A stretch of 64,000 bases of DNA from positions 124,001 to 188,000 of the forward strand of contig PQAL01000018.1 in assembly GCA_003105035.1 (NCBI GenBank), in the 5' to 3' direction. A model generated the notes under the pieces. The model was not told where the DNA came from, did no database searches, and saw only the letters and a list, made by a program, of their open reading frames with translations. Position numbers and translations under genes: made by a program. Source of the stretch: Anaerolineales bacterium (GTDB taxonomy: Bacteria; Chloroflexota; Anaerolineae; Anaerolineales; UBA4823). Every line of letters starts with the position of its first letter. Positions within the stretch are counted from its first letter, which is position 1. Below are positions 1 to 64,000 of the stretch, in pieces.

Positions 1-183
1 CGTGAACGCATCACCAAGGCGCTAGCTGAAGCTGAATCCCAAGGCAACCGCCTGGAAAAATTGCTTGCCGGCTCGTTTGCTGAGCGTGCCCCGGCAGAAA
101 TTGTCCTGAAAGAAAGGGAGAAACTGCTCACTTTTAAAGAAACGGTTGAGTTGTTACAAAAACAGCTGGATGCCTTAGGTTGA
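1..183 (+). CDS. valS: Valyl-tRNA synthetase, C-terminal end (partial)
   Basis: Open from the first base to a TGA at 181-183; 60 residues are visible and the 5' part lies outside the window. The peptide is a charged helical stretch with the pattern SFAERAPAEIVLKERE, which matches the C-terminal coiled-coil arm of bacterial ValRS that follows the anticodon-binding domain. The full enzyme charges tRNA-Val with valine in the cytoplasm. It is followed at once by a rho-independent terminator, so it is the last gene of its transcript. The assignment depends on the tail only; other long class I synthetases lack this arm. Confidence 0.75.
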   Translation, partial: RERITKALAEAESQGNRLEKLLAGSFAERAPAEIVLKEREKLLTFKETVELLQKQLDALG

Positions 184-200
184 TTACCGGATGAGTAGAA

Positions 201-235
201 GGGCTGCTTGTCTCGATAGGCAGCCCTCTTATTTT
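201..235 (+). terminator. Rho-independent terminator after valS
   Basis: A 7-bp stem GGGCTGC/GCAGCCC (201-207 with 220-226) with a 12-nt loop is followed by a T-rich run. It also overlaps the last codons of the convergent exonuclease gene. Confidence 0.75.
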
Positions 236-1461
236 AACGCGGTTGATTTTTTTCGCTTCAATCGCTCCAGGCGGTGTTCAAATTCAGATTGCCATTGAAG
301 CTTCTCGTTGGTCGGAAGCTCAATGACTTCTAGTAGATCTAAAGCCTCCTGGGTCCAACGGAGAGCTAGATCTAAGTCTTCAGCATGGTGTTCGTAATAT
401 TTGGCCAACTCTTCAAAGGCAAACATCTGTTTTCGTTTGGCTGCTTGTTCCCACAACAGTATGGCGGCCTTGTAATTATTTGTCCGCTTATGTAATAGTG
501 CCAGGCGGAGTAGGGTGTCGTCAAAAATTCTCTCCGGCAGCCCTTGAGCAAGGCAGGTCTCAAACAAACTCAAAGCCTTATCCGTGTGTCCAAGTTCTTC
601 CAGCAACCTTGCCACAGCAGCCAGGTCTGCAAATTCTCCGCCTACCCGGACCAGCGGATCTTCCAACAAGGCGGAGGTATGATTCAGGAGCGCAGCGAGG
701 GAAACTACATCCATAGCATTATGGTAAAACACGCGCTGCAGGGGTCGGGCATCTCCATCCCGCAAATAGTCGAAGTAGATCTGGGGGATCATCCAACCTG
801 GGATCTCCTCATCTGTCCTGTTGGCATGCAGGATTTGGACTTCCAGGTTCGCCAAAGTCCGGCTGGGTAACCGGTCTCGCCATAAACGGCGGGCCAAATG
901 TAGAAGATCAACATGGGAGAGATCCATGAAGGGTGATTTCCACCCCTGCAATGTATATCTCGTGTTTAGCAGGGGTACATCGAAAGATTTTCCATTAAAA
1001 CTTACGATGGTTTGGCTGGGTGCCAGGAACTGCTCCAATGCCAGTAACAAGGCTGGCTCATCCAGGGGGTCAGGCATGAAATACTGGGCCAGGTGAAAGC
1101 CTTCAGGGTCCAGCCGGCCAACTCCAATGAGGAAAGCAAAGGTTCCGGTTCCACCCGCCAGCCCTGAAGTCTCAGTGTCCAGGAAAACCAGACTCTCCGG
1201 TTCCTGGTCAGCGATTCCTATTTCACCCGCCCATTCAGCGATCGTCAGTGGCCTGGTATTAATCCGCAATCCGATCTGACCCTGGAGATAGCTGATTGGG
1301 AAGTCTTGCTCAATCACGTACGCCCGGCCATTGCCAGCCTCGATGAAACGTCCAGGTACGATTTCTTCGACTGGATGCTTCCTTCTGGGTTGGGGAGCAG
1401 GAAGATCCTGGGTGCCTACCTTTACTCCCAGGGCTCGTAAACGGTCAGAGAGGGTTGGCAT
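229..1461 (-). CDS. RNase H-like DEDD exonuclease with helical-repeat tail (YprB-like)
   Basis: 410 residues. The middle part carries the acidic motifs of an RNase H-like 3'-5' exonuclease fold: LDTETSG (D95, E97), FNGKSFDVPLL and HNAMDVVSL. This arrangement is that of the YprB-type RNase_H_2 proteins. The last 120 residues look like TPR-type helical repeats, a common companion in this family. Substrate unknown; a role in DNA or RNA end processing is inferred from the family. It lies convergent to valS and divergent from the sphingoid-base operon. ATG start; no better alternative seen. Confidence 0.7.
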   Translation of the reverse strand: MPTLSDRLRALGVKVGTQDLPAPQPRRKHPVEEIVPGRFIEAGNGRAYVIEQDFPISYLQGQIGLRINTRPLTIAEWAGEIGIADQEPESLVFLDTETSGLAGGTGTFAFLIGVGRLDPEGFHLAQYFMPDPLDEPALLLALEQFLAPSQTIVSFNGKSFDVPLLNTRYTLQGWKSPFMDLSHVDLLHLARRLWRDRLPSRTLANLEVQILHANRTDEEIPGWMIPQIYFDYLRDGDARPLQRVFYHNAMDVVSLAALLNHTSALLEDPLVRVGGEFADLAAVARLLEELGHTDKALSLFETCLAQGLPERIFDDTLLRLALLHKRTNNYKAAILLWEQAAKRKQMFAFEELAKYYEHHAEDLDLALRWTQEALDLLEVIELPTNEKLQWQSEFEHRLERLKRKKSTALK

Positions 1462-1654
1462 GGAAGTTTGTACTATTCATCAAATTATTCATTACCATTG
1501 TTAGAACCAGGACTCGGGCGATTCTAATCATTAATGATACTGCATCTCAAACATATGATTCAGATTGACGAAGTCAAGGGTATTTCCAATATCGACGAAT
1601 ACCTCATATTGCGGTTAATAATTAATAACGTTATATTTTATACCCAATCGCAGG

Positions 1655-1660
1655 TATAAT
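1655..1660 (+). promoter_or_regulatory. Possible -10 box for the sphingoid-base operon
   Basis: A consensus TATAAT lies about 90 bases before the reductase start, in the AT-rich 1462-1750 gap. The matching -35 region (TATATT at 1632) is poor. This is the best candidate in the gap, but weak. Confidence 0.3.
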
Positions 1661-1750
1661 CTTTTTCTCTAAACAACCACGGATGAATTTAATAACAACG
1701 CGATAATCTGCTGGGGATAACCTTTTGGAATTCTTTGGGTTAATGAGTAT

Positions 1751-2605
1751 ATGAAAATCAAAGCGCAGTTAGGGAAGGGAAAAGTTGCCCTGGTTACGGG
1801 TGGGTCGAGCGGGATTGGTAAGGCTGTTGCCTGTGCGTTGGCAATGAGGGGCATGCACGTATGCCTGTTAGCCCAGCGCCAGGAATTGTTGGATTCTGCG
1901 CTTACCGAAGTAGAAAAGTATCGTGAGAACAAAGAACAGCTAATTGCAACGATATCTGCAGATGTTTCGGATTGGGATAGTGTTCAAAAGGCGATGCAGA
2001 TTATCATGAAGCAATCGGGTACACCAGATATTCTGATCAATGCTGCTGGGGTTGCTCACCCAGGTTATGTGCAGGATTTGGATCTCTCCATTTTCAATTG
2101 GATGATGCAGGTAAATTACTTTGGAACGGTCTATGCTACCAAAGCCCTCTTGCCAGGCATGGTGAGTCGGGGTAGTGGTTATATTGTGAACATCTCCTCA
2201 GTTGCCGGGTTTATCGGCACGTTTGGCTACACCGCCTATGGTGCTTCGAAGTTTGCTGTGCGCGGTTTTTCTGATGCGCTAAGGCAAGAGCTGAAGCTAT
2301 ACGGGATTGGCGTCTCGGTCGTATTCCCAGGTGATACACAAACAGCTCAGCTCGAGTATGAAAATAAGGTCAAGCCACCTGAAACTAAGGCACTGGCTGG
2401 TAATACCAAGGTTATGTCAGCTGACGACGTCGCTAGAATTATTATTACGGGTATTGAGCATGGACAGTATAAAATTTTGCCGGGTGCTGAGACAAAATTA
2501 CTCTATCTGCTCAATAACATCGTTGGGGGTACGTTGGCATCTGTAATGGATCAAATAGTTGCCAAGGCTAACCGCAAGAAAAATCCGAACTTGAAAGAGG
2601 CATGA
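1751..2605 (+). CDS. Short-chain dehydrogenase, probable 3-ketodihydrosphingosine reductase
   Basis: 284 residues, classical SDR. The NAD(P)-binding glycine motif TGGSSGIG is at 16-23, and the catalytic pair is Y163 and K167 in TAYGASK. The C-terminal part has a pattern like that after the active site in eukaryotic KDSR/Tsc10 (FPGDTQTAQLEYENKVKP: a P-x-D-T, then E-x-E-N-K-x-K-P). KDSR reduces 3-ketosphinganine to sphinganine. The next gene, three bases downstream, is a serine palmitoyltransferase-like enzyme that would make that substrate; this is the strongest argument for the call. A generic SDR of other substrate remains possible. No strong Shine-Dalgarno; the ATG is the only sensible start before the glycine motif. 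Confidence 0.65.
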   Translation: MKIKAQLGKGKVALVTGGSSGIGKAVACALAMRGMHVCLLAQRQELLDSALTEVEKYRENKEQLIATISADVSDWDSVQKAMQIIMKQSGTPDILINAAGVAHPGYVQDLDLSIFNWMMQVNYFGTVYATKALLPGMVSRGSGYIVNISSVAGFIGTFGYTAYGASKFAVRGFSDALRQELKLYGIGVSVVFPGDTQTAQLEYENKVKPPETKALAGNTKVMSADDVARIIITGIEHGQYKILPGAETKLLYLLNNIVGGTLASVMDQIVAKANRKKNPNLKEA

Positions 2606-2608
2606 AAC

Positions 2609-3787
2609 ATGGATATTTTCGATAAGTGCTCTGAATTTACATATGCAAAAGAGTTCATTGCGTCGGGGTATTACCCTTATTTTATTCCCATGGAAGGTAA
2701 CGAAGGCAGCGAAGCAATTTGTAAGGGCAGGCGCCTGATCATGATTGGATCGAACAATTATCTGGGCTTAACTACGCATCCGAAAGTCAGGCAAGCTGCG
2801 ATTGATGCCATTAAACAGTATGGCACGAGCTGTACCGGCTCTCGTTTTTTGAATGGTACCCTGGAGCTGCATGAGCAGCTTGAGCACGAGCTGGCTGCTT
2901 GGGTAGGCAAGCAAGCAGCACTGGTTTTCTCGACAGGTATGCAGGTTAACCTGGGCACGATCAGCTCCCTGGTTGGCCGGAATGACGTGGTGGTGCTCGA
3001 TCGGGATGATCACGCCAGCATCGTTGATGGAGCACGTTTGGGCTGGGGTAAGGTAAAGCGCTTCCAGCACAATAATATCGACGATCTGGAGCGTGTTTTG
3101 GCAGGATTGGATGAGAGCGTAGGGAGATTGGTGGTTGTGGATGGGCTATTCAGTATGGAGGGCGATATTGCCCCTCTGCCCGAGATTTCCAGGATATGCA
3201 AGCGGTATGGAGCACGGTTGATGGTCGATGATGCCCACGCGCTGGGTGTGCTGGGTGGTGGCCGGGGAACCGAAGCTCATTTTGGGCTAACTGGCGCAGT
3301 CGACTTGATCATGGGGACCTTTAGTAAATCCCTGGCGTCCCTCGGTGGATATATCGCTGGTGACGAGGATATTATCCATTATATTAAGCATCATGCCCGC
3401 TCGCTTATCTTTAGTGCCAGCATCCCGCCGGCCAATGCTGCCACCGCGCTGGCAGCTTTACAGGTCATGCGTGAAGAGCCTGAACGGGTGAAGCGAGTTA
3501 ATGATATCGGTGAGTTTATGCGCAAAAACTATCAGGAGCTGGGTTTCAATACGGGTAATTCGGTCTCGCCGATCATTCCCATATTTATCGGTGATGACAA
3601 GCGGGCTGCGATAGTCTGGAAAGCCATGTTTGAGGCAGGTGTTTACACGAATATGGTTGTATCACCCGCAGTACCCGAAGGAAAGCAGCTGCTGCGGACA
3701 AGCTACATGGCCACTCATACCGATGAACAACTGCATCGGGTTTTAGACATCTTCTCCGAGGTCGGCAAACAGGTGGGCATCATCTAA
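2609..3787 (+). CDS. Serine palmitoyltransferase-like PLP enzyme (alpha-oxoamine synthase)
   Basis: 392 residues, full length for the alpha-oxoamine synthase family (KBL, AONS, ALAS, SPT). Visible landmarks are the N-terminal SNNYLGLTTHPKV, the cofactor motif VDDAHALGVLGG and the PLP lysine K240 in TFSKSLASLGGY. The S-K-S-x-A-S-x-G-G-Y form fits SPT better than KBL (G-K-A-x-G) or AONS. SPT condenses serine with an acyl thioester to 3-ketosphinganine, the first step of sphingolipid synthesis. It is coupled to the upstream KDSR-like gene with a 3-nt gap. Its 3' end overlaps the convergent metalloenzyme gene by 45 bases. AONS or an unassigned oxoamine synthase are the alternatives. Confidence 0.65.
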   Translation: MDIFDKCSEFTYAKEFIASGYYPYFIPMEGNEGSEAICKGRRLIMIGSNNYLGLTTHPKVRQAAIDAIKQYGTSCTGSRFLNGTLELHEQLEHELAAWVGKQAALVFSTGMQVNLGTISSLVGRNDVVVLDRDDHASIVDGARLGWGKVKRFQHNNIDDLERVLAGLDESVGRLVVVDGLFSMEGDIAPLPEISRICKRYGARLMVDDAHALGVLGGGRGTEAHFGLTGAVDLIMGTFSKSLASLGGYIAGDEDIIHYIKHHARSLIFSASIPPANAATALAALQVMREEPERVKRVNDIGEFMRKNYQELGFNTGNSVSPIIPIFIGDDKRAAIVWKAMFEAGVYTNMVVSPAVPEGKQLLRTSYMATHTDEQLHRVLDIFSEVGKQVGII

Positions 3788-4765
3788 AACTTTAGAAATA
3801 CCCAGAATATCCAGAATAGCGGGGGCGATATCTGTTAAATCCAGGCTTTGCTTGGAACCGCGTGATTGGAATAACTTTCTGATAAAAGCCTGGCGCAATT
3901 CGGTTGCCCCGATGAGCAACAGGGGTACATTGTTACGTGTGTGGCGGCGGGTGCTCAAATCCTCCATATTTCCATGGTCAGAGGTAAGCAGGATCAGACC
4001 ATTTTCATGATCCCATGCCTCAACCAGGCTCCCCAGAACCCTGTCAAAAAGCTCGAGCAAGTGAACTGCATCATCCATCTCCTGGTGGTGACCGGCGATA
4101 TCGGTTAGCCAATATTCGAAGACTGTAAGATCATGACCGCTTGCCAGGCAGCACAATCTTTCACCAGCTTGCTCAAGGTTGAGCACAGGGGTATCGATGT
4201 AACCGAGATGGCTTCTCCAGCCCTCGGCGGTGAAATCAGCCGAGATAGCCTTATCATTTCGTAAATCTATCTCGGTTTTCAACGGGATACCAGCCTGGAT
4301 CATGGATAAGGCGATTACTCCGGGAATGCGGTAGCCTGCATCAATGGATTGAAAATAGCGTGGTGGAAAGGCATTGACCAAACTGGCTGTTTTGCCTCCC
4401 ATGATTAATTGGGTTAATAAGTTTCTCTTTTCCAGCAGGTTAATTATGGCAGGGGTTGGTTTGGGGCCGTCGTGATAGCCAATAAGGGCTGGAACATTCA
4501 TTCCGGTCATCAGGGCTGCCTGTCCCGTAGCAGACTGTGGCAAGCCTTCCACCCCAAGGCAGGCATCCAGAGCGAATAATGAGGCCCATTCGGTATTAAT
4601 AAATTGGGGGTTATGAGCGCTCATAACCAGCTGGTCCTGGGTCATCATATTGTGCCCCCCTAAGAGCTGGTCCAGTATGGGCAGTGTCGCCCTGGCAAAT
4701 GGATTGATGTGTGGATTTGCTTCCCCCACTCCAATCCCATCCAGGAACAGGAATAAAACCTTCAC
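3743..4765 (-). CDS. Alkaline phosphatase superfamily metalloenzyme (phosphomutase-like)
   Basis: 340 residues. Features of the metal-dependent phosphoglycerate mutase/phosphopentomutase fold are LFLDGIGVG at the N-terminus, the nucleophile region SATGQAALMTG, DIAGHH, and the metal motif LTSDHGNMEDLS near 265. The usual iPGM insertion domain is not present at full length, so it is not a standard glycolytic mutase; substrate unknown. It overlaps the SPT gene by 45 nt at their 3' ends and lies 9 nt after the methyltransferase gene, with which it is probably cotranscribed. Confidence 0.65.
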   Translation of the reverse strand: MKVLFLFLDGIGVGEANPHINPFARATLPILDQLLGGHNMMTQDQLVMSAHNPQFINTEWASLFALDACLGVEGLPQSATGQAALMTGMNVPALIGYHDGPKPTPAIINLLEKRNLLTQLIMGGKTASLVNAFPPRYFQSIDAGYRIPGVIALSMIQAGIPLKTEIDLRNDKAISADFTAEGWRSHLGYIDTPVLNLEQAGERLCCLASGHDLTVFEYWLTDIAGHHQEMDDAVHLLELFDRVLGSLVEAWDHENGLILLTSDHGNMEDLSTRRHTRNNVPLLLIGATELRQAFIRKLFQSRGSKQSLDLTDIAPAILDILGISKVLDDAHLFADLGEDV

Positions 4766-4774
4766 TGGATGATT

Positions 4775-5356
4775 CTACCTGCCCTTCCCATCTGATTTTT
4801 TCTGGAGCGCGAACCAAGCTGAGGGGCGTATGCCTCTTTCTGTGCTGTCTTTCCGCTCTACCAGCTGTAGGGTTTGTGTAATGAAATTTATATCCATTTC
4901 AGTGGCTCCGGGTCCAGCATTATCCGGGATCGCCTTCATGAACATATATAAAAGGAAGGTACCCCTATCCGCCAGGAGCTGGTCAATTTTTAGAATATAA
5001 GCCTGGCGCGTAGAGGCTGGCAGGCTATGAAAGCAACCCATATCGAGAATCAAGTCAAACTTGCCTGTGATATTCCCCAGGCGGGTCACATCATCTACAC
5101 GAAATTCAGCCTGAGCGCCATATTGCTCAGCGTTCTTCCTGGCAATATTAATGGCTCGCTTGACGAAATCCACGCCGATCACCTCCCACCCTTGTTTTGC
5201 CAGGGTGATCACGTTCGTTCCCGTTCCACATCCCAGGTCTAATGCCCTACCTGGAGCGTGGGAGGCGATAAAATCAAGCAGCTCAGGTGGAGATATCCCA
5301 GTATCCCATACCGGTTTTTGGAGATAAGCAAGGTTAAAGAATACTTTTCGCATCAT
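4775..5356 (-). CDS. Class I SAM-dependent methyltransferase
   Basis: 193 residues with the AdoMet-binding glycine motif LDLGCGTGTN (about 40-49) followed by the acidic ribose-binding strand end VIGVDF, and later DLILDMGCFHSL in the motif IV position. This is a small single-domain Rossmann methyltransferase of the type that acts on small molecules. The acceptor cannot be read from sequence. First gene of a two-gene minus-strand unit with the metalloenzyme. The insertion sequence lies about 70 bases upstream and may have separated it from its promoter. Confidence 0.7.
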   Translation of the reverse strand: MMRKVFFNLAYLQKPVWDTGISPPELLDFIASHAPGRALDLGCGTGTNVITLAKQGWEVIGVDFVKRAINIARKNAEQYGAQAEFRVDDVTRLGNITGKFDLILDMGCFHSLPASTRQAYILKIDQLLADRGTFLLYMFMKAIPDNAGPGATEMDINFITQTLQLVERKDSTERGIRPSAWFALQKKSDGKGR

Positions 5357-5408
5357 GTGGACTATTTTACTCCAATTTATTCCCTATCAAGATGCTAATC
5401 TGTTGGTT

Positions 5409-5425
5409 AATTTGGGGCAAAGCTT
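5409..5425. repeat. Left 17-bp target-site duplication of the IS
   Basis: AATTTGGGGCAAAGCTT, identical to 6819-6835 on the other side of the element. Confidence 0.9.
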
Positions 5426-5450
5426 GTTAGTAAAACCTGAAAAGTGAACT
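5426..5450 (+). repeat. Left terminal inverted repeat of the IS
   Basis: Begins GTTAGTAAAACC and ends in GAAAAGTGAACT. It matches the reverse complement of 6794-6818 at 22 of 25 positions. A second, subterminal copy of the core lies at 5458-5473 and overlaps the last codons of the transposase gene. Confidence 0.88.
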
Positions 5451-5460
5451 CATTCAAACT

Positions 5461-6711
5461 TCAAAAGTGAACTCTAAGATTGGCAAGTGGCAGGTTGAGG
5501 GAGTGGACAAGTTTCCTGTTCCACCAGATACGAACTTCACGCACTTGTTTTGCAAGATTGGGAACCATGTGCAGTTCCACATCTTCCCGTAATGGAACAT
5601 GTGGAACCTCGATTTCCTGATTGAAGAGTGATATGCGACGATAACCGTTCAAAGTACGCATGTCCCGTAAACAGAATATATCTTTGGACGAGGTGTAAGG
5701 TTTTGGTAGGGCAAAAGGGCGGAAAAGGCTGGTACCTGCTTTTCTGGCCTTCTCAAAACGTATATTGGGAATTTCACCGTTCGTAGAATGGACCTGGTGA
5801 TTGTTGTATCGATCGACCTCATTGCGCAAGACGCTACGCACTTCATCCAGGGTGGTAAGCTTTTCCAGTGCACATGTGCGAACAATACGATCCTGTAACC
5901 ATCTATAGGGTCGTTCGACCTTGCCTTTGGCCTGTGGCGAGAGGGCATAGGTGACATCTACGCTCATCAGACGCATGACCTGGCGCCATTGGGGATCGAT
6001 ATTATCGGTAAGGAGAACATGTTTTCGCCAGACCGAGTCGCGCTCTTGTACAAAGCGAAAGACGCGCAAATTGTCCACATAGTAGCTCAAAGGAAGACCA
6101 AAAGCCTGTAGGACAGCCTGAGCTGCCTGAATATGAGCCCAGGATGTCTCTTGAGTGAAGAAATCAGCAAAAAGCAGCATACGGCTGTAATCATCCAAGG
6201 AGGTGATCAGGGTCCATTTCTGTTCAGCAAAAGGTGACCAGCGATGCGTAGAAGCGTCATGTTGTATCAGGGCTCCGATGGTGGTGGTGATCACTTCTCG
6301 GTCATGAACTTTGTGCTTGCGATGAGGCAGGTAACAGTCCATCTCTTTAGCTCGTTTGGTGATCGTCGTAGCAGAGACGGTGATCCCTTTCGTCTTCAGC
6401 CGATCTTGTACGGCCAGGTAGTTGTAATTGGAAATCGGAAGTTCGGGATTTTCTATCAAGGCCTTTTCCCGTAATAATTCTTCAGCAATTGCCGCTTCTA
6501 TGTCTGGTGATAAACGGGCAGGCGTTGTTCGGCGGTAAGCGATCGAGAAAGCTTCTGGGTTCTGGCGATACTCTTTAAGCATTGCAAAGAACCTGGTTTT
6601 ACTAATATGCAGGATCTCTTCTAATTCAGAGCGAGTGATTGTGCCTTGGGTATAGCTTTTCAATAATATTTTTACCTGCTCAACGGTGAAACGCTTGTGA
6701 ATTTGATCCAT
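5461..6711 (-). CDS. IS transposase with rve-type DDE core
   Basis: 416 residues from the preferred ATG at 6711, which has AAAGAGG just upstream; a longer reading frame to 6756 runs into the terminal repeats and is less likely. The N-terminal third has helix-turn-helix signature (SELEEILHISKTRFFAML). The catalytic core shows QHDAS, YYVDN and GKVERPYRWLQDR as the likely D, D and E positions of an integrase-type fold. The product would cut and join the IS ends. The stop codon lies within the subterminal repeat at the left end, so the gene fills the element. Confidence 0.85.
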   Translation of the reverse strand: MDQIHKRFTVEQVKILLKSYTQGTITRSELEEILHISKTRFFAMLKEYRQNPEAFSIAYRRTTPARLSPDIEAAIAEELLREKALIENPELPISNYNYLAVQDRLKTKGITVSATTITKRAKEMDCYLPHRKHKVHDREVITTTIGALIQHDASTHRWSPFAEQKWTLITSLDDYSRMLLFADFFTQETSWAHIQAAQAVLQAFGLPLSYYVDNLRVFRFVQERDSVWRKHVLLTDNIDPQWRQVMRLMSVDVTYALSPQAKGKVERPYRWLQDRIVRTCALEKLTTLDEVRSVLRNEVDRYNNHQVHSTNGEIPNIRFEKARKAGTSLFRPFALPKPYTSSKDIFCLRDMRTLNGYRRISLFNQEIEVPHVPLREDVELHMVPNLAKQVREVRIWWNRKLVHSLNLPLANLRVHF

Positions 6712-6793
6712 GATGACCTCTTTTTGGTTCAAATCTATCATGGAGGAGGTGTTCACTTTTCAACTGATAACGGTTCACTTTTCAGGCTTGAAC

Positions 6794-6818
6794 AGTTCAC
6801 TTTTCAAGTTTGAATAAC
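6794..6818 (-). repeat. Right terminal inverted repeat of the IS
   Basis: Reverse complement begins GTTATTCAAACTTG. Two further copies of the TTCACTTTTCA core lie inward of it (near 6754-6785), giving three repeats at this end. Confidence 0.88.
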
Positions 6819-6835
6819 AATTTGGGGCAAAGCTT
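6819..6835. repeat. Right 17-bp target-site duplication of the IS
   Basis: Exact copy of 5409-5425. Its last base is also the first base of the -35 box of the next gene. Confidence 0.9.
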
Positions 6836-6863
6836 TGACAACTTGCCTTGTTTCCTGTAAAAT
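6835..6863 (+). promoter_or_regulatory. Sigma-70 type promoter of the EF-G paralogue
   Basis: TTGACA (6835-6840), a 17-bp spacer, then TAAAAT (6858-6863), about 40 bases before the start codon. The IS sits directly against the -35 box without damaging it, so any upstream activator element has been displaced by 1.4 kb. Confidence 0.8.
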
Positions 6864-6905
6864 CAAGGTTTGTCTGAATTTAGCTGATAAAAGGAAGGTT
6901 TCATA

Positions 6906-8978
6906 ATGAAAGAATATACGACTGAGTCCATTCGGAACATTGCGCTCGTCTCACACAGCAGTGCTGGGAAGACGATGCTGGCTGAAGCATTTTTACACTT
7001 CACTGGCGCAACTACCCGTTTGGGTAAGATTGAAGATGGAACAACAGCCTCAGATTTCGAAGAGGAGGAGATCCGCCGCGGAATATCATTATCTACCTCG
7101 GTGATCCCGGTCGAGTATAAGGGTAGCAAGATCAACCTGTTGGATACTCCCGGTTACACCGATTTCGTTGGCGAGGTCATCTCAGCTTTACGTATTGCAG
7201 ATGCTGCTGCCGTCTTGGTGGACTCTGTCGCAGGTGCAGAAGTTGGAACAGAAATCGCCCTCTCCTACTGCGATACCTTCAAATTGCCGCGCATGGTTGT
7301 AATCAACAAAATGAACCGCGACAATGCCAATTTTCGAAAAGCTTTCGAATCGGTGCAAGAGATTTCCGATAAACGCCTGATCCCGGTTGAGCTTCCCTGG
7401 GGTGAGAAGGCAGATTTTAAGGGTGTTTTAGACCTTTTTACCATGAAAGCCTATGCGGGGGCAGGGGAGAGTTCCCAGGAAATCCCTGCAGAATATAAAG
7501 ATGAAGTCGAGAACGCCCGTATGCAATTGATCGAAGCTGCCGCCGAAGGTGAAGATTCCCTGCTTGAAAAATATCTTGAAGGTTCAGAATTGACCGCTGA
7601 GGAAATCCTGCGCGGATTTAAAAAGGCAGTTTTGGCAGGCGAATGGGTGCCGGTATTCGTTGCGGCTGGCTCAGCCGAGATTGGCCTGGCGTCTATGCTG
7701 GATGCCATGGTTAACCTGATGCCTTCACCTAAAGACGCTTCGCTGGCGGTTGCTCAGGGTAAGGACGGTGACGAAACCCTAAAGCCCGCAGATAATGAGC
7801 CCCTGGGAGCCTATATATGGAAGACAACTGCTGATCCTTTTGTTGGACGGATCACCTATTTTAGAATTTACTCAGGGACGGTCAGCTCCGATTCGCGGGT
7901 GTGGAACCAGACCAAGGGTGTTGAAGAACGCTTTGGCACAGTTCACCTGTTGCGAGGCAAGGAGCAGCTCCCCATGAAGCTCATCCATGCTGGTGATATC
8001 GCCTCTGTTCCTAAACTAAATTCCACGGCTACCGGGAATACCTTCTGTGATAAGGGTCATCCCCTGACATTGGCTATGCCGACCTATCCACACGCATTAT
8101 TTAGTGTGGCGGTCTTCCCCAAAACTCAGGCCGATTCAGCCAAGATCAGCCCAACCCTTACTCGCCTGTGTGAAGAGGATATGACACTCAGCTGGCGCCA
8201 GGAACCAAGCACCAATCAAACCATCCTGCAGGGAATGGGTGACCAACATATCGATGTTGCCATCCGCAAGGCTGAGGGTAAATTCCAGACCAGCCTGGTT
8301 ACTGAAATACCGAAAGTACCATACCAGGAGACCATCACAAAACAGGCTGCTTCTCAGTACCGTCATAAGAAACAGACGGGTGGTGCGGGCCAGTTCGCTG
8401 AAGTCTTCATGCGCGTTGAGCCTTTCCAGGAAGAAGAATTTTCATTCACCAATGATGTCTTTGGTGGTGCAATTTCCAATAGCTTCATGCCCGCTATCGA
8501 GAAAGGTGTTCGCAGTGTGATGAAGGAAGGCGTGATCGCTGGTTACCCCGTCTTGAATGTCCATGTTTCTGTATATGACGGCAAGGAGCACCCTGTAGAC
8601 TCGAAACCCATCGCCTTTGAAACTGCTGGGCGTGAAGCCTTCAAGCTGGCCTTCAAGGATGCTGGTCCGGTGCTGCGTGAACCGATCATGAATGTGCGTA
8701 TCGTCGTCCCAGAAGCCAATATGGGTGATATCCTCGGCGACCTTAATACCCGCCGGGCACGTGTCCAGGGCATGGACACTGAAAAAGGTCACTCCGTGGT
8801 GACAGCTCAGGTTCCGTTGGCTGAAATGCAACGCTATACCACCGATTTACGCTCGATGACCGGCGGACGGGGTATCTTCACCATGGAATTTGACCATTAT
8901 GAGAATGTACCTGCTCATATTGCAACTGAGGTTGTCAATGCCCGTATCAAGGACATGCAGGACAAGAAAGAAGAGTAG
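6906..8978 (+). CDS. Elongation factor G-like translational GTPase (paralogue)
   Basis: 690 residues, full EF-G length. The P-loop is SHSSAGKTM, where classical EF-G has AHIDAGKTT. It is followed by DTPGYTDFVGEV (G3) and INKMNRD (G4), then domains II-V, including the GGAGQFAEV region of domain IV. The effector region reads EEEIRRGISL instead of the canonical EQERGITI. It stands alone, outside a str operon, so it is probably the fusA2-type EF-G-like protein. Its role, such as recycling or stress translation, is not readable here. Strong Shine-Dalgarno AAGGAAGG at 6891-6898 fixes the ATG. Confidence 0.85.
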   Translation: MKEYTTESIRNIALVSHSSAGKTMLAEAFLHFTGATTRLGKIEDGTTASDFEEEEIRRGISLSTSVIPVEYKGSKINLLDTPGYTDFVGEVISALRIADAAAVLVDSVAGAEVGTEIALSYCDTFKLPRMVVINKMNRDNANFRKAFESVQEISDKRLIPVELPWGEKADFKGVLDLFTMKAYAGAGESSQEIPAEYKDEVENARMQLIEAAAEGEDSLLEKYLEGSELTAEEILRGFKKAVLAGEWVPVFVAAGSAEIGLASMLDAMVNLMPSPKDASLAVAQGKDGDETLKPADNEPLGAYIWKTTADPFVGRITYFRIYSGTVSSDSRVWNQTKGVEERFGTVHLLRGKEQLPMKLIHAGDIASVPKLNSTATGNTFCDKGHPLTLAMPTYPHALFSVAVFPKTQADSAKISPTLTRLCEEDMTLSWRQEPSTNQTILQGMGDQHIDVAIRKAEGKFQTSLVTEIPKVPYQETITKQAASQYRHKKQTGGAGQFAEVFMRVEPFQEEEFSFTNDVFGGAISNSFMPAIEKGVRSVMKEGVIAGYPVLNVHVSVYDGKEHPVDSKPIAFETAGREAFKLAFKDAGPVLREPIMNVRIVVPEANMGDILGDLNTRRARVQGMDTEKGHSVVTAQVPLAEMQRYTTDLRSMTGGRGIFTMEFDHYENVPAHIATEVVNARIKDMQDKKEE

Positions 8979-8993
8979 TACTTAATATAAAGT

Positions 8994-9029
8994 AAAAAGG
9001 CCGGTATGATCATCATGCCGGCCTTTTTT
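8994..9029. terminator. Bidirectional rho-independent terminator
   Basis: A 12-bp stem around GGCCGG/CCGGCC with an A-run on the left and T-run on the right. It sits between the convergent EF-G-like and PAP2 genes and serves both strands. Confidence 0.88.
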
Positions 9030-9040
9030 GTTGCCAAGGG

Positions 9041-10033
9041 TTATTTTGCACGGGATGCTAGACGTAATTTAATAAAAAGCCAGGGAGCAAAGCCGGCTAT
9101 CCAAAACCCGATCAGTGCATAACGGACATAACGGAGAGCATAGGCAAGAAATGTTTCGGATTCAGGGAAGAGGGACCCCAGGCCCAGGTACAGGATCAGC
9201 ACGCCGAGAACGCCAAAGATATAGCGTAGCACTAATTTGTGCCAGCGATCCCGGGTGGTGAATCCACCCAAGTGCAATATCCAGATATAACCAGCAGCAA
9301 GGCCGAAGAAAGCCCCAGGGCTTGATAAAACATTGTGATATGACAGAGGGGTAACGGCAGGTTCTTCAGGGAACGCCAGGTGGGCACTGTTTACCCAATC
9401 AACAGGTACGCTCCAGCTAGTTAGGGTGAGCTGGGCGATGACTACCAGGAAAATTAAACCAAGGGAGAACAGGAAGATCAGGAGAAGTTGCACAGCGAGC
9501 GAGTAGCTTCTAATCCACTTTACTACTGGTTTCTCTAAACGTAACAGGAGCCACAGCATGATTGCCCCAACAATCCATCCCAATAGCACATCATGAGGAA
9601 AGTGGACTGCCAGGTAGATGCGCGAGAGGCCAATCATGAACATGATGATTATGGCGATAATCCAGGCAGTGCGAGTTTTTATGTGATTTGCCAGCGTGCC
9701 CCAAACCACCACTGCATTCTGGGCGTGCCCGGATGGTGCGCCAAAGGAGTTCTCCGCACCTCCCAGGGCTTTTATCTGGGTTGAGTACCAGTATGGCCTG
9801 GGCATATGCAAGGCAATTTTTAAGGCAGCATTCACCATCCCGTTGATCATCAAGAACAAACCCAAGCGTAAACCCAGGGCAGCATCGATGCACCAAATGA
9901 TAGCTGGAGCAACGAGTAGGTAGAATTGCTCTGATCCCAGAAAAGTAAAAAATTTCATCACAGGGCTAAGCCAAAGCCCAAGGTTCTGGAACCACATAAT
10001 AATTAGCAAACCGTAGGTATAGATCGTCTCCAT
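9041..10033 (-). CDS. PAP2-family membrane phosphatase
   Basis: 330 residues, several hydrophobic helices. All three motifs of the acid phosphatase superfamily are present: K72-(x6)-RP (KIALHMPRP), PSGH at 100-103, and SRIYLAVHFPHD with R138, H144 and D148. Such integral membrane enzymes remove phosphate from lipid phosphates, for example phosphatidate, undecaprenyl diphosphate or sphingoid-base phosphates. The C-terminal 150 residues add further membrane helices beyond the core. Given the sphingoid-base genes 5 kb away, a lipid substrate is plausible, but they are not in one operon. The gene stands alone between two intergenic regions. Confidence 0.8.
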   Translation of the reverse strand: METIYTYGLLIIMWFQNLGLWLSPVMKFFTFLGSEQFYLLVAPAIIWCIDAALGLRLGLFLMINGMVNAALKIALHMPRPYWYSTQIKALGGAENSFGAPSGHAQNAVVVWGTLANHIKTRTAWIIAIIIMFMIGLSRIYLAVHFPHDVLLGWIVGAIMLWLLLRLEKPVVKWIRSYSLAVQLLLIFLFSLGLIFLVVIAQLTLTSWSVPVDWVNSAHLAFPEEPAVTPLSYHNVLSSPGAFFGLAAGYIWILHLGGFTTRDRWHKLVLRYIFGVLGVLILYLGLGSLFPESETFLAYALRYVRYALIGFWIAGFAPWLFIKLRLASRAK

Positions 10034-10103
10034 ATTGCCTCCCCGACTAGATAATCTGGTTGTATTTGCTTTGATATAGACTAATTATATACATGAATAC
10101 AAA

Positions 10104-11228
10104 TTAGGTCTCAGGCTGTGGGCGTGGGATAAATAAAGTACTGACTAGCATCGAAATGAGGATCAGGCAAAATCCGACGATATACATTAGGGTGGGTTGG
10201 ATCTGGTATAAGTATCCCGCAACGGGTGAGGCGAGGATGACCGTAGATGAGCCGATAGTTTCGGTAATGCCATACGCCAGCCCCATCCTGGCCTGGTGGA
10301 CTAAATTCTTAGTGAGGGCAGTGGCCAGTGAGCGCGCCATGCGGAAACCGCCGACCAGGAAATATCCCACGCAATACCAGGCAAAACTGGTGCCTTTCCA
10401 CATGATGATGGTGAAAAGAGCTACGAAAAGTTGTCCCAATAAATAACCAATAAACGGATTGAAGTTACCCAGCACCAGGTTTAATATCACAATTCCCGCG
10501 CTGGTAATTGAACCCAATAAGCCAATGGATTCCAGTGAGAAACCTTGCTGATTTTGCAAGTAGTTCGCTGAGAGGGGTTGGGCAAGGTACATAGAAAATC
10601 CCGCCAACAAGATCACACCCAGGAAAGTGACGAACTTTCTATCGATAAATTTCACATTCCCCTGGTCATCCGCGTTGACGACTTCCACAGGCTGGGATTT
10701 AATAAATAGTAAGATGATCAAGGAAAAGATAAAAATACCCCCTGCGATGAAATAGATGGTCCTCAAACCGAACCTTTCACCCACCTGGCCCCCTAGCCAT
10801 GGACCTAGCAGCGCTCCACCGTTATAAAAAGCGGAGACTACGGTGAGCGCCCGGGCGACACTTAGTTTATCGCGGGCGGCGGTGATATAACTGCTCAACG
10901 GTGATGAAACAAAGGCTGTCAGGTTGTACATGAGCAGACCAATCACGAAGAATGGCAGGGATGGGGAGAGGGCCATCATCCAGGTAGCCAACATGGCCAT
11001 GATCCATGACGCCAGCAGGAGTGGTTTCCTTCCAATCCGGTCTGCCAAGTGTCCGGCTGGGATATGGGCGATGGTCATGGCGATCCCAGCCGCGCCTAAT
11101 ATAATCCCGATGGTCAATGGATCTGCACCGAGCTGTTGCAGGTATAGCGGCTGGAAAATAAAAAACATACCCTCTCCGACTCCCCAGGTCATCAATGAGA
11201 GGCTGAGCAGGATCAGATCACGGCTCAT
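10104..11228 (-). CDS. MFS transporter
   Basis: 374 residues with about 12 predicted membrane helices. After helix 2 comes the loop GHLADRIGRKPLL, the major facilitator signature G-x-x-x-D-R-x-G-R-K, with a weaker equivalent in the second half. Substrate unknown; the compact size resembles drug or sugar efflux permeases. It follows the alpha/beta hydrolase gene by 8 nt on the same strand and is probably the last gene of the operon M24 peptidase - hydrolase - MFS. Confidence 0.8.
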   Translation of the reverse strand: MSRDLILLSLSLMTWGVGEGMFFIFQPLYLQQLGADPLTIGIILGAAGIAMTIAHIPAGHLADRIGRKPLLLASWIMAMLATWMMALSPSLPFFVIGLLMYNLTAFVSSPLSSYITAARDKLSVARALTVVSAFYNGGALLGPWLGGQVGERFGLRTIYFIAGGIFIFSLIILLFIKSQPVEVVNADDQGNVKFIDRKFVTFLGVILLAGFSMYLAQPLSANYLQNQQGFSLESIGLLGSITSAGIVILNLVLGNFNPFIGYLLGQLFVALFTIIMWKGTSFAWYCVGYFLVGGFRMARSLATALTKNLVHQARMGLAYGITETIGSSTVILASPVAGYLYQIQPTLMYIVGFCLILISMLVSTLFIPRPQPET

Positions 11229-11236
11229 ATATTAGT

Positions 11237-11986
11237 TTACTTACCATTCACTCGTTTTATGAATTCATCAGCTTTTGCAAAGACAAGGAAGCGGTCAGGC
11301 TCGCGTGTAATCACGTGACCGCTATTTTCCACCCAAAAGACCTGTTTATCGCTGCTACCCAGGGCAGCCAAAATCTTCTCGGCGCTGGCAGGGACTGCGC
11401 TTGTATCTTGCCGGGATTGGATGATGAGAGCGGGTGCTTTAATGCTGGGGAGGGAATTCCGCATCTCGGCCAACAGGTCGCGCAACTGGATGATACCTTT
11501 GACTGGGAAATAAGGGTATTCCACATGGTCTTTAGCCGCTTCAGGGTTGCGCCAGTCAGGGGGACCTTTTTCTACCTTGGGCATTATCGGGGCAAGTATT
11601 TTTGCGAATGGTAACCGCGGATCATCGGGTAGCTCGTAGGGCGTCGACATGGCAATTACTCCCGACACCGGGTGTTGTGAAGAAAACAAGAGGGAAAGAA
11701 TACCGCCCATGGATAAACCGATGAGAAAAACCTCATCAACGCAACCTTTAAGGAGATGATAACCATCTTCCACAGATGCCAGCCAATCCTGCCACTGCAA
11801 ATGCATCATGTCTTCGATGCGGGTGGCGTGACCAGCTAATCGGACCCCCAGGATAGTATAGCCTTGGTCACGCAAGTATTCTCCCATCCAGCGCATTTCT
11901 TTTGGAGCACCAGTAAACCCATGGACCAACAAGCAACCTGTCCGGTTGCCTGGAAAAAAGAAGGGTTCTGCAGTTGGGATGATCAT
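11237..11986 (-). CDS. Alpha/beta hydrolase, carboxylesterase/monoacylglycerol lipase type
   Basis: 249 residues, the size of Est30-type carboxylesterases. The oxyanion strand motif is LVHGFTGAPKEM (20-31), the nucleophile elbow GLSMGG has S92, the acid is in SRQDTSAVPA, and the histidine is in ENSGHVITRE. The short lid (RLAGHATRIEDM) is like that of thermostable monoacylglycerol lipases. Expected to hydrolyse short acyl esters in the cytoplasm. Second gene of the M24-hydrolase-MFS unit. Confidence 0.8.
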   Translation of the reverse strand: MIIPTAEPFFFPGNRTGCLLVHGFTGAPKEMRWMGEYLRDQGYTILGVRLAGHATRIEDMMHLQWQDWLASVEDGYHLLKGCVDEVFLIGLSMGGILSLLFSSQHPVSGVIAMSTPYELPDDPRLPFAKILAPIMPKVEKGPPDWRNPEAAKDHVEYPYFPVKGIIQLRDLLAEMRNSLPSIKAPALIIQSRQDTSAVPASAEKILAALGSSDKQVFWVENSGHVITREPDRFLVFAKADEFIKRVNGK

Positions 11987-12025
11987 ATAAACTTGCTCCT
12001 TACTGATCAGTTTTCGATTGATGAA

Positions 12026-13165
12026 TTAGAATAGCTGCGTAAATTCCCTGGGGAAATCGGTCAGCGATTCTGCCCCTGTTTGGGTGATGACTACATCATC
12101 CTCAATGCGCACCCCATTTCTTCCGGGCAGGTAGATGCCAGGTTCAATGGTGAAGGTCATGCCTGGCGTGAGCAACAAACGATTGCCATCACGGATGTAG
12201 GGGTCTTCGTGACTTTCCATCCCTAATCCATGCCCGGTTCGGTGGGTAAAGTACTTTCCGTAACCAGATGCATCGATGACCCGACGGGCAGCATGGTCGA
12301 CGGCTTCAGCGGGTATACCAGGTCGCACCGCGCTTCTGCCTGCCTCATTTGCATGCAAGACAATCTGGTGAATTTTTTCGTACTCGGGATCTACATTACC
12401 AATAGCGAAAGTCCGCGTAATATCAGAGATATAACCGGAGTGGCTTGCACCCCAATCGATGACAAGCAGGTCACCAGCCGTGAGTTTGCGTTCTGTAGGA
12501 GTAGCATGTGGGTTGGCGGCGTTAGACCCAGCAGAAACAATAGGCGCGAACGGCATTTCCGGATCACTGCCTGCCTTGAAAAGTTGCAGGGTTAGCTCCG
12601 CAGCCACTTCACGCTCGGTCATGCCGATTTTCACCTGATGTAAAGTAGCCTTTAGCGCTTGCTGTGCGATTTGAACCGCATTATGCATGGCGAATAATTC
12701 GTCTTCATCCTTATACATGCGCAACGTCGAGACACTCTCGCCTGCCGGGATAAATTCTCCTTTTGGAGCAGCTTCAACGAGCAATCGGTATTCAAGCAGT
12801 CGCATTTGCCTGGGTTCCACCCCGTTACGCTGGTTACCCAAGTTGGCAGCCTGGATCACCTCCTGGAAACTATTTCCCCAGGTTTCAGGATCTTCTCCAT
12901 AGGGAAAACCCTGGATTTCATAGGGTAGGTCCTTCAACTTTTGAAGCTCCAATTCTGGTAAAACGATGAGCGGGGTAGCATTTGGGAAAAAGAACACCAG
13001 AACCGGGCGCTCGGACAGATGAAAATGCAATCCGGTGAGGTACAAAAGGCTGGGTCCGGGGTTGAGGATCAGGCTATCTAACTGGGTATCAGTTAGCACC
13101 GCGCCTAATTTTGCCTGCCGTTTTTTAAATACAGAAGGGAATGATGGAATATCTCCGGGGTTCAT
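12026..13165 (-). CDS. M24 family metallopeptidase (Xaa-Pro aminopeptidase-like)
   Basis: 379 residues. An N-terminal creatinase-like domain is followed by the pita-bread catalytic domain. Metal ligands are visible in order: the two aspartates in VIDWGASHSGYISDITR, the histidine in HRTGHGLGMESHE, then glutamates in FTIEPGIYLPG and VRIEDDVVIT. This set is that of Xaa-Pro aminopeptidases/prolidases, which cleave next to proline. Possibly first gene of a three-gene unit; a 39-nt gap separates it from the hydrolase. Confidence 0.82.
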   Translation of the reverse strand: MNPGDIPSFPSVFKKRQAKLGAVLTDTQLDSLILNPGPSLLYLTGLHFHLSERPVLVFFFPNATPLIVLPELELQKLKDLPYEIQGFPYGEDPETWGNSFQEVIQAANLGNQRNGVEPRQMRLLEYRLLVEAAPKGEFIPAGESVSTLRMYKDEDELFAMHNAVQIAQQALKATLHQVKIGMTEREVAAELTLQLFKAGSDPEMPFAPIVSAGSNAANPHATPTERKLTAGDLLVIDWGASHSGYISDITRTFAIGNVDPEYEKIHQIVLHANEAGRSAVRPGIPAEAVDHAARRVIDASGYGKYFTHRTGHGLGMESHEDPYIRDGNRLLLTPGMTFTIEPGIYLPGRNGVRIEDDVVITQTGAESLTDFPREFTQLF

Positions 13166-13249
13166 ATGATCTCCTATAATGACCTTCCGGAATTATAGCG
13201 TGATTGAGCAGGCTGTGATAGCCTGCAGACCTATGGACTTAGGATTGTC

Positions 13250-13278
13250 TTGACAGTGCAAACCCCCTAAGATACAAT
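13250..13278 (+). promoter_or_regulatory. Promoter of tRNA-Ala
   Basis: TTGACA (13250-13255), 17-bp spacer, TACAAT (13273-13278). The tRNA body begins 15 bases after the -10 box. Confidence 0.85.
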
Positions 13279-13292
13279 CTTGCTGCTTGAAT

Positions 13293-13365
13293 GGGCCTGT
13301 AGCGCAGTTGGGAGCGCGCTTCAATCGCACTGAAGAGGCCGCGGGTTCGAATCCCGCCAGGTCCA
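13293..13365 (+). tRNA. tRNA-Ala (anticodon CGC)
   Basis: The cloverleaf folds fully: acceptor GGGCCTG/CAGGTCC with the G3:U70 wobble pair that is the alanine identity element, D-arm GCGC/GCGC, anticodon stem CTTCA/TGAAG around ATCGCAC (anticodon CGC), and T-arm GCGGG/CCCGC with TTCGAAT. Discriminator A; CCA is not encoded. The 3' half is the integration site of the island, and its original 3' half is found, degraded, at 51455-51503. Confidence 0.93.
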
Positions 13366-13366
13366 C
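13317..13366 (+). other. attL: left attachment repeat within tRNA-Ala
   Basis: The 50 bases from the anticodon arm to just past the tRNA end recur at 51455-51503 with three substitutions and one missing base. The integrase gene starts 55 bases further in. This is the classical arrangement of a tRNA-targeting element. Confidence 0.85.
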
Positions 13367-13420
13367 AAAAATTCATGCATTTTCCCCCAATTGCCGACTA
13401 ATTAGCCGGCAATTCTGCTA

Positions 13421-14671
13421 TTATATGGGGTTTTTGGGTTTATCGTTCATTATTTTTTGCAATTCGGGGGTTAAAGGCTCTTCGTGTGCAACCGTGTGCA
13501 ACCGGAATCCATTCATCTTTTTGACCCATATGGGATCATCTGGCTTTACCTCGGTCGATGTTACCAGACCATCGATCAGCTCAGCTGCTTCATCCTGCAT
13601 GTTGGGTAGGAGGTGGCCGTATACATCACTCGTTATAGATGCCCTCGCATGTCCAAGCCGGCGTGAAACGATGATTACAGGTACGCCATTGTTTAGCAAC
13701 AGCGAAGCTGAGAAATGCCTTAAATCATGAAACCTTACAGGTGGAAGTCCAGCTCGTTTGAGAAGTATCTTGAAAGTCCGTTGAAGATCGCGTTGGTGAA
13801 TGGGGGTACCGACTCTAGAGGGGAAAATCAGATCGAATTCGTTCCACTTGCTTCCAGCTGCTATCCTTTCAGCTTGCTGTCGATCGAAGTGCTCGCGTAA
13901 CACTTCAACCGATATATTGCCTAACTTGATCGATCGTTTTCCGAAGGCTGTCTTTGGTGGCGTAAATTGAACACCTTCGCCGTGTGGACGCTCCAGCTGT
14001 CGTTCAACCTTCAATGTATGTTTAACCCAATCGACATCCGGCCACTTCAAGGCTAAAACTTCAGACTCCCTTATTCCTGTTGTTACTGTTACGTGAAAAA
14101 GGGCTTCCAATCTGTGTCCCTTCGCGGCCACCAGAAGCCGGCTTACCTGATCCTCAGAAAGGATTTTCATTTCCTTGTGAGGTTTTTCAGGTATAACAGC
14201 CGATTTGGATGGGTTTCGCATGATCATATCCTGTCTGATCGCCAAGTTCAAAGCGCATTTTAAAACATCATTCATCTTCCGTATTGTATAAATGCCGGTA
14301 CCTGAGTTCAGCAGCTGATTAATTAATCCTTGGACATGAACAGTGCGAAGATCTTTGAGCTTCATGGTTCCCAGAGCCGGATTGATATATCGCTGGACAA
14401 GCAACTGATAGTGAATCCAGGTCGCATACCGCCTTGTAGCTTTTTTATTGGTGAGCCAACCATCCAGATATTCACCAAGGGTAAGCTGTGTACTGGCATA
14501 GGTCAGACCATCACTGATTTGGTTGCGGTTTTTCCTGACCCAATCGATACACTCTCGCTGTGTGGAAAATATCTTGCTCTGACGATGTCCTTCAAGCGAA
14601 ATTTGTCCACGCCATCTACCATTGGGTGTTTTGAAAATGGAGCCTTCGTCGTTTCCTCGCTTTTTAGTCAT
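13421..14671 (-). CDS. int: Tyrosine recombinase (island integrase)
   Basis: 416 residues. An N-terminal arm-binding domain (LEGHRQSKIFSTQRECIDW) and SAM-like core-binding domain precede the catalytic domain with R201 (TTGIRESE), H315-x-x-R318 (FHDLRHF), H341 (RRLGHAR) and the nucleophile Y351 (SDVYGHL). It catalyses site-specific integration and excision, here at the tRNA-Ala repeat 55 bases away. The last codons cover two tandem 10-bp repeats that also occur near the other island end. A decayed relative lies at 51621-52440. Confidence 0.93.
   Translation of the reverse strand: MTKKRGNDEGSIFKTPNGRWRGQISLEGHRQSKIFSTQRECIDWVRKNRNQISDGLTYASTQLTLGEYLDGWLTNKKATRRYATWIHYQLLVQRYINPALGTMKLKDLRTVHVQGLINQLLNSGTGIYTIRKMNDVLKCALNLAIRQDMIMRNPSKSAVIPEKPHKEMKILSEDQVSRLLVAAKGHRLEALFHVTVTTGIRESEVLALKWPDVDWVKHTLKVERQLERPHGEGVQFTPPKTAFGKRSIKLGNISVEVLREHFDRQQAERIAAGSKWNEFDLIFPSRVGTPIHQRDLQRTFKILLKRAGLPPVRFHDLRHFSASLLLNNGVPVIIVSRRLGHARASITSDVYGHLLPNMQDEAAELIDGLVTSTEVKPDDPIWVKKMNGFRLHTVAHEEPLTPELQKIMNDKPKNPI
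13483..13502 (+). repeat. Two tandem CGTGTGCAAC repeats near the left island end
   Basis: They start 117 bases inside attL. Three similar copies (51309-51338) end 117 bases before attR, in the same orientation. Candidate arm-type binding sites for the integrase. Confidence 0.5.
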
Positions 14672-14842
14672 TTCCTTTCCTCCCGTGGAAAAAGAGTAAA
14701 AGGAAATGCAGACCCGTAAACCCTGTCCTGGAATAGGTTGTTAAGGTTCGAGAGTACCTACGCATTTTAACTCTAATAGGAAACCCTGGACAGTGTGTGC
14801 GAGGAAGAAAAGCACCATTCATTCAAGTTAAAAAATGACTGG

Positions 14843-15073
14843 CTAGTAATTATTCGAAGAATCTCTATTACGTGAAATATAATCTTGAAGATCTTGAACC
14901 TGAACCCTCCGGCTTTTCCCGATATGAATAGATGGGATAAAACCTCGCTGCATCAAAAAGTAGGCATGGCTGCGGCTGATGTGTAACCGAAAGGCGACCT
15001 CCATTACAGTCAACAAAGGTTGATGAAGATTTTCTGACTGACCGAATTTTTGATTGTTTTCCATTTTTAGCAC
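14843..15073 (-). CDS. Small HTH protein, excisionase-like
   Basis: 76 residues. The core VMEVAFRLHISRSHAYFLMQ followed by GFIPSIHIGKSRRVQ is the winged-helix signature of the excisionase/AlpA (DNA-binding domain, excisionase family) proteins. These bend DNA at att sites or regulate integrase genes. It lies 171 bases upstream of int on the same strand. A homologue with the same HTH is at 50857-51084 at the other end. Confidence 0.75.
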   Translation of the reverse strand: MLKMENNQKFGQSENLHQPLLTVMEVAFRLHISRSHAYFLMQRGFIPSIHIGKSRRVQVQDLQDYISRNRDSSNNY

Positions 15074-15209
15074 CTCTTTCTTATTACTTCATATGGTCTT
15101 ATCGATTCTTATCAAAAGGCTCTGATGTGTACGATGCAGATAATTACCTTAGCTAGTCATTCCCTGCTCATTCCCCAGAGAGCTATACCCTAATCTGGAA
15201 ATTGTTAGG

Positions 15210-15494
15210 TTAAGAGCAAGATCTAGTGGGCACAATTGGCATGCTTTTCCTCGCCAATATGCATCGTTTGATGATCAATATTATTCTCAAAGAAGGTTCT
15301 TCCCTGTCTACTCTCTCTAACCAGTAACTTTCTATATCCGGCGTTATCATTAAATGTCCCAGATTCCTCAAAAAATCAAATTCTTCAAAAAACGAAAAAA
15401 TTTTGTGCGAACCACCCCGCCCGCTCTGAGCTCCCCGACTCAAAACATTATTGACCCCCTCCCCCCAATATGTGTTGGCTTTTACATCAAGCAT
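15210..15494 (-). CDS. Orphan 94-residue ORF with a perfect Shine-Dalgarno
   Basis: The start codon is preceded by AAGGAGGTGAT with a 4-nt spacing, one of the strongest ribosome sites in the window. The peptide is not recognised. It begins MLDVKANTYWGEGVNN and is followed by a glycine/serine segment and a mixed helical part. It follows the initiator-like gene by about 100 bases on the same strand. It could be a real small protein of the element or a fortuitous frame; the ribosome site is the only positive evidence. The rest of 15074-15593 is AT-rich with a C-rich tract (15459-15476). Confidence 0.35.
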   Translation of the reverse strand: MLDVKANTYWGEGVNNVLSRGAQSGRGGSHKIFSFFEEFDFLRNLGHLMITPDIESYWLERVDREEPSLRIILIIKRCILARKSMPIVPTRSCS

Positions 15495-15593
15495 ATCACC
15501 TCCTTAATAAGGTCGTCCGAAAATGAAGTATTTTTCAAATGATTTTTTTATTGCCGAGATTCCCAAGGGATACATTAAATTTCTCATTGATTA

Positions 15594-16709
15594 TCAGGAT
15601 CCATCCACAAACTCATCAAGGGTAACAGCTACACGTCGCCCTAATATGCCAACCAAAGCATTACCAATTATTTTTTTAGCGTTTGACTCCAACCATTGAT
15701 AGCTGTAATGATCATCGACAACTAAAATCACTGACTCATCACTAATAATAAAATCTATGCATCGGTCCAATTGCTGCTTAAATGTTTTACTTAGCCGCTG
15801 ATTACTAGAAAGAGTATCGATCAGCTTTTCCCAAATAGGGTTATTGATTGACTCCAATTCTTCTTCCTCGGACTCAGCATTAACTACCTCGAAGTCTGTT
15901 ACTGATGACTCTGATTCAGCAATGTTATTTATAACTGGGTGATTAGGCTGATAATAAGCCTCGTGTGAAGGTGGAGGGTCGTCTTCTAGGCAATGGATGA
16001 GGAGTGGGGTTGAAAATCTTCCGCGTGCCCGAAGTTTTCTTGCTGTTTCCTCAATCAAAGCAGGTGTGATGTGAGGGATTTTTGATAACTCTTCAGCTTT
16101 GTTTTTCCCGATTCGATACTTATACAAAGTTCTCAAGATATCTTTTTGAGAATCATTATTTACTACTACTTCTTTTAGATTTTTAGTATTTAATATTAAT
16201 TCAGCAGTAGTAGTAACAGATGAAAGCAGATTTTCCGCGCTTGATTGCAGGATTTCTGTGCTCGTGTGAGGAATTTCCGCGCTCCCGTTTGGACCTTCTC
16301 CAAGATCGGATCTCCCTGTTGAATCGATATTATTTGACCGCATATTATCTGTATTCGAACGCGGAATTTCCGCGTTCCCTTCTGTTAAATTAGAGTTATT
16401 AGCAGGCAGGACAAGTTGAGCACCCCTCCATATGGATCGATATCCGGAATACCGGCCACTACGAGCAACTAAATTTAATTTTGATAATTTTCTTAAGTGG
16501 GTTCTAGCTGTTTCTGGTGCAATCCCCAACGCTTGAGAAATATATCCTTCTCCCACAGGTCTTGGGTCAAGATAAAGGATGATCATAAAGACTTGGGCTG
16601 CTGTGCCTATGGACGAAATTAGGTTGATCAGCGGATCCCTAGATTGATCATCCTGCCTTGTATGCGATATGCTATAATCGATATGCATGATCCCAACCCG
16701 ATTGTGCAT
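15594..16709 (-). CDS. Initiator-like protein: winged helix plus DnaA-N-like domain
   Basis: 371 residues. The N-terminal 100 contain a winged helix-turn-helix (GYISQALGIAPETARTHLRK, then a wing RSGRYSGYRS). A low-complexity Ser/Asn/Glu linker follows. The last 85 residues follow the pattern of DnaA domain I (IWEKLIDTL, LSKTFKQQLDR, hydrophobic strand, YQWLESNAKKIIGNAL). In DnaA this domain recruits helicase DnaB/DnaD-type partners. I infer a replication or loading function for the element, possibly during excision. ATG at 16709; an in-frame ATG at 16688 is an alternative. A hairpin and a candidate antisense RNA cover this start. Confidence 0.55.
   Translation of the reverse strand: MHNRVGIMHIDYSISHTRQDDQSRDPLINLISSIGTAAQVFMIILYLDPRPVGEGYISQALGIAPETARTHLRKLSKLNLVARSGRYSGYRSIWRGAQLVLPANNSNLTEGNAEIPRSNTDNMRSNNIDSTGRSDLGEGPNGSAEIPHTSTEILQSSAENLLSSVTTTAELILNTKNLKEVVVNNDSQKDILRTLYKYRIGKNKAEELSKIPHITPALIEETARKLRARGRFSTPLLIHCLEDDPPPSHEAYYQPNHPVINNIAESESSVTDFEVVNAESEEEELESINNPIWEKLIDTLSSNQRLSKTFKQQLDRCIDFIISDESVILVVDDHYSYQWLESNAKKIIGNALVGILGRRVAVTLDEFVDGS
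16670..16678 (+). promoter_or_regulatory. Extended -10 promoter, antisense to the initiator-like gene
   Basis: TGCTATAAT, a full extended -10 consensus, on the plus strand inside the first codons of the minus-strand gene. No good -35 box, as is usual for extended -10 promoters. Confidence 0.45.
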
Positions 16710-16743
16710 CGTTGTAACCCGGCTGCCAGGCCGGGTTTTTGTT
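16685..16743 (+). ncRNA. Candidate antisense RNA over the start of the initiator-like gene
   Basis: A transcript from the extended -10 box would be about 55-60 nt and end at an intrinsic terminator: stem AACCCGGC/GCCGGGTT (16716-16723 with 16730-16737), loop of 6, then TTTTTG. It covers both possible start codons (16709, 16688) and the leader of the minus-strand gene. The layout resembles counter-transcribed RNAs that set plasmid initiator levels. The hairpin is also present in the sense leader, where it lacks a T-run. Confidence 0.4.
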
Positions 16744-16747
16744 TAAA

Positions 16748-16957
16748 CTATCGCGAATTATTTAATGGTTGTGTTTGATCTGGTGGTAGAAAATCAACAA
16801 ATGGAATATTAGCTTTGTGAAATGATTCATAAAGTGAGAATTTGACAGCATCGCTGATGTTACAACCCAAGCGATCAGCTAACTGCTCTATTGCCTTCCT
16901 CTCAGAAGGAATTATTCGAACTGTTAAGCTAGTGGAGGACTTGCGTACTTTGGACAT
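16748..16957 (-). CDS. Ribbon-helix-helix-type small protein
   Basis: 69 residues from the ATG at 16957, chosen because AAAGGAGAGG precedes it; a longer frame to 16972 would start inside that ribosome site. The sequence TSLTVRIIPSERKAIEQLAD followed by LGCNISDAVKFSLYE has the strand-helix-helix pattern of RHH DNA-binding proteins such as MobC/ParG/CopG types. It is the promoter-proximal gene of the minus-strand unit leading to the initiator-like gene, so a repressor or mobilisation accessory role is plausible. Confidence 0.55.
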   Translation of the reverse strand: MSKVRKSSTSLTVRIIPSERKAIEQLADRLGCNISDAVKFSLYESFHKANIPFVDFLPPDQTQPLNNSR

Positions 16958-17211
16958 AACCTCTCCTTTCAAACAATTTGTCGAACCATTTACATGAATT
17001 TACCAGCTGACCACAATTTCATATAAATCACTCATATGTTCTAACTATACTACACATGAATCGCATTATGCAATGCTTCCATAAAAACTTGATAACCTAT
17101 AGAGCCTATAGAGAATATATAACAGCAGAGAATCGAAGTTATAAAGGTCAAAAACAAATAATCTCAACGAACCCAGTTATTGACAGGTATCTGGATTGTT
17201 AGAAAGTAAAA
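16958..17211. other. Divergent intergenic region, left part
   Basis: AT-rich spacer between the minus-strand replication/regulation unit and the plus-strand defence operon. No coding frame recognised. It includes a TTGACA at 17180 without a matching -10. Confidence 0.5.
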
Positions 17212-17240
17212 TTGACTTTGTTACATTTGCGTCACATAAT
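17212..17240 (+). promoter_or_regulatory. Probable promoter of the defence operon
   Basis: TTGACT (17212-17217), 17-bp spacer, CATAAT (17235-17240). It would give a leader of roughly 165 nt, interrupted by the terminator hairpin at 17364. Confidence 0.55.
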
Positions 17241-17363
17241 TGTAATATTCCATCGAAATAACATATAATTAGGAACAAGTTCAATCTCACGAATTTTGAA
17301 AAAAATTATAGTTACAGCCTAAGCGCACAAAGGACGCGTCAGCTAACATACTAAAAAAAGGGG

Positions 17364-17400
17364 CGCCCGGATCTCGCAAGAGGCTGGGCGTTTTATTTTC
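17364..17400 (+). terminator. Terminator or attenuator in the defence operon leader
   Basis: An 11-bp stem from CGCCC/GGGCG, with one bulged A, is closed by a GCAA tetraloop and followed by TTTTATTTT. It sits 15 bases before the first start codon, just before the ribosome site AAGGTGA. Either it ends a short leader RNA or it attenuates operon expression. Confidence 0.65.
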
Positions 17401-17414
17401 TAAGGTGAAATCAA

Positions 17415-20400
17415 ATGAATATATTCCATTTACGTGATTCATTGGTTGACGACTATTCAAAATATATCTCCAGCTTTATACAGATCCGTGACCACCGAAT
17501 TCGTGAATATGTTAATAATCAATTAGATAGTGGGCTGCTGTGGCCTGAGGCACTTATCCAGCTCAATCCGGCATTTCAACCTGGTCACTTGATCGATGAA
17601 CTTGTCGACGAGGGACTTCTTCACAAGATCTGTAAGCAGATTTTTAGACGCAAGAATTCTGAGAATCTAAACAACTTACCTCTCCGATTGCATAAGCATC
17701 AGGAAGATGCTCTCCGGATCGCTCAACTGGGTAAGGATTACGTCTTGACGACTGGAACCGGCTCAGGAAAATCTCTTACTTACATCATTCCCATCGTTGA
17801 TTACATCCTACGACATGGAAGTGGCAGGGGAACTCAAGCAATTATTGTTTACCCGATGAATGCTCTGGCTAACAGCCAGCTGGGTGAGTTGCGTAAATTT
17901 ATTAACCTAGGATTCCCCGAAGGAACTCATCATGTGACGTTTGAACGTTATACAGGCCAAGAGACAGATGAAGAGAAGCAACGCATTATGTCTCATCCTC
18001 CAGACATCCTACTTACCAACTACGTCATGTTGGAATTAATCCTGACGCGCCCCGAAGAACGCAAGACACTGGTAAATGCTGCTCAAGGTCTTCGCTTCCT
18101 CGTTCTCGATGAGCTGCATACCTATCGCGGTCGTCAGGGAGCTGATGTCGCTATGCTAATCCGCCGTGTGCGAAACATACTCAGTACGACTGATCTGCAA
18201 TGCGTTGGTACCTCAGCTACATTAGCAGGCGTCGGTAGTTATGAAGAGCAACGAAAGCAAGTTGCAGAGGTCGCATCATTATTATTTGGGGAAAAAGTCC
18301 TCCCAGAGTATGTGATCGGTGAGACTTTACAGCGCTCAACGGTCGAATTCGAACCAACAGATCGTGATTTTATCGAATCACTACGACAAACCATTGAAAA
18401 CCCCGCCATACCGACTTCCTTCTCGGAATTAACTAAGCATCCGTTAGCACGATGGATAGAAAGTACGATGGGTGTCAGTGTTGATCCGAAAAATGGCCGG
18501 CTAGTGCGGGCTACACCACGCAGCATCAGGGGTAACGACGGACTTGCCAGGCTGCTAAGTGACATAACTGGTCTATTAGAAACCAAATGTGCTGCTACCT
18601 TGATGGCTACATTGCTTGCTGGTTACAACATTACCAATCCTGAGACTGGGATGCCCACATTTGCTTTTCGCCTGCATCAATTCATAAGTCGAGGCGATAC
18701 AGTGTATGCATCGCTGGAACCGGAAAATGATCGCTATATCACTATCAACGGTCAGCAATATGTCCCTGATGATCGCAACAAAGTATTAATACCCCTCGTC
18801 TTCTGTCGCGAGTGTGGGCAAGAGTATTATGTGGTTAGAAAAATACGAGATAGGGACACTGGTTCAACTCTTTTTCATTCGCGTGAGTTCGGAGAACGAA
18901 ACAGTGAAGGTGATGAAAAGGCAGGATTCCTATATTTCAACAGCTCGGAACCCTGGCCAAATGAATACAACGAGATGGTTAACAAATTACCCGAGGATTG
19001 GGTGGAGGAATTCGATGGTGGATTCCGGGTGCGGTCGGGTCATCGCAAGCATCTCCCAGAAAAGTTTCAAATTAATCCGCTTGGCGAAGTCTCGGAAGCC
19101 GGCTTAGAGGTGCAATTTGTCTCTACCCCGTTCCGCTTTTGTTTGAATTGCGGGGTTGTCTATGGCTCTCGTCAATCGTCTGATTTCTCAAAACTAACCG
19201 AGTTAAGTTCCGGTGGTCGAAGTACAGATACAACGATATTGAGTCTTGCTCTTTATCGCAATTTCAAGGATTTGTTGATCGATCTGCCCGAAGCTGAACG
19301 CAAAAAGTTTATAAAATTGTTGAGCTTCATGGACAACCGCCAGGATGCCAGCCTACAAGCCGGACATTTCAATGATTTCGTTGAAATTTCCATGCTGCGC
19401 TCTGCTTTATTCCGTGCCGTTAAAGCAGCTGGTAAAGTTGGCATTCACCATGAGGTTCTTCCCCAGCATGTCTTTCAAGCCCTTAATCTGAACATCGCTC
19501 TCTATGCTGCTGTTCCAGATGTTCAATTTGCCCAGAAGGCTGAAACCGAGCGGGCACTACGCGAGGTGCTGGGTTACCGCATCTATCGAGACTTGAAGCG
19601 AGGTTGGCGGATTACATCCCCCAACCTGGAACAATGTGGTTTACTTGAAATTCATTACACATCACTGGATGAAGTATGTGCAGCAGAAGATCTCTGGCAA
19701 TCAACTCACCTTGCTCTGGCTGGAGCTACACCGGAGATACGCTACCAGGTGTGCAAAGTATTGCTGGACTATATGCGTCGAGAATTGGCAATAAAGGTAG
19801 ATTATCTAAACCCGACGCACCAAGATAGTTTACGCCAGCTGAGCAGCCAACGGCTCAGGCAGCCCTGGGCAATGGATGAAAAGGAAAAAATGGAACATGC
19901 CGCCATTCTTTTTCCAAGATCAAGAAGGCAGGAAGAAGAGTATGGTGGCAATGTATTTCTCTCAAGTCGAAGTGGGTACGGTCAATATATACGGCGCTCT
20001 ACCACCTTTCATGATTATCACGAGAAAATAACTACCCAAGAAACTGCCGCGATTACCCAACAAATATTGGAAGCTCTACGATTAGGTGGTTTGGTAGAAA
20101 TTGTTCATGAGGCCAAAGAGCCGGGCGAAGCGCACGGTTATCAAATCCCAGCTTCAGCCTTGATTTGGAAATATGGTGAAGGGAAAAAAGCATTCCATGA
20201 TCCCATTCGAGTACCTCGCTTGCCCCTAGAAGGTGGACGAACCAATTCATTTTTCGTTGATTTTTATCGATCTGTTTCAGAGGAGCTGCACGGCTTGGTA
20301 TCTCATGAACATACTGCTCAAGTGCCGAGTGAAATTCGTGAAGAACGAGAAAAATTATTCCGAAGTGGAGATCTACCGATCCTATATTGTTCCCCAACAA

Positions 20401-22622
20401 TGGAGCTGGGCGTTGATATTGCCGAACTGAATGCAGTAAACATGCGTAATGTTCCTCCGACTCCTTCGAATTATGCTCAACGAAGTGGACGCGCCGGCCG
20501 AAATGGTCAACCTGCTCTGGTCTTCACGTACTGCACAATGGGTAGCCCACATGATCAGTATTATTTCAAGCGACCTAAATTGATGGTATCTGGAGCAGTC
20601 ATACCACCTCGATTGGACCTGGCAAATGAGGACTTAATTCGCGCCCACATCCATTCTGTATGGCTGGCTGAGTCCGGTCTGCCTCTAGGGAGATCATTAA
20701 AGGATTTGCTTGACCTGTCAGGCAATGAGCCTAGTTTACAGGCACTGGATTCCGTGCAGGATGCTTTGAGTTCAGAGGGGACGCGTAAAAAAGCCTTTCA
20801 AAGGGGACAAGAAATACTGAACAGTATTGATAGCATTCTCAAGCACGCAGATTGGTATACTGAAACCTGGCTTGAGGACGTATTAAACCAAGTTCCACTT
20901 CAATTCAACCTGGCTTGCGAACGCTGGAGAGGACTGTATAAAACCGCAAAAGCGCAGCAAAAATCTCAGCAAAAGATTATCGATGATCACACTCGGAGTA
21001 GAATCGATCACGATCTGGCAAAACGTTTACGCCAGGAAGCTGAAAGCCAGATCGAGCTGCTAACAGAAGCTGAGAACCTTATCCAATCGGATTTCTACTC
21101 ATATCGGTATTTTGCCAGTGAGGGGTTCTTACCTGGATATTCATTCCCACGCCTTCCACTTTCAGCATACATTCCAGGTAGATGGATCAAGGGGGATAAA
21201 GACGAATTCTTGTCACGACCACGTTTCCTGGCGATTTCTGAATTTGGCCCTCGTTCGATTATTTATCACGAAGGGTCACGGTACATCATCAATAAAGTCA
21301 GTTTGCCAGTCTCAGATAGCGGTGAGGGTTTAGCAACGCATCGCGCCAAGCAATGTCCGGTATGCGGCTACTACCATCCAATTAGTAAAGGTGATGGTGT
21401 AGATCGTTGTGAACGCTGTTCTGCTTTACTGGACCCGCCGATGGTTTCATTGTTCCGATTACAGAATGTCTCTACACGTCGGCGTGACCGGATCAGTTCC
21501 GACGAAGAAGAACGCATGCGGCAAGGTTATGAGCTGCGCACAGCTGTTCGGTTCCAGGCATCGGCGTCGGGTGAACCGGTTGGCCAGGATGCCCTCCTAA
21601 TGGTGGGAGATAAAAAAATCGCCCGCCTGACTTATGCCAACGCTGCCACTTTATGGCGAATCAACATCGGATGGCGCCGGCGAGCGAACCCCGCACAGCT
21701 TGGCTTTATGTTGGATATTGAGCGAGGCTATTGGGCGAAACAATCTGAAGAGCAAGACGAACCCGACGATCCCATGTCGGTCCGAACGATGAGGGTCATT
21801 CCATACGTAGAGGACACTAAAAATTGCCTGCTGTTTGAACCGGATCAAGCTCTGGAAGATCATGAGATGGCTTCATTGCAGGCCGCGTTAAAAGCCGCAA
21901 TTCAAGTTCACTATCAACTGGAGGACGATGAGCTGACTGCAGAGCCTTTGCCTACACCAGATGAGCGGCGTTTAATCTTATTCTATGAATCTGCCGAGGG
22001 CGGCGCTGGCGTATTGAGACGCCTTTTGGATGATCCGCTGTCCTTTGCTGAAGTATCTCAGGAAGCATTAAACCTATGCCATTTTAATCCAAGCACTGGT
22101 GAAGACCTCCACCGCGCTGTGGGGGCAGAAGAGAATTGCGAGGCTGCTTGCTATAACTGCCTGATGAGTTACTATAACCAAATGGACCACCGCTTGTTGG
22201 ATCGCCAGTCGATCAAAGAGATCCTCATCGAAATGTCATCCGCAACGGCTGTTATCTCACCAATGTTAATCTCACGGGCAGAGCATCTCCAGCGTTTGCG
22301 TAATTTATGCCAGTCTAATCTTGAAAAATCCTGGCTGGACTACCTTGAAGAGCACAATTACAATCTTCCCAGCCATGCCCAAAAATTGATTGAGGCATGC
22401 AACACCCGACCAGATTTCTTTTACGAGAAAGTTAATCTGGTGGTTTATGTTGATGGTTATCACCATTTATTTCCGGATCGCCAGGAACGTGATCAAAACC
22501 AATTAGAGAATCTGGAGAACGCTGGGTACACCGTCGTCCGCTTTGGTATTTTAAATGATTGGCAAGAGAATTTTACGAAATATGGAACAGTTTTTGGAGT
22601 ACATCACAAAGGTGATGACTAA
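17415..22622 (+). CDS. DruE-like giant helicase with DUF1998 and C-terminal nuclease-like domain
   Basis: 1735 residues. Walker A TGTGSGKS at 113-120, DELH at 232-235 and TSATLAG near 267 form a DEAD/DEAH core. A first four-cysteine zinc site (CRECG near 463, CLNCG near 573) is inserted. The second RecA lobe (TMELGVDI, SGRAGRNGQ) is near 990-1030. A second zinc site (CPVCG, CERC) is near 1312-1335. The DUF1998 region (YESAEGGAGVLRRLL, then CEAACYNCLMSYYNQ) is near 1520-1595. The last 110 residues (FYEKVNLVVYVDGYHH, LENAGYTVVRF) look like a Vsr/DUF559-type nuclease fold. Size and order resemble DruE of Druantia; a drmA-drmB-like fusion is the other reading. First gene of a five-gene operon. 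Confidence 0.75.
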   Translation: MNIFHLRDSLVDDYSKYISSFIQIRDHRIREYVNNQLDSGLLWPEALIQLNPAFQPGHLIDELVDEGLLHKICKQIFRRKNSENLNNLPLRLHKHQEDALRIAQLGKDYVLTTGTGSGKSLTYIIPIVDYILRHGSGRGTQAIIVYPMNALANSQLGELRKFINLGFPEGTHHVTFERYTGQETDEEKQRIMSHPPDILLTNYVMLELILTRPEERKTLVNAAQGLRFLVLDELHTYRGRQGADVAMLIRRVRNILSTTDLQCVGTSATLAGVGSYEEQRKQVAEVASLLFGEKVLPEYVIGETLQRSTVEFEPTDRDFIESLRQTIENPAIPTSFSELTKHPLARWIESTMGVSVDPKNGRLVRATPRSIRGNDGLARLLSDITGLLETKCAATLMATLLAGYNITNPETGMPTFAFRLHQFISRGDTVYASLEPENDRYITINGQQYVPDDRNKVLIPLVFCRECGQEYYVVRKIRDRDTGSTLFHSREFGERNSEGDEKAGFLYFNSSEPWPNEYNEMVNKLPEDWVEEFDGGFRVRSGHRKHLPEKFQINPLGEVSEAGLEVQFVSTPFRFCLNCGVVYGSRQSSDFSKLTELSSGGRSTDTTILSLALYRNFKDLLIDLPEAERKKFIKLLSFMDNRQDASLQAGHFNDFVEISMLRSALFRAVKAAGKVGIHHEVLPQHVFQALNLNIALYAAVPDVQFAQKAETERALREVLGYRIYRDLKRGWRITSPNLEQCGLLEIHYTSLDEVCAAEDLWQSTHLALAGATPEIRYQVCKVLLDYMRRELAIKVDYLNPTHQDSLRQLSSQRLRQPWAMDEKEKMEHAAILFPRSRRQEEEYGGNVFLSSRSGYGQYIRRSTTFHDYHEKITTQETAAITQQILEALRLGGLVEIVHEAKEPGEAHGYQIPASALIWKYGEGKKAFHDPIRVPRLPLEGGRTNSFFVDFYRSVSEELHGLVSHEHTAQVPSEIREEREKLFRSGDLPILYCSPTMELGVDIAELNAVNMRNVPPTPSNYAQRSGRAGRNGQPALVFTYCTMGSPHDQYYFKRPKLMVSGAVIPPRLDLANEDLIRAHIHSVWLAESGLPLGRSLKDLLDLSGNEPSLQALDSVQDALSSEGTRKKAFQRGQEILNSIDSILKHADWYTETWLEDVLNQVPLQFNLACERWRGLYKTAKAQQKSQQKIIDDHTRSRIDHDLAKRLRQEAESQIELLTEAENLIQSDFYSYRYFASEGFLPGYSFPRLPLSAYIPGRWIKGDKDEFLSRPRFLAISEFGPRSIIYHEGSRYIINKVSLPVSDSGEGLATHRAKQCPVCGYYHPISKGDGVDRCERCSALLDPPMVSLFRLQNVSTRRRDRISSDEEERMRQGYELRTAVRFQASASGEPVGQDALLMVGDKKIARLTYANAATLWRINIGWRRRANPAQLGFMLDIERGYWAKQSEEQDEPDDPMSVRTMRVIPYVEDTKNCLLFEPDQALEDHEMASLQAALKAAIQVHYQLEDDELTAEPLPTPDERRLILFYESAEGGAGVLRRLLDDPLSFAEVSQEALNLCHFNPSTGEDLHRAVGAEENCEAACYNCLMSYYNQMDHRLLDRQSIKEILIEMSSATAVISPMLISRAEHLQRLRNLCQSNLEKSWLDYLEEHNYNLPSHAQKLIEACNTRPDFFYEKVNLVVYVDGYHHLFPDRQERDQNQLENLENAGYTVVRFGILNDWQENFTKYGTVFGVHHKGDD

Positions 22623-22624
22623 TT

Positions 22625-22987
22625 ATGAAAGACAGAATACTCATTGATATCAAAGAGGACGTAAAGACGATAGATCTACCGCCTTTGCCATCTAATATTG
22701 GTAAACGAAGGAAGACGATAGATATAAAAGGGGATATCCGATTCTTCACCATATTGGATGAAATTAGCTTTCATCAATCAACCAATCCAAAAAAAGCGAT
22801 TTATATTCAACGCATTCAGTTTGAGAAAGAAGGAAGTATTGAGCTGCGGTTGGGATATTACATTATCGGTAAAAAGCCAAGAGTAATTGGTAAATGGGTT
22901 TGGGGGCAATTCGCAATGATGCTATCCCCTAATAATTTTTGTACAGCATATAGATTGGCTATGGAGAAGGGATGGTTAGATTGCTGA
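22625..22987 (+). CDS. Small protein of unknown function in the defence operon
   Basis: 120 residues, starting 2 nt after the helicase stop and overlapping the next gene by 16 nt, so translation is probably coupled. The C-terminal half has a compact, aromatic-rich pattern (ELRLGYYIIGKKPRVIGKW, then WGQFAMMLSPNNF). I think it occurs as a small conserved protein in methylase loci, but I cannot name the family. The N-terminal 40 residues are charged and probably flexible. No catalytic motif seen. Confidence 0.6.
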   Translation: MKDRILIDIKEDVKTIDLPPLPSNIGKRRKTIDIKGDIRFFTILDEISFHQSTNPKKAIYIQRIQFEKEGSIELRLGYYIIGKKPRVIGKWVWGQFAMMLSPNNFCTAYRLAMEKGWLDC

Positions 22988-25830
22988 ACCATTTTACAGT
23001 TGGTTCCCTGGTCAAAGCGCGTGGACGAGAGTGGGTGGTCTTGCCTGAATCGGAAGAAAATTTGCTTGTCCTCCGCCCTCTAGGGGGCACTGATGATGAA
23101 ATCACGGGGATTTACCTTCCGCTAGAAAAGGTCGAACCAGCAACTTTCAACTTGCCCGACCCTTTCCAGGTTGGCGATTATCGCTCTGCCCGGCTGCTGC
23201 GTGATGCAGTTCGCCTGGGCTTTCGATCGAGTGCAGGACCATTTCGCTCATTCGGCAGGTTGGCTTTTGACCCGAGACCCTATCAGCTTGTACCTCTCCT
23301 AATGGCTCTCAAACTTGATCCGGTGCGATTGCTGATCGCTGATGATGTAGGCATCGGAAAGACTATTGAAGCCGGCCTCGTGGCACGCGAGTTACTTGAT
23401 CGTGGGGAGATTGAACGCCTGGCTGTGCTCTGCCCGCCGGCGCTGGCTGAACAATGGCAGGGCGAGCTGCGTGATAAGTTCCACATCGAAGCCGAACTGG
23501 TTCTGCCAAGCACCGCTCCAAAGCTCGAAAGGAACCTGATGGGCCTAGATCAGACAATCTTTGACCTGTACCCATATGTAGTGATTTCCACAGAGTTTAT
23601 CAAAACCGAAAAGCGCCGGGATGATTTCAAACGCACTTGCCCTGAGCTGGTTATTGTTGATGAAGCCCATACCTGTGCCTTCGGCCAGGAAAAGGGCCGG
23701 CATTTGCGTTACGAGCTAATCACCAAGTTGGCAGAAAATCCAAAGCGCCATATTCTCCTGGTTACTGCCACCCCCCACAGTGGTAAGGAAAATGCATTTC
23801 GCTCATTACTCACATTCCTCGATGAAGATTTTGCAAGTCTTCCGGAAGATCTAACTGGATCTGAGAACGAGCGTTACCGCAAGCGTTTAGCTGGTTATTT
23901 TATTCAAAGGCAGCGTGCAGATATCCGCCATTACATGGATGCTGAAACCCATTTCCCTGACCGAGAAGAGGGTGAATCATCCTATAAGCTGTCGCCAGAA
24001 TACAAACGCTTATTCGAGCGAGTATTGGAATATGTCCGCGAATCTGTACAGGATCTAAGCGGTGGTCTATTCCACCAACGGGTGCGTTGGTGGTCGGCAT
24101 TGGCATTGTTGCGTTCGCTAGCTTCCAGCCCAATGGCTGCTTCTGCCACCCTCCGCAATCGGGCAGCAACGGTGGATGCTGAGACAACTGCAGAGGCTGA
24201 TGAGATCGGTAGACGAACCATTCTCGATATGGTTGAAGATGAGAGTGCTGAAGGCATCGATGTAGCTCCAGGTGGCGATCCGGGTGGCGAGGAAGACGAA
24301 GCTCAACGCAACCGTAAGCGATTGCTCGAAATGGCGCGGATTGCTAACACCTTGGCAGGTGATAAGGATGAGAAACTAAAAAAAGCCGTCGAAATGGTCA
24401 CAGACCTTTTGATGGATGGTTTCCGACCAATCCTGTTCTGCCGCTTTATTCCCACAGCGGATTATGTAGCAGCAGAGCTGCGGCAGCGATTACCGAAAGA
24501 TGTGGATGTTGTTTCGGTAACCGGTGTGCTCCCGCCATCCGAGCGTGAAGAACGCATCCTTCAGCTGGCTGAATCTCCAAAACGGGTTCTGGTCTGCACG
24601 GATTGTTTGAGTGAGGGCATCAACTTGCAGGACAACTTTGATGCTGTGCTGCATTACGACCTTTCATGGAACCCCACTCGTCACGAACAACGGGAAGGAA
24701 GAGTGGATCGTTATGGGCAGAAGAAAAAGATTGTTCGCGTTCTGACGTATTATGGCACTGATAATCAGATTGATGGCGTAGTTTTGGACGTGCTGCTTCG
24801 AAAACACAAAACCATCCGCAGCTCACTTGGAATATCGATACCTGTGCCGGGGAATACAGAAGAGGTGATCGAAGCCATTTTCGAGGGATTATTGTTACGT
24901 TCCGGTCCGAATGTATTTCAGGGTTACCTTCCCGGTTTTGATGAATTCATTAAACCGAAAAAGGAAGACTTGTACGGAAAATGGGAAGCTGATTCTGAGC
25001 GTGAAAAACGCTCCCGTACCCTGTTTGCCCAGGAGACCATCAAGGTGGAGGAAGTCACCCAGGAGCTGCATGCTGCTCAAGCAGCAGTCGGCTCAGGTGT
25101 GGATGTGGCCGCATTCACGAAGGATGCTTTTCGCGCCTTGGGGGCGGCTGTCAGCGGTAACGGAACGATGAAGGTGGACCTGAAGGAAACCCCCCAAGGA
25201 CTGCGGGATATCCTCAATCGAGATCGAAAACAAATGGAAGTATTTGAGGCGCGGTTTGAATCACCATTCGAAGAAGGTCAGTTGTATCTCACACGCACTC
25301 ACCCCTTGGTGGAGGGTCTATCAAGTTATGTTATGGAATCTGCCCTGGATCCATTGGCAGGTGATCGTCAGATCAAAATTCCTGCCCGTCGTTGTGGAGC
25401 TATCCGCACAGCTCAGGTTGACCGGCGGACAACGCTGACCCTGGTGCGTTTCCGCTATCATATTGTAACCATCCAAGGAGAACAAGAAAAACCGCTGCTG
25501 GCGGAAGATTGCCAGGCAATCGCGTTCACCGGCTCACCCCAAAACGCAGAATGGTTGGACACGATTGCATCAGAAACCCTATTGAGTTACCTGCCAGACG
25601 CAAATATCAACTCAGAACAAGCCGGTGATTTCGTCAAGAAAGTTGTGGAGGGGTTTGATGCTATTCGCCCACACCTGGATGAGGTAGCCGTGCAGCGAGG
25701 GAAGGAATTACTGGAAGCTCACCAACGCGTACGGAGAGCATCCAAGATCCGAAATGTGACCTATCGGGTCGAGCCTCAGCTCCCGCCAGATGTTATAGGG
25801 ATTTATGTTTATTTACCAATGGGAAAGTAG
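22972..25830 (+). CDS. SNF2/DEAH helicase, DrmD-like
   Basis: 952 residues. After a 95-residue N-terminal module, the SNF2-type core begins at DPRPYQLVPLLMAL. Walker A DDVGIGKT is at 124-131, DEAH near 229-232 (VIVDEAHTCAF), motif III is LVTATPHSG, and the C-terminal lobe shows CTDCLSEGINLQ and HEQREGRVDRYGQ near 545-590. Length and organisation match the DrmD helicase of class 1 DISARM; RapA-like helicases share the core. Expected to translocate on DNA. Its adjacency to a large adenine methylase two genes on supports the DISARM link. Confidence 0.72.
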   Translation: MVRLLNHFTVGSLVKARGREWVVLPESEENLLVLRPLGGTDDEITGIYLPLEKVEPATFNLPDPFQVGDYRSARLLRDAVRLGFRSSAGPFRSFGRLAFDPRPYQLVPLLMALKLDPVRLLIADDVGIGKTIEAGLVARELLDRGEIERLAVLCPPALAEQWQGELRDKFHIEAELVLPSTAPKLERNLMGLDQTIFDLYPYVVISTEFIKTEKRRDDFKRTCPELVIVDEAHTCAFGQEKGRHLRYELITKLAENPKRHILLVTATPHSGKENAFRSLLTFLDEDFASLPEDLTGSENERYRKRLAGYFIQRQRADIRHYMDAETHFPDREEGESSYKLSPEYKRLFERVLEYVRESVQDLSGGLFHQRVRWWSALALLRSLASSPMAASATLRNRAATVDAETTAEADEIGRRTILDMVEDESAEGIDVAPGGDPGGEEDEAQRNRKRLLEMARIANTLAGDKDEKLKKAVEMVTDLLMDGFRPILFCRFIPTADYVAAELRQRLPKDVDVVSVTGVLPPSEREERILQLAESPKRVLVCTDCLSEGINLQDNFDAVLHYDLSWNPTRHEQREGRVDRYGQKKKIVRVLTYYGTDNQIDGVVLDVLLRKHKTIRSSLGISIPVPGNTEEVIEAIFEGLLLRSGPNVFQGYLPGFDEFIKPKKEDLYGKWEADSEREKRSRTLFAQETIKVEEVTQELHAAQAAVGSGVDVAAFTKDAFRALGAAVSGNGTMKVDLKETPQGLRDILNRDRKQMEVFEARFESPFEEGQLYLTRTHPLVEGLSSYVMESALDPLAGDRQIKIPARRCGAIRTAQVDRRTTLTLVRFRYHIVTIQGEQEKPLLAEDCQAIAFTGSPQNAEWLDTIASETLLSYLPDANINSEQAGDFVKKVVEGFDAIRPHLDEVAVQRGKELLEAHQRVRRASKIRNVTYRVEPQLPPDVIGIYVYLPMGK

Positions 25831-27252
25831 ATGATCAATTACCAAACCAATAACAACTTTTTTGCACAGGGTTTATACCATTCTGGACAAAAATCTGTTC
25901 CGGTTCAATTAACTGGAAACTACAAATCGTTTTCTGATGATCCCGTCGATATTCAGGTATGGTCTGAAGAGAATGACGCTATTGAAGTATTTGATTCCTC
26001 AATGCGTTATCCATACTCTATTTGGTTTGATGGGAAAACCGAAATGGGAGAGTCACTATGGATGATGGGTATCCGACCATATCAGATAACGGGTTCTAAC
26101 CATCTAGACGGCTCGGTTGACATATTTATTAAAGGAAATCTTGAGGCGACCTCTAAACCAAATCAAACTATTCATGTGCACGCTATCACATCTCAAAGCC
26201 CAGTCATATTGCCGGAATGGCGGTACATACAAAGTTATGATGGGACTACTACAAGGCTTGGAGATGAAGTGGAAAGAAACGGCATTAATTGGGAGAATAA
26301 TCAGGGAAAGGCTAAACTCATTGATTATTACGAATTTGTCAATGCTGATAAAAATGATCGACACACATCTATTAAAATCAGAACTAACTCGCTTTTTCTT
26401 ACAATAATTCCAATAATTGAAACAGAGATTAAAGCAATTTTATTTCAATTGCCAAGATTTCTATATGAGGATCTAAACCTCTTATCATTTATTGGCCGAA
26501 AACGTATTGTGTGTACTGAAGCTACTGCAAGAATATCGGATGATAATTCGAACTCATATGCATATGCACGATATCGTACATGGGGGGGATTTTACAACTT
26601 GCCCTCCGAACAGAATTTTCTACGCCCATTAATTCATCCCCGTTTACTTCAACAAGGTGTCTTTAGTAATTTAATATCCACTTATAAAGCATCTCCATAT
26701 AAAAAAATTATTGACCGAACTATTCCGTACATTCTCACCTCTTATGAAGATGGATATGTGGAAACACATTTAGTAAATGCATATGCTGCTCTAGAAAGTA
26801 TGGTTGATGGTATAGGATCGTTCTACGAGCAAGATCATTTGCTTGGAAAGCGGTCTTTTAAGCATCTATCAAGCAAAATCAAGGATTTAATTACTCAAGA
26901 AATTTTGGACATTGATATTGCAAATGGAATTTCTAAAAAAATTCCTGAATTGAATAGACGTAGTTTTTTAGATCGATTACTTTTCTTATTGAATATTCAG
27001 GGTGTAAATACAAGCCTAGTTTGGCCACCTAATATTGACGAATCGAAAGAATTTCAAGAAATAATAACTAGAAGAAACCTTCTTATTCATACAGGATTAA
27101 TAGATCGGGGCGATCTTTGTGATTTTGACCTAAACAGAGTCCAAAAATTAGTTGAAATTTGGATTTTAAAATTACTAGATTGCCCAGATGAGAAGGTCAA
27201 TCTACTTAGTCTGTACAGGGATGCACCAATTAACAAGATCCTCCATTACTAA
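25831..27252 (+). CDS. HEPN-like protein within the defence operon
   Basis: 473 residues; ATG directly abuts the upstream stop codon. The N-terminal 180 residues form a beta-rich domain (DIQVWSEENDAIEVF, DGSVDIFIKGNL). The C-terminal third is helical and contains RRNLLIHTG with R415-x4-H420, the RX4-6H signature of HEPN ribonucleases. The overall plan (beta domain, then HEPN) recalls the ApeA anti-phage protein. Gene is more AT-rich than its neighbours, suggesting it joined the operon separately. A role as RNA-cleaving effector or toxin is inferred. Confidence 0.55.
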   Translation: MINYQTNNNFFAQGLYHSGQKSVPVQLTGNYKSFSDDPVDIQVWSEENDAIEVFDSSMRYPYSIWFDGKTEMGESLWMMGIRPYQITGSNHLDGSVDIFIKGNLEATSKPNQTIHVHAITSQSPVILPEWRYIQSYDGTTTRLGDEVERNGINWENNQGKAKLIDYYEFVNADKNDRHTSIKIRTNSLFLTIIPIIETEIKAILFQLPRFLYEDLNLLSFIGRKRIVCTEATARISDDNSNSYAYARYRTWGGFYNLPSEQNFLRPLIHPRLLQQGVFSNLISTYKASPYKKIIDRTIPYILTSYEDGYVETHLVNAYAALESMVDGIGSFYEQDHLLGKRSFKHLSSKIKDLITQEILDIDIANGISKKIPELNRRSFLDRLLFLLNIQGVNTSLVWPPNIDESKEFQEIITRRNLLIHTGLIDRGDLCDFDLNRVQKLVEIWILKLLDCPDEKVNLLSLYRDAPINKILHY

Positions 27253-27259
27253 ATATCAC

Positions 27260-30200
27260 ATGCAAACCCGTTCACGCAATATCTTCACCTCAATCCATAC
27301 CGAAGGGTCTCTACTTCCTCCCGATCTGCTTCAGCGCGTCTTATCCGGTGATAAAGAGCTGGGTGGTCTTGCCCCAGCCGATTATCATCTTGCTGAAAGT
27401 GAGAAGCTCAACGAGGCCATAAACCGCTCCTGGAACCGCCTACAGGGAGCGTGGGCAGCGTTCCAGACCAGCAGGAACCGCTTGAGTAAAGGTGACCCGG
27501 GTACTACCCTGACACGTGAGCGCTGGCTATTACCCCTCTTCCAAGAATTGAATTACGGACGATTGGCAGTAACAAAGGCTATAGAGATTGAGGGTAAACC
27601 CTATCCTATCTCGCATGGTTGGGAAAAAGTACCTATTCATTTAGTAGGATGTGGGGTTGATCTTGATAGCCGAACGACTGGAGTAGCAGGGGCATCACGC
27701 TCCAGCCCGCACAGCCTGGTACAGGAGCTGCTCAATGTATCAGACGAACACCTATGGGGGATCGTCTCTAATGGTTTACGGTTGCGAATCCTACGAGATA
27801 ATTTAAGCCTGACCCGCCAGGCTTTCCTGGAATTTGATTTGGAAGAACTGTTTGAAGGGGAAATTTATTCAGATTTTGTGCTGCTGTGGCTGTTCTGTCA
27901 TCAATCCCGATTTGAAACGATCGAAGGCAAAACTGAAGGATGCTGGTTAGAAAAATGGTCGAAGGCTGCCTCGGAACGTGGCACGCGTGCCTTAGATCAA
28001 TTGCGCAATGGTGTAGAAGAAGCAATAACCGCATTGGGTTGCGGTTTTCTCGCCCATCCGCATAACCAGGCATTACGCAAGAATCTTCATTCTGGAGAAT
28101 TGGATGTTCAGGATTTTTACCGCCAACTTCTGCGCCAGGTCTATCGCTTGATATTCCTATTTGTTGCTGAAGACCGCGATCTATTACTCGACCCCCAGGC
28201 TGAAACGACAGCTCGTGATCGCTATATGCGCTACTATTCAACTGCACGCTTGCGCCACCTGGCTGAAAGGCGGCGATCCGGAAGGCATGCTGATCTATGG
28301 CAGATGTTTAATCTCGTGACAGATATTCTTGGGGGTAAGGGAAAATTAAACAGACCACTACTTGGATTAGGTTTACCTGTGTTGAACGGCTTTCTCTTTT
28401 CGGATAAAGCTCTGCCTGACCTGGAGGCCAGCCAGATAGACAATCAATCATTATTAAATGCCGTTCGATCTTTGGCGTTTACGACAGAAGGTAGTAGCCG
28501 TCGGGCTGTTGATTATAAAAACCTGGGACCTGAGGAGTTGGGCAGCGTGTATGAGTCTCTGCTCGAGCTGCATCCAATTATAAACAGTGATGCCGGCACC
28601 TTCGAGCTAACCAGCGCATCTGGCCACGAGCGCAAGACCACCGGCAGCTATTACACCCCTTCCAGCTTGATCCAGGTGCTGCTCGATTCAGCCCTCAACC
28701 CGGTGATCGAGCAAGCCATTAAGAACGCCGGTCAAGCAAGCGAAGCTCAACAGGCTGCACTGCTTGATCTCAAAGTCTGTGACCCTGCCTGCGGGTCGGG
28801 TCATTTCCTGATCGCGGCAGCTAACCGCATTGCTCGCCGGGTGGCGCAGATCCAATCGGGAGGTGATGAACCACCACCTATTGTCTTGCGCAGTGCCCTG
28901 CGCCAGGTGATTGCCCACTGTATTTACGCAGTGGATGTAAACCCGATGGCGGTCGAGTTGTGCAAGGTCAGTTTATGGCTAGAATCGATCGAACCAGGCA
29001 AACCGCTCTCGTTCTTGGACGCACATATCCAATGCGGTGATAGCCTGGTGGGCGTATCACCCGGGTTGGATATCCGTGAGATCCCTGATGAAGCCTTCGA
29101 TCCAGCCTTTGGAGATGATAAAACCACCGCTGCAGCTTTAAAAAAACGCAATAAACGTGAGAGAGGCGGGCAGCTGGGATTCCGCTGGAAAGTGACTGAA
29201 TTGACATCCGATGAAGACCTAGTAACTTGGATGGCACAAAAGGCAAAATCGGTTGATTCATTACCCGAAGACTCCGTCGATCAAGTGCAATCAAAAGCTG
29301 ATTCTTATCATTCTATGCTTTCTGACCATCAATACCAACAGAAAAAGCTGGAATATGACCTGTGGATAGCAGCTTTTTTCTGGTTCACTCCTAAGAACGA
29401 TGCGGAGCACATGATCGCCCCCACCCAACAAGAACTGGTCATGTTTCGATCAGGTCGGAGTTTGGAAAGAACATTGGTTGAAAAAGTACGGCATATGTCG
29501 GAGGAATTACATTTCTTCCATTGGGAACTGGTATTCCCACATGTGTTTAACAAGGAAAACCCTGGTTTCGATTGTGTCTTGGGCAATCCTCCCTGGGAGC
29601 GAATTAAACTTCAGGAGCAAGAATTTTTCGCCTCTTCCGACCATGAAATTGCTAGAGCTCCCAATAAGACTGCTCGTCAGAAATTAATTGATTCGTTACC
29701 CATTAATAATCCTGCGCTTGCATCTGCTTTCGTGGATGCTAAGCATGTAGCAGATGCTTCATCAAAATTCGTACGTAGCAGTAGTCGTTTCCCATTAACA
29801 GGTATTGGAGATGTGAATACATATGCATTATTTTCTGAGACTATTAGAATTATTTTATCTAGTGGGGGTCGTGCTGGTTTCATTGTTCCATCCGGACTTG
29901 CAATTGATAATACAACAAAGGACTTTTTTGGTTCTTTAGTTTCCTGTCAATCATTGGAAAGTTTTTTTGAATTTGAAAATGAAGGCTTTTTTTCTGGTGC
30001 AGGGCAAGGACACATGATACGCTTTGCTCTAACTACAATTGTGGGTAAAAATCAAAAAGTAGATAAAACCCGTTTTCTATTTCAGGGTAAAAGAATTGCT
30101 GACCTTAGTGATATCAGACGTGTATTTAGCCTTTCGCCTAAAGACATTTACCAAGTCAATCCGAATACCAAAACCTGTCCGATTTTCCAGACACATCAAG

Positions 30201-31579
30201 ATGCCGAAATTACTAAAACAATATATTCGCATATTCCTGTATTGATGCTTGATTCTGATATTGAGCTTGAATCAACAAATCCTTGGGGAATTCGATTTTT
30301 GCGTATGTTTGATAGTGCAAACGATTCTGATTTATTTAAAACGAAGAATGATCTTATTACTAATGGTTATGCACTAAACGAAAATTATTTCTTGAGAAAT
30401 AGTGAGATTTTTATTCCACTATATGAAGCCAAAATGGTCTATATCTATAATCATCGTCACGGCGACTTTAGTGACGCACCATTTGGTGAACGAATTCATG
30501 TATTGCCAATAATCCGCGATGAAAAACTACATGATGTAGATTATTTGACATTCCCATATTATTGGGTCAATGAGAATGCTGTAAGAAAAATTCTACATGA
30601 AAGAAATTGGACCCATAAATGGTTAATGGGTTGGCGAGATGTAACTGATGCTCGTGCAAGTGCTAGAACTCTAATTGCGAGTGTAATTCCTTATTCTGGT
30701 GTAAGTGATAAGTTTTTGTTAATTCTCCCTGGTGTTAAGGTTAATTTGCTGGTCGCATTAATTGGTAATCTATGCACTATCATATCTGATTATATTGCAA
30801 GGCAAAAAGTGGGAGGACTACATTTCAAATATTTTACTATGAAGCAAATCCCAATTCTTCCACCAAATGTCTACACATCTACAGACTTTGGCTTTATTAA
30901 ACCACGGGTTCTTGAACTAGTTTACACAGCTAATGACCTAAAACCTTTTGCTGAAGATTTGGGTTACACAGGTGAGCCATTCCCTTGGAATGAAGAACGA
31001 CGTGCCTTATTACAAGCTGAAATGGATGTCTACTATGCTAAACTTTATGGATTAAACCATAAGCAATTGCGCTACATTCTCGATCCAGCGGATCTGACAT
31101 CTCGTGAGCTAGAGCATATTCTTGATCCCTGGGAAGAAGTAAAAAATCCATTAGATCCCGCAGGGTATAAATATCGCTGCGAAGGCAGTGATTTCCCCGG
31201 CGAAACCTTCCGGGTGCTTAAAGATAAGGAAATACGTCAGTTTGGTGAATACCGTACACGGCGGTTGGTGCTGGAGGCATGGAACCGGCTTGAGGGGGTA
31301 GAGCCGGCAGTACCGACTATTACCCCAACTGTACAGATGCAAACGGCGAATATCTTTCTCCAGGAGGAGGAATTAGGTCCAATCCCAAAAGCCACCCCAG
31401 CCATTGTTCCCCCGCCCGTGGAAGAAAAACCAGAACCTGAGCAGCTCCAACCTGGCTTGATCGACTTCAGCGTTTATAGGTGCCTGAAGTGCGACAAGAT
31501 GGTTTTGGGATATGAGAAGGAGAACCATTCTCGGGATGTACATCAAGGAAGACCGCCTGAGTGGAAGAAGATAAGGTAA
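27260..31579 (+). CDS. Large Eco57I-type adenine DNA methylase, DrmMI-like
   Basis: 1439 residues from the ATG at 27260; a longer frame from 27188 overlaps the upstream gene by 65 nt and is unlikely. AdoMet motif CDPACGSGHFLIAA is near 507 and catalytic NPPW near 775, the order of gamma-class N6-adenine methylases. A long N-terminal region precedes them and target-recognition segments follow (AT-rich, 29.6-30.9 kb). The tail has a C2H2-like finger (CLKCDKMVLGYEKENHSRDVH is split by a 12-residue spacer) ending in EWKKIR. Length fits DrmMI of class 1 DISARM; PglX of BREX is similar. Expected to mark host DNA. Vestiges of its tail lie at 32643 and 34187. Confidence 0.75.
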   Translation: MQTRSRNIFTSIHTEGSLLPPDLLQRVLSGDKELGGLAPADYHLAESEKLNEAINRSWNRLQGAWAAFQTSRNRLSKGDPGTTLTRERWLLPLFQELNYGRLAVTKAIEIEGKPYPISHGWEKVPIHLVGCGVDLDSRTTGVAGASRSSPHSLVQELLNVSDEHLWGIVSNGLRLRILRDNLSLTRQAFLEFDLEELFEGEIYSDFVLLWLFCHQSRFETIEGKTEGCWLEKWSKAASERGTRALDQLRNGVEEAITALGCGFLAHPHNQALRKNLHSGELDVQDFYRQLLRQVYRLIFLFVAEDRDLLLDPQAETTARDRYMRYYSTARLRHLAERRRSGRHADLWQMFNLVTDILGGKGKLNRPLLGLGLPVLNGFLFSDKALPDLEASQIDNQSLLNAVRSLAFTTEGSSRRAVDYKNLGPEELGSVYESLLELHPIINSDAGTFELTSASGHERKTTGSYYTPSSLIQVLLDSALNPVIEQAIKNAGQASEAQQAALLDLKVCDPACGSGHFLIAAANRIARRVAQIQSGGDEPPPIVLRSALRQVIAHCIYAVDVNPMAVELCKVSLWLESIEPGKPLSFLDAHIQCGDSLVGVSPGLDIREIPDEAFDPAFGDDKTTAAALKKRNKRERGGQLGFRWKVTELTSDEDLVTWMAQKAKSVDSLPEDSVDQVQSKADSYHSMLSDHQYQQKKLEYDLWIAAFFWFTPKNDAEHMIAPTQQELVMFRSGRSLERTLVEKVRHMSEELHFFHWELVFPHVFNKENPGFDCVLGNPPWERIKLQEQEFFASSDHEIARAPNKTARQKLIDSLPINNPALASAFVDAKHVADASSKFVRSSSRFPLTGIGDVNTYALFSETIRIILSSGGRAGFIVPSGLAIDNTTKDFFGSLVSCQSLESFFEFENEGFFSGAGQGHMIRFALTTIVGKNQKVDKTRFLFQGKRIADLSDIRRVFSLSPKDIYQVNPNTKTCPIFQTHQDAEITKTIYSHIPVLMLDSDIELESTNPWGIRFLRMFDSANDSDLFKTKNDLITNGYALNENYFLRNSEIFIPLYEAKMVYIYNHRHGDFSDAPFGERIHVLPIIRDEKLHDVDYLTFPYYWVNENAVRKILHERNWTHKWLMGWRDVTDARASARTLIASVIPYSGVSDKFLLILPGVKVNLLVALIGNLCTIISDYIARQKVGGLHFKYFTMKQIPILPPNVYTSTDFGFIKPRVLELVYTANDLKPFAEDLGYTGEPFPWNEERRALLQAEMDVYYAKLYGLNHKQLRYILDPADLTSRELEHILDPWEEVKNPLDPAGYKYRCEGSDFPGETFRVLKDKEIRQFGEYRTRRLVLEAWNRLEGVEPAVPTITPTVQMQTANIFLQEEELGPIPKATPAIVPPPVEEKPEPEQLQPGLIDFSVYRCLKCDKMVLGYEKENHSRDVHQGRPPEWKKIR

Positions 31580-31612
31580 GTATGGCTATTAACTTTAAAA
31601 GAAAGGTAAAAA

Positions 31613-32641
31613 ATGGCCTTCACACATGCACTTTACTATCCTTGGATAGAAATATATGATCCCGCATGGCTAAAAACAGCCATCCTCTATTGGGAAAAAA
31701 TTTCCACTATCGTTCCAGGTAATTATCCAGAAAATTATCAATCGCAAGATTGTGAATTTTTAAGACAACAGAATATATTGATTCCTGAATTTGTACAGCC
31801 TTGGGATCCTTGTGTAAGAGAAGCATCGGAAAATTTCCTAGATTATCTCCAAGCGCCGGAAGCAACTCGTATTTTATTGCCAGCGGGATCAAAGTACCAA
31901 CAGTTACCAGCCTTGAATACAACCACCGAATTGTCCAAACTTAATAGATATAAGATCGGAGAAAATTTAGCACAAGAATTGATAGCGAGTGGTAAGGTCA
32001 TTCAGAATGGTGAATGGTTAATTTTTGATAAAAGTTCAGTTATCTATTACATGACCTTATTGTCAGCGAGTATCGCTAGAGAAAAAGGATACTCCCCACT
32101 TACTCACCTGGAATGGTATGAAAATTTAAATAATAGAGTGAAAAGAGGAGACAATCCAAAATCTGAGGGGAAAAAACTAGGTGAAGCATTATTAGCGAGA
32201 ATGGCTCTGCAAACAGTAAAAGTTGGACCAGACACGCCATTGGAGTCATTGATAAACTTTCGGGAAAAGTACAGTGACGAATTAGGCAGGTTTCGGGCTG
32301 AAGTAGGTCGTCTTGCCAAAGACATCGATCCCAACGTTCAATCTATGGACGCTTTGGAACAACATGTCCACGATATTTTTACCAACAATATACAACCTGC
32401 GATAAATACTTTAACAATTAGGCTGAAAGAAAATAATATACGATCCGTTGCATCACATCTCTTTTCTGCAATTTTTGCGATTAGTCCTAACCTAATAACA
32501 CCTAACCCGCCTCTATCTATTGCTTTATTAGGAGGCAGCGAGATTATTTTTAACCGTCTAAATTATTTATTAGATAGGAAGGATGAATTATTGGCGAATC
32601 CATACTCTTATGTGTTATACGCCCAAAGAGAATTTTCTTGA
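31613..32641 (+). CDS. DUF6236-like protein of unknown function
   Basis: 342 residues with a good ribosome site (AAAGGTAAAAA). The N-terminus THALYYPWIEIYDPAWLKTA and YWEKISTIVP matches my recollection of DUF6236 proteins, which turn up in defence and mobile regions without known activity. The middle is helical; 255-300 holds a hydrophobic stretch (SHLFSAIFAISPNLI) that might touch membrane. It is the first gene after the methylase and could be an operon member or the first of the accessory genes. Confidence 0.5.
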   Translation: MAFTHALYYPWIEIYDPAWLKTAILYWEKISTIVPGNYPENYQSQDCEFLRQQNILIPEFVQPWDPCVREASENFLDYLQAPEATRILLPAGSKYQQLPALNTTTELSKLNRYKIGENLAQELIASGKVIQNGEWLIFDKSSVIYYMTLLSASIAREKGYSPLTHLEWYENLNNRVKRGDNPKSEGKKLGEALLARMALQTVKVGPDTPLESLINFREKYSDELGRFRAEVGRLAKDIDPNVQSMDALEQHVHDIFTNNIQPAINTLTIRLKENNIRSVASHLFSAIFAISPNLITPNPPLSIALLGGSEIIFNRLNYLLDRKDELLANPYSYVLYAQREFS

Positions 32642-32642
32642 A

Positions 32643-32747
32643 TTGGCTGGTTTGTTCAACAGGAAGAAAATGTTGGGGTTTACAAAGGATAACCTTGCTT
32701 TTGAGGCAAATCGAGGCAAGAAAGTGGAGTGGAAGAAGCTGAGGTGA
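32643..32747 (+). pseudogene. Vestige A of the methylase C-terminal tail
   Basis: An in-frame 34-residue segment ending in a stop reads KKMLGFTKDN then GKKVEWKKLR. It aligns along its length with the methylase end (DKMVLGYEKEN then GRPPEWKKIR), with one residue missing. The zinc-ligand cysteines and histidines are lost, so it is not functional as a finger. It lies directly behind the DUF6236-like gene. Confidence 0.6.
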
Positions 32748-32777
32748 GTTAGTTTCTGCCCTGGGAGGAAGATCTTA

Positions 32778-34079
32778 ATGACGGACGAAGGCAACGAGTC
32801 GAAGAAACCTCTGACAAGAAATGAGATACTAAAAGGGAATAATGGCTCTAAAGCGTATCAATTACCCAGTGGAAAGACGGTACTTGCAGCCTACCTATCG
32901 TTGGGGATGGTCCAAGAAATCGAAAAAAGTGTTGAGCATTCGGCTGAGGGAGACAAAGAGCATTTATTAGCCCAAAAAGTAGTCGAGTGGATGCTGAGAG
33001 AGAGCGACAAAAGTGATTATCTGTCATTTTCTAGCGAAGACCGATACCGCTTAATCGAGATTGCAGTGGAAGAATGGGGGTGCGAAGATGAGTACGAACG
33101 ATTAACTGACATAAACGTTCCTGAAGTCCGGTTTTACCAGGCTGTTCGGCTCCAAGAAAAAGAGCTTGCAAAGTTGCTATCCGAGTCTGCCAGGGCAATC
33201 TCTATAAATATCTCGAGCATAATAGAACCTTTGAGAGATCTGCAAATCGAGTTGGCTACCTCTCTAAAAGAAATGCTCGACCAATCTAGTCAGGTTGACG
33301 GAATCAGCGAAATACTAAGCGCCCTAGACACTCGCATCATGGATCAAGTGGGGGATATCTATCGATTTCAACCCCCAATCCTTGACATTGCTGAAGAAAT
33401 AGCAAAAATCCAATCATCCTCGGTTGTATCTACACAGAAAAGCATATTAGAAAGTGTGGGAGGTACGATTTCAAGCTACCAAACCTTGATGAAAGATATC
33501 CTTCCCGTAGAAAGGTTTGCAGTTCTGCCTGATTCAGTAAGGTACTTCCCAACGATCGAGATGCACAATACATCGATCGTAGCAGCGCATATTGTTGACG
33601 AAACTTCATACGAAACTCAATATGATGTCATCGCACCAGAAACAACCGAGTTATCGAGTTGGTTGGAGAGCTTAGATCCATCATTCCCTAATATGCTACA
33701 TGGCGCTGAGCAAACAATCTACTCTCAAAACCCCGATCACTTTCGTCATTTTGCCAGCAGTCACAGAGAATTATCTACTCACGTGTTGCATCTGCTAGCT
33801 CCCGACATCGATGTTAAGCAATGGACCAAGGATCCAAATCACTACGATAAGGACGGTAAACCATTCCGCAGTACAAGGCTTAAATATATCGCGAGAAACC
33901 ATAATAATTCCACCTTCGTTGACTTCCTTGTGAAAGACTTCGAAAACCAAATGGCATTGCTGAACGCCGACGAGCATCGCCAAAAACAGGAATATACAGA
34001 TCAGGAATTGCTTGCTTTACATAGAAGATTCCTAGGCATGTTAGGCTTTCTCCGGGAAATTGTTTCCTCGCATTCGTAG
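32778..34079 (+). CDS. Unknown protein, possible pPIWI-associating nuclease-type C-terminus
   Basis: 433 residues; GGGAGGA ribosome site. The N-terminal 100 residues are acidic; 120-230 is helical, probably coiled coil. The C-terminal 130 (HFRHFASSHRELSTHVLHLL, then DFLVKDFENQMALLNADEH) recalls the domain predicted as pPIWI-associating nuclease, with an R/E-rich helix and a late DAxxH. This is recognition from memory and weak. No pPIWI gene is in the window. Vestige B of the methylase tail follows it. Confidence 0.4.
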   Translation: MTDEGNESKKPLTRNEILKGNNGSKAYQLPSGKTVLAAYLSLGMVQEIEKSVEHSAEGDKEHLLAQKVVEWMLRESDKSDYLSFSSEDRYRLIEIAVEEWGCEDEYERLTDINVPEVRFYQAVRLQEKELAKLLSESARAISINISSIIEPLRDLQIELATSLKEMLDQSSQVDGISEILSALDTRIMDQVGDIYRFQPPILDIAEEIAKIQSSSVVSTQKSILESVGGTISSYQTLMKDILPVERFAVLPDSVRYFPTIEMHNTSIVAAHIVDETSYETQYDVIAPETTELSSWLESLDPSFPNMLHGAEQTIYSQNPDHFRHFASSHRELSTHVLHLLAPDIDVKQWTKDPNHYDKDGKPFRSTRLKYIARNHNNSTFVDFLVKDFENQMALLNADEHRQKQEYTDQELLALHRRFLGMLGFLREIVSSHS

Positions 34080-34186
34080 TTGTATGGCTGTGAAATGAAG
34101 GGCTGGATGCGTTTCTACGAGGGCATTTCGTTTGTGATTTTTGGCTTTATTAGTGCGAGGCGTGAGGGAAAATAGTGATCAGGTGA

Positions 34187-34252
34187 GACCGAGTGAACCA
34201 TACCCAGGAAGTGCATCACACTAAAGAGCCCTGGTGGAAGAAGATCAGATAA
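34187..34252 (+). pseudogene. Vestige B of the methylase C-terminal tail
   Basis: After an in-frame stop the frame reads NHTQEVHHTKEPWWKKIR and stops. The intact methylase ends NHSRDVHQGRPPEWKKIR: same length, ten identities, both zinc-ligand histidines kept. Nucleotide similarity is also evident over about 60 bases. The rest of the 34080-34397 gap shows no coding frame; a TATACT at about 34298 may belong to the next gene's promoter. Confidence 0.65.
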
Positions 34253-34397
34253 TTGATAATTAATCCTCGATAAATGTAAATGCCTCTCCAACGATTATAC
34301 TGGTAATGATGTTGCATCATGAAGATCACGTACCCTTTTAAAAATAACCTCGAAATCATGACCAAGCTGATATAAATTTTAAAGGAATAAGAAAACA

Positions 34398-36209
34398 ATG
34401 GAGCTAAAGAAAACCAACTGCACAGAGTGTGGATCGCCGATCGCAATTTCAGACGATGTTGAATATATCAACTGCGCTGCGTGTGGGTCATTCTTCGCCG
34501 TTGAGCGTGGTGAGGGATATATTGGTCTGAAAGCTGTCGAGAAGCTCACCAAAGCCATCCAGGATACTGGTATTGGAACCCAGGAGGTCATCCGAGAGAA
34601 CACGCTAGTTACCCGAACCGAGCTGCAGCGCTTACAAGCCACTCAGGAGATTTCGATGGCAGAGATGAAGCTGGGAAATCTACAGGCGGAAATTCGAGGG
34701 CTGGAGCGATCTGAGAAGTCCCCAAAAATCCAGAAACAGATTAGTAACCTGCGTGGGATCGAGTTTTATACCTTGGAAGAGCTTTACCGAAAGCGGTTAA
34801 ATGTTGCTGCCCTGGGTCCGCAGGATATAAATTCTCGCCTTCAAACTGCAGAAGATTATTTCAATTGGCTAAATACTCAGAGAAATCTGCTTTCCCATAC
34901 GGACTTCTCTGCCGCTCAGAAAAAACAATTCAATTATGATTTAGATATTCGGATTGGGCGTGTCAGGAAAGAATTATTCGATTTACGCACCATCATGATT
35001 AAGAATGGTTTACAGACATTTAATGTCTCAACCCTCCCTCTTGACGATCTGAATGAAGCGCAGAGTTACTTACGCCTTTTGAATGAAGATGAAGCAAAAG
35101 TTCGTCAGATGGCTTCTTCCCCTGAAACGCAAGGGGTTTTGAAGGAATTATCAGACCGGAAGATAACAGTAACCGACGCGTGGATGCAGCTGGAGAATAA
35201 ACGTGTATCAGGCATGTTGAGCTCGCCGGGTCTGGCGGTAAACCAGAATGAGCTCGCATCGCTGAAGAACCGTCTCGCCTTGGTTAATGGGGATCTAAAT
35301 ACCGTAAAACAAATGCCACAGAACAGCGTGACCAAGGAGTATGTGAACAGGTTGGCCCAAGAGCAGGCAGCTCTAACCAAACAGATTAGCAGGCTTGAAA
35401 AGGATATACAGAAAGCTGTAGAACAAGCCAGAAAGAATGCTATAAAAATGAGTCCTTCAATTCAGCAGCAGCCTTCTACTGGCTCTGCTGTAAAAACAGG
35501 ACTATTTGCAGGATTATTGCTCGCATTGACTGGTCTGTTTGCCGGCATAGCTGCGCTAGGAAAGGAAATCGTCGGATCAATCTCATCCCCCAAACAATCC
35601 GCAGGGGTGCCGACGATACTACCTGCCGGAACTGGTCTGGTACAGCCTGTTGTAACTTCTCAACCTAATCTCGCAGTATCATCCACTACACAATCAATTT
35701 TTTCTATTGCTGCAGCTCCTGCTATGAAAGCACCTGGAATAGGGTTTGGCGCTTTGGCTAAAGGTTGTTCGCTTGGTTTATTATTATTAATAGGTTTCTC
35801 AATTATTGGCGCAATTATCATGGCTACTGCATTCCCAAGCTATACCAATACTAGTAATTCAATTGGAATAGGGGTTCTCTTCCTGGTTACTACAATAGGA
35901 TTTGTTCTAGGATCATATATTTTTTTAAGAAATGTTGCACCTCTAGCTCGAATTAAAGTGATCGGTCCGAGTCGGGAGATTGTCATCAATAAGCATTCGA
36001 AGAAACCCGGGTTGACTAATCCCCTTGCAGTCAAAGGGTTAATCGGATTGATCACATGTTTGTTGGTTTATATGTTATTCCTATCAATCATGGCGATGCT
36101 GCCTCAAGATTCAATCATGTGGGCATTTTGTATAGGCATATTGCTTGGCCCGATAATCGCTGCATTAATATCATACCGGACTTACCTGGCTGAGTTGGAA
36201 AGATCATAG
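34398..36209 (+). CDS. Zinc-ribbon, coiled-coil, multi-pass membrane protein
   Basis: 603 residues. The N-terminus has a zinc ribbon (CTECG at 9-13, CAACG near 28). Residues 60-340 are charged, helical and probably coiled coil (EISMAEMKLGNLQAEIRGLE). From 355 on there are about five hydrophobic helices (for example FAGLLLALTGLFAGIAALG and GLLLLIGFSIIGAIIMA). The plan is a cytoplasmic sensing part tethered to the membrane, as in membrane-acting defence effectors, but I know no named family. Ribosome site AAAGGAATAAG. Preceded by a 150-base gap with a possible promoter, so it may be its own unit. Confidence 0.55.
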   Translation: MELKKTNCTECGSPIAISDDVEYINCAACGSFFAVERGEGYIGLKAVEKLTKAIQDTGIGTQEVIRENTLVTRTELQRLQATQEISMAEMKLGNLQAEIRGLERSEKSPKIQKQISNLRGIEFYTLEELYRKRLNVAALGPQDINSRLQTAEDYFNWLNTQRNLLSHTDFSAAQKKQFNYDLDIRIGRVRKELFDLRTIMIKNGLQTFNVSTLPLDDLNEAQSYLRLLNEDEAKVRQMASSPETQGVLKELSDRKITVTDAWMQLENKRVSGMLSSPGLAVNQNELASLKNRLALVNGDLNTVKQMPQNSVTKEYVNRLAQEQAALTKQISRLEKDIQKAVEQARKNAIKMSPSIQQQPSTGSAVKTGLFAGLLLALTGLFAGIAALGKEIVGSISSPKQSAGVPTILPAGTGLVQPVVTSQPNLAVSSTTQSIFSIAAAPAMKAPGIGFGALAKGCSLGLLLLIGFSIIGAIIMATAFPSYTNTSNSIGIGVLFLVTTIGFVLGSYIFLRNVAPLARIKVIGPSREIVINKHSKKPGLTNPLAVKGLIGLITCLLVYMLFLSIMAMLPQDSIMWAFCIGILLGPIIAALISYRTYLAELERS

Positions 36210-36385
36210 ATCCATTATCACAATTTCCCGGGGTTATGCCCAGACCCATCCAGGACTTCCAGGCTATTTTCGAAGTGTATATACGTCGTGGATGAACAGA
36301 TTGACAGGCTAATCATGTTAATGTTGAGAGCTGAAATTTAATTGGCATTGCGTTGGAGTGAAGGAAGCTAAGGGAAGGAAAGGGA

Positions 36386-37036
36386 ATGATGGTTACTCTA
36401 ACCTTGGGAGCAGGTCACATTGACCGGGTAATACCAGATGCAGATAGTTTACTTCTGCAATATCGGAAGGATACCGGCTATGACTATCTGGACTATGGAC
36501 CGATAACCCCAGCGAACAAAATCCTTCCTGAAGACCTGGCGGTCACCCTGTTGATGAACTCTCGCGTCGGGTGGAGAGCCTTCTACAGCCTTCAGAAACA
36601 CATTCAGTCCATTGACCTGGCTGATCTTCCAGCTAAACCACTTGAAAACACCTCAACTGACGAGCGTATATTAGTGGCAGGATTAATCGCCAAGCTGGCT
36701 CAGCTACCAGGTATTACTGCTTCAGTCGCCACAAAGGTGCTCCACAAAAAGCGGCCGGCGCTTATACCCATCCTTGATAACCAGGCAATTTTTGGTGCGT
36801 ATATGTATCCTAAGTGGTGGAATAAGCCAGCTCGTAACGATAGTGTCAGGGAAGGAAAAATAATAACCACTGCGTTGGAATGGATCTACTATGACCTGAC
36901 TCGCCCGGAAAACAAGGAAGTATGGCCCAGCTTGAGTGTAATTGAGCCGAAACGGCACCGGGTTGAGCTGTTTGATTGTGTGTGGTGGGTGTATTTCCGC
37001 AGTAAACAACCAATTAATAGGTTTATAAGGGCATAA
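36386..37036 (+). CDS. DUF6308-like protein
   Basis: 216 residues. The segment VATKVLHKKRPALIPILDN (about 112-130), with a hydrophobic helix then K-x-L-H-x-x-x-P-x-x-x-P-x-x-D, is what I remember from DUF6308 proteins and some glycosylase-like folds. No catalytic metal site recognised. ATGATG start; the purine-rich GGAAAGGGA in front serves either. A second island protein (39729-40409) contains a similar segment, so the two may share an ancestor. Function unknown. Confidence 0.45.
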   Translation: MMVTLTLGAGHIDRVIPDADSLLLQYRKDTGYDYLDYGPITPANKILPEDLAVTLLMNSRVGWRAFYSLQKHIQSIDLADLPAKPLENTSTDERILVAGLIAKLAQLPGITASVATKVLHKKRPALIPILDNQAIFGAYMYPKWWNKPARNDSVREGKIITTALEWIYYDLTRPENKEVWPSLSVIEPKRHRVELFDCVWWVYFRSKQPINRFIRA

Positions 37037-37057
37037 GTATTAGGTAAAGTTATCGAT

Positions 37058-37807
37058 ATGACTTCCTTTCAAGACCCAAAGTTCTGCAAATCCATCCTGG
37101 ATATCGCCCAAGCATACGGTCCTTATTCTTTTTGGACGAGCAATCTTGTCCTTGGTGCAAACCCCGATGCCACCTGGAGAGCCGTGATGGTTGTGGCAGC
37201 TCTCAAGGATCCTCTGTTCGCCGAGCCTTGCCGTAGTTTGCTCAAAGCCACCGATAGTCGAGTACGAGCTTGGGCTTGCACTGCCCTATCCGAGCTTAAT
37301 TATCGACCTGCTTTTGCTGATATATTAGCAATGATTGCCAGTAATTCCAATAGGGTACGTCGTCATGCGCGGGAAGCTGCTGCATCCATGCAAGGCTTAC
37401 CTTTAAGAACGCATTATGTACACCGAGTCATACCAGGTTTACATATCCCGCCATTAGTTCTAATATCCGAAGATGATCCAGCGATTATCCGATTCAACCA
37501 GAGATTCATCCAAAGGATGGGATGCCAAGTTGAGATCGCCACGTCGGAAGAAAAAACTGTAGAATTAGCCCTGCACGTATTTCCCCAGGTTATTATTACG
37601 GATAATCTAAAATACAATGATTGCTTGAGCGGTTTAAATATGACTTGGGATTTGTGCCGGCGTAAAGAACTGCGTGAAACATTGTTTTTTATGCTTACCG
37701 TTGACGAGGTCGAGCCAATGTTCTTATGGGGCGGTGGTGATGCGTATTTTAGCAAGCCGCTTGATTTACGAAAATTCGGTCGGATCATGGAAGATTATCT
37801 GCTTTAA
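37058..37807 (+). CDS. HEAT-repeat and response-regulator receiver fusion
   Basis: 249 residues. Residues 1-110 hold HEAT-like helical repeats (AVMVVAALKDPLFAEPCRSL, SRVRAWACTALSELNY). Residues 123-249 form a CheY-like receiver: acidic pair in LISEDDPAIIRF, phospho-acceptor region QVIITDN, later FMLTVDE and FSKPLDL with the conserved lysine before proline. No output domain follows and no histidine kinase is nearby. It starts 21 nt after the preceding gene. A signalling or scaffold function in the island is inferred; receiver domains are rare in defence islands. Confidence 0.6.
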   Translation: MTSFQDPKFCKSILDIAQAYGPYSFWTSNLVLGANPDATWRAVMVVAALKDPLFAEPCRSLLKATDSRVRAWACTALSELNYRPAFADILAMIASNSNRVRRHAREAAASMQGLPLRTHYVHRVIPGLHIPPLVLISEDDPAIIRFNQRFIQRMGCQVEIATSEEKTVELALHVFPQVIITDNLKYNDCLSGLNMTWDLCRRKELRETLFFMLTVDEVEPMFLWGGGDAYFSKPLDLRKFGRIMEDYLL

Positions 37808-37838
37808 TTAGGCAGACCAATCGTTTGAAAGGAATAAT

Positions 37839-38246
37839 ATGGTGGGCAAAATATATATCACGCATTGCTCTTGGAAGAAGGATGACGCACTGCAAGGTAC
37901 CAACAAAAAGGTCACCCCGGATAGGCTTTATACCGCAGCGTTTATCCAACGCTTTGTCAGCAGATGCAAGCAATGCCACGCCAATTGGGCGATCTTCTCG
38001 GATAAATATGGTATTGTATTACCAAGCGATGTTATCCCTTGGTATGACATGTCTCCTTCAGCAGTCACAGAAAACGAATATCAAGTATTACTGAAGAATT
38101 TTGGTGAAAAATTGATTGGATATGATGAAATCTGGTTCTACCATCTGCCTACAAGATTTCATCGGCTATATAAAAAGCTGGTCCAAGATGCAAGGAAACA
38201 AGGAATGCTGATCAATCTTTTCTCTCATGTAGCTGAGATAAGGTGA
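37839..38246 (+). CDS. DUF6884-like protein
   Basis: 135 residues, start fixed by AAAGGA upstream. The pattern YITHCSWKKDD, LYTAAFIQRFVSRC, then WAIFSDKYGIVLPSDVIPWY matches DUF6884/YaaA-like proteins, whose conserved core is a cysteine near the N-terminus, a K-Y-G turn and a Y at the end of the next strand. Members are often linked with nucleotide or base-modification chemistry, but no activity can be claimed here. Stop and the next start are 4 nt apart, so it is probably coexpressed with the GIY-YIG gene. Confidence 0.55.
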   Translation: MVGKIYITHCSWKKDDALQGTNKKVTPDRLYTAAFIQRFVSRCKQCHANWAIFSDKYGIVLPSDVIPWYDMSPSAVTENEYQVLLKNFGEKLIGYDEIWFYHLPTRFHRLYKKLVQDARKQGMLINLFSHVAEIR

Positions 38247-38250
38247 TGAG

Positions 38251-38958
38251 ATGAATGATAACTGTGAATGGCTACATCGAATATTTGAACCACTTCCTAT
38301 GTATAGGTATCCTTATCGGCAGGATTGCATTCCCCCGAATGGGATTTATTTCATGTACGAGGTTTGTGAGGCACATAGTACACAAGGAAACAAGCTGCGA
38401 ATCACCCGAGTAGGTAGCCATACAGGGCAAGGGAACTTACCCAAACGGTTAGGGCAACACTTTTCGCCATCCGATAAGTGGATGAATTTCCGCAATGACC
38501 AACCGAAAGCTTCTGACCGTAGCATTTTCCGGAAACATATCGGTAGAGCAATATTAAATCGCTCTGGCGATCCATATATTGGAGTCTGGGAAATTGACTT
38601 TATTAAGAAAAATAATCGAATGGAGAAAAAACACCTTCGGGATATTGATAAGGAGATCTCCCTGGAAAAACAGATAACCGAGTGGATACGCAACGATATA
38701 AGCTATAAATTTATCCTAGTCGATGATAAAAATAAAAGATGCCGATTGGAAGGGCATTGCATCAGCACGATCGCTTATTGTAAAAGATGCCATTTATCCA
38801 AGACATGGCTGGGAAGTGATTGTACCAATCGGGTCGTAAGTGAAGCTGGGATTTGGAACGACAAGCATGTAAGCGGTCCAGGGATCTATACATCCGATAA
38901 AAAAGCAATTGAGGAGGCTGTTGCAAAAACACTTGAATGGTTGAAAAGATGTGAGTAG
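38251..38958 (+). CDS. GIY-YIG nuclease family protein
   Basis: 235 residues. The N-terminal half has PPNGIYFMYE (GIY strand), LRITRVGSHTG (degenerate YIG strand, here RVG), an arginine-containing helix NLPKRLGQHF and an acidic LEKQITEWI. The C-terminal half carries CKRC and a SKTWLGSDC segment, perhaps a small zinc or DNA-binding module. The family cuts DNA using a metal and the tyrosine/arginine/glutamate set. The degenerate second motif leaves activity open. Translation likely coupled to the DUF6884-like gene. Confidence 0.6.
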   Translation: MNDNCEWLHRIFEPLPMYRYPYRQDCIPPNGIYFMYEVCEAHSTQGNKLRITRVGSHTGQGNLPKRLGQHFSPSDKWMNFRNDQPKASDRSIFRKHIGRAILNRSGDPYIGVWEIDFIKKNNRMEKKHLRDIDKEISLEKQITEWIRNDISYKFILVDDKNKRCRLEGHCISTIAYCKRCHLSKTWLGSDCTNRVVSEAGIWNDKHVSGPGIYTSDKKAIEEAVAKTLEWLKRCE

Positions 38959-39157
38959 GAACTGGGTTCACAAACATATATGTGATTTCTTATTAATTCC
39001 GATTAATTAGGTAAACCACGAAAATGCTAATCCCCGGTAAAAAGATAAACAGTGGCACCTGGTTGAATCAGCCGCACTGGAGCAGCACCTTGTTATTATT
39101 GTGAACGACTGAAGAATTCGTGTGACTATATTAGATTTCCTGGAGCGAAATGATTTT

Positions 39158-39523
39158 ATGTACGAGAGGCAATTGCGGCAAATATGGGAGAAGACGCAGG
39201 GTCACTGTCACTTCTGTGGGGATCCTGTGGAATTCGAAAAACGTGGATGGCATGATGGAGATTTATCAGGATACTGGGAAGTCGACCACGTCATCCAGCG
39301 CGATAAAGGTGGAAAAAATTCTGTAGACAATTACCTACCTGCCTGTACAAGATGCAATCGTCTCAGGTGGCATCGGACAGGTGAGAAAATTAGAGAATTA
39401 CTGCTATTAGGATTGATTGCCCAGGATGAAGTCAATAAAGGCACAAGTATAGGCATATCTTTAATAAAATTGAGGGAGAAGCGGTTAATCAACAATAAAA
39501 AAAGACGTAAAGTACTACAATAA
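39158..39523 (+). CDS. HNH endonuclease
   Basis: 121 residues from the ATG at 39158 (GGAG 12 nt upstream); a GTG at 39122 would add 12 residues. The motif order is CHFCG, then WEVDHVIQRDKGG (the D-H of HNH), NSVDNYLPACTRCN and the final H in RLRWHRTG. Two C-x2-C pairs bind structural zinc. This is a complete His-Me finger nuclease domain with a short basic tail. Single-domain HNH proteins serve in restriction, homing and phage packaging; the island setting suggests defence. Confidence 0.75.
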   Translation: MYERQLRQIWEKTQGHCHFCGDPVEFEKRGWHDGDLSGYWEVDHVIQRDKGGKNSVDNYLPACTRCNRLRWHRTGEKIRELLLLGLIAQDEVNKGTSIGISLIKLREKRLINNKKRRKVLQ

Positions 39524-39728
39524 TTTACATGACCGGTTCGGTATATGCATTCTCCAAAAGATCCAGCAATAACCAATTATTGTGTTAGTTTGCTCAACCG
39601 CTGCGAATATAGACAAATCATAGCATATCCCTCATGAAGAAAAATGATTAAAGACCATAATAGAGCAATTAAGTCGTCCATATAATCAAAGCAATATTGT
39701 TGAATCTGTATAAATTCACAGAGGCAAA

Positions 39729-40409
39729 ATGAGTCCTAATGAAATACTATTCCATGTAAATGGTCAATTTAAAAGTCCCGACGAGATAAGAGAAAGAATT
39801 AATAAATTTGGGAATAGTTATAGTAATACGATTTATGAAACAATCCATAATTCCAAGGTTCTGGATAGCGATGGACAAATATTCTATAAATGGCCATCTC
39901 GTCTATTATCAAATTTTGGAATGACCAGAAGAGGACCATTTCATGAGAACTCAGCTGAGATATTACATAGCTGTTGGATTGCAATTGGAGCTCGATTGAT
40001 AGAAATAAACAATGCAGTACGGAAAAGTGGATTATCCCGAGACAGGTATATCATAGAACTAAGTGATCGAGAGCGGAACGGCGTAATCGCGGAAATCTGG
40101 CAAATCACAAAAGAACTTTTACAGTACACAATGGGGGATACTTGTTACGGTCTCGTTGGAGCCAGTAAAATACTTTTTTCGGTTTTACCTGAAATTGTAT
40201 TACCCGTGGATAATGCTCAATGGTTGCACGTTTTTAAAACCGTTGATCTTGGAGATGTTATTTATTATATGGCTTCTGATATTAAAAAGTGGGAAGGAAT
40301 CACTGGTGTACAACTTAATCGTTTGGATCGCACAGAGAGATTAACTACAATTCCGTCTGTTTACAATGTTATGGCAATGCTCGCAAGACCAAAAAAGTCT
40401 GAGATTTAA
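39729..40409 (+). CDS. Unknown island protein with a DUF6308-like segment
   Basis: 226 residues, AGAGG ribosome site, AT-rich. Near 145-165 the segment VGASKILFSVLPEIVLPVDN resembles the VATKVLHKKRPALIPILDN stretch of the 216-residue protein upstream. No other motif recognised. It stands alone, with gaps of 200 and 90 bases on either side. Function unknown; the shared segment is the only clue. Confidence 0.45.
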   Translation: MSPNEILFHVNGQFKSPDEIRERINKFGNSYSNTIYETIHNSKVLDSDGQIFYKWPSRLLSNFGMTRRGPFHENSAEILHSCWIAIGARLIEINNAVRKSGLSRDRYIIELSDRERNGVIAEIWQITKELLQYTMGDTCYGLVGASKILFSVLPEIVLPVDNAQWLHVFKTVDLGDVIYYMASDIKKWEGITGVQLNRLDRTERLTTIPSVYNVMAMLARPKKSEI

Positions 40410-40500
40410 GATATCGAATATACGATTGTACGCAGCTGACAGAGTTTAGTACTGATGCGGATAAGCATGGCTCTTAGAAGAGCAGAAATGTGAGGTTATT

Positions 40501-41271
40501 ATGCTTGATGGTGTTCATAAACTGATCGACTCGGCGGTAGTCGAGCCGGCTAATTTTCCTCCCACGCTGATATTCAACGAGGGGTGGTTACTGAGACTAG
40601 TGCTTGATTGGTACTCGAGAAACTATAACATGGACCAGCCATTATTATTACAGCCAAAGTCTACCTGGTTTTCAGAGGCTTTGCTGCCCTCTCCATTCAG
40701 ACCCCGCTACCGTGGCGATACGAGAGCAGAAGCCCGTACCCATGCAGATGGGATTCTAGGTCACATTTCTATTGGAGGAAGTGCCAAAGCTGATGCTATG
40801 CTACTGGCTGATGCGACGCAACTTATTGTTCTTGAGGCTAAGATCTACAGCCCATTATCAGGTGGAACCCGGAATGCACCAAATTATAACCAGGCAGCTA
40901 GAAATGTAGCTTGTATAACCGAACTTCTACAAAGGGCTAATCGTCCACCATCAATCATGACGAGCCTTGCATTTTTAGTTGTGGCTCCTGAGAAACAAAC
41001 CAATGCTGGCATATTTACTCAGATGCTGAACAAAGATGCCATCAAAAAAGCAGTACAGGCACGTGCGAAATCCTTCTCAAATGAACTAGGTGATTGGGTC
41101 GATATCTGGTTTTCACCAACCATCGAAATAATTCATATTGAGGCAGTTTCCTGGGAATCCCTAATTGGCTATATTGAAACAATCGATCGACGGTCTTACC
41201 AGTCATTAACAATGTTCTACCATCGGTGCTTGGCTCATAACGGACCGAGACAAAAGATAGTCACATCGTAG
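40501..41271 (+). CDS. PD-(D/E)XK nuclease-like protein
   Basis: 256 residues. The core D98-x13-E112-A-K114 (KADAMLLADATQLIVLEAK) is the PD-(D/E)XK signature, with a possible upstream glutamate in FNEGWLLR (E27). This fold is shared by many restriction and repair nucleases. The C-terminal part is mixed alpha/beta. Its short distance from GIY-YIG and HNH genes fits a nuclease-rich defence cargo. GAGGT ribosome site before the ATG. Confidence 0.6.
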   Translation: MLDGVHKLIDSAVVEPANFPPTLIFNEGWLLRLVLDWYSRNYNMDQPLLLQPKSTWFSEALLPSPFRPRYRGDTRAEARTHADGILGHISIGGSAKADAMLLADATQLIVLEAKIYSPLSGGTRNAPNYNQAARNVACITELLQRANRPPSIMTSLAFLVVAPEKQTNAGIFTQMLNKDAIKKAVQARAKSFSNELGDWVDIWFSPTIEIIHIEAVSWESLIGYIETIDRRSYQSLTMFYHRCLAHNGPRQKIVTS

Positions 41272-41399
41272 CTGCTCAGGCATAGAAACAATCGCACATT
41301 TCCTTCAGACACGGTTTTCCTCACCCGCTTGAGCGGTTACCATAATAGTATCTTCTGATTTGTTTAGCTATGACATTTTTACCAGGAGGACAAGATAGG

Positions 41400-44390
41400 A
41401 TGGATAAAATTACCAAAAATTTGCCAGGGAAAGAAGAAGAAACAATTATCGAGTCCGAAATTTCGTCTATGCAAGATCAGACCTTTAACGTTGAGTACGG
41501 TAACATATTACAAACTACATCTTCAAAATACAGCTCTTCCGTATTCGCAGAGGACGATACATCTGTTATAAAGGCAGATAAGTGGGATTGTTTGTTTGCC
41601 GCTTCAGTCGGTGTGCTCACAGGAATGATGGATGTTTTTTGGGTAGGCGAATTATCTTTACTTAATGCTCAGTCTTGGGGACAGACACAGGTGAACCAGT
41701 TTGTAGTAAAAGTGGCCCAACACGAAGGTTATAACAAGGACGGACTTGAGGACGCGATAAGATATCTAGAAGAGAAATACCCTAACCCTTCAGATAAATT
41801 GACCTCAGATTTGGGCGGTACGCTGCAGCACCACTTGCGCGACTTTTCTCATCATACATCTCCTTTTGGCTTGATATGCTCAATAATAACGCAGTTCACA
41901 GGTGAAGGTTATGGCACTGATACCAATGGCGACTTACTGCATCTAGTGATTCCAGCTTCAGACTCTATTGGCAATACCTTTGAAGATAAGGTCTTTTTTG
42001 GTGTTGTAAACTGGTTTTTTCACCTTGTTAGTGACATGGCAGGATCTAGCCAATCATCGGGAATAGGGACGGGTATTCCTGGGCCGGTTTTATCAATGCT
42101 AAAGGAAGCCTCTACCTTGCCTTTGATTAAAAAAATTATGATCAATTACAAGGACGAAAGAATTGAATTTTCAAAATGGATATCAAAACTATTCAATGGG
42201 ACAGCTATTCCACATGAAGGCCTAAATGATTTAGTCAGGATCGACCTGCGGACAGAGATAGGCATCGGCAAACATCTGATCAAGCAGACTGTGCCTGTCA
42301 TAATAAATTATTGTTTAGTACATGGTTTTTACTTCATCAAAAGGCTGCTATTGGAAATTAAGAATAAAGATATCAAGTCTATTAGAGAAATCAATAGGCT
42401 GGAGCAGCGCAACTTCCTGCCTCGTCATAACAGATGTATAGCCCGATTGGTCACCATCTCTAGTGGGACGTTTACAATTATTGATATATCCGATGCATTA
42501 ATCAGATCGTACATAAATCATCCTCAGGATAAAGCCGCCTTTACGAAGGGCGTAATTCTACGTATCAATTTCCCGGGCATTGCTAATTTTTTAGTTGCCA
42601 TCAAGAATGATGCAAGTTACATTGCTGCGGATGTAAAGGATGCCTTCCAGATAAAAGCACAAAAGGTGCTAGATAGCCGAGAAGCAACGATCGAGAGCTG
42701 CTCTATAGAAGTGGAGGTAGCTATGGATAATAGCGATCTGTATCAATATACGTTTGATTCACTACTTAAGCAGATAAAAGAAAGTAAAGATGCATTGTCT
42801 AGACGCTATGACAGGGAAAAAACTGCGCTTGCACCGATTTTTGACCTTGGTGATAGCGATTACAGTCTGTATGAATCTATAGTATCTGTTAATGAGGGTA
42901 GAGCGGTCTATGCAGTAGAAGAATTACTAATTAATTTGTTTGAGGAAAACAACATACCGTACGACACTTACCCTGTTGACCCCAAGTTTTCCAAAATGAT
43001 TCGGGGTGAGCCGTGGAAGTTCTCACCGTTTTCTTTTGTCATGATGGAAGATGGCCGGAAAGTAGGCTATTATTTTCCAAGCAGATCAAATTATGTATCA
43101 AAGAACCTTGAAAAATATGATGTTGATTGCGTGAAAGTTGTAAAAATGTATAACCCAGATGAGCTAGCTTATCAAGACATCATCAGCGTGCCGAATCAAA
43201 TCAAGGAAAAACGTGGAAGTTCTATACGTTTATGTACGCTAAAAGACATTTTTGATTCGTACTTTGGACCCGAAGAGTTTTCTGCGTTTATGGACTATGT
43301 AAATGAATTTAACGAACGCGCTAGGTGCCTAATAGGCTACAACACTGTTATCACGCCGACCGATGACGCAATCGAACATTTCAAGGAAAGCGTGTCAGAT
43401 ATGCTGTGCAAATACCCTTATCGGGATTTTATACCGGAAGATATCTTTGAAAGCCAGGTTGAAATCCTATATAACAACTACATTAGTCGAGGACTTTATA
43501 AGGCGATGACAGGTGATGCATCATTTGCCGATAGTTTCATTAGTTCAGAGTGGCTATACAGATTGAATCAAGTGACGAATAGTCTTGACCAGACAGGAAT
43601 CGTGTCTGGATACTTAAAATCGGTGGAACAGCTCCTGTTCACTGTTATTCAGTTTTCCAAGGATCAGGGAAAGAAGATTAGAACACGGGATAATACAATT
43701 GCCGAGTACACAACTGATAACGAGGAACGCATTGATACGACGCTTGGATCTCTTAATGCTTTCATTGAATCTAACAGCGGGATTTTCAATGTCTCGAATT
43801 TTGTAAAGCGGCATATAGTTAAAACTATCGATGATTGGCGCGATAAACACAGAAATGGCTATTTCCATAAAGAAAATCTTCACAATGCTGAAAAGGTTGT
43901 AGAAATTCGCCAGGAGGCAATCAGCCTATATTTTCTCATCCTTGGAGGGTGCGATGTTCACGACGATCAGTTCTGGCAGCTTGGTATTGCTGCCCAAGAG
44001 TCTCATAAATTAGAAAGTAATATCAAAGAATTCCAGTATCAGGAGTTTGAAAAATGGCTGAACCCGATACTAAAGCATATGTCGACTAAGGGTGCTGTAG
44101 CGATAAGTTTTAACCTATACGAGGATGAAAGTAATCGTTGGTCTTTGCAATTAACGACAACAAGCAGATTTGATGAAAACGACAACAAGTGGACCTGGGA
44201 TGAAGTGTTTTCATCAGGGCGCGATTATTACTCCTGGCAGTTCGATTGTACCTGGGAAGAAGCATTGGCTCAGTCTGTTGAGGGAGTTAAGAAATACTTA
44301 GAAGGTGGCACCTATTCTGATAAACTCAAAAAATACAGTGCAGTAGGGATTTCCCATAGAGATTGTGTGAAAGTTGTCAACAAGGAATAA
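41400..44390 (+). CDS. Large protein of unknown function found in accessory regions
   Basis: 996 residues from the ATG at 41400, chosen for the AGGAGGA 9 nt upstream; an ATG at 41370 lies before that site. The first 420 residues (VGVLTGMMDVFWVGE, GGTLQHHLRDFSHHTSPFGL, QFTGEGYGTDTNG) form a pattern I have seen in uncharacterised proteins from mobile regions; the clustered histidines (QHHLRDFSHH) could bind metal. The second half (470-996) is a different, charged, helical region. A two-gene fusion is possible. No known catalytic motif identified. Confidence 0.55.
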   Translation: MDKITKNLPGKEEETIIESEISSMQDQTFNVEYGNILQTTSSKYSSSVFAEDDTSVIKADKWDCLFAASVGVLTGMMDVFWVGELSLLNAQSWGQTQVNQFVVKVAQHEGYNKDGLEDAIRYLEEKYPNPSDKLTSDLGGTLQHHLRDFSHHTSPFGLICSIITQFTGEGYGTDTNGDLLHLVIPASDSIGNTFEDKVFFGVVNWFFHLVSDMAGSSQSSGIGTGIPGPVLSMLKEASTLPLIKKIMINYKDERIEFSKWISKLFNGTAIPHEGLNDLVRIDLRTEIGIGKHLIKQTVPVIINYCLVHGFYFIKRLLLEIKNKDIKSIREINRLEQRNFLPRHNRCIARLVTISSGTFTIIDISDALIRSYINHPQDKAAFTKGVILRINFPGIANFLVAIKNDASYIAADVKDAFQIKAQKVLDSREATIESCSIEVEVAMDNSDLYQYTFDSLLKQIKESKDALSRRYDREKTALAPIFDLGDSDYSLYESIVSVNEGRAVYAVEELLINLFEENNIPYDTYPVDPKFSKMIRGEPWKFSPFSFVMMEDGRKVGYYFPSRSNYVSKNLEKYDVDCVKVVKMYNPDELAYQDIISVPNQIKEKRGSSIRLCTLKDIFDSYFGPEEFSAFMDYVNEFNERARCLIGYNTVITPTDDAIEHFKESVSDMLCKYPYRDFIPEDIFESQVEILYNNYISRGLYKAMTGDASFADSFISSEWLYRLNQVTNSLDQTGIVSGYLKSVEQLLFTVIQFSKDQGKKIRTRDNTIAEYTTDNEERIDTTLGSLNAFIESNSGIFNVSNFVKRHIVKTIDDWRDKHRNGYFHKENLHNAEKVVEIRQEAISLYFLILGGCDVHDDQFWQLGIAAQESHKLESNIKEFQYQEFEKWLNPILKHMSTKGAVAISFNLYEDESNRWSLQLTTTSRFDENDNKWTWDEVFSSGRDYYSWQFDCTWEEALAQSVEGVKKYLEGGTYSDKLKKYSAVGISHRDCVKVVNKE

Positions 44391-44700
44391 TTGCACAACA
44401 TTACGCTAATTTTTGATTAACCTATAATCGGGGTATACACTCCATCTGTCATGCCCGAAGTTTATCACTCATGGTGATTTACATAAAAGGTAACTGCTCA
44501 GCTCATGATACTGGCTGAGTAGTTACATCTCAACATAGATTTTGAGTTAAATTTATACCAGAGGGTCGAGCCTAGGACGAAGAGAAATTTTGCAGAAAAG
44601 GGCTCTCAAGAGCGGTCAGTGGTTATGATCTGTAAACTAAATTTATGCTAGGTTTATAATAATCAGAAAGATGCTTCTAGAGGCGGTAAAGGAGAAAGCT
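44391..44700. other. Intergenic region with an inverted repeat
   Basis: No coding frame recognised. Its only clear structure is the inverted repeat at 44490-44526. The next gene's ribosome site is at its right edge. Confidence 0.5.
44490..44526. repeat. Imperfect 13-bp inverted repeat
   Basis: GTAACTGCTCAGC and GCTGAGTAGTTAC pair over 13 bp with one G-T wobble around an 11-nt loop. No T-run follows, so an operator or RNA processing hairpin is as likely as a terminator. Confidence 0.5.
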
Positions 44701-45633
44701 ATGCGTGCATCATTCGTCGAGACACTCATGGATCACATCATGGAAGCAGCGATGATCCCCAAAGCACAGATTGAGCGAGCAGTAGGTCCCATTCTGAGTA
44801 TGTTCTTAGAGGATGTTCTGATTGAAACCCTTAAGGATGATCCGGATTTGTCTGGACCTGTTGCCATGATTTGCCCAGAGTTCCCACTCAAAAAATCAGG
44901 TAACAGGCAATCCACTAATATTGATTGGCTTATGTACAACACAGTACGCAGACAACTCCTCTTCGTCGAGCTGAAAACATCTGACACCTCTGTTGATGCA
45001 GACCAGAACGCGATTTATCACAATAAACAAAGGGCTATCAGAAGTGAGGGTGGCTCATTCCTTATCGAAGACTTGGAACAGTTGAAAGGTGCATCTAAAG
45101 AGTATGGGAAGTACCAGTACATATTAGAAAAGGTGTCACAATACAAGGATAAAATTTCCGAATGTCACGATGTAAAAATCATCTATCTGGTTCCCAAGTG
45201 TGTAGAGTGTAATGTACAAGGGCACGCGGACAAGGTTCTCACATTCGGGATGTTATCAAATACCATCACAGGTTCTTTTGCAAAGGAGTGGACCATCATC
45301 CGAAGTCATCTTTGTTCGCTTGATGACTCCTCCCAGCGTGTGCGTAATCGCCAATCTGCACATGTACCGAAGACGGATCGGGCTGTGAACTTCGCAGATC
45401 GTACTGATTTTAAATCGATTGTCGAGTTGTGCGAGAAAATGGGCGATGATGTTATTGTGGGGTTCTTAGGCGGAAATAACGAACTTGCCAGCAGAGATAT
45501 TTCTTCGCTTGAGGGTAGAATGTATAAGTGGGATCATGCTATTGGTGGTACCGGAATCAAGGATTCACGAAACTGGATACGTGGGTCCGTTTTTTCCAGA
45601 ATCATCAATGAAAAAAGCAAACTTACGAAGTAA
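44701..45633 (+). CDS. PD-(D/E)XK nuclease-like protein
   Basis: 310 residues from the ATG at 44701 (AAGGAG 8 nt upstream), preferred to an ATG at 44671. The fold signature is D75 (TNIDWLMY), then E90-L-K92 at the end of a hydrophobic strand (LLFVELKTSD). A helical N-terminal region precedes it and a mixed domain (about 190-310) follows. Likely a DNA-cleaving protein of the island, of unknown specificity. It precedes a gap with gene fragments on the opposite strand and then the restriction-modification set. Confidence 0.58.
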   Translation: MRASFVETLMDHIMEAAMIPKAQIERAVGPILSMFLEDVLIETLKDDPDLSGPVAMICPEFPLKKSGNRQSTNIDWLMYNTVRRQLLFVELKTSDTSVDADQNAIYHNKQRAIRSEGGSFLIEDLEQLKGASKEYGKYQYILEKVSQYKDKISECHDVKIIYLVPKCVECNVQGHADKVLTFGMLSNTITGSFAKEWTIIRSHLCSLDDSSQRVRNRQSAHVPKTDRAVNFADRTDFKSIVELCEKMGDDVIVGFLGGNNELASRDISSLEGRMYKWDHAIGGTGIKDSRNWIRGSVFSRIINEKSKLTK

Positions 45634-46418
45634 GTATAAAACTGGGTCTTCGCTAAGAAAATAGCCGAGGATAAGCAGTCTAACTGGTTGTAGAGATTGA
45701 TGCAGAAGGCATAGGGATCGATGACCACCAAGCCATATGTATTAGGCTCGACAACTGGAAAAAGCTCGGCTGGTCCGATCGTCTTACCGAACTCGATAAG
45801 GTTATTGGCAATCTTGTCTAATTGATCTCGAGACATGTCCTTACGATTACATTCCGGATTCCATAATATGACATATTTATCGCTTGCATGCCAGTAGTAA
45901 CAATCTGGTTATACTGTATCGCGAATTATGCGTCTTTGCCTTCCATAATGCCGGATGAAGATTGAGCTTAGTAAGTCCTCGTAGCGTTGTTTTTCCGTGC
46001 ATCCAGGCTCACGAAGATTCCTGGGTTTCTGTCGAGAGAAGCCGATATCCTCCGAGGCAACCAGTAGTAGGCACATCTACTCACAGGTAATCACGAAAAT
46101 TTTGTTCCCTTTTTTTCACTACTCGCTCTACCAGGTTAGTTGCTTTCGCCCTTCATTTTGATTTTAACTGTAACAAATCCTTCGCCCAACTTTACTAATT
46201 ATCCAACCACAAATTTTCTACATTAGAATTTTAGCTACCCCTTTTTTGTTAACCTCATGTGCTCTATAATCTGAGAGGAAAACGTTTACGATTGCTTGTT
46301 TTTCTCAATTCCTTATAACTCGTTCATATCGTTGATATACTATTACGGGATCTAGATTTCCCAGTAAAATAACTACTATGAGACCAGTACCAATTGAAAT
46401 CTGGAGAGATTGCAAAAA
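45634..46418. other. Gap with decayed minus-strand coding fragments
   Basis: No intact gene. Besides the fragment at 45650-45836, the minus strand reads about 45 sensible residues near 45900-46060 (SRQKPRNLREPGCTEKQRYE), which may be another piece of lost gene. 46060-46400 is AT-rich and should hold the promoter of the methylase gene. Confidence 0.4.
45650..45836 (-). pseudogene. N-terminal fragment of a lost gene, possibly HhH-GPD type
   Basis: The frame starts DQLDKIANNLIEFGKTIG and continues VEPNTYGLVVIDPYAFCINL, then loses any protein-like character. The opening resembles N-termini of small HhH-GPD base-excision proteins (an L-x-E-F-G helix followed by P-x-A-F). It points away from its neighbours and looks like the remains of a deleted gene. 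Low certainty. Confidence 0.35.
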
Positions 46419-47474
46419 GTGAAAGGATATACTGTAGTCGAGATGTTCGCTGGGGTAGGGGGAATGACACATGGCTTCCTCTTGGAAGGTTTTCCCGTTG
46501 TGGCAGGTTTCGATTCAGACGAGAATTGTAAATACCCTTATGAGGCTAATAACCCCGGTTCTAGATTCAATTTGAAGAAGATTGAAGAAACAACCCCCAA
46601 TGAGATACTGAATCTATTTCCCGAAAATCATAACAAAATTTTCGTCGGGTGTGCTCCTTGTCAACCTTATTCGTCTTATACCAAGAAGAAAAATAGTCCA
46701 GGAGAGAAATGGAAATTGATTGATCTATTTGGAGATTTAATCTGCAGTATTAAACCCGAGGTCGTATCGATGGAGAACGTCCCCGATTTAGTGCGCTACG
46801 AAAAAGGAAGAGTTTACGATGCATTCGTGACAAAATTGAAGCAAGTTGGTTATTATATTTCGGAATATCCCGAGGTATTCTGCCCTCAGTATGGGATCCC
46901 TCAAATACGCACTCGCCTCATTTTTTTTGCATCTAAATTTGGAAAAGTGAATCTCGAAGATCCTCAATATCCTTCCGATAAATATAAGACAGTCAGGGAT
47001 ACGATTTATCATCTTGAGCACATTGAAGCTGGAGAGATCAGTAAAGTGGATCCGATCCACAGGTCGAGTAGATTATCTGAAATCAATCTGCGCCGGATCA
47101 GATCTTCTTACCCAGGGGGAACCTGGAGGGATTGGAGGGAAGATCTGATTGCTGCTTGCCACAAGAAAGCATCTGGAGCATCGTATAGAAGCGTTTATGG
47201 TCGGATGTCTTGGGATCAACCTTCTCCGACGATCACCACAGAATGCCACGGGTATGGAAATGGTAGGTTCGGTCACCCCGAACAAAATAGAGCGATTTCA
47301 CTTAGAGAAGCAGCCCTATTACAGACTTTTCCAGCCGATTACAAATTCGTAGAACCTGGAAAACCTGTTTATTTCGATGCAGTTGCAAGACTGATTGGGA
47401 ATGCGGTACCTGTAGATCTGGGTAGGGTTATTGCACGAAGTATAAGGCGCCACTTGGAGAAATATGATGGATGA
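46419..47474 (+). CDS. C5-cytosine DNA methyltransferase
   Basis: 351 residues from a GTG at 46419, placed 11 nt after the GGAGAG site; a TTG at 46410 is too close to it. Motif I is VEMFAGVGGMTHGF, motif IV GCAPCQPYSSY with the catalytic cysteine, motif VI MENVPDL, motif VIII QIRTRLIFF, and motif X GNAVPVDLGRVIA. The target-recognition region is short. It methylates cytosine in the site cut by the partner enzyme, whose gene overlaps it by 11 nt. Confidence 0.9.
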   Translation: MKGYTVVEMFAGVGGMTHGFLLEGFPVVAGFDSDENCKYPYEANNPGSRFNLKKIEETTPNEILNLFPENHNKIFVGCAPCQPYSSYTKKKNSPGEKWKLIDLFGDLICSIKPEVVSMENVPDLVRYEKGRVYDAFVTKLKQVGYYISEYPEVFCPQYGIPQIRTRLIFFASKFGKVNLEDPQYPSDKYKTVRDTIYHLEHIEAGEISKVDPIHRSSRLSEINLRRIRSSYPGGTWRDWREDLIAACHKKASGASYRSVYGRMSWDQPSPTITTECHGYGNGRFGHPEQNRAISLREAALLQTFPADYKFVEPGKPVYFDAVARLIGNAVPVDLGRVIARSIRRHLEKYDG

Positions 47475-49416
47475 ATCTAGCACCCACAAATATGAGATGA
47501 CGATAACCCTAGATGCCCTCGAACATCTGGGTGTAGGACTATATAGTAACGTGCCTGCTGTCCTATCAGAAGTAGTAGCCAATTCCTACGATGCTGATGC
47601 ATCCAGAGTAGATATCGAAATCGATTCGTCAAAAGGCGAGATCGCCATCCTCGATGATGGCCACGGGATGTCATCGGAAGAATTGAACTCTAGATATTTG
47701 ACTGTTGGTTATCTCAGGAGAAAGCACGAACCTATCGTCACTCCAAAGTATGGTCGTAAGGTCATGGGAAGGAAAGGAATTGGAAAACTATCGGTTTTCT
47801 CTATAGCGAATACGGTCGAAGTCCAGAGTGTCAAAGATGGGGATAGAAGCGGATTCATCATGGATGTCGACGATATGGAGAAGCAGCTCACAGGAGGTAA
47901 TAAATATTATCCAGAACCGTTAGAACCAGGTCTAATTGTTATCGAAACTGGAACGAAGATTGTCTTGCGGAATCTCAAGAAGAACATTAGTGCATTAGAA
48001 ACATCGATGAGGAGAAGACTCGCTCGTAGATTTAGCATCATCGGCCTTCAGTACCATTTCGAAGTGTTCGTCGATGGCGAATCAATATCGGCGAAAGATA
48101 GAGATTTCTTTCCTAAGATCGAATTCCTCTGGTATTTCGGGAAAAAAAGTGAAGAATATCTTAAAGAATGTCCTAATTTACAATCCTCTAAACTATTAGA
48201 TGACGTGGTCGATAGAACTAAAAGATATAAGGTCGAAGGATGGTTAGGTACAGTGAAGACACAGGATGATATCGACGAGCAAAATAACGCAATCGTCGTT
48301 TTCGCACGAGGGAAATTGATCCAAGAAGACGTTCTAAAGGATCTTAAAGAGGGTGGTGTCTTTTCGAAGTATTTGATTGGTGAAATCGATGCTGAATTCA
48401 TGGATGATGAAGAGCAGGCAGATCTCGTTACTAGTGATAGGCAACACGTCAAAGAAGACGATCCTCGTTACGAAGCCGTCAAAAAATTCCTAAGTGATTC
48501 TTTGGACACTGTAAATACCGATTGGGGCAAATTTCGATCAAAAATTGCAGAAAAGAAAGCACTGGAAAATCCCGCGATCAAAGAGTGGTTTTTGAAAATT
48601 GGTAAGGATCAGAAAGAGATCGCAAAAAAGCTATTCACAAGAATCGAATCTTTGAAGGGATTAGACGACGAATCGAAACGTGAACTATATAGATCTAGTA
48701 TCCTCGCTTTCGAAAGATTGAGATTGACTGATTCTTTGAGTACGTTCGAACTAATACAGGATGAAAACGACTTTGCGATTATAAAAGGATTTTTCGATGG
48801 CATCGACGAGATCGAACGTGTTCAGTACCACACCATCGTAAAAGGGCGTTTGGCAGTAATCCAGAAGCTAGTAAAACTAGCTGATAGTCAGCCATCAGTG
48901 AAGGAGAGGGTCCTTCAAGAGCATATCTTCGACCACTTGTGGTTGCTCCATCCCTCATGGGATAGAGCATCGACGAATCAAAGGATTGAGCAATCAGTTA
49001 CAAAAGAATTCAACGCCGTCACTGCGAAATTGACTAAAGAGGAGAAAGAAGGCAGGATCGACATACGGTACAAAACTGCAGCAGGAAAACACATTATCGT
49101 TGAATTGAAGAAATACGATCGGAAGGTAACCGTAGATGAATTAATCCCTCAAATCAGGAAATATCGGAATGCATTGGAAAAATGTTTAAAATCCCACTTA
49201 CCTGATGAGAAGCCTATAATTGAATCCATAATCATCCTCGGAGATCATCCTGAACCAAAGAGTCAACCTGAGACTAATATTCAGCATTTATCCTTGGAAG
49301 GAGCTCGATATGTTCTTTACGATCAACTAATTACAGATGCATTGCAAGGTTATCAAGAATATATCGAAAAAGATAAAGCAGTGTCGGAACTATTAAATAT
49401 AGTGGATAAAATATGA
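47464..49416 (+). CDS. GHKL-ATPase restriction protein, BbrUII/HgiDII-like
   Basis: 650 residues; starts at ATGATG inside the end of the methylase gene. The N-terminal half is a GHKL ATPase: LSEVVANSYDADAS (N box), AILDDGHGMSSEEL (G1), GRKVMGRKGIGKLSVFSIA (G2 with lid). The C-terminal third contains a nuclease-like element (GRIDIRYKTAAGKHIIVELK: D, then E-L-K) in the PD-(D/E)XK order. This combination next to an m5C methylase is what is annotated as the BbrUII/HgiDII restriction family. Expected to cut unmodified DNA in an ATP-dependent way. Confidence 0.72.
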   Translation: MMDESSTHKYEMTITLDALEHLGVGLYSNVPAVLSEVVANSYDADASRVDIEIDSSKGEIAILDDGHGMSSEELNSRYLTVGYLRRKHEPIVTPKYGRKVMGRKGIGKLSVFSIANTVEVQSVKDGDRSGFIMDVDDMEKQLTGGNKYYPEPLEPGLIVIETGTKIVLRNLKKNISALETSMRRRLARRFSIIGLQYHFEVFVDGESISAKDRDFFPKIEFLWYFGKKSEEYLKECPNLQSSKLLDDVVDRTKRYKVEGWLGTVKTQDDIDEQNNAIVVFARGKLIQEDVLKDLKEGGVFSKYLIGEIDAEFMDDEEQADLVTSDRQHVKEDDPRYEAVKKFLSDSLDTVNTDWGKFRSKIAEKKALENPAIKEWFLKIGKDQKEIAKKLFTRIESLKGLDDESKRELYRSSILAFERLRLTDSLSTFELIQDENDFAIIKGFFDGIDEIERVQYHTIVKGRLAVIQKLVKLADSQPSVKERVLQEHIFDHLWLLHPSWDRASTNQRIEQSVTKEFNAVTAKLTKEEKEGRIDIRYKTAAGKHIIVELKKYDRKVTVDELIPQIRKYRNALEKCLKSHLPDEKPIIESIIILGDHPEPKSQPETNIQHLSLEGARYVLYDQLITDALQGYQEYIEKDKAVSELLNIVDKI

Positions 49417-49425
49417 GATACGAGG

Positions 49426-50121
49426 ATGGAAAATGGAAGCTCATATTTTCCAAACGTCGATAAAATAACGGATGAGCTCGTTAGATCATTTGGGCGTCCT
49501 TCGTTAGGTAATCGACCAGATCCATTCGAAGAATTATTGTATATCATTCTCTCGTCGAGAACCCCTCCGAATAATTATTCCACCGCATTCGAATCCTTGT
49601 TACGTCAGTTTCCAGATCACGATGATCTTGGATCTGCTAGGATCGAAGACGTCAGTGACGCTATCAAACTCGGTGGTCTTCAACATAAGAAGGCCTCATA
49701 CATCATCGAGTCTTCAGCGAAATTAAATAAACTATTTGGTACGGTTACTCTTGAACCTTTGAGGAAAATGACTAGAGACGAGGTCGAGAAATTATTGACA
49801 TCTCTTCCAGGAATTAGCCTCAAAACAGCCCGATGTGTGATGGTGTACTCTCTCGATATTCCAGTCTTCCCTGTCGATGTGCACTGTTTTCGTGTTTCCA
49901 AGCGTTTGGGTTGGGCGAAAGAAGGCGAAAAACTTACTGATAAAAATGTAAACAAATTACAAGCCTCGATTCCAGAAAAATATCGTAAGGATCTGCACGT
50001 CGGGATGATAATGCTTAGTCGAACCTATTGCACTCCTAAATCCCCAAAGTGCGAATCGTGCCCAATCGTTTTATACTGCCCTACCGGTAGAATAAACACT
50101 AAAAATAGCATCAACGATTGA
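49426..50121 (+). CDS. Endonuclease III-like DNA glycosylase of the restriction locus
   Basis: 231 residues. Helix-hairpin-helix LPGISLKTARC is followed by FPVDVHCFRVSKRLG. The lysine and aspartate equivalent to Nth K120 and D138 are both present, so it should be a bifunctional glycosylase/lyase rather than a MIG-type monofunctional enzyme with tyrosine. The C-terminus has a complete 4Fe-4S site, C-x6-C-x2-C-x5-C (CTPKSPKCESCPIVLYC). Located 9 nt after the restriction gene. A role in repairing T:G mismatches made by m5C deamination, in place of Vsr, is inferred from context. Confidence 0.78.
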   Translation: MENGSSYFPNVDKITDELVRSFGRPSLGNRPDPFEELLYIILSSRTPPNNYSTAFESLLRQFPDHDDLGSARIEDVSDAIKLGGLQHKKASYIIESSAKLNKLFGTVTLEPLRKMTRDEVEKLLTSLPGISLKTARCVMVYSLDIPVFPVDVHCFRVSKRLGWAKEGEKLTDKNVNKLQASIPEKYRKDLHVGMIMLSRTYCTPKSPKCESCPIVLYCPTGRINTKNSIND

Positions 50122-50800
50122 TTCATTGACTACGATGATTGTTAAAATATAATTTAAAACATCTCCGGATTAGGGTCATAGTAGGTTTTTTTACTAAAGT
50201 TTTAGAGATGAACCAACTAGTGTCAGAGAGATCATCTAACCTAGTATGTCACCAATCCTGCTCATTGAACCTGGTACGAGATTGCTATATTCATCACTTT
50301 TATAAATTGGCCGGACATGCACCATTTTCTTAAATACGAGGAAAATTGATATCCTTTGGAGAGTATCTAGCTAGTAGCAATATATCTCAGATTATACAAG
50401 TAGACCACCGCATACCGGCTAAGTTATTTTATTGATCTTCTCATTCTCACTCTTAACCTGACATCGTGCATGTGTGGTGCAGTTTTATTGTAAATCAATC
50501 GATTCGCTCAGCAGGTAGGTAAAAATACTTCCATAAAATAGATTCTATAACCAAAAAATTACTGTCAATATTGTATAGGATAAATATTCTGCATCTCTTA
50601 ATCAGATGGTGAAGTGTTTTTATCGTTCCGGGTTGCCTTTCATTGCTTCATACTGGGGGCAGGGTTTGAACACAAATGTGTTCTAAAGAGCATTTAATAA
50701 CATAGTTTCCTAGACGTAATAGATGTCTTTTTCTACTTTCTCTAGACCATTTAATCCTTCGATACTAAGAGGTGGATGAATTATTAGTTTACACCAGTGT
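50122..50800. other. Non-coding stretch at the right end of the cargo
   Basis: About 680 AT-rich bases without a recognisable gene, RNA or repeat. It separates the last cargo gene from the right-end recombination functions. Confidence 0.5.
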
Positions 50801-50842
50801 CCACAACCCTCTCTTGGTCAATTAACCAAGAAAGGGCTGTGG
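50801..50842. repeat. Long imperfect inverted repeat
   Basis: CCACAACCCTCTCTTGGT and ACCAAGAAAGGGCTGTGG pair over about 18 positions with two mismatches around CAATTA. It lies just past the stop of the excisionase-like gene; a T-run is missing. Could be that gene's terminator or a site used in recombination. Confidence 0.6.
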
Positions 50843-50856
50843 ATTATCCTACTTAT

Positions 50857-51084
50857 CTATTCAAAATATGGGTTCAACGAATTTGTATTGCTTTCGATAT
50901 ATTTTATTAAATCCTCGGGACGGACACGTCGAGCTTTTCCGATCCTGACCGTAGGGATTTCTCCTCTTTGCATCAAAGTATATGCCATCGCGCGGCTGAT
51001 CTTCAATATTTCAGCCACATCTTTAGCTTTGAGGAGTGTGTTGATTCTTAAGACATTATCCTGAAAATCCTTTTCCTTGAACAT
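50857..51084 (-). CDS. Second small HTH protein, excisionase-like
   Basis: 75 residues. LKAKDVAEILKISRAMAYTL followed by MQRGEIPTVRIGKARRVRPE is the excisionase-family winged helix and closely matches the protein at 14843-15073 (shared LMQRG-x-IP, IGK-x-RRV). It may control right-end recombination, or be the excisionase of the older element whose integrase decayed at 51621-52440; the attR between them argues it belongs to the present island. Confidence 0.72.
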   Translation of the reverse strand: MFKEKDFQDNVLRINTLLKAKDVAEILKISRAMAYTLMQRGEIPTVRIGKARRVRPEDLIKYIESNTNSLNPYFE

Positions 51085-51454
51085 ATTGATATCCTTTTCT
51101 AATTATTTAGTTTGGTTGTATGTTATTTACTGATTTAAATATTGGTATTTTCCTGCACCGAAACGATGAGGAACATCCGTTGTTCCTTGACCCAATATGG
51201 GAATTTATTCTGATGGTTAGGGATTTGAATCAAGGAAATCCATCAACCACATTGGGGATGGACTTATGCCTCAGGACAGAGCTAGGGCTGCATTTCCTTC
51301 TTCATGCCGTTTGCAACCGTGTGCAACCGTGTGCAACCAGAAGCGCTCAGCATGGTAAATAATCAAGATTTGGACGGTTTTTACCCCATTTTTCCGGATT
51401 TATAGGGGTAAAAAGACCAAAAATAGGCATCGGAACTAGCGGAATACCCTTCCC
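51085..51454. other. Right-end region before attR
   Basis: No gene recognised. Contains the three 10-bp repeats at 51309-51338 and otherwise unique sequence. Confidence 0.5.
51309..51338 (+). repeat. Three tandem 10-bp repeats near the right island end
   Basis: CGTTTGCAAC, CGTGTGCAAC, CGTGTGCAAC. The last two are identical to the left-end pair at 13483-13502, and the spacing to attR (117 bases) equals the left spacing to attL. Confidence 0.55.
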
Positions 51455-51503
51455 GCTTCAATCGCACTGAAGAGGTCGAGGGTTCGAATCCCTCCAGGTC
51501 CAC
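51455..51503 (+). other. attR: degenerate 3' half of tRNA-Ala
   Basis: Matches attL over 49-50 bases with three substitutions and a one-base deletion in the T-stem. It lacks the 5' half and promoter of the tRNA. This is the expected scar of the original tRNA end, now free to mutate. Confidence 0.85.
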
Positions 51504-51510
51504 TTAATTA

Positions 51511-51531
51511 CCCCCTTAGGCGGGGGTTTTT
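51511..51531 (+). terminator. Displaced original tRNA-Ala terminator
   Basis: Stem CCCCC/GGGGG with a 6-nt loop and a TTTTT run directly after the tRNA fragment. It now lies 38 kb from the functional tRNA gene. Confidence 0.7.
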
Positions 51532-51620
51532 GTTCAATTACGGATATATATGGGGGTATGACGAAGGATTTTATCTACAGGGATAAAATTTGCTGTAACC
51601 GGCTGCGACCATGATTAATA

Positions 51621-52440
51621 TTATCTATCGACAGAAATGGGTTTATCTAGCTTTACTTCGGTCAATGTCACCAGGTCGTCGATCATCTCATCGACTTCAT
51701 CCACCATAGTGGGTAGGAGATGACCATAAACATCGCTCGTTATCGATACCGTTTTATGCCCTAGTCGTCTCGATACTATGATCACTGGGACATGATGGTT
51801 GAGCAATAGGGAGGCGCTTGTGTGGCGCAGATCATGAATTCAGAAGTTATGTTTACTTACCTGCATTAGGAGGTGCTGAAAATCATGCAGGAGATTATGT
51901 TGGTGAATCTGCGTATCGACATGCGAAGGAAACATAAGATCGAACTCAATCCATTTTTCTCCAACCGCTTTACGTTCTGTCGCTGTCGTTCGTAATGCTG
52001 GCGTAATCTCTAGATCGTTTTGCTTGCAAGTATTGTACAAACGTTCCCGTACGATGTCTTGGGACCGGAATACTAGCCACCTTCGCCATGCAGACGCTCC
52101 AGCTAGCGTTCTACCTTGAACGACTGCTTCATCCGATCAAGGTCGGTCCACCGCAAGCCTAGAATTTCTGATTCCCGTAATCCTGTGGCGAATGCAATCT
52201 GAATCAGAGCTTCTACTCTGTGCTCCTTGGTTGTTATCATGAGCTGGCTTAACTGGTTTCAGTAAAGACAGCCATCTCTTTATAAGGCTTAGTTGTGGAA
52301 TCAACAAGACTTGCCAGGTTCCCTGCGAATAAATCCTACTTGACCGCCTGATTTAATGGGCAGCTCAACACATTGCGCTTTGATGTATTCATCGACAGCC
52401 TGGTGGCACGAACAAAAAAAGCATAGAATGATATATCAAC
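51621..52440 (-). pseudogene. Decayed second integrase
   Basis: Fragments in at least two shifted frames align with the intact island integrase. They include LNQAVK*DL (52336), GLRESEILGLRWTDLD and VER*LERLHGEG (52103), EKWIEFDLMFPSHVDTQIHQ, and *IHDLRHTSASLLLNHHVPV through SDVYGHLLP to a normal end. Two premature TAG codons stand where the intact gene has CAG (Gln), and a TGA precedes the HDLRH motif. It lies outside attR in the same orientation as the intact integrase, as expected if an earlier element used the same tRNA. Confidence 0.85.
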
Positions 52441-52594
52441 ACCTGCTCAGTATATTGGGTTGAGCATTCTTCACAATCGTACCTCAATGAAAGGAGAATG
52501 TATTGTCAGCCTGTGCCACAACCACCAGGATGTTTATATTACAAACATGCATGCTATCAACCACAGGCTCTATTTGGGGTATTTTATGAAAAAA

Positions 52595-53470
52595 TTACCC
52601 CTTTATCCCGGTAAATGTGATACCCTGGATGAAGTATCGTTGAGCAATGAAGAAGATGATTACCATGGGCAACAACGCAACTATTGAAGCTGCCATTAAA
52701 TATCCCCAGTGCACGGTATATGTGCTTCGAAAGAAATTTAGTCCCAAGGCGATGGTATAGTTTGATTGTTTGTGTAAGAACACTAATGGATACAAGAAAT
52801 CGTTCCATACTCCTTGAAAGTTAAATATGGCGATGGCGGCTAAAGCTGGCTTTGAGAGCGGTAAAATCACCTTCCATAGGATTTGCAATCGGTTAGCACC
52901 GTCGATCAAGGCGGCTTCTTCAAGCTCGAGGGGAATATTCATAAAAAACTGTCTTAATAAAAAGATATAAAATGGACTGCCAAAGAAGGCTGGCACGATC
53001 AGTGGCAAGTAAGAGTCTATCCATCCAAGCGTATTAAATTCAATATATAACGGAATAATCCGGACAGGTTCAACCAGCATCATGGTCGATAACATGAGGA
53101 TGAAGAAGAAATTCTTGCCTGGCGCGCGTAGCCGTGCAAATCCATATGCGATTATGGTACAGGATAAAAGATTTCCAAGGATAGCCAGGGCAGCGATAAA
53201 AAGGGTGTTGAGGGCAAAACGTCCAAAAGGCACATAGGTCAGCGCTTCCGGATAATTTTGCCAGCGCAATGGACTGGGAATCCACTGGGGGGGATACTGC
53301 ATGACCTGGTAATCAGATTTGAAAGAGGAGGACAAAGCCCAAAAGAGTGGCAGGATAAACATCAAAGAGCCCACAATCAACATCAAATAAACGATCAGGT
53401 TCCAGATATTCCTACGCCAATGAGCAGGGTGCAAATAGTCTTGCTCATTAAATGAATTTCTAGAAGCCAT
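52595..53470 (-). CDS. Carbohydrate ABC transporter permease, MalG type
   Basis: 291 residues, six predicted membrane helices (for example VYLMLIVGSLMFILPLFWAL at the N-terminus). The cytoplasmic EAA loop ELEEAALIDGANRLQILWKV carries the ATPase contact sequence of binding-protein-dependent permeases. Together with the upstream MalF-type permease it forms the membrane channel of a sugar uptake system. It starts 3 nt after that gene. No ATPase gene is nearby, so a shared MsmK-like ATPase is likely. Confidence 0.88.
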   Translation of the reverse strand: MASRNSFNEQDYLHPAHWRRNIWNLIVYLMLIVGSLMFILPLFWALSSSFKSDYQVMQYPPQWIPSPLRWQNYPEALTYVPFGRFALNTLFIAALAILGNLLSCTIIAYGFARLRAPGKNFFFILMLSTMMLVEPVRIIPLYIEFNTLGWIDSYLPLIVPAFFGSPFYIFLLRQFFMNIPLELEEAALIDGANRLQILWKVILPLSKPALAAIAIFNFQGVWNDFLYPLVFLHKQSNYTIALGLNFFRSTYTVHWGYLMAASIVALLPMVIIFFIAQRYFIQGITFTGIKG

Positions 53471-53473
53471 CCA

Positions 53474-54403
53474 TCATTCTCCGATACTGCGATAAAACAC
53501 CCATTTACCTGAGGTCATGAAGATCACTAATGTACAGCCTAAAACGACTAAGAAAAGCACCCAGGCCATGGCTGATGCATACCCCATCTGAAGGTGTTCA
53601 AAAGCCTTGCGATACAGATAGAGCACATAAAAGAGGGTCGAATCCAACGGTCCACCGTTTGTTGCTACAAAAGCGTTGGTAAAGGTTTGAAAAGTCAGAA
53701 TAATGCCGAAAATCAAGTTGAATAGAAGCGATGGCGTCAGCAGGGGCAAAGTTACTTTCCAGAATTTATTCCAACGATTCGCACCATCAATCTCTGCAAC
53801 TTCATACAGAACTATAGGTATATCCTGTAACCCTGCGAGGAATATTATCATTGTCCGGCCAACGCCCCATAAAGACATCATGATCAAGGCGCTCAATGCC
53901 CATTTAGGGTCCAGCAGCCAACGAGGTCCCTGAATACCAATATAAGAGAGCAGGGTATTGATCAAGCCATGTTGAGGGTTGAACATCCACATCCACATTA
54001 CAACGTAGGCAACCCCGCTCAGCACGGATGGCAAATAATATACAGTTCTGAATACGCCGATTCCGCGTAACTTTTGATTAAGCAGGAGAGCCAGCGACAA
54101 GCCAAAAATCAAATCCATTGGTACGTAGACCAAGGTATATACCAGGGTAACCTGGAATGATTTGAGTGCCAGCGTATCCCTGGTGAACAGGCGTATATAA
54201 TTGTCCATTCCTACAAACTGGGGTGAAGTCAGTAGATCCCATTCGGTCAAGCTGAAATAAAACGAGGCTAGGATAGGCCCCAGATAAAATAAAATGAAAC
54301 CAATTAGCCATGGAGAGATGCATAGATAGAAGAAGACAGCCTCACGCTGACGCAATTTTAGCCTGGAGATACGCAGGCCGGTTTTGATTGAGGCCAAGTT
54401 CAT
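53474..54403 (-). CDS. Carbohydrate ABC transporter permease, MalF/UgpA type
   Basis: 309 residues from the ATG at 54403. A longer frame to 54460 would begin inside the 11-bp inverted repeat that separates it from the binding-protein gene, so I prefer the inner start, although no clear ribosome site precedes either. Six membrane helices are predicted, with the EAA loop YEVAEIDGANRWNKFWKVTL. Partner of the MalG-type permease for ATP-driven sugar import; substrate unknown. Confidence 0.85.
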   Translation of the reverse strand: MNLASIKTGLRISRLKLRQREAVFFYLCISPWLIGFILFYLGPILASFYFSLTEWDLLTSPQFVGMDNYIRLFTRDTLALKSFQVTLVYTLVYVPMDLIFGLSLALLLNQKLRGIGVFRTVYYLPSVLSGVAYVVMWMWMFNPQHGLINTLLSYIGIQGPRWLLDPKWALSALIMMSLWGVGRTMIIFLAGLQDIPIVLYEVAEIDGANRWNKFWKVTLPLLTPSLLFNLIFGIILTFQTFTNAFVATNGGPLDSTLFYVLYLYRKAFEHLQMGYASAMAWVLFLVVLGCTLVIFMTSGKWVFYRSIGE

Positions 54404-54442
54404 GGGAGGAAATAAACGAAGGGATGCCTTAGGGGGGTAGGT

Positions 54443-54472
54443 GGGAGTGCCCATGTCCATGTGGGCACTCCC
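54443..54472. repeat. Perfect 11-bp inverted repeat between binding protein and permease genes
   Basis: GGGAGTGCCCA and TGGGCACTCCC with an 8-nt loop, no T-run. Such hairpins often stabilise the abundant binding-protein part of the message or partly stop transcription before the permeases. Confidence 0.75.
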
Positions 54473-54485
54473 AGGTCAGAAATTG

Positions 54486-55865
54486 TTATTTCAGTTTTTC
54501 ATCCAATGCAGCTTGAGCTTCCTGGGCGGCGGTTTGCATAACTTGTGCTACATCCGCACTAGGATCGATCAATACCGTCTCAAGAGCTTTACGCAGTGCA
54601 GGGTCGCCTGTTTCTCCCCAGTAATCGGTGGATACATACGCCCGAGGGGCCAGATAATCAAGCCCACGGATCCAGGCACCTTCAATCGGATCAGTTGTCA
54701 TACCGGCAGCTTCTGCCACGGCGGCGACAGGCGGGATAGCGTGTAATTTCCAGATTTCCGAGCCTTCAGCACCAACATAGAACTTCAGGAAGCGCCAGGC
54801 AGCTTCAGGATTCTTTGAGCCACTGAAGATGCCAAAGCCTCCCCAGAATAGCACGTTGGCTTTCACATCACCAGCGGGTACTTCTACTGTACCCAGGTCC
54901 ACGTTCGGATTGCTGAGCAGGCCTGTTTGGGGCCAGCGACCGAACAGGCGCATGGCAGCTTTCCCTGACTCGAACTCGGGGTTGCCACCAGCCCACAAGT
55001 TAAAATCAGCAGGTGGAGGGGCTACTTTGTACTTGTTATATAAATCAGCATAGAACTGCACTGCCTTTATCGTCGCTGGAGAATCCATGTAGCCAACATA
55101 GCTCGTGCCATCAGGGCTGATCAGGCTACCGCCAGCAGCTGCCACCCAGTATTCAAATCCGCTGGTCCAATTGGCAGACAGTTGAGCACCCCAGATATCG
55201 GTCTGACCATCGCCATCGACATCCTTGGTAAGCTCTTGTGCTGTTGCCAGGAAATCATCCCAGGTCCAATCATCTTTTGGATAAGCTACGTTGTACTCAT
55301 CAAAAATCTTCTTATTGTAATAGACGGCCAGAGGCGAGAAGTCCTTGGGCAGGAAATATTGTACGCCCTGGTATTTACCAGGATCCAACGTACCCGGTAG
55401 GTAAATACTGGTATCTAAAGCATAATTCCCACCAATAAAATCATCCAGGGGCAGGAACCCTCCCTTTGAAACAAACATAGGAACGGCATCATCGCCAATC
55501 TGGATAATGTCTGGTGCGTCACCAGCTGCAATTTGGGTCAACAGGCGGGTGTAATAGTCATTTCCTGAAACAGCCTCAAGCTGCACCAGGATATCAGGAT
55601 TTTGTTTTTCAAACTCGGCAATGATCTCTTGATGTGGGTTTAGTCCTTCACCACTGTCGCCAGTGCCCACTCGTAAAATGATTTTACTGCCTTCGGGAAG
55701 AGGCGCTGAGGTGGGAGTAACAACGACTTCTTTGGTAACCTCCACTGTTTTTTCTATGGTGATAACTTCTGGTGTCGGTGTTGTTGCCTGTGCACAACCT
55801 GCAATGAGAGAGGCAAGCATTATGCCCGTTAAAAGAAAAATGGGAATACGTAGGTACTTTTTCAC
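54486..55865 (-). CDS. Sugar ABC transporter substrate-binding lipoprotein
   Basis: 459 residues; GTG start after AAAAGGAGGATG. Signal peptide with lipobox LIAGC (lipidated C24), then a Thr/Pro/Val-rich linker. The mature part has the cluster B solute-binding fold: FEKQNPDILVQLE, IAAGDAPDIIQIGDD, YYNKKIFDEYNV and FWGGFGIFSG. Anchored outside the membrane, it delivers a sugar or oligosaccharide to the two permeases. First gene of the three-gene operon. Confidence 0.9.
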   Translation of the reverse strand: MKKYLRIPIFLLTGIMLASLIAGCAQATTPTPEVITIEKTVEVTKEVVVTPTSAPLPEGSKIILRVGTGDSGEGLNPHQEIIAEFEKQNPDILVQLEAVSGNDYYTRLLTQIAAGDAPDIIQIGDDAVPMFVSKGGFLPLDDFIGGNYALDTSIYLPGTLDPGKYQGVQYFLPKDFSPLAVYYNKKIFDEYNVAYPKDDWTWDDFLATAQELTKDVDGDGQTDIWGAQLSANWTSGFEYWVAAAGGSLISPDGTSYVGYMDSPATIKAVQFYADLYNKYKVAPPPADFNLWAGGNPEFESGKAAMRLFGRWPQTGLLSNPNVDLGTVEVPAGDVKANVLFWGGFGIFSGSKNPEAAWRFLKFYVGAEGSEIWKLHAIPPVAAVAEAAGMTTDPIEGAWIRGLDYLAPRAYVSTDYWGETGDPALRKALETVLIDPSADVAQVMQTAAQEAQAALDEKLK

Positions 55866-56285
55866 AGAATCATCCTCCTTTTATGAAATGATCAACTGCT
55901 ATTAGAAAATTTTTGTCAATTGAAAAAGAATATTTCCACCAGGATTTCTCTGTGGTAACCACCTCCTAAGTCTGATTATCGAGGAGCTTTAAATAATTTA
56001 GGATCTACATATAATCATAATGCAAAAACTGTTTTTTTACTATCTTAACTATTTTTTTGATACGGTAACGAATTTTCCAGGGTAAACTGGTTTTAATCAA
56101 TAAAGCCAATCTCTAAGGCATCAAGTCAGTAATCACCGAAAGATGATTCTTTCCATCCGGAATTCTGGTAAAGGGAATCAAGTGGGCAACATTAATTTAA
56201 TATTTGACAGCGAAAAAGTAGATTTGGATGGTATTATTCTTCTGAGAATAGTATCTCTACAAAAAATCTTGGGATAGTCATAGAA
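55866..56285. other. Divergent intergenic region
   Basis: Promoters for the sugar transporter (leftward) and the heliorhodopsin operon (rightward) should lie here. A TTGACA at 56204 has no properly spaced -10. GGTAACC sits in a short palindrome near 55954. No copy of the LacI palindrome of 62263 is seen. Confidence 0.45.
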
Positions 56286-56756
56286 ATGACATTTCCTATA
56301 GTAACCGGATCCAACTTGCTCAGAGAGAAGCTGACCCTGCCTCGGGATTTCCAAGGCAGATTCAATCTTGTTTTTATCGCTTTTGAACAGTGGCAGCAGA
56401 CGGAGGTAGATTCCTGGATGGCATTGGTCAGGGAAATGGAAGAGCAGGTTGACTATCTGGCTTACTATGAGCTGCCAACCATACAGACCAGGAATTCTTT
56501 ATACAAGATGTTTATCAATGAAGGCATGCGAGCTGGCACCCCTAATCCAAAAACCCGTGAACGTACGATCACGCTGTATCTCGATAAAAGGGATTTTCGC
56601 TCCGCTTTGGATATGCCGGATGAAGAGCACATATACTTATTAGTTGTAGACCGCCAGGGGTATGAGTACTTCCGCACTCGCGGTCCATATACTCAGGAGG
56701 GGGACATGGCTCTACGTCAGGTACTTCTCCAACTCGCCCCAAAAGCGAAGGAATGA
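56286..56756 (+). CDS. Unknown thioredoxin-like protein, first gene of heliorhodopsin operon
   Basis: 156 residues. The order LPRDFQGRFNLVFIAFEQ, DSWMALVREMEEQ and IYLLVVDRQGYEYFRTRG fits a thioredoxin fold without the C-x-x-C pair, similar in plan to mitochondrial Atp10-like proteins. No signal peptide, so cytoplasmic. The stop codon is directly followed by the TTG of the next gene, arguing for coexpression. Function unknown. Confidence 0.5.
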   Translation: MTFPIVTGSNLLREKLTLPRDFQGRFNLVFIAFEQWQQTEVDSWMALVREMEEQVDYLAYYELPTIQTRNSLYKMFINEGMRAGTPNPKTRERTITLYLDKRDFRSALDMPDEEHIYLLVVDRQGYEYFRTRGPYTQEGDMALRQVLLQLAPKAKE

Positions 56757-58304
56757 TTGGAACGGGTCGCAAGCGATGAACCTCGTACTCAATGGCAAAG
56801 AATGGTGTCGGAGAACAACAAAGATCGTCTCATTTTGGTGACCGGCGCAACCGGGTATATTGGAGGGCGACTTGTTCCCCGGTTGTTAAAGCCAGGATAC
56901 CGCGTCCGTTGCCTGGTGCGCGATCCGGCCCCCTTGCATAGATATGCCTGGCACAGTGCCGTCGAGACCGTTACAGGAGACGTGCTCCAGCCAGATACTC
57001 TTGGGCCAGCCATGCAAGGAGTATCCGCGGCTTACTACTTGATCCACAGCATGTCAGCCGGCTCTGGCTTTCACCAGCTTGACCTAGTTGCAGCCCATAA
57101 TTTTGGCACGGCTGCCTGCGAGGCTGGAGTCGAGCAGCTCATCTATCTTGGTGGTCTGGCTGAAACCACATCCAATTTATCGCAACACCTGCGCTCGCGC
57201 CTGCAAACGGGTGACGCTCTGCGTAGTTCCGGTATCCCAGTAACTGAATTTCGAGCTGGAGTCATTGTGGGTTCTGGCAGCATCTCCTTTGAAATGATCC
57301 GATATCTGACCGAGCGTGTACCGGTAATGATCTGCCCACGCTGGGTCTATACGCCCACTCAACCGATTGGGATTGGGGAAGTTTTGGAATACCTGGCGAC
57401 AGCGCTAGATGTGCCGGAGAGCTCTGGGCGCATTATCGAGGTCGGAGGATCTGAAATCATTACTTACGGAAAAATGATGATAGTTTATGCCGAGGTTCGG
57501 GGTCTTAAACGCTGGATGGTGCCTGTACCGGTTCTAACGCCGCGTTTATCATCCTACTGGGTCAACTTGGTCACTCCCATCTCATCAGCCCTGGCACGCC
57601 CACTCATAGAAGGATTGCGCACCGAAAGCACAGTGCACGATCCGATTGCCAGGCAGCTATTCCCCCACGTCCAGCCGGTAGATTATCGTACATCGGTAGA
57701 GCGGGCACTCACCGACTTGGAACCGGGGAAGATTGATTCCACCTGGATTGACTACCTAAGTGCCACATGGGGTGATGGAACTGCCGTAACCATGACTGTT
57801 CACGAAGGCATGATTTTGGAGTTCCACAAGCGTGTTGTCCCATCTTCTGCAGAAACTGTTTATCATACCTTCACCGGCCTGGGGGGAAAGCGTAGATGGC
57901 CTGCTATTACGTGGGTATGGAAGCTGCGCGGCTTTCTGGACCAGATATTTGGTGGAGTTGGCTTTCGGCGTGAGCGTCGCGATCCTGATGAATTGCAGGT
58001 GGGAGATGCACTTGATTTCTGGCGGGTTGAAACCCTGGAGCCGGGACATTTGTTGAGATTGCGTAGTGAGATGAAAATGCCAGGAATCGCCTGGCTAGAG
58101 TGGCATGTCACCCCTAGAGGTAAGGAAAGTGCATTGTTATTGCAAACTTCTTTCTTTGCTCCCAAGGGAATGTTGGGATGGTTGTACTGGTATGCGGTCT
58201 ACCCACTTCATAAATTGATTTATAAGAAGCTCATCGATCAGATCGCAGCTCACGCAACAAGCTCAAAACTCAAAGAAGACAGTATACCCAAGGAGCTTAT
58301 ATAG
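56757..58304 (+). CDS. SDR-type NAD(P)-binding protein with DUF2867 domain
   Basis: 515 residues. Extended SDR N-terminus with TGATGYIGGRLVPRLL and the typical LVRDP after strand 2. The active-site tyrosine motif is replaced by the atypical pattern of NmrA-like members. From about 350 on comes a DUF2867-type domain (PSSAETVYHTFTGLGGKRRW), a START-like cavity fold. Start TTG at 56757; ATG at 56802 is an alternative just before the glycine motif. The families SDR-DUF2867, DUF2177 and DUF1295 recur together in proteobacterial light or singlet-oxygen regulons, as far as I recall, which fits the heliorhodopsin downstream. Confidence 0.7.
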   Translation: MERVASDEPRTQWQRMVSENNKDRLILVTGATGYIGGRLVPRLLKPGYRVRCLVRDPAPLHRYAWHSAVETVTGDVLQPDTLGPAMQGVSAAYYLIHSMSAGSGFHQLDLVAAHNFGTAACEAGVEQLIYLGGLAETTSNLSQHLRSRLQTGDALRSSGIPVTEFRAGVIVGSGSISFEMIRYLTERVPVMICPRWVYTPTQPIGIGEVLEYLATALDVPESSGRIIEVGGSEIITYGKMMIVYAEVRGLKRWMVPVPVLTPRLSSYWVNLVTPISSALARPLIEGLRTESTVHDPIARQLFPHVQPVDYRTSVERALTDLEPGKIDSTWIDYLSATWGDGTAVTMTVHEGMILEFHKRVVPSSAETVYHTFTGLGGKRRWPAITWVWKLRGFLDQIFGGVGFRRERRDPDELQVGDALDFWRVETLEPGHLLRLRSEMKMPGIAWLEWHVTPRGKESALLLQTSFFAPKGMLGWLYWYAVYPLHKLIYKKLIDQIAAHATSSKLKEDSIPKELI

Positions 58305-58705
58305 TGCGATCCTATATCAAACTATACCTTATTACTCTGATTACATTCTTCGTGATCGATATAGTCTGGCTTGGACTTGTAGCAGGAACACTTTATCGGA
58401 GTTATCTTGGTTTCTTGTTTGCTCCCACAACCAATTGGGTCGCCGCGGTACTTTTCTACCTGCTGTTTATCCTGGGGATCCTGGTATTTGTTGTCGTGCC
58501 TGGGCTGCAAGATAGCTCACTTAAGGCAACCCTTCTCCGGGCGGTATTGTTTGGGCTGGTTACCTATGCCACTTACGACCTGACCAATCTAGCAACCGTG
58601 AAAAACTGGCCTGTACTGATCACCGTGATAGACATGGCCTGGGGAATGGTCTTGAGCGTTCTGGTAAGTTACATCAGTTTTCTAGCGGGCAAGCGGCTAA
58701 ATTAA
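58304..58705 (+). CDS. DUF2177 family membrane protein
   Basis: 133 residues, four membrane helices. FVIDIVWLGLVAGTLYRSYL at the N-terminus and FGLVTYATYDLTNLATVKNW in the third helix are the DUF2177 hallmarks. GTG start overlapping the upstream stop by one base, with AAGGAG 8 nt before it. Function unknown. Its position between the SDR-DUF2867 gene and heliorhodopsin, 48 bases apart, suggests a shared membrane or light-stress role. Confidence 0.78.
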   Translation: MRSYIKLYLITLITFFVIDIVWLGLVAGTLYRSYLGFLFAPTTNWVAAVLFYLLFILGILVFVVVPGLQDSSLKATLLRAVLFGLVTYATYDLTNLATVKNWPVLITVIDMAWGMVLSVLVSYISFLAGKRLN

Positions 58706-58753
58706 TATGATAATCAGTAATAAATAAATCTCTTTATATGAGGAGGATATTAA

Positions 58754-59560
58754 ATGGTAACCACAAGTAACGAAACAGATGGTTCAACAAGTGTAATGGA
58801 GCGCAAGTATACCGGACTGCGACGCTTCAACCTGGGAATGGGAATCCTGCACCTTATCCAGGGTATCTTTATGATCGCGGTCAGCAATGACACCACTTAC
58901 CCCATCTATACTAATTTCCTGAACTTCGATATCGCTACTCGTTCACTGAAACCTAACGCTGAGCTAGTTTATGAGGTTCCGTTTGGTATCGCCGTGGCTT
59001 TTTTCCTGTTGATTTCAGCTGTAGCACACTTCTACCTGGCTACAATTGGGTACCAGCGCTATGTGAAAAATTTGAAGACGGGCATGAACTCCACTCGCTT
59101 TTATGAATATGCGCTAAGTTCTTCATTGATGATCGTATTAATCGGCATGCTAGTCGGCATCTGGGATCTTGGCGCAATTATCTTAATCTTCGCCGTGAAC
59201 GCCACGATGAATCTGTTTGGCATCATGATGGAGCTGCACAACCAGCACACCGAGAAAACAAACTGGACGGCTTTTATCTATGGATGCATTGCTGGGATTG
59301 TCCCATGGATCGTGATCATGCTCTACTTCGTGGGCGCGGTCAATTCTGGGGAAGCCAAACCACCACCGTTTGTTTACACCATTGTCCCGACATTGTTTGT
59401 TTTTTTCAATATCTTCGCCATCAACATGGTTCTTCAGTATAAGAAGATCGGCCCATGGAAGGATTACCTGTTCGGGGAGCGCGTCTATATCATCCTAAGC
59501 CTGTCGGCGAAGACCGTCCTTGCCTGGCTGATCTGGGCTGGCACCCTGGCACCTGTATAG
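58754..59560 (+). CDS. Heliorhodopsin
   Basis: 268 residues, seven hydrophobic helices. The first is RRFNLGMGILHLIQGIFM, the heliorhodopsin form of helix 1. Helix 3 has RFYEYALSSSLM with the counterion glutamate E118; helix 4-5 has GIWDLGAIILIFAVNATMN. Helix 7 has LSLSAKTVLAWLIWAGTL with retinal Schiff-base lysine K253. Heliorhodopsins are inverted-topology retinal photoreceptors with a slow photocycle and no ion transport in the cases known. GAGGAGG ribosome site. No carotenoid or retinal genes are in the window. Last gene of the apparent four-gene operon. Confidence 0.92.
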   Translation: MVTTSNETDGSTSVMERKYTGLRRFNLGMGILHLIQGIFMIAVSNDTTYPIYTNFLNFDIATRSLKPNAELVYEVPFGIAVAFFLLISAVAHFYLATIGYQRYVKNLKTGMNSTRFYEYALSSSLMIVLIGMLVGIWDLGAIILIFAVNATMNLFGIMMELHNQHTEKTNWTAFIYGCIAGIVPWIVIMLYFVGAVNSGEAKPPPFVYTIVPTLFVFFNIFAINMVLQYKKIGPWKDYLFGERVYIILSLSAKTVLAWLIWAGTLAPV

Positions 59561-59628
59561 TAAAAAACCGGTTATAAGCCATTGCATGATAACGCTGATT
59601 CGAAAAGGTGAAATTATCGGTTGATAAG

Positions 59629-59664
59629 AGAGGGGTGGTAAGATTCGTTATGATCCACCCCTCT
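59629..59664 (+). terminator. Terminator-like hairpin after heliorhodopsin
   Basis: Perfect 10-bp stem AGAGGGGTGG/CCACCCCTCT with a 16-nt loop, 68 bases past the stop codon; the following T-run is short. The remaining 59665-59961 gap should hold the alternative oxidase promoter. Confidence 0.5.
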
Positions 59665-59961
59665 TGAGGCACCAGAGTGGTCTCTAAAATGTAATTTTGT
59701 CCCACTTCCAAGTAAGTTGCCGAAATGCATATTAGATGGCGCGAGGAGAAACCATGAAACGGACGGATTTTGGTGCATAATAGGTGTGTAATTCTAAATG
59801 CTAGCCTTAAAAATGACCGAATAATGGCATTGCCAGCCTGAAGCAATTGTAAACAACCAGAAATTTATTCGTCATCCTATTGTTATGGCATAATATTCAC
59901 ATATTTTCACATAGTAGCCATAGAACGTACCAGAGCAGGTAAACTTTATAGGAGACCCTCA

Positions 59962-60576
59962 ATGACTACTGAAATTTCGCTGAAACGACATCATTCACCT
60001 GATAGTATTTCGGATCGATTTGCACTTGCTGTCACCAAGTTGGCGCGCTTCTTCGCAGATATTTTTTTTGCTCGTCGCTATGGTAACCGAGCGGTTGTCC
60101 TGGAAACGGTTGCTGCAGTCCCGGGCATGGTTGGAGGCGTTTTACAGCATTTGCGTGCTTTGCGTCGCATGGAAAGCGATAAAGGCTGGATCCGTACCTT
60201 GCTCGAAGAAGCCGAAAACGAGCGCATGCACTTGATGACCTTTATAAACTTCACCCAACCGACGCGGTTGGAGCGTCTGATAATTCTAGTGGCTCAGGGA
60301 ATTTTCTTCAACGGATTCTTTCTACTATATTTAATATCGTCAAGAACTGCTCATCGTGTCGTGGGTTATTTTGAAGAGGAAGCAATCCATAGCTACACAG
60401 AGTACCTTAATGATATAGACAGTGGAAAAATAGCCAACGCCCCTGCACCGAAAATAGCAATTGATTATTGGAACCTGGCATTGGATTCAAGGTTGAGAGA
60501 CGTGATAATTGTCGTCCGCGCAGATGAGAGCCATCACCGCGATGTAAATCATGGATTCGCTGATGAGTTATCGTGA
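59962..60576 (+). CDS. Alternative oxidase (AOX)
   Basis: 204 residues. All diiron ligands of the AOX family are visible: E48 ([10 protein letters not shown]), E87-x2-H90 ([11 protein letters not shown]), the glutamate cluster 138-140 ([11 protein letters not shown]) and E189-x2-H192 ([14 protein letters not shown]). The protein lacks the long N-terminal extension of plant and protist enzymes. It would be a monotopic membrane quinol oxidase reducing O2 to water without proton pumping. ATAGGAGACC ribosome site. It stands alone between heliorhodopsin and a DUF1295 gene. Rare outside Proteobacteria and eukaryotes. Confidence 0.9.
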
Positions 60577-60644
60577 TACCAAAAAACCAAACAAGCATCA
60601 CACTCGCGTACTGTGCAGCGTTATGAAACGCTGCTCAACTGTGA

Positions 60645-60878
60645 CCGGATTATTCATGCTATAGACTCATTCATGTCTATTTCCCGTTTTCAGATTCCCT
60701 ATCATTCTCAGTATATTTGATATCAACATGGCTCTACAGGGTAAGCAAATTGGTCTACGTAAGTATCGCCTCTTCGAAGAATAAGCTAGCCTGGGTGATT
60801 GGAGCCGGCACCCTGGCTCTGATTAGTCTGTTTAGGTTTTGGCTTGATTCACGTGAACCCGGCTGGATACTTAAATAA
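60645..60878 (+). pseudogene. Possible heliorhodopsin 3' fragment
   Basis: The frame contains LVYVSIASSKNKLAWVIGAG then TLALI. It aligns with helix 7 of the intact protein (RVYIILSLSAKTVLAWLIWAG then TLAPV has the same order, split here), including the position of the Schiff-base lysine. It has no start codon in a sensible place and runs on to a basic tail. The remainder of 60577-61092 shows no other feature. Confidence 0.4.
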
Positions 60879-61092
60879 TTGGCCGATTATATGGAGAGGG
60901 GTTATACGAACCGTCCTGGCCTTACTTAACTTAAGGCACCAAATTGATTACAATTTTGAGGTTTCGTCGAGCTTCATGATAAGCTGCTGTAATTCGTGTA
61001 AAAAAATGAGATAAGACCCCATGGTTTAAAGATTATTGGTGTACAAGTGGGATAAATTGATAATGTAAGCATACATACTGATTGAATCATGA

Positions 61093-61995
61093 GTGAAACA
61101 AACAGGTATTTATATCGTGAAATCATCTGATCGTAATGCTTTCTTCGTTCTGCCAGTTTTGATTGTGATCGGCATGTTGGTGGCGATTGCCGGTAGCCAG
61201 GGTGGCAGCCAGATCGCAGGGATTCCGGTCTTTGCCCTGCTGGTTGGCCTGACCATTCTTATCCAATGGTTGGTCTTTATCCCGTCGTACTTACGGCAAA
61301 CCGAGAAGTTCTTTGACCTGACAGGCAGCCTCACGTATATTACTGTCAGCACACTGGCCCTGTTATTAAGCACCGGCTTGGATGGCAGGGCGATCCTGGT
61401 GTGGGCTCTAGTCGTGATCTGGGCGGTCCGATTGGGTACCTTCCTGTTCAGGCGCATACGAAAAGCGGGTAAGGATGATCGTTTCGATGAGATCAAACCT
61501 TCATTTATCCGTTTCCTGAACGTATGGACGATGCAAGGCTTGTGGGTTACCTTATCCATGGTAGGTGTGCTGGTCACGATTACCACAACCAATCGCAAAG
61601 AGTTGGACCTATTTGCCTTGATTGGCTTCCTGGTGTGGGTTTTCGGTTTTACGCTGGAAGTCATAGCTGATCATCAAAAAAGCCGCTTCAATGCCGACTC
61701 CAATAACAAGGGCAAGTTCATTCGCTCGGGTTTGTGGTCTCGCTCCCGCCACCCGAACTACTTTGGAGAGATCGTTTTATGGATTGGCATCATGCTCATC
61801 ACACTGCCGGTTTTGCAGGGCTGGCAGTGGGTGGCCCTGATCTCTCCAATATTTGTCACCCTGCTTCTGACTCGCGTTAGTGGCATTCCACTGCTTGAAA
61901 AGAAGGCTGACCAGATATGGGGCGGCCAGGCAGATTATGAAGCCTATAAAAAACGAACGCCGGTATTGATTCCCAAGTTTAACGCGCACCGGTAG
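61093..61995 (+). CDS. DUF1295 membrane protein (steroid reductase/ICMT-like)
   Basis: 300 residues, several membrane helices. The C-terminal signature GLWSRSRHPNYFGEIVLWIG, with R-H-P-N-Y, is shared by DUF1295, isoprenylcysteine methyltransferase and 5-alpha reductase families and binds a nucleotide cofactor in the membrane. Substrate unknown, probably a lipid or isoprenoid. GTG start at 61093; GTG at 61117 is possible and neither has a strong ribosome site. Located 516 bases after the AOX gene. Confidence 0.78.
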   Translation: MKQTGIYIVKSSDRNAFFVLPVLIVIGMLVAIAGSQGGSQIAGIPVFALLVGLTILIQWLVFIPSYLRQTEKFFDLTGSLTYITVSTLALLLSTGLDGRAILVWALVVIWAVRLGTFLFRRIRKAGKDDRFDEIKPSFIRFLNVWTMQGLWVTLSMVGVLVTITTTNRKELDLFALIGFLVWVFGFTLEVIADHQKSRFNADSNNKGKFIRSGLWSRSRHPNYFGEIVLWIGIMLITLPVLQGWQWVALISPIFVTLLLTRVSGIPLLEKKADQIWGGQADYEAYKKRTPVLIPKFNAHR

Positions 61996-62250
61996 TCTCA
62001 TTTCTAATTTTGATCTGTCTGCTACGATGAGCAGTTAGCTTGGCAAAGTCTGGCACCATCTTCCTGCAAGCGAAGTACTCGATCGATTGGACAGTTTAAA
62101 TCTGAGCCAACCGGCTGTACCTAAATTCGCGTACTAAGGTGTATTTGGGGAAATTCATGTGAATAAATTTGGCTACCCTCAGGTTATTACAATTTCTCAA
62201 GTAAAAAAGATATTCAGCTTCAGGAGCTAGTAAAAGGGGAGTAAATCCTT

Positions 62251-62280
62251 TATAATATACTTTACTGAAACGTTTCAGTA
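62251..62280 (+). promoter_or_regulatory. Promoter with LacI-type operator, probable autoregulation
   Basis: TATAAT (62251-62256) is followed at once by the perfect 18-bp palindrome TACTGAAACGTTTCAGTA (62263-62280), whose core GAAACGTTTC is a typical LacI/GalR-family operator. It lies 17 bases before the regulator's start codon. The -35 region is poor. Confidence 0.82.
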
Positions 62281-62297
62281 TTCATTAGGATTGTTAA

Positions 62298-63320
62298 ATG
62301 CCTATCACGATTCGAGATATTGCGAAAAAAATGGGATTATCTATTGGGGCGGTTTCACGCGCCCTGGATGGTTATCCAGATATCTCCGTTGAAACACGGC
62401 AGAGGGTGATCCGAGTAGCCCATGAGATGGGGTATGTTCCAAACCAGGCTGCGCGCCATCTGAGACGGGGAAAAGCAGATGCAGTCGGGTATATTTTGCC
62501 AGCTAATACACCTCGGTTTGCCGATCCATTCTTCTCTGAATTTATTGCCGGGTTAGGTGACGAGACTGCACTACATCCTTACGATCTACTTATATCTATT
62601 GCACCACCTGGTGAAGAAGCAGAAAAACGCATGTACCAGAACTGGGTACAAAGCCGCAAGGTGGATGGTTTTATCCTGACCCATCTGCACTTGCATGATT
62701 GGCGGGTGAAGTTCCTATCAAAACAAGGGGTGCCTTATTCTACCCTGGAAAACACCCTGGATGAAGACGATTATCCACGGGTAGAGGTCAACCGGCAAGG
62801 AGGCATGTCGGAACTTATAGCGCACCTGGATAAGCACGGATTCCGCCGTATCGCCTTTGTGGGCGGGCCGTCTGAATTGAAAATTCAGGCTGACCAATAT
62901 GATGGTTACCGGCAAGGCTTGGAAAGATCAGAAATACCATACGACCTCACCCTGGTCATAGGCGGAGATCTGACCAGTTCTGGTGGTTATCTCGCAACAA
63001 AACGTATGCTTTCCATTCCAGACCCACCTGATGCCATCGTCTGTATCAATGACGAAACAGCGTTCGGGGTCCTTCATGCAGCCCATGAAATGGATTTACA
63101 AATTGGTCGAGATTTAGCTGTAGCGGGATTTGATGGTGTGCAGGCTTCTAGATATACTGAGCCCCCCTTGACTACACTGGATATTCCGATTTATGACATA
63201 GCTCGCCAACTAGTAAGGATGTTAATCTCTGAAATCCATGGAATTGTTATCCCCGAACGCCGGGTGGTGTATCAGCCCAAGCTGCTGATCCGCGAATCCA
63301 CCGGTGGAAATCACTCCTGA
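62298..63320 (+). CDS. LacI/GalR family transcriptional regulator
   Basis: 340 residues. N-terminal HTH ITIRDIAKKMGLSIGAVSRA with hinge helix region NQAARHLRRGKA, then the periplasmic-binding-protein-like effector domain (RIAFVGGPSELKIQADQYDG, AVAGFDGVQASRY). It binds DNA as a dimer and responds to a sugar or related ligand. The palindrome in its own promoter suggests autorepression. Its other target is not visible; the nearest sugar transporter (52.6-55.9 kb) has no matching operator. Confidence 0.9.
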   Translation: MPITIRDIAKKMGLSIGAVSRALDGYPDISVETRQRVIRVAHEMGYVPNQAARHLRRGKADAVGYILPANTPRFADPFFSEFIAGLGDETALHPYDLLISIAPPGEEAEKRMYQNWVQSRKVDGFILTHLHLHDWRVKFLSKQGVPYSTLENTLDEDDYPRVEVNRQGGMSELIAHLDKHGFRRIAFVGGPSELKIQADQYDGYRQGLERSEIPYDLTLVIGGDLTSSGGYLATKRMLSIPDPPDAIVCINDETAFGVLHAAHEMDLQIGRDLAVAGFDGVQASRYTEPPLTTLDIPIYDIARQLVRMLISEIHGIVIPERRVVYQPKLLIRESTGGNHS

Positions 63321-63409
63321 TTTCCGATCAAAAAATAGAAGTCTTTTTATATAACTTACCAACTGATGTAAGCCTTAATTTTATAGGTTTACTGGAGGAT
63401 TTATGGTAT

Positions 63410-64000
63410 ATGGTGGTTGGTAATATTTATCTTGAGCTATTGAATGCAATCAAACAACCTGGGTGTCCCATATGCCACCTGGGAATAATTGCTGAAGAGA
63501 ATTACTTTAGCACATTGCTTCAAAATTACCTGAAAGAGCCAGGTTTACGCCAAGACTTACTCGCAAATCGTGGTTTATGCCTCAAACACTTTCGGCGATT
63601 TTTAGATTCTGGGGTTAATGATGATCTGACATTTTCATTGGTATACCACGATATTCTTCTTACTCATATCAACGATTTGCAGGCTGAGCCGAAACCTTTG
63701 CAAACAAGGAAAAAATACTTTTCCTTTCTCCATCATACCAAGAGTAAAACGACCTTATGGCTCTCAGGCAAGAAATTGACAAGTAAATCTCAACAATTAT
63801 GTCCCGCTTGTGAGGAACGCAACCGAGCTGCTCGCAAAGCTCTGTCGGTCTGGATGGGGTCTTTTGATAATGAGGTAAAACGTAATGACCTAGCATCTTT
63901 TGATTATCTATGCCTGCCTCATTTACGACTGGCGAGTGAACTCATGCAGGACACGCCAACTTATCAAACATTATGCGCTAAAAGCAAATCAAAATTACAA
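63410..64000 (+). CDS. DUF6062-like cysteine-rich protein (partial, runs off the window)
   Basis: 197 residues seen, with no stop before the window end. The ATG at 63410 is preceded by GGAGGA (63394-63399). It contains repeated small motifs CPICHLG, GLCLKHFRRF, CPACEERN and YLCLPHLRLA, i.e. alternating C-x2-C and C-x2-H pairs, likely binding zinc or a cluster. I recognise this as the DUF6062 type, of unknown function. Confidence 0.65.
   Translation, partial: MVVGNIYLELLNAIKQPGCPICHLGIIAEENYFSTLLQNYLKEPGLRQDLLANRGLCLKHFRRFLDSGVNDDLTFSLVYHDILLTHINDLQAEPKPLQTRKKYFSFLHHTKSKTTLWLSGKKLTSKSQQLCPACEERNRAARKALSVWMGSFDNEVKRNDLASFDYLCLPHLRLASELMQDTPTYQTLCAKSKSKLQ

Follow-up and report, generated by a model that had tools for sequence, protein, structure and literature searches.

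The question raised by this locus is whether a heliorhodopsin (HeR) gene of an Anaerolineales bacterium belongs, together with its neighbours, to a module that serves light and oxygen stress. Within the window (the whole stretch of 64,000 nucleotides that was analysed), the initial annotation had described a closely packed thioredoxin-like, SDR-DUF2867, DUF2177 and HeR gene row, followed by an alternative oxidase (AOX) and a DUF1295 protein, and had taken HeR to sense light in a membrane-lipid and oxygen protection programme. All six genes were recovered in place on the plus strand and mostly as named, and the locus reads as follows:

56286..56756, plus strand: cysteine-free protein of thioredoxin fold (ATP10-like), 156 aa; an ORF call that opens the four-gene unit
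56757..58304, plus strand: fusion of SDR (NmrA/NAD_binding_10) and DUF2867 (PF11066, 98 bits); start codon uncertain (TTG listed)
58304..58705, plus strand: DUF2177, predicted membrane protein (147 bits)
58754..59560, plus strand: heliorhodopsin HeR1, 268 aa (PF18761, 338 bits; NCBIfam NF038020, 367 bits)
59629-59638 / 59655-59664, plus strand: perfect 10-bp inverted repeat with a 16-nt loop, 3' of HeR1, read from the sequence
59962..60576, plus strand: AOX, a diiron quinol oxidase (PF01786, 282 bits)
60705..60830, plus strand: decayed remains of the C-terminal part of another HeR1-type heliorhodopsin (blastn)
61093..61995, plus strand: DUF1295 membrane protein (steroid-5-alpha-reductase / ICMT-like; 219 bits)

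The first four genes follow one another directly (0 bp), then with an overlap of 1 bp, then after 48 bp, as close as had been claimed, and are one tight co-directional unit. The gap from the upstream neighbour widens to 401 bp before AOX and to 516 bp before DUF1295, so that these two genes probably form transcription units of their own; their place in the order of the module stands, but with such gaps the locus is not a single six-gene HeR operon. The inverted repeat 3' of HeR1 is a possible transcript end, although it has no T-run, and was not listed by a terminator scan with a loop limit of 8. A scan of the module for promoters and terminators gave no clear result: it listed 16 promoters and 8 terminators, where shuffled sequence gave 11.4 and 6.1.

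HeR1 scores above the family cut-offs and carries the retinal-lysine motif SxxxK (SLSAK, aligned to 6is6) in its last helix, a feature by which heliorhodopsins are defined (PMC8612252), and on these grounds it is assigned as a heliorhodopsin; its relatives in the PDB are 6is6 and 7clj. The initial annotation had overlooked the heliorhodopsin remnant that separates AOX from DUF1295. Blastn gives this remnant 71% identity across 72 nt and 58% across 330 nt, the similarity extends through non-coding DNA to 61091, and its score of 51 bits compares with at most 25.4 across 40 shuffles; judged by this similarity, it is a dead HeR copy that marks a past local duplication. Another heliorhodopsin of the same genome, HeR2, is clustered with a MerR-B12 protein (CarH/LitR-type), a photolyase, and CrtB-like and CrtI-like genes. 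The remnant matches HeR1-type genes and gave no match to the HeR2 region at E 0.001, and a recent HeR1/HeR2 duplication was rejected, as the tree places the two in different clades. In this quick tree HeR1 groups with the AOX-linked locus L068 and with L053, L054 and L055, with moderate support (SH-aLRT 87), and L084 and L077 fall outside the clade. No RPE65 enzyme was found, nor was Blh in a search that had no positive control. The function of heliorhodopsins is still largely open, and genomic neighbours are a source of candidate partners, here DUF2177 as the nearest and AOX as very rare in the phylum.

We surveyed the neighbours of HeR at 85 loci, including the window, over 3 kb either way; many contigs are short and all counts are lower bounds. 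A first ORF pass left 10 of the 85 loci without a HeR ORF because of longer overlapping ORFs, and all 85 were redone by tblastn. The pairs DUF2177-HeR, HeR-DUF1295, Trx-fold-HeR and AOX-HeR recur in relatives, as the proposed co-occurrence would have it, but the full six-gene set was found in none of the other loci of the set. Four loci from 17 other HeR genomes (L024, L032, L033 and L038), apparently outside the set, have no window-type neighbour; gene calls are poor in L024 and L038, which lack a called HeR ORF. Among the 11 genomes with DUF2177, seven carry HeR, compared with 18 of all 101 (Fisher p 4e-4, or 1.4e-3 once the window's genome is left out, ignoring phylogeny). Photolyase, carotenoid or CarH/LitR genes stand near HeR, near DUF2177 or near the Trx-fold gene in some relatives, and to this extent the idea of a light regulon gains support, but no CarH-type operator was found in the window itself, and several of the DUF2177 genes that lie away from HeR loci show no light-related neighbour.

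The first gene of the row is thioredoxin-like in fold only. Its protein had no match in a Pfam search; three Trx-fold homologues match PF05176 (ATP10), one of them above the Pfam cut-off. The best of five AlphaFold models (pLDDT 81, pTM 0.80; the other four have pLDDT 41-62) retrieves thioredoxin and peroxiredoxin folds with Foldseek at a TM of about 0.5-0.6. The protein has no cysteine at all, and hence no CxxC active site of a classical thioredoxin, and alignment A1 contains no invariant cysteine; a thiol redox role is unlikely for a protein without cysteine. A Trx-fold gene lies within 3 kb of HeR in five of the 85 loci, window counted, and co-occurrence of the two across genomes is weak by a Fisher test that ignores phylogeny (p 0.05; 0.13 leaving out the window's genome). 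DUF2867, present in 29 of 101 genomes, occurs in all nine that have the Trx-fold gene (Fisher p 5e-6, again ignoring phylogeny), and a close SDR-DUF2867 homologue near HeR was seen in the window only (1/85 loci). In genome G012 a DPRP photolyase, an FAD oxidase, a Trx-fold and an SDR-DUF2867 gene share one strand within 10 kb.

The genome's own candidate CarH-type regulator (L020, 8218-9528, minus strand) combines MerR, B12-binding_2 and B12-binding domains, and has GxxW, EH and GxxxP, with AxxH where the published signature has GxxH. CarH-type homologues occur in 65 of the 101 genomes at a loose limit; strong matches (E 3e-69 or better) occur in 25, seven of them with HeR, whereas HeR is present in 11 of the remaining 76. 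By these searches CarH and HeR are thus not tightly tied. The CarH operator of Thermus and Bacillus has been described as 11-bp direct repeats, nAnnTnnACAn (PMC8156234). Regions upstream of HeR were long enough at 83 of the 85 loci, and removal of the wrongly long L067 left 82; L067 contributes one of 18 regions and three of 25 half-sites, and is still included in the half-site simulation. Exact tandem repeats were found in 3 of the 82 regions, against none in 60 simulated sets and none at any other spacing between 9 and 24. With one mismatch allowed they occur in 6 of 82, where simulation gave 0.93 and other spacings 0-3; the test was not blind, as the HeR2 and L054 sequences had been seen beforehand. 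The three exact loci, all predicted operators, are the genome's own HeR2 promoter (L020, minus strand, 10479), L053 and L054. Among 98 loci, which were fetched around these genes and include loci of the 82-region test, nine exact matches occur at spacing 11, while 16 other spacings average 1.8, and eight of the nine sit 5' of a HeR, DUF2177 or Trx-fold gene.

A second matrix, built from seven arrays, was scored on 25 regions, and only L092, L117 and L062, whose HeR upstream regions were not used in building it, beat 100 of 100 shuffles. L055 was marginal (P 0.05 and 0.02), and the DUF2177-HeR gap of L068 gave P 0.02 for three repeats and 0.26 for two. Neither strand of the window contains an exact operator of this type, and none of five module upstream regions beat its shuffles (P 0.22-0.92); hits of a first matrix upstream of window genes were set aside as no proof, since that matrix was built from sites picked by eye. 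The LitR pattern TGTACA-N12-TGTACA was likewise rejected for the window and HeR2 upstream regions, where the few pairs each have 3 of 12 mismatches; single exact TGTACA half-sites lie upstream of DUF1295 and of HeR2. The predicted CarH operators at some HeR promoters offer a direct, testable link from a B12 photoreceptor to heliorhodopsin expression.

Since HeR genes of several relatives stand beside DNA-repair, carotenoid and B12 light-switch genes, the set probably belongs to a light-stress response, and we lean slightly towards reading the window cluster as its lineage-specific version. In the dark, an adenosylcobalamin-bound CarH-type repressor would block such promoters, and light would break its Co-C bond and free the genes. 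The HeR then produced would sit in the membrane and work together with DUF2177, encoded next to it; electrons from the quinol pool would pass through AOX to oxygen with no protons pumped, and the SDR and DUF1295 proteins would act on membrane isoprenoids or lipids. Because published HeR partners include glutamine synthetase and photolyase as well as an ABC transporter (PMC11109279), HeR may act by protein contact. From these gene and operator patterns we read it as an output of the B12 light switch, not necessarily its sensor; CarH-type control of the window's own promoter, where no such operator was found, is a candidate only. A bolder version, which we consider improbable, would make the Anaerolineae HeR a CarH-switched effector, that is, two photoreceptors in series, gating respiratory electron flow in the membrane together with DUF2177; AOX would be the electron drain used in the light by an oxygen-sensitive cell whose respiration otherwise depends on cytochrome bd. 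The genome contains cytochrome bd, and only short COX1-like frames were found in it, so that, of the anaerobic or microaerophilic host suggested earlier, a microaerophilic one is plausible.

That these neighbours are shared merely by descent or chance, with no functional meaning, would fit the presence of several linked loci in one HeR clade, which makes the cases not all independent; yet the outer flanks of L055, L068, L084 and the window mostly differ, and HeR has a Trx-fold gene nearby in distant branches (L120, L101, L088, L069), as it has DUF1295-type genes in L132 and L079, which leaves neutral synteny a slim chance. We also think it rather unlikely, though less so, that HeR and DUF2177 together make a direct membrane pair, photoreceptor plus effector, outside any CarH regulon and with the other genes as passengers. 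DUF2177 is modelled as a small membrane protein of four long helices (pLDDT 82) and stands directly 5' of HeR on the same strand in all four intact cases (window, L055, L068 and L084, of 85 loci), and HeR-DUF2177 is already a published neighbour group (PMC11109279). Against such a unit, DUF2177 is absent within 10 kb of HeR in 81 of the 85 loci in the available sequence, some contigs ending close; only remnants of it survive at L053 and L054; and in G009 it has its own predicted CarH-type operator on a different contig from HeR.

The strongest competitor of the light-stress reading, to which we give a substantial but less than even chance, concerns AOX, which could be an NO- or cyanide-tolerant oxidase gained by horizontal transfer, which came to lie beside the HeR cluster and is unrelated to light, while the four-gene row and DUF1295 belong together. 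The diiron ligands of AOX are four Glu and two His; the window enzyme shares LET, ENERMH, EEEA and RADExxH with the solved mitochondrial chains 9kun and 9m2a (3vv9 is also among its structural matches), and by this alignment has the full ligand set. AOX is rare (1 of 101 relatives; 2 of 400 Chloroflexota genomes over the cut-off), has its own 401-bp leader, and lacks a CarH-type repeat on its 5' side in both the window and L068 (P 0.12 and 0.28 in the latter). Among 21 plasmid records with AOX, four were examined, and in each an Rrf2-type regulator lies within 5 kb; three of them also have a truncated haemoglobin and two a flavohaemoglobin, a nitrosative-stress setting. On the strength of these relatives, and of a third Chloroflexota AOX (G420) around which no HeR lies within about 10 kb, the idea that AOX generally serves as a light gene was rejected. 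Yet two of the three Chloroflexota AOX genes identified here, those of the window and L068 (2/85 loci within 3 kb), lie within 2.3 kb of an HeR1-clade gene with adjoining DUF2177, and the ten annotated genes of 52595-63320 include neither Rrf2 nor haemoglobin genes. The membership of AOX in the HeR set is thus weak, and no publication on an AOX-HeR link was found in the literature searched. DUF1295 lies within 3 kb of HeR in eight of the 85 loci, window counted, and about 70 bp 3' of HeR in L053 and L054.

For the preferred light-stress reading, known systems offer partial parallels. HeR neighbourhoods with DUF2177, SDR, MerR and photolyase are already published, the ten operon groups described in PMC11109279 including these and an alpha/beta hydrolase. 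HeR-DUF2177 recurs in the window, the hydrolase is added in L068 and L055, and MerR with photolyase accompanies the genome's own HeR2, whereas the window adds SDR-DUF2867, Trx-fold, AOX and DUF1295 genes, the last three in none of the ten groups as described there. The Pseudomonas LitR (PplR/PmlR) light regulon comprises phrB, SDR, FAD oxidoreductase, ufaM, cryB and folE (PMC9758184). SDR, photolyase and FAD oxidoreductase also surround HeR or Trx-fold genes in L068, L084 and L178, whereas neither a LitR gene nor its operator turned up in the window, and the regulon description names neither HeR nor AOX. Of the families that the initial annotation had assigned to LitR or ChrR regulons, SDR is thereby borne out, and DUF2177 and DUF1295 are not: no paper linking LitR with DUF2177 was found in the literature searched, the literature match for DUF1295 with singlet oxygen was for Chlamydomonas only, and the main text of the R. 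sphaeroides ChrR paper (PMC7380195) assigns UfaO to DUF1365 and nowhere mentions 'DUF1295'. The tandem repeats of the Thermus/Bacillus CarH operator have predicted counterparts at the genome's own HeR2 promoter and at some relatives' HeR, DUF2177 and Trx-fold genes, though not in the window. Finally, the proteobacterial plasmid AOX enzymes of Azospirillum, Sphingomonas and Polymorphobacter are 65-67% identical to that of the window, but their neighbours are Rrf2 and haemoglobin genes, whereas here they are HeR and DUF1295.

Open reading frame calls and family searches bore out the places and identities of the six genes at 56286-61995, which the initial annotation had read as a possible light/oxygen stress module with heliorhodopsin (HeR) as the light sensor; the source assembly comprises 4.45 Mb in 43 contigs.

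56286-56756, + strand, thioredoxin-fold (Trx-fold) protein
56757-58304, + strand, SDR-DUF2867 protein
58304-58705, + strand, DUF2177 protein
58754-59560, + strand, heliorhodopsin HeR1
59962-60576, + strand, alternative oxidase (AOX)
60705-61091, between AOX and DUF1295, decayed second HeR copy with downstream flank, by similarity to HeR1
61093-61995, + strand, DUF1295 protein

The first of these proteins is cysteine-free. HeR1 is full-length and typical of its family, with 6is6 and 7clj as its nearest solved structures. Nearly the whole of AOX aligns to solved mitochondrial AOX chains, and the motifs bearing the diiron ligands are preserved. Elsewhere in the window, where G+C is mostly lower beyond ~30 kb, a stretch at 17415-50121 carries defence-type genes:

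17415-22622, large DEAD helicase with an MZB domain
22972-25830, DpdE-like helicase
27188-31579, Eco57I-type methylase protein
46410-50121, C5 methylase and type II restriction-type genes

Of 101 genomes, 18 carry HeR, the window's own counted. HeR neighbours were examined by tblastn in 85 loci, made up of the best 80 of 266 places in a scan of genome contigs, the window, the second HeR locus of the same genome (L020) and three loci from further relatives. Within 3 kb of HeR, and with the window among them, DUF1295 was found in 8/85 loci, a Trx-fold gene in 5, DUF2177 in 4 (in all 4 immediately upstream of HeR on the same strand) and AOX in 2. The proposed grouping recurs in part: HeR with DUF2177, DUF1295, Trx-fold or AOX is found again, but SDR-DUF2867 lies that close only in the window (1/85). 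A LitR-type gene is within 3 kb in three loci, one being the second HeR of this genome and none the window. Loci L053 and L054 are without a DUF2177 gene, yet immediately before HeR they carry a remnant of its 3' end (72% over 123 nt at E 5e-16 and 69% over 93 nt at E 3e-8), pointing to loss of DUF2177 with HeR kept. Both belong to the HeR1 tree group, together with L055, L117, L037, L056 and L068 (SH-aLRT 87, quick search). Two loci have these gene orders:

L068: AOX, dienelactone-hydrolase-like, SOUL haem-binding, DUF2177, HeR, FMN reductase, FAD oxidase, GTP cyclohydrolase II, TspO-like (just below cut-off), DUF4345
L084: SDR, DPRP photolyase, DUF2177, HeR

L068 is the second locus joining AOX with HeR. 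AOX itself is rare, being found in 1/101 genomes (the window's own) and, above cut-off, in 2/400 Chloroflexota, plus one weak match with stops; that of L068 is a third Chloroflexota case, and two of the three are near HeR. The AOX of genome G420 has no HeR within ~10 kb. Window AOX is 79% identical to that of L068, 74% to that of G420 and 66-67% to three Alphaproteobacterial AOX. In G420 (L136) the gene follows, at 61 bp, an 858-aa gene that by eye resembles ribonucleotide reductase, and an NrdR-like gene, also named by eye, stands upstream.

The segment at 60705-61091 resembles the HeR1 3' end and downstream flank (71% over 72 nt, 58% over 330 nt), at 51 bits versus at most 25.4 in 40 shuffles. 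It also matches the HeR 3' ends of L053, L054 and L068, with no match to the genome's own second HeR region at E 0.001. In L053 and L054, DUF1295 stands ~70 bp behind HeR. Most simply, the arrangement would go back to an ancestral HeR-DUF1295 pair in which HeR was duplicated locally, with AOX lying between the two copies and the one on the DUF1295 side decaying.

Across genomes, and with phylogeny ignored, HeR is present in 7/11 DUF2177 genomes versus 18/101 overall (p 4e-4; 1.4e-3 without the window's genome) and co-occurs with SDR (p 0.008; 0.016) and, weakly, with Trx-fold (p 0.05; 0.13). All nine Trx-fold genomes also have DUF2867, versus 29/101 overall. Outside HeR loci, G012 carries on one strand a DPRP photolyase, FAD oxidase, DoxX/DUF417-like gene, Trx-fold gene, three further genes and SDR-DUF2867. 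G010 has a Trx-fold gene 2.5 kb from a DPRP photolyase and, at another place, a DUF2177 gene that converges with a TspO-like one. The other DUF2177 loci examined had none of such light-gene company, two being behind response-regulator genes.

The second heliorhodopsin, HeR2, falls in a separate clade from HeR1:

G000:C1:32598-33329, HeR2, ~60 bp from a MerR-B12 protein
L020 5450-13129 (G000:C1), HeR2 cluster with CarH-like regulator, photolyase and carotenoid genes

An MFS gene and CrtI/CrtB-like genes also lie in this stretch. Three elements of the published light-response signature, GxxW, EH and GxxxP, are present in the regulator, and GxxH is replaced by AxxH; GxxW-x9-EH is kept in 20/20 regulator loci checked, this one counted.

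HeR upstream regions are enriched in the half-site TRTACA (18/83 regions, one of which, L067, is wrongly long, versus 7.0 ± 2.6 simulated), and TATACA/TGTACA/TTTACA pairs up to 45 bp apart are spaced by 11 bp (3) and 22 bp (3) only. The published CarH repeat nAnnTnnACAn (PMC8156234) stands in exact tandem in 3/82 HeR upstream regions (L053, L054, L020) versus none in 60 simulated sets, and the regions hold no exact pair at any of the other spacings between 9 and 24. Allowing one mismatch raises the count to 6/82, versus 0.93 in simulation and 0-3 at the other spacings. At HeR2 the predicted operator overlaps TTGACA, with TACTAT 17 nt further on. A wider scan of 98 loci (1.36 Mb, both strands) gave 9 exact matches at spacing 11 versus 0-4 (mean 1.8) at 16 other spacings. 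Eight lie upstream of HeR (L053, L054, L020), DUF2177 or a Trx-fold gene; because the loci were fetched around these genes, the scan leans towards them somewhat, and the counts at other spacings offer a fairer control. Beyond the HeR cases, the matches are:

L168, 51-70 bp upstream of DUF2177
L088, 50-69 bp upstream of a Trx-fold gene, but pointing away from it
L180, three repeats ~350-450 bp upstream of a Trx-fold gene in a divergent region, ambiguous because nearer to the other gene of the pair
L084, the ninth match, away from HeR

In L168 (G009, 1666-4685) the DUF2177 gene behind the repeat is divergent from a PAS/response-regulator histidine kinase, and HeR was not seen in this 6-kb stretch. 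The window holds no exact tandem CarH-type repeat, and the upstream regions of its module score no higher than shuffles.

CarH-type homologues match in 65/101 genomes at E 1e-3, many only partially, and in 25 at E 3e-69 or better. HeR is present in 7 of these 25 versus 11/76 others, so the two are not tightly tied. The light-stress reading keeps its strength, since this recount and three additional operator regions, upstream of HeR in L092, L117 and L062, weigh on it in different directions. We interpret the window module as a set of light-stress genes, and some of their homologues appear, on sequence grounds, to be under CarH/LitR control; HeR may therefore be one of the outputs of light control, not the first sensor. 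HeR would work through DUF2177, and AOX would drain electrons in light. Cytochrome bd is encoded in the genome and the COX1-like frames found there are all short, in line with a microaerophilic cell. Neither Blh nor RPE65 enzymes were found in the genome, the RPE65 search alone having a positive control.

PMC11109279 describes groups of HeR neighbours that include DUF2177, SDR, MerR, photolyase and alpha/beta hydrolase, and PMC8612252 places HeR close to redox, photoprotection and two-component genes. A literature search found no paper combining heliorhodopsin and alternative oxidase; another, for any two of heliorhodopsin, LitR, CarH and cobalamin, had no heliorhodopsin paper among the matches listed, though one may stand further down. 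On these grounds the HeR-DUF2177 core is already known, and AOX, Trx-fold and DUF1295 as HeR neighbours, together with the predicted CarH-type operators, may be additions to the published picture.
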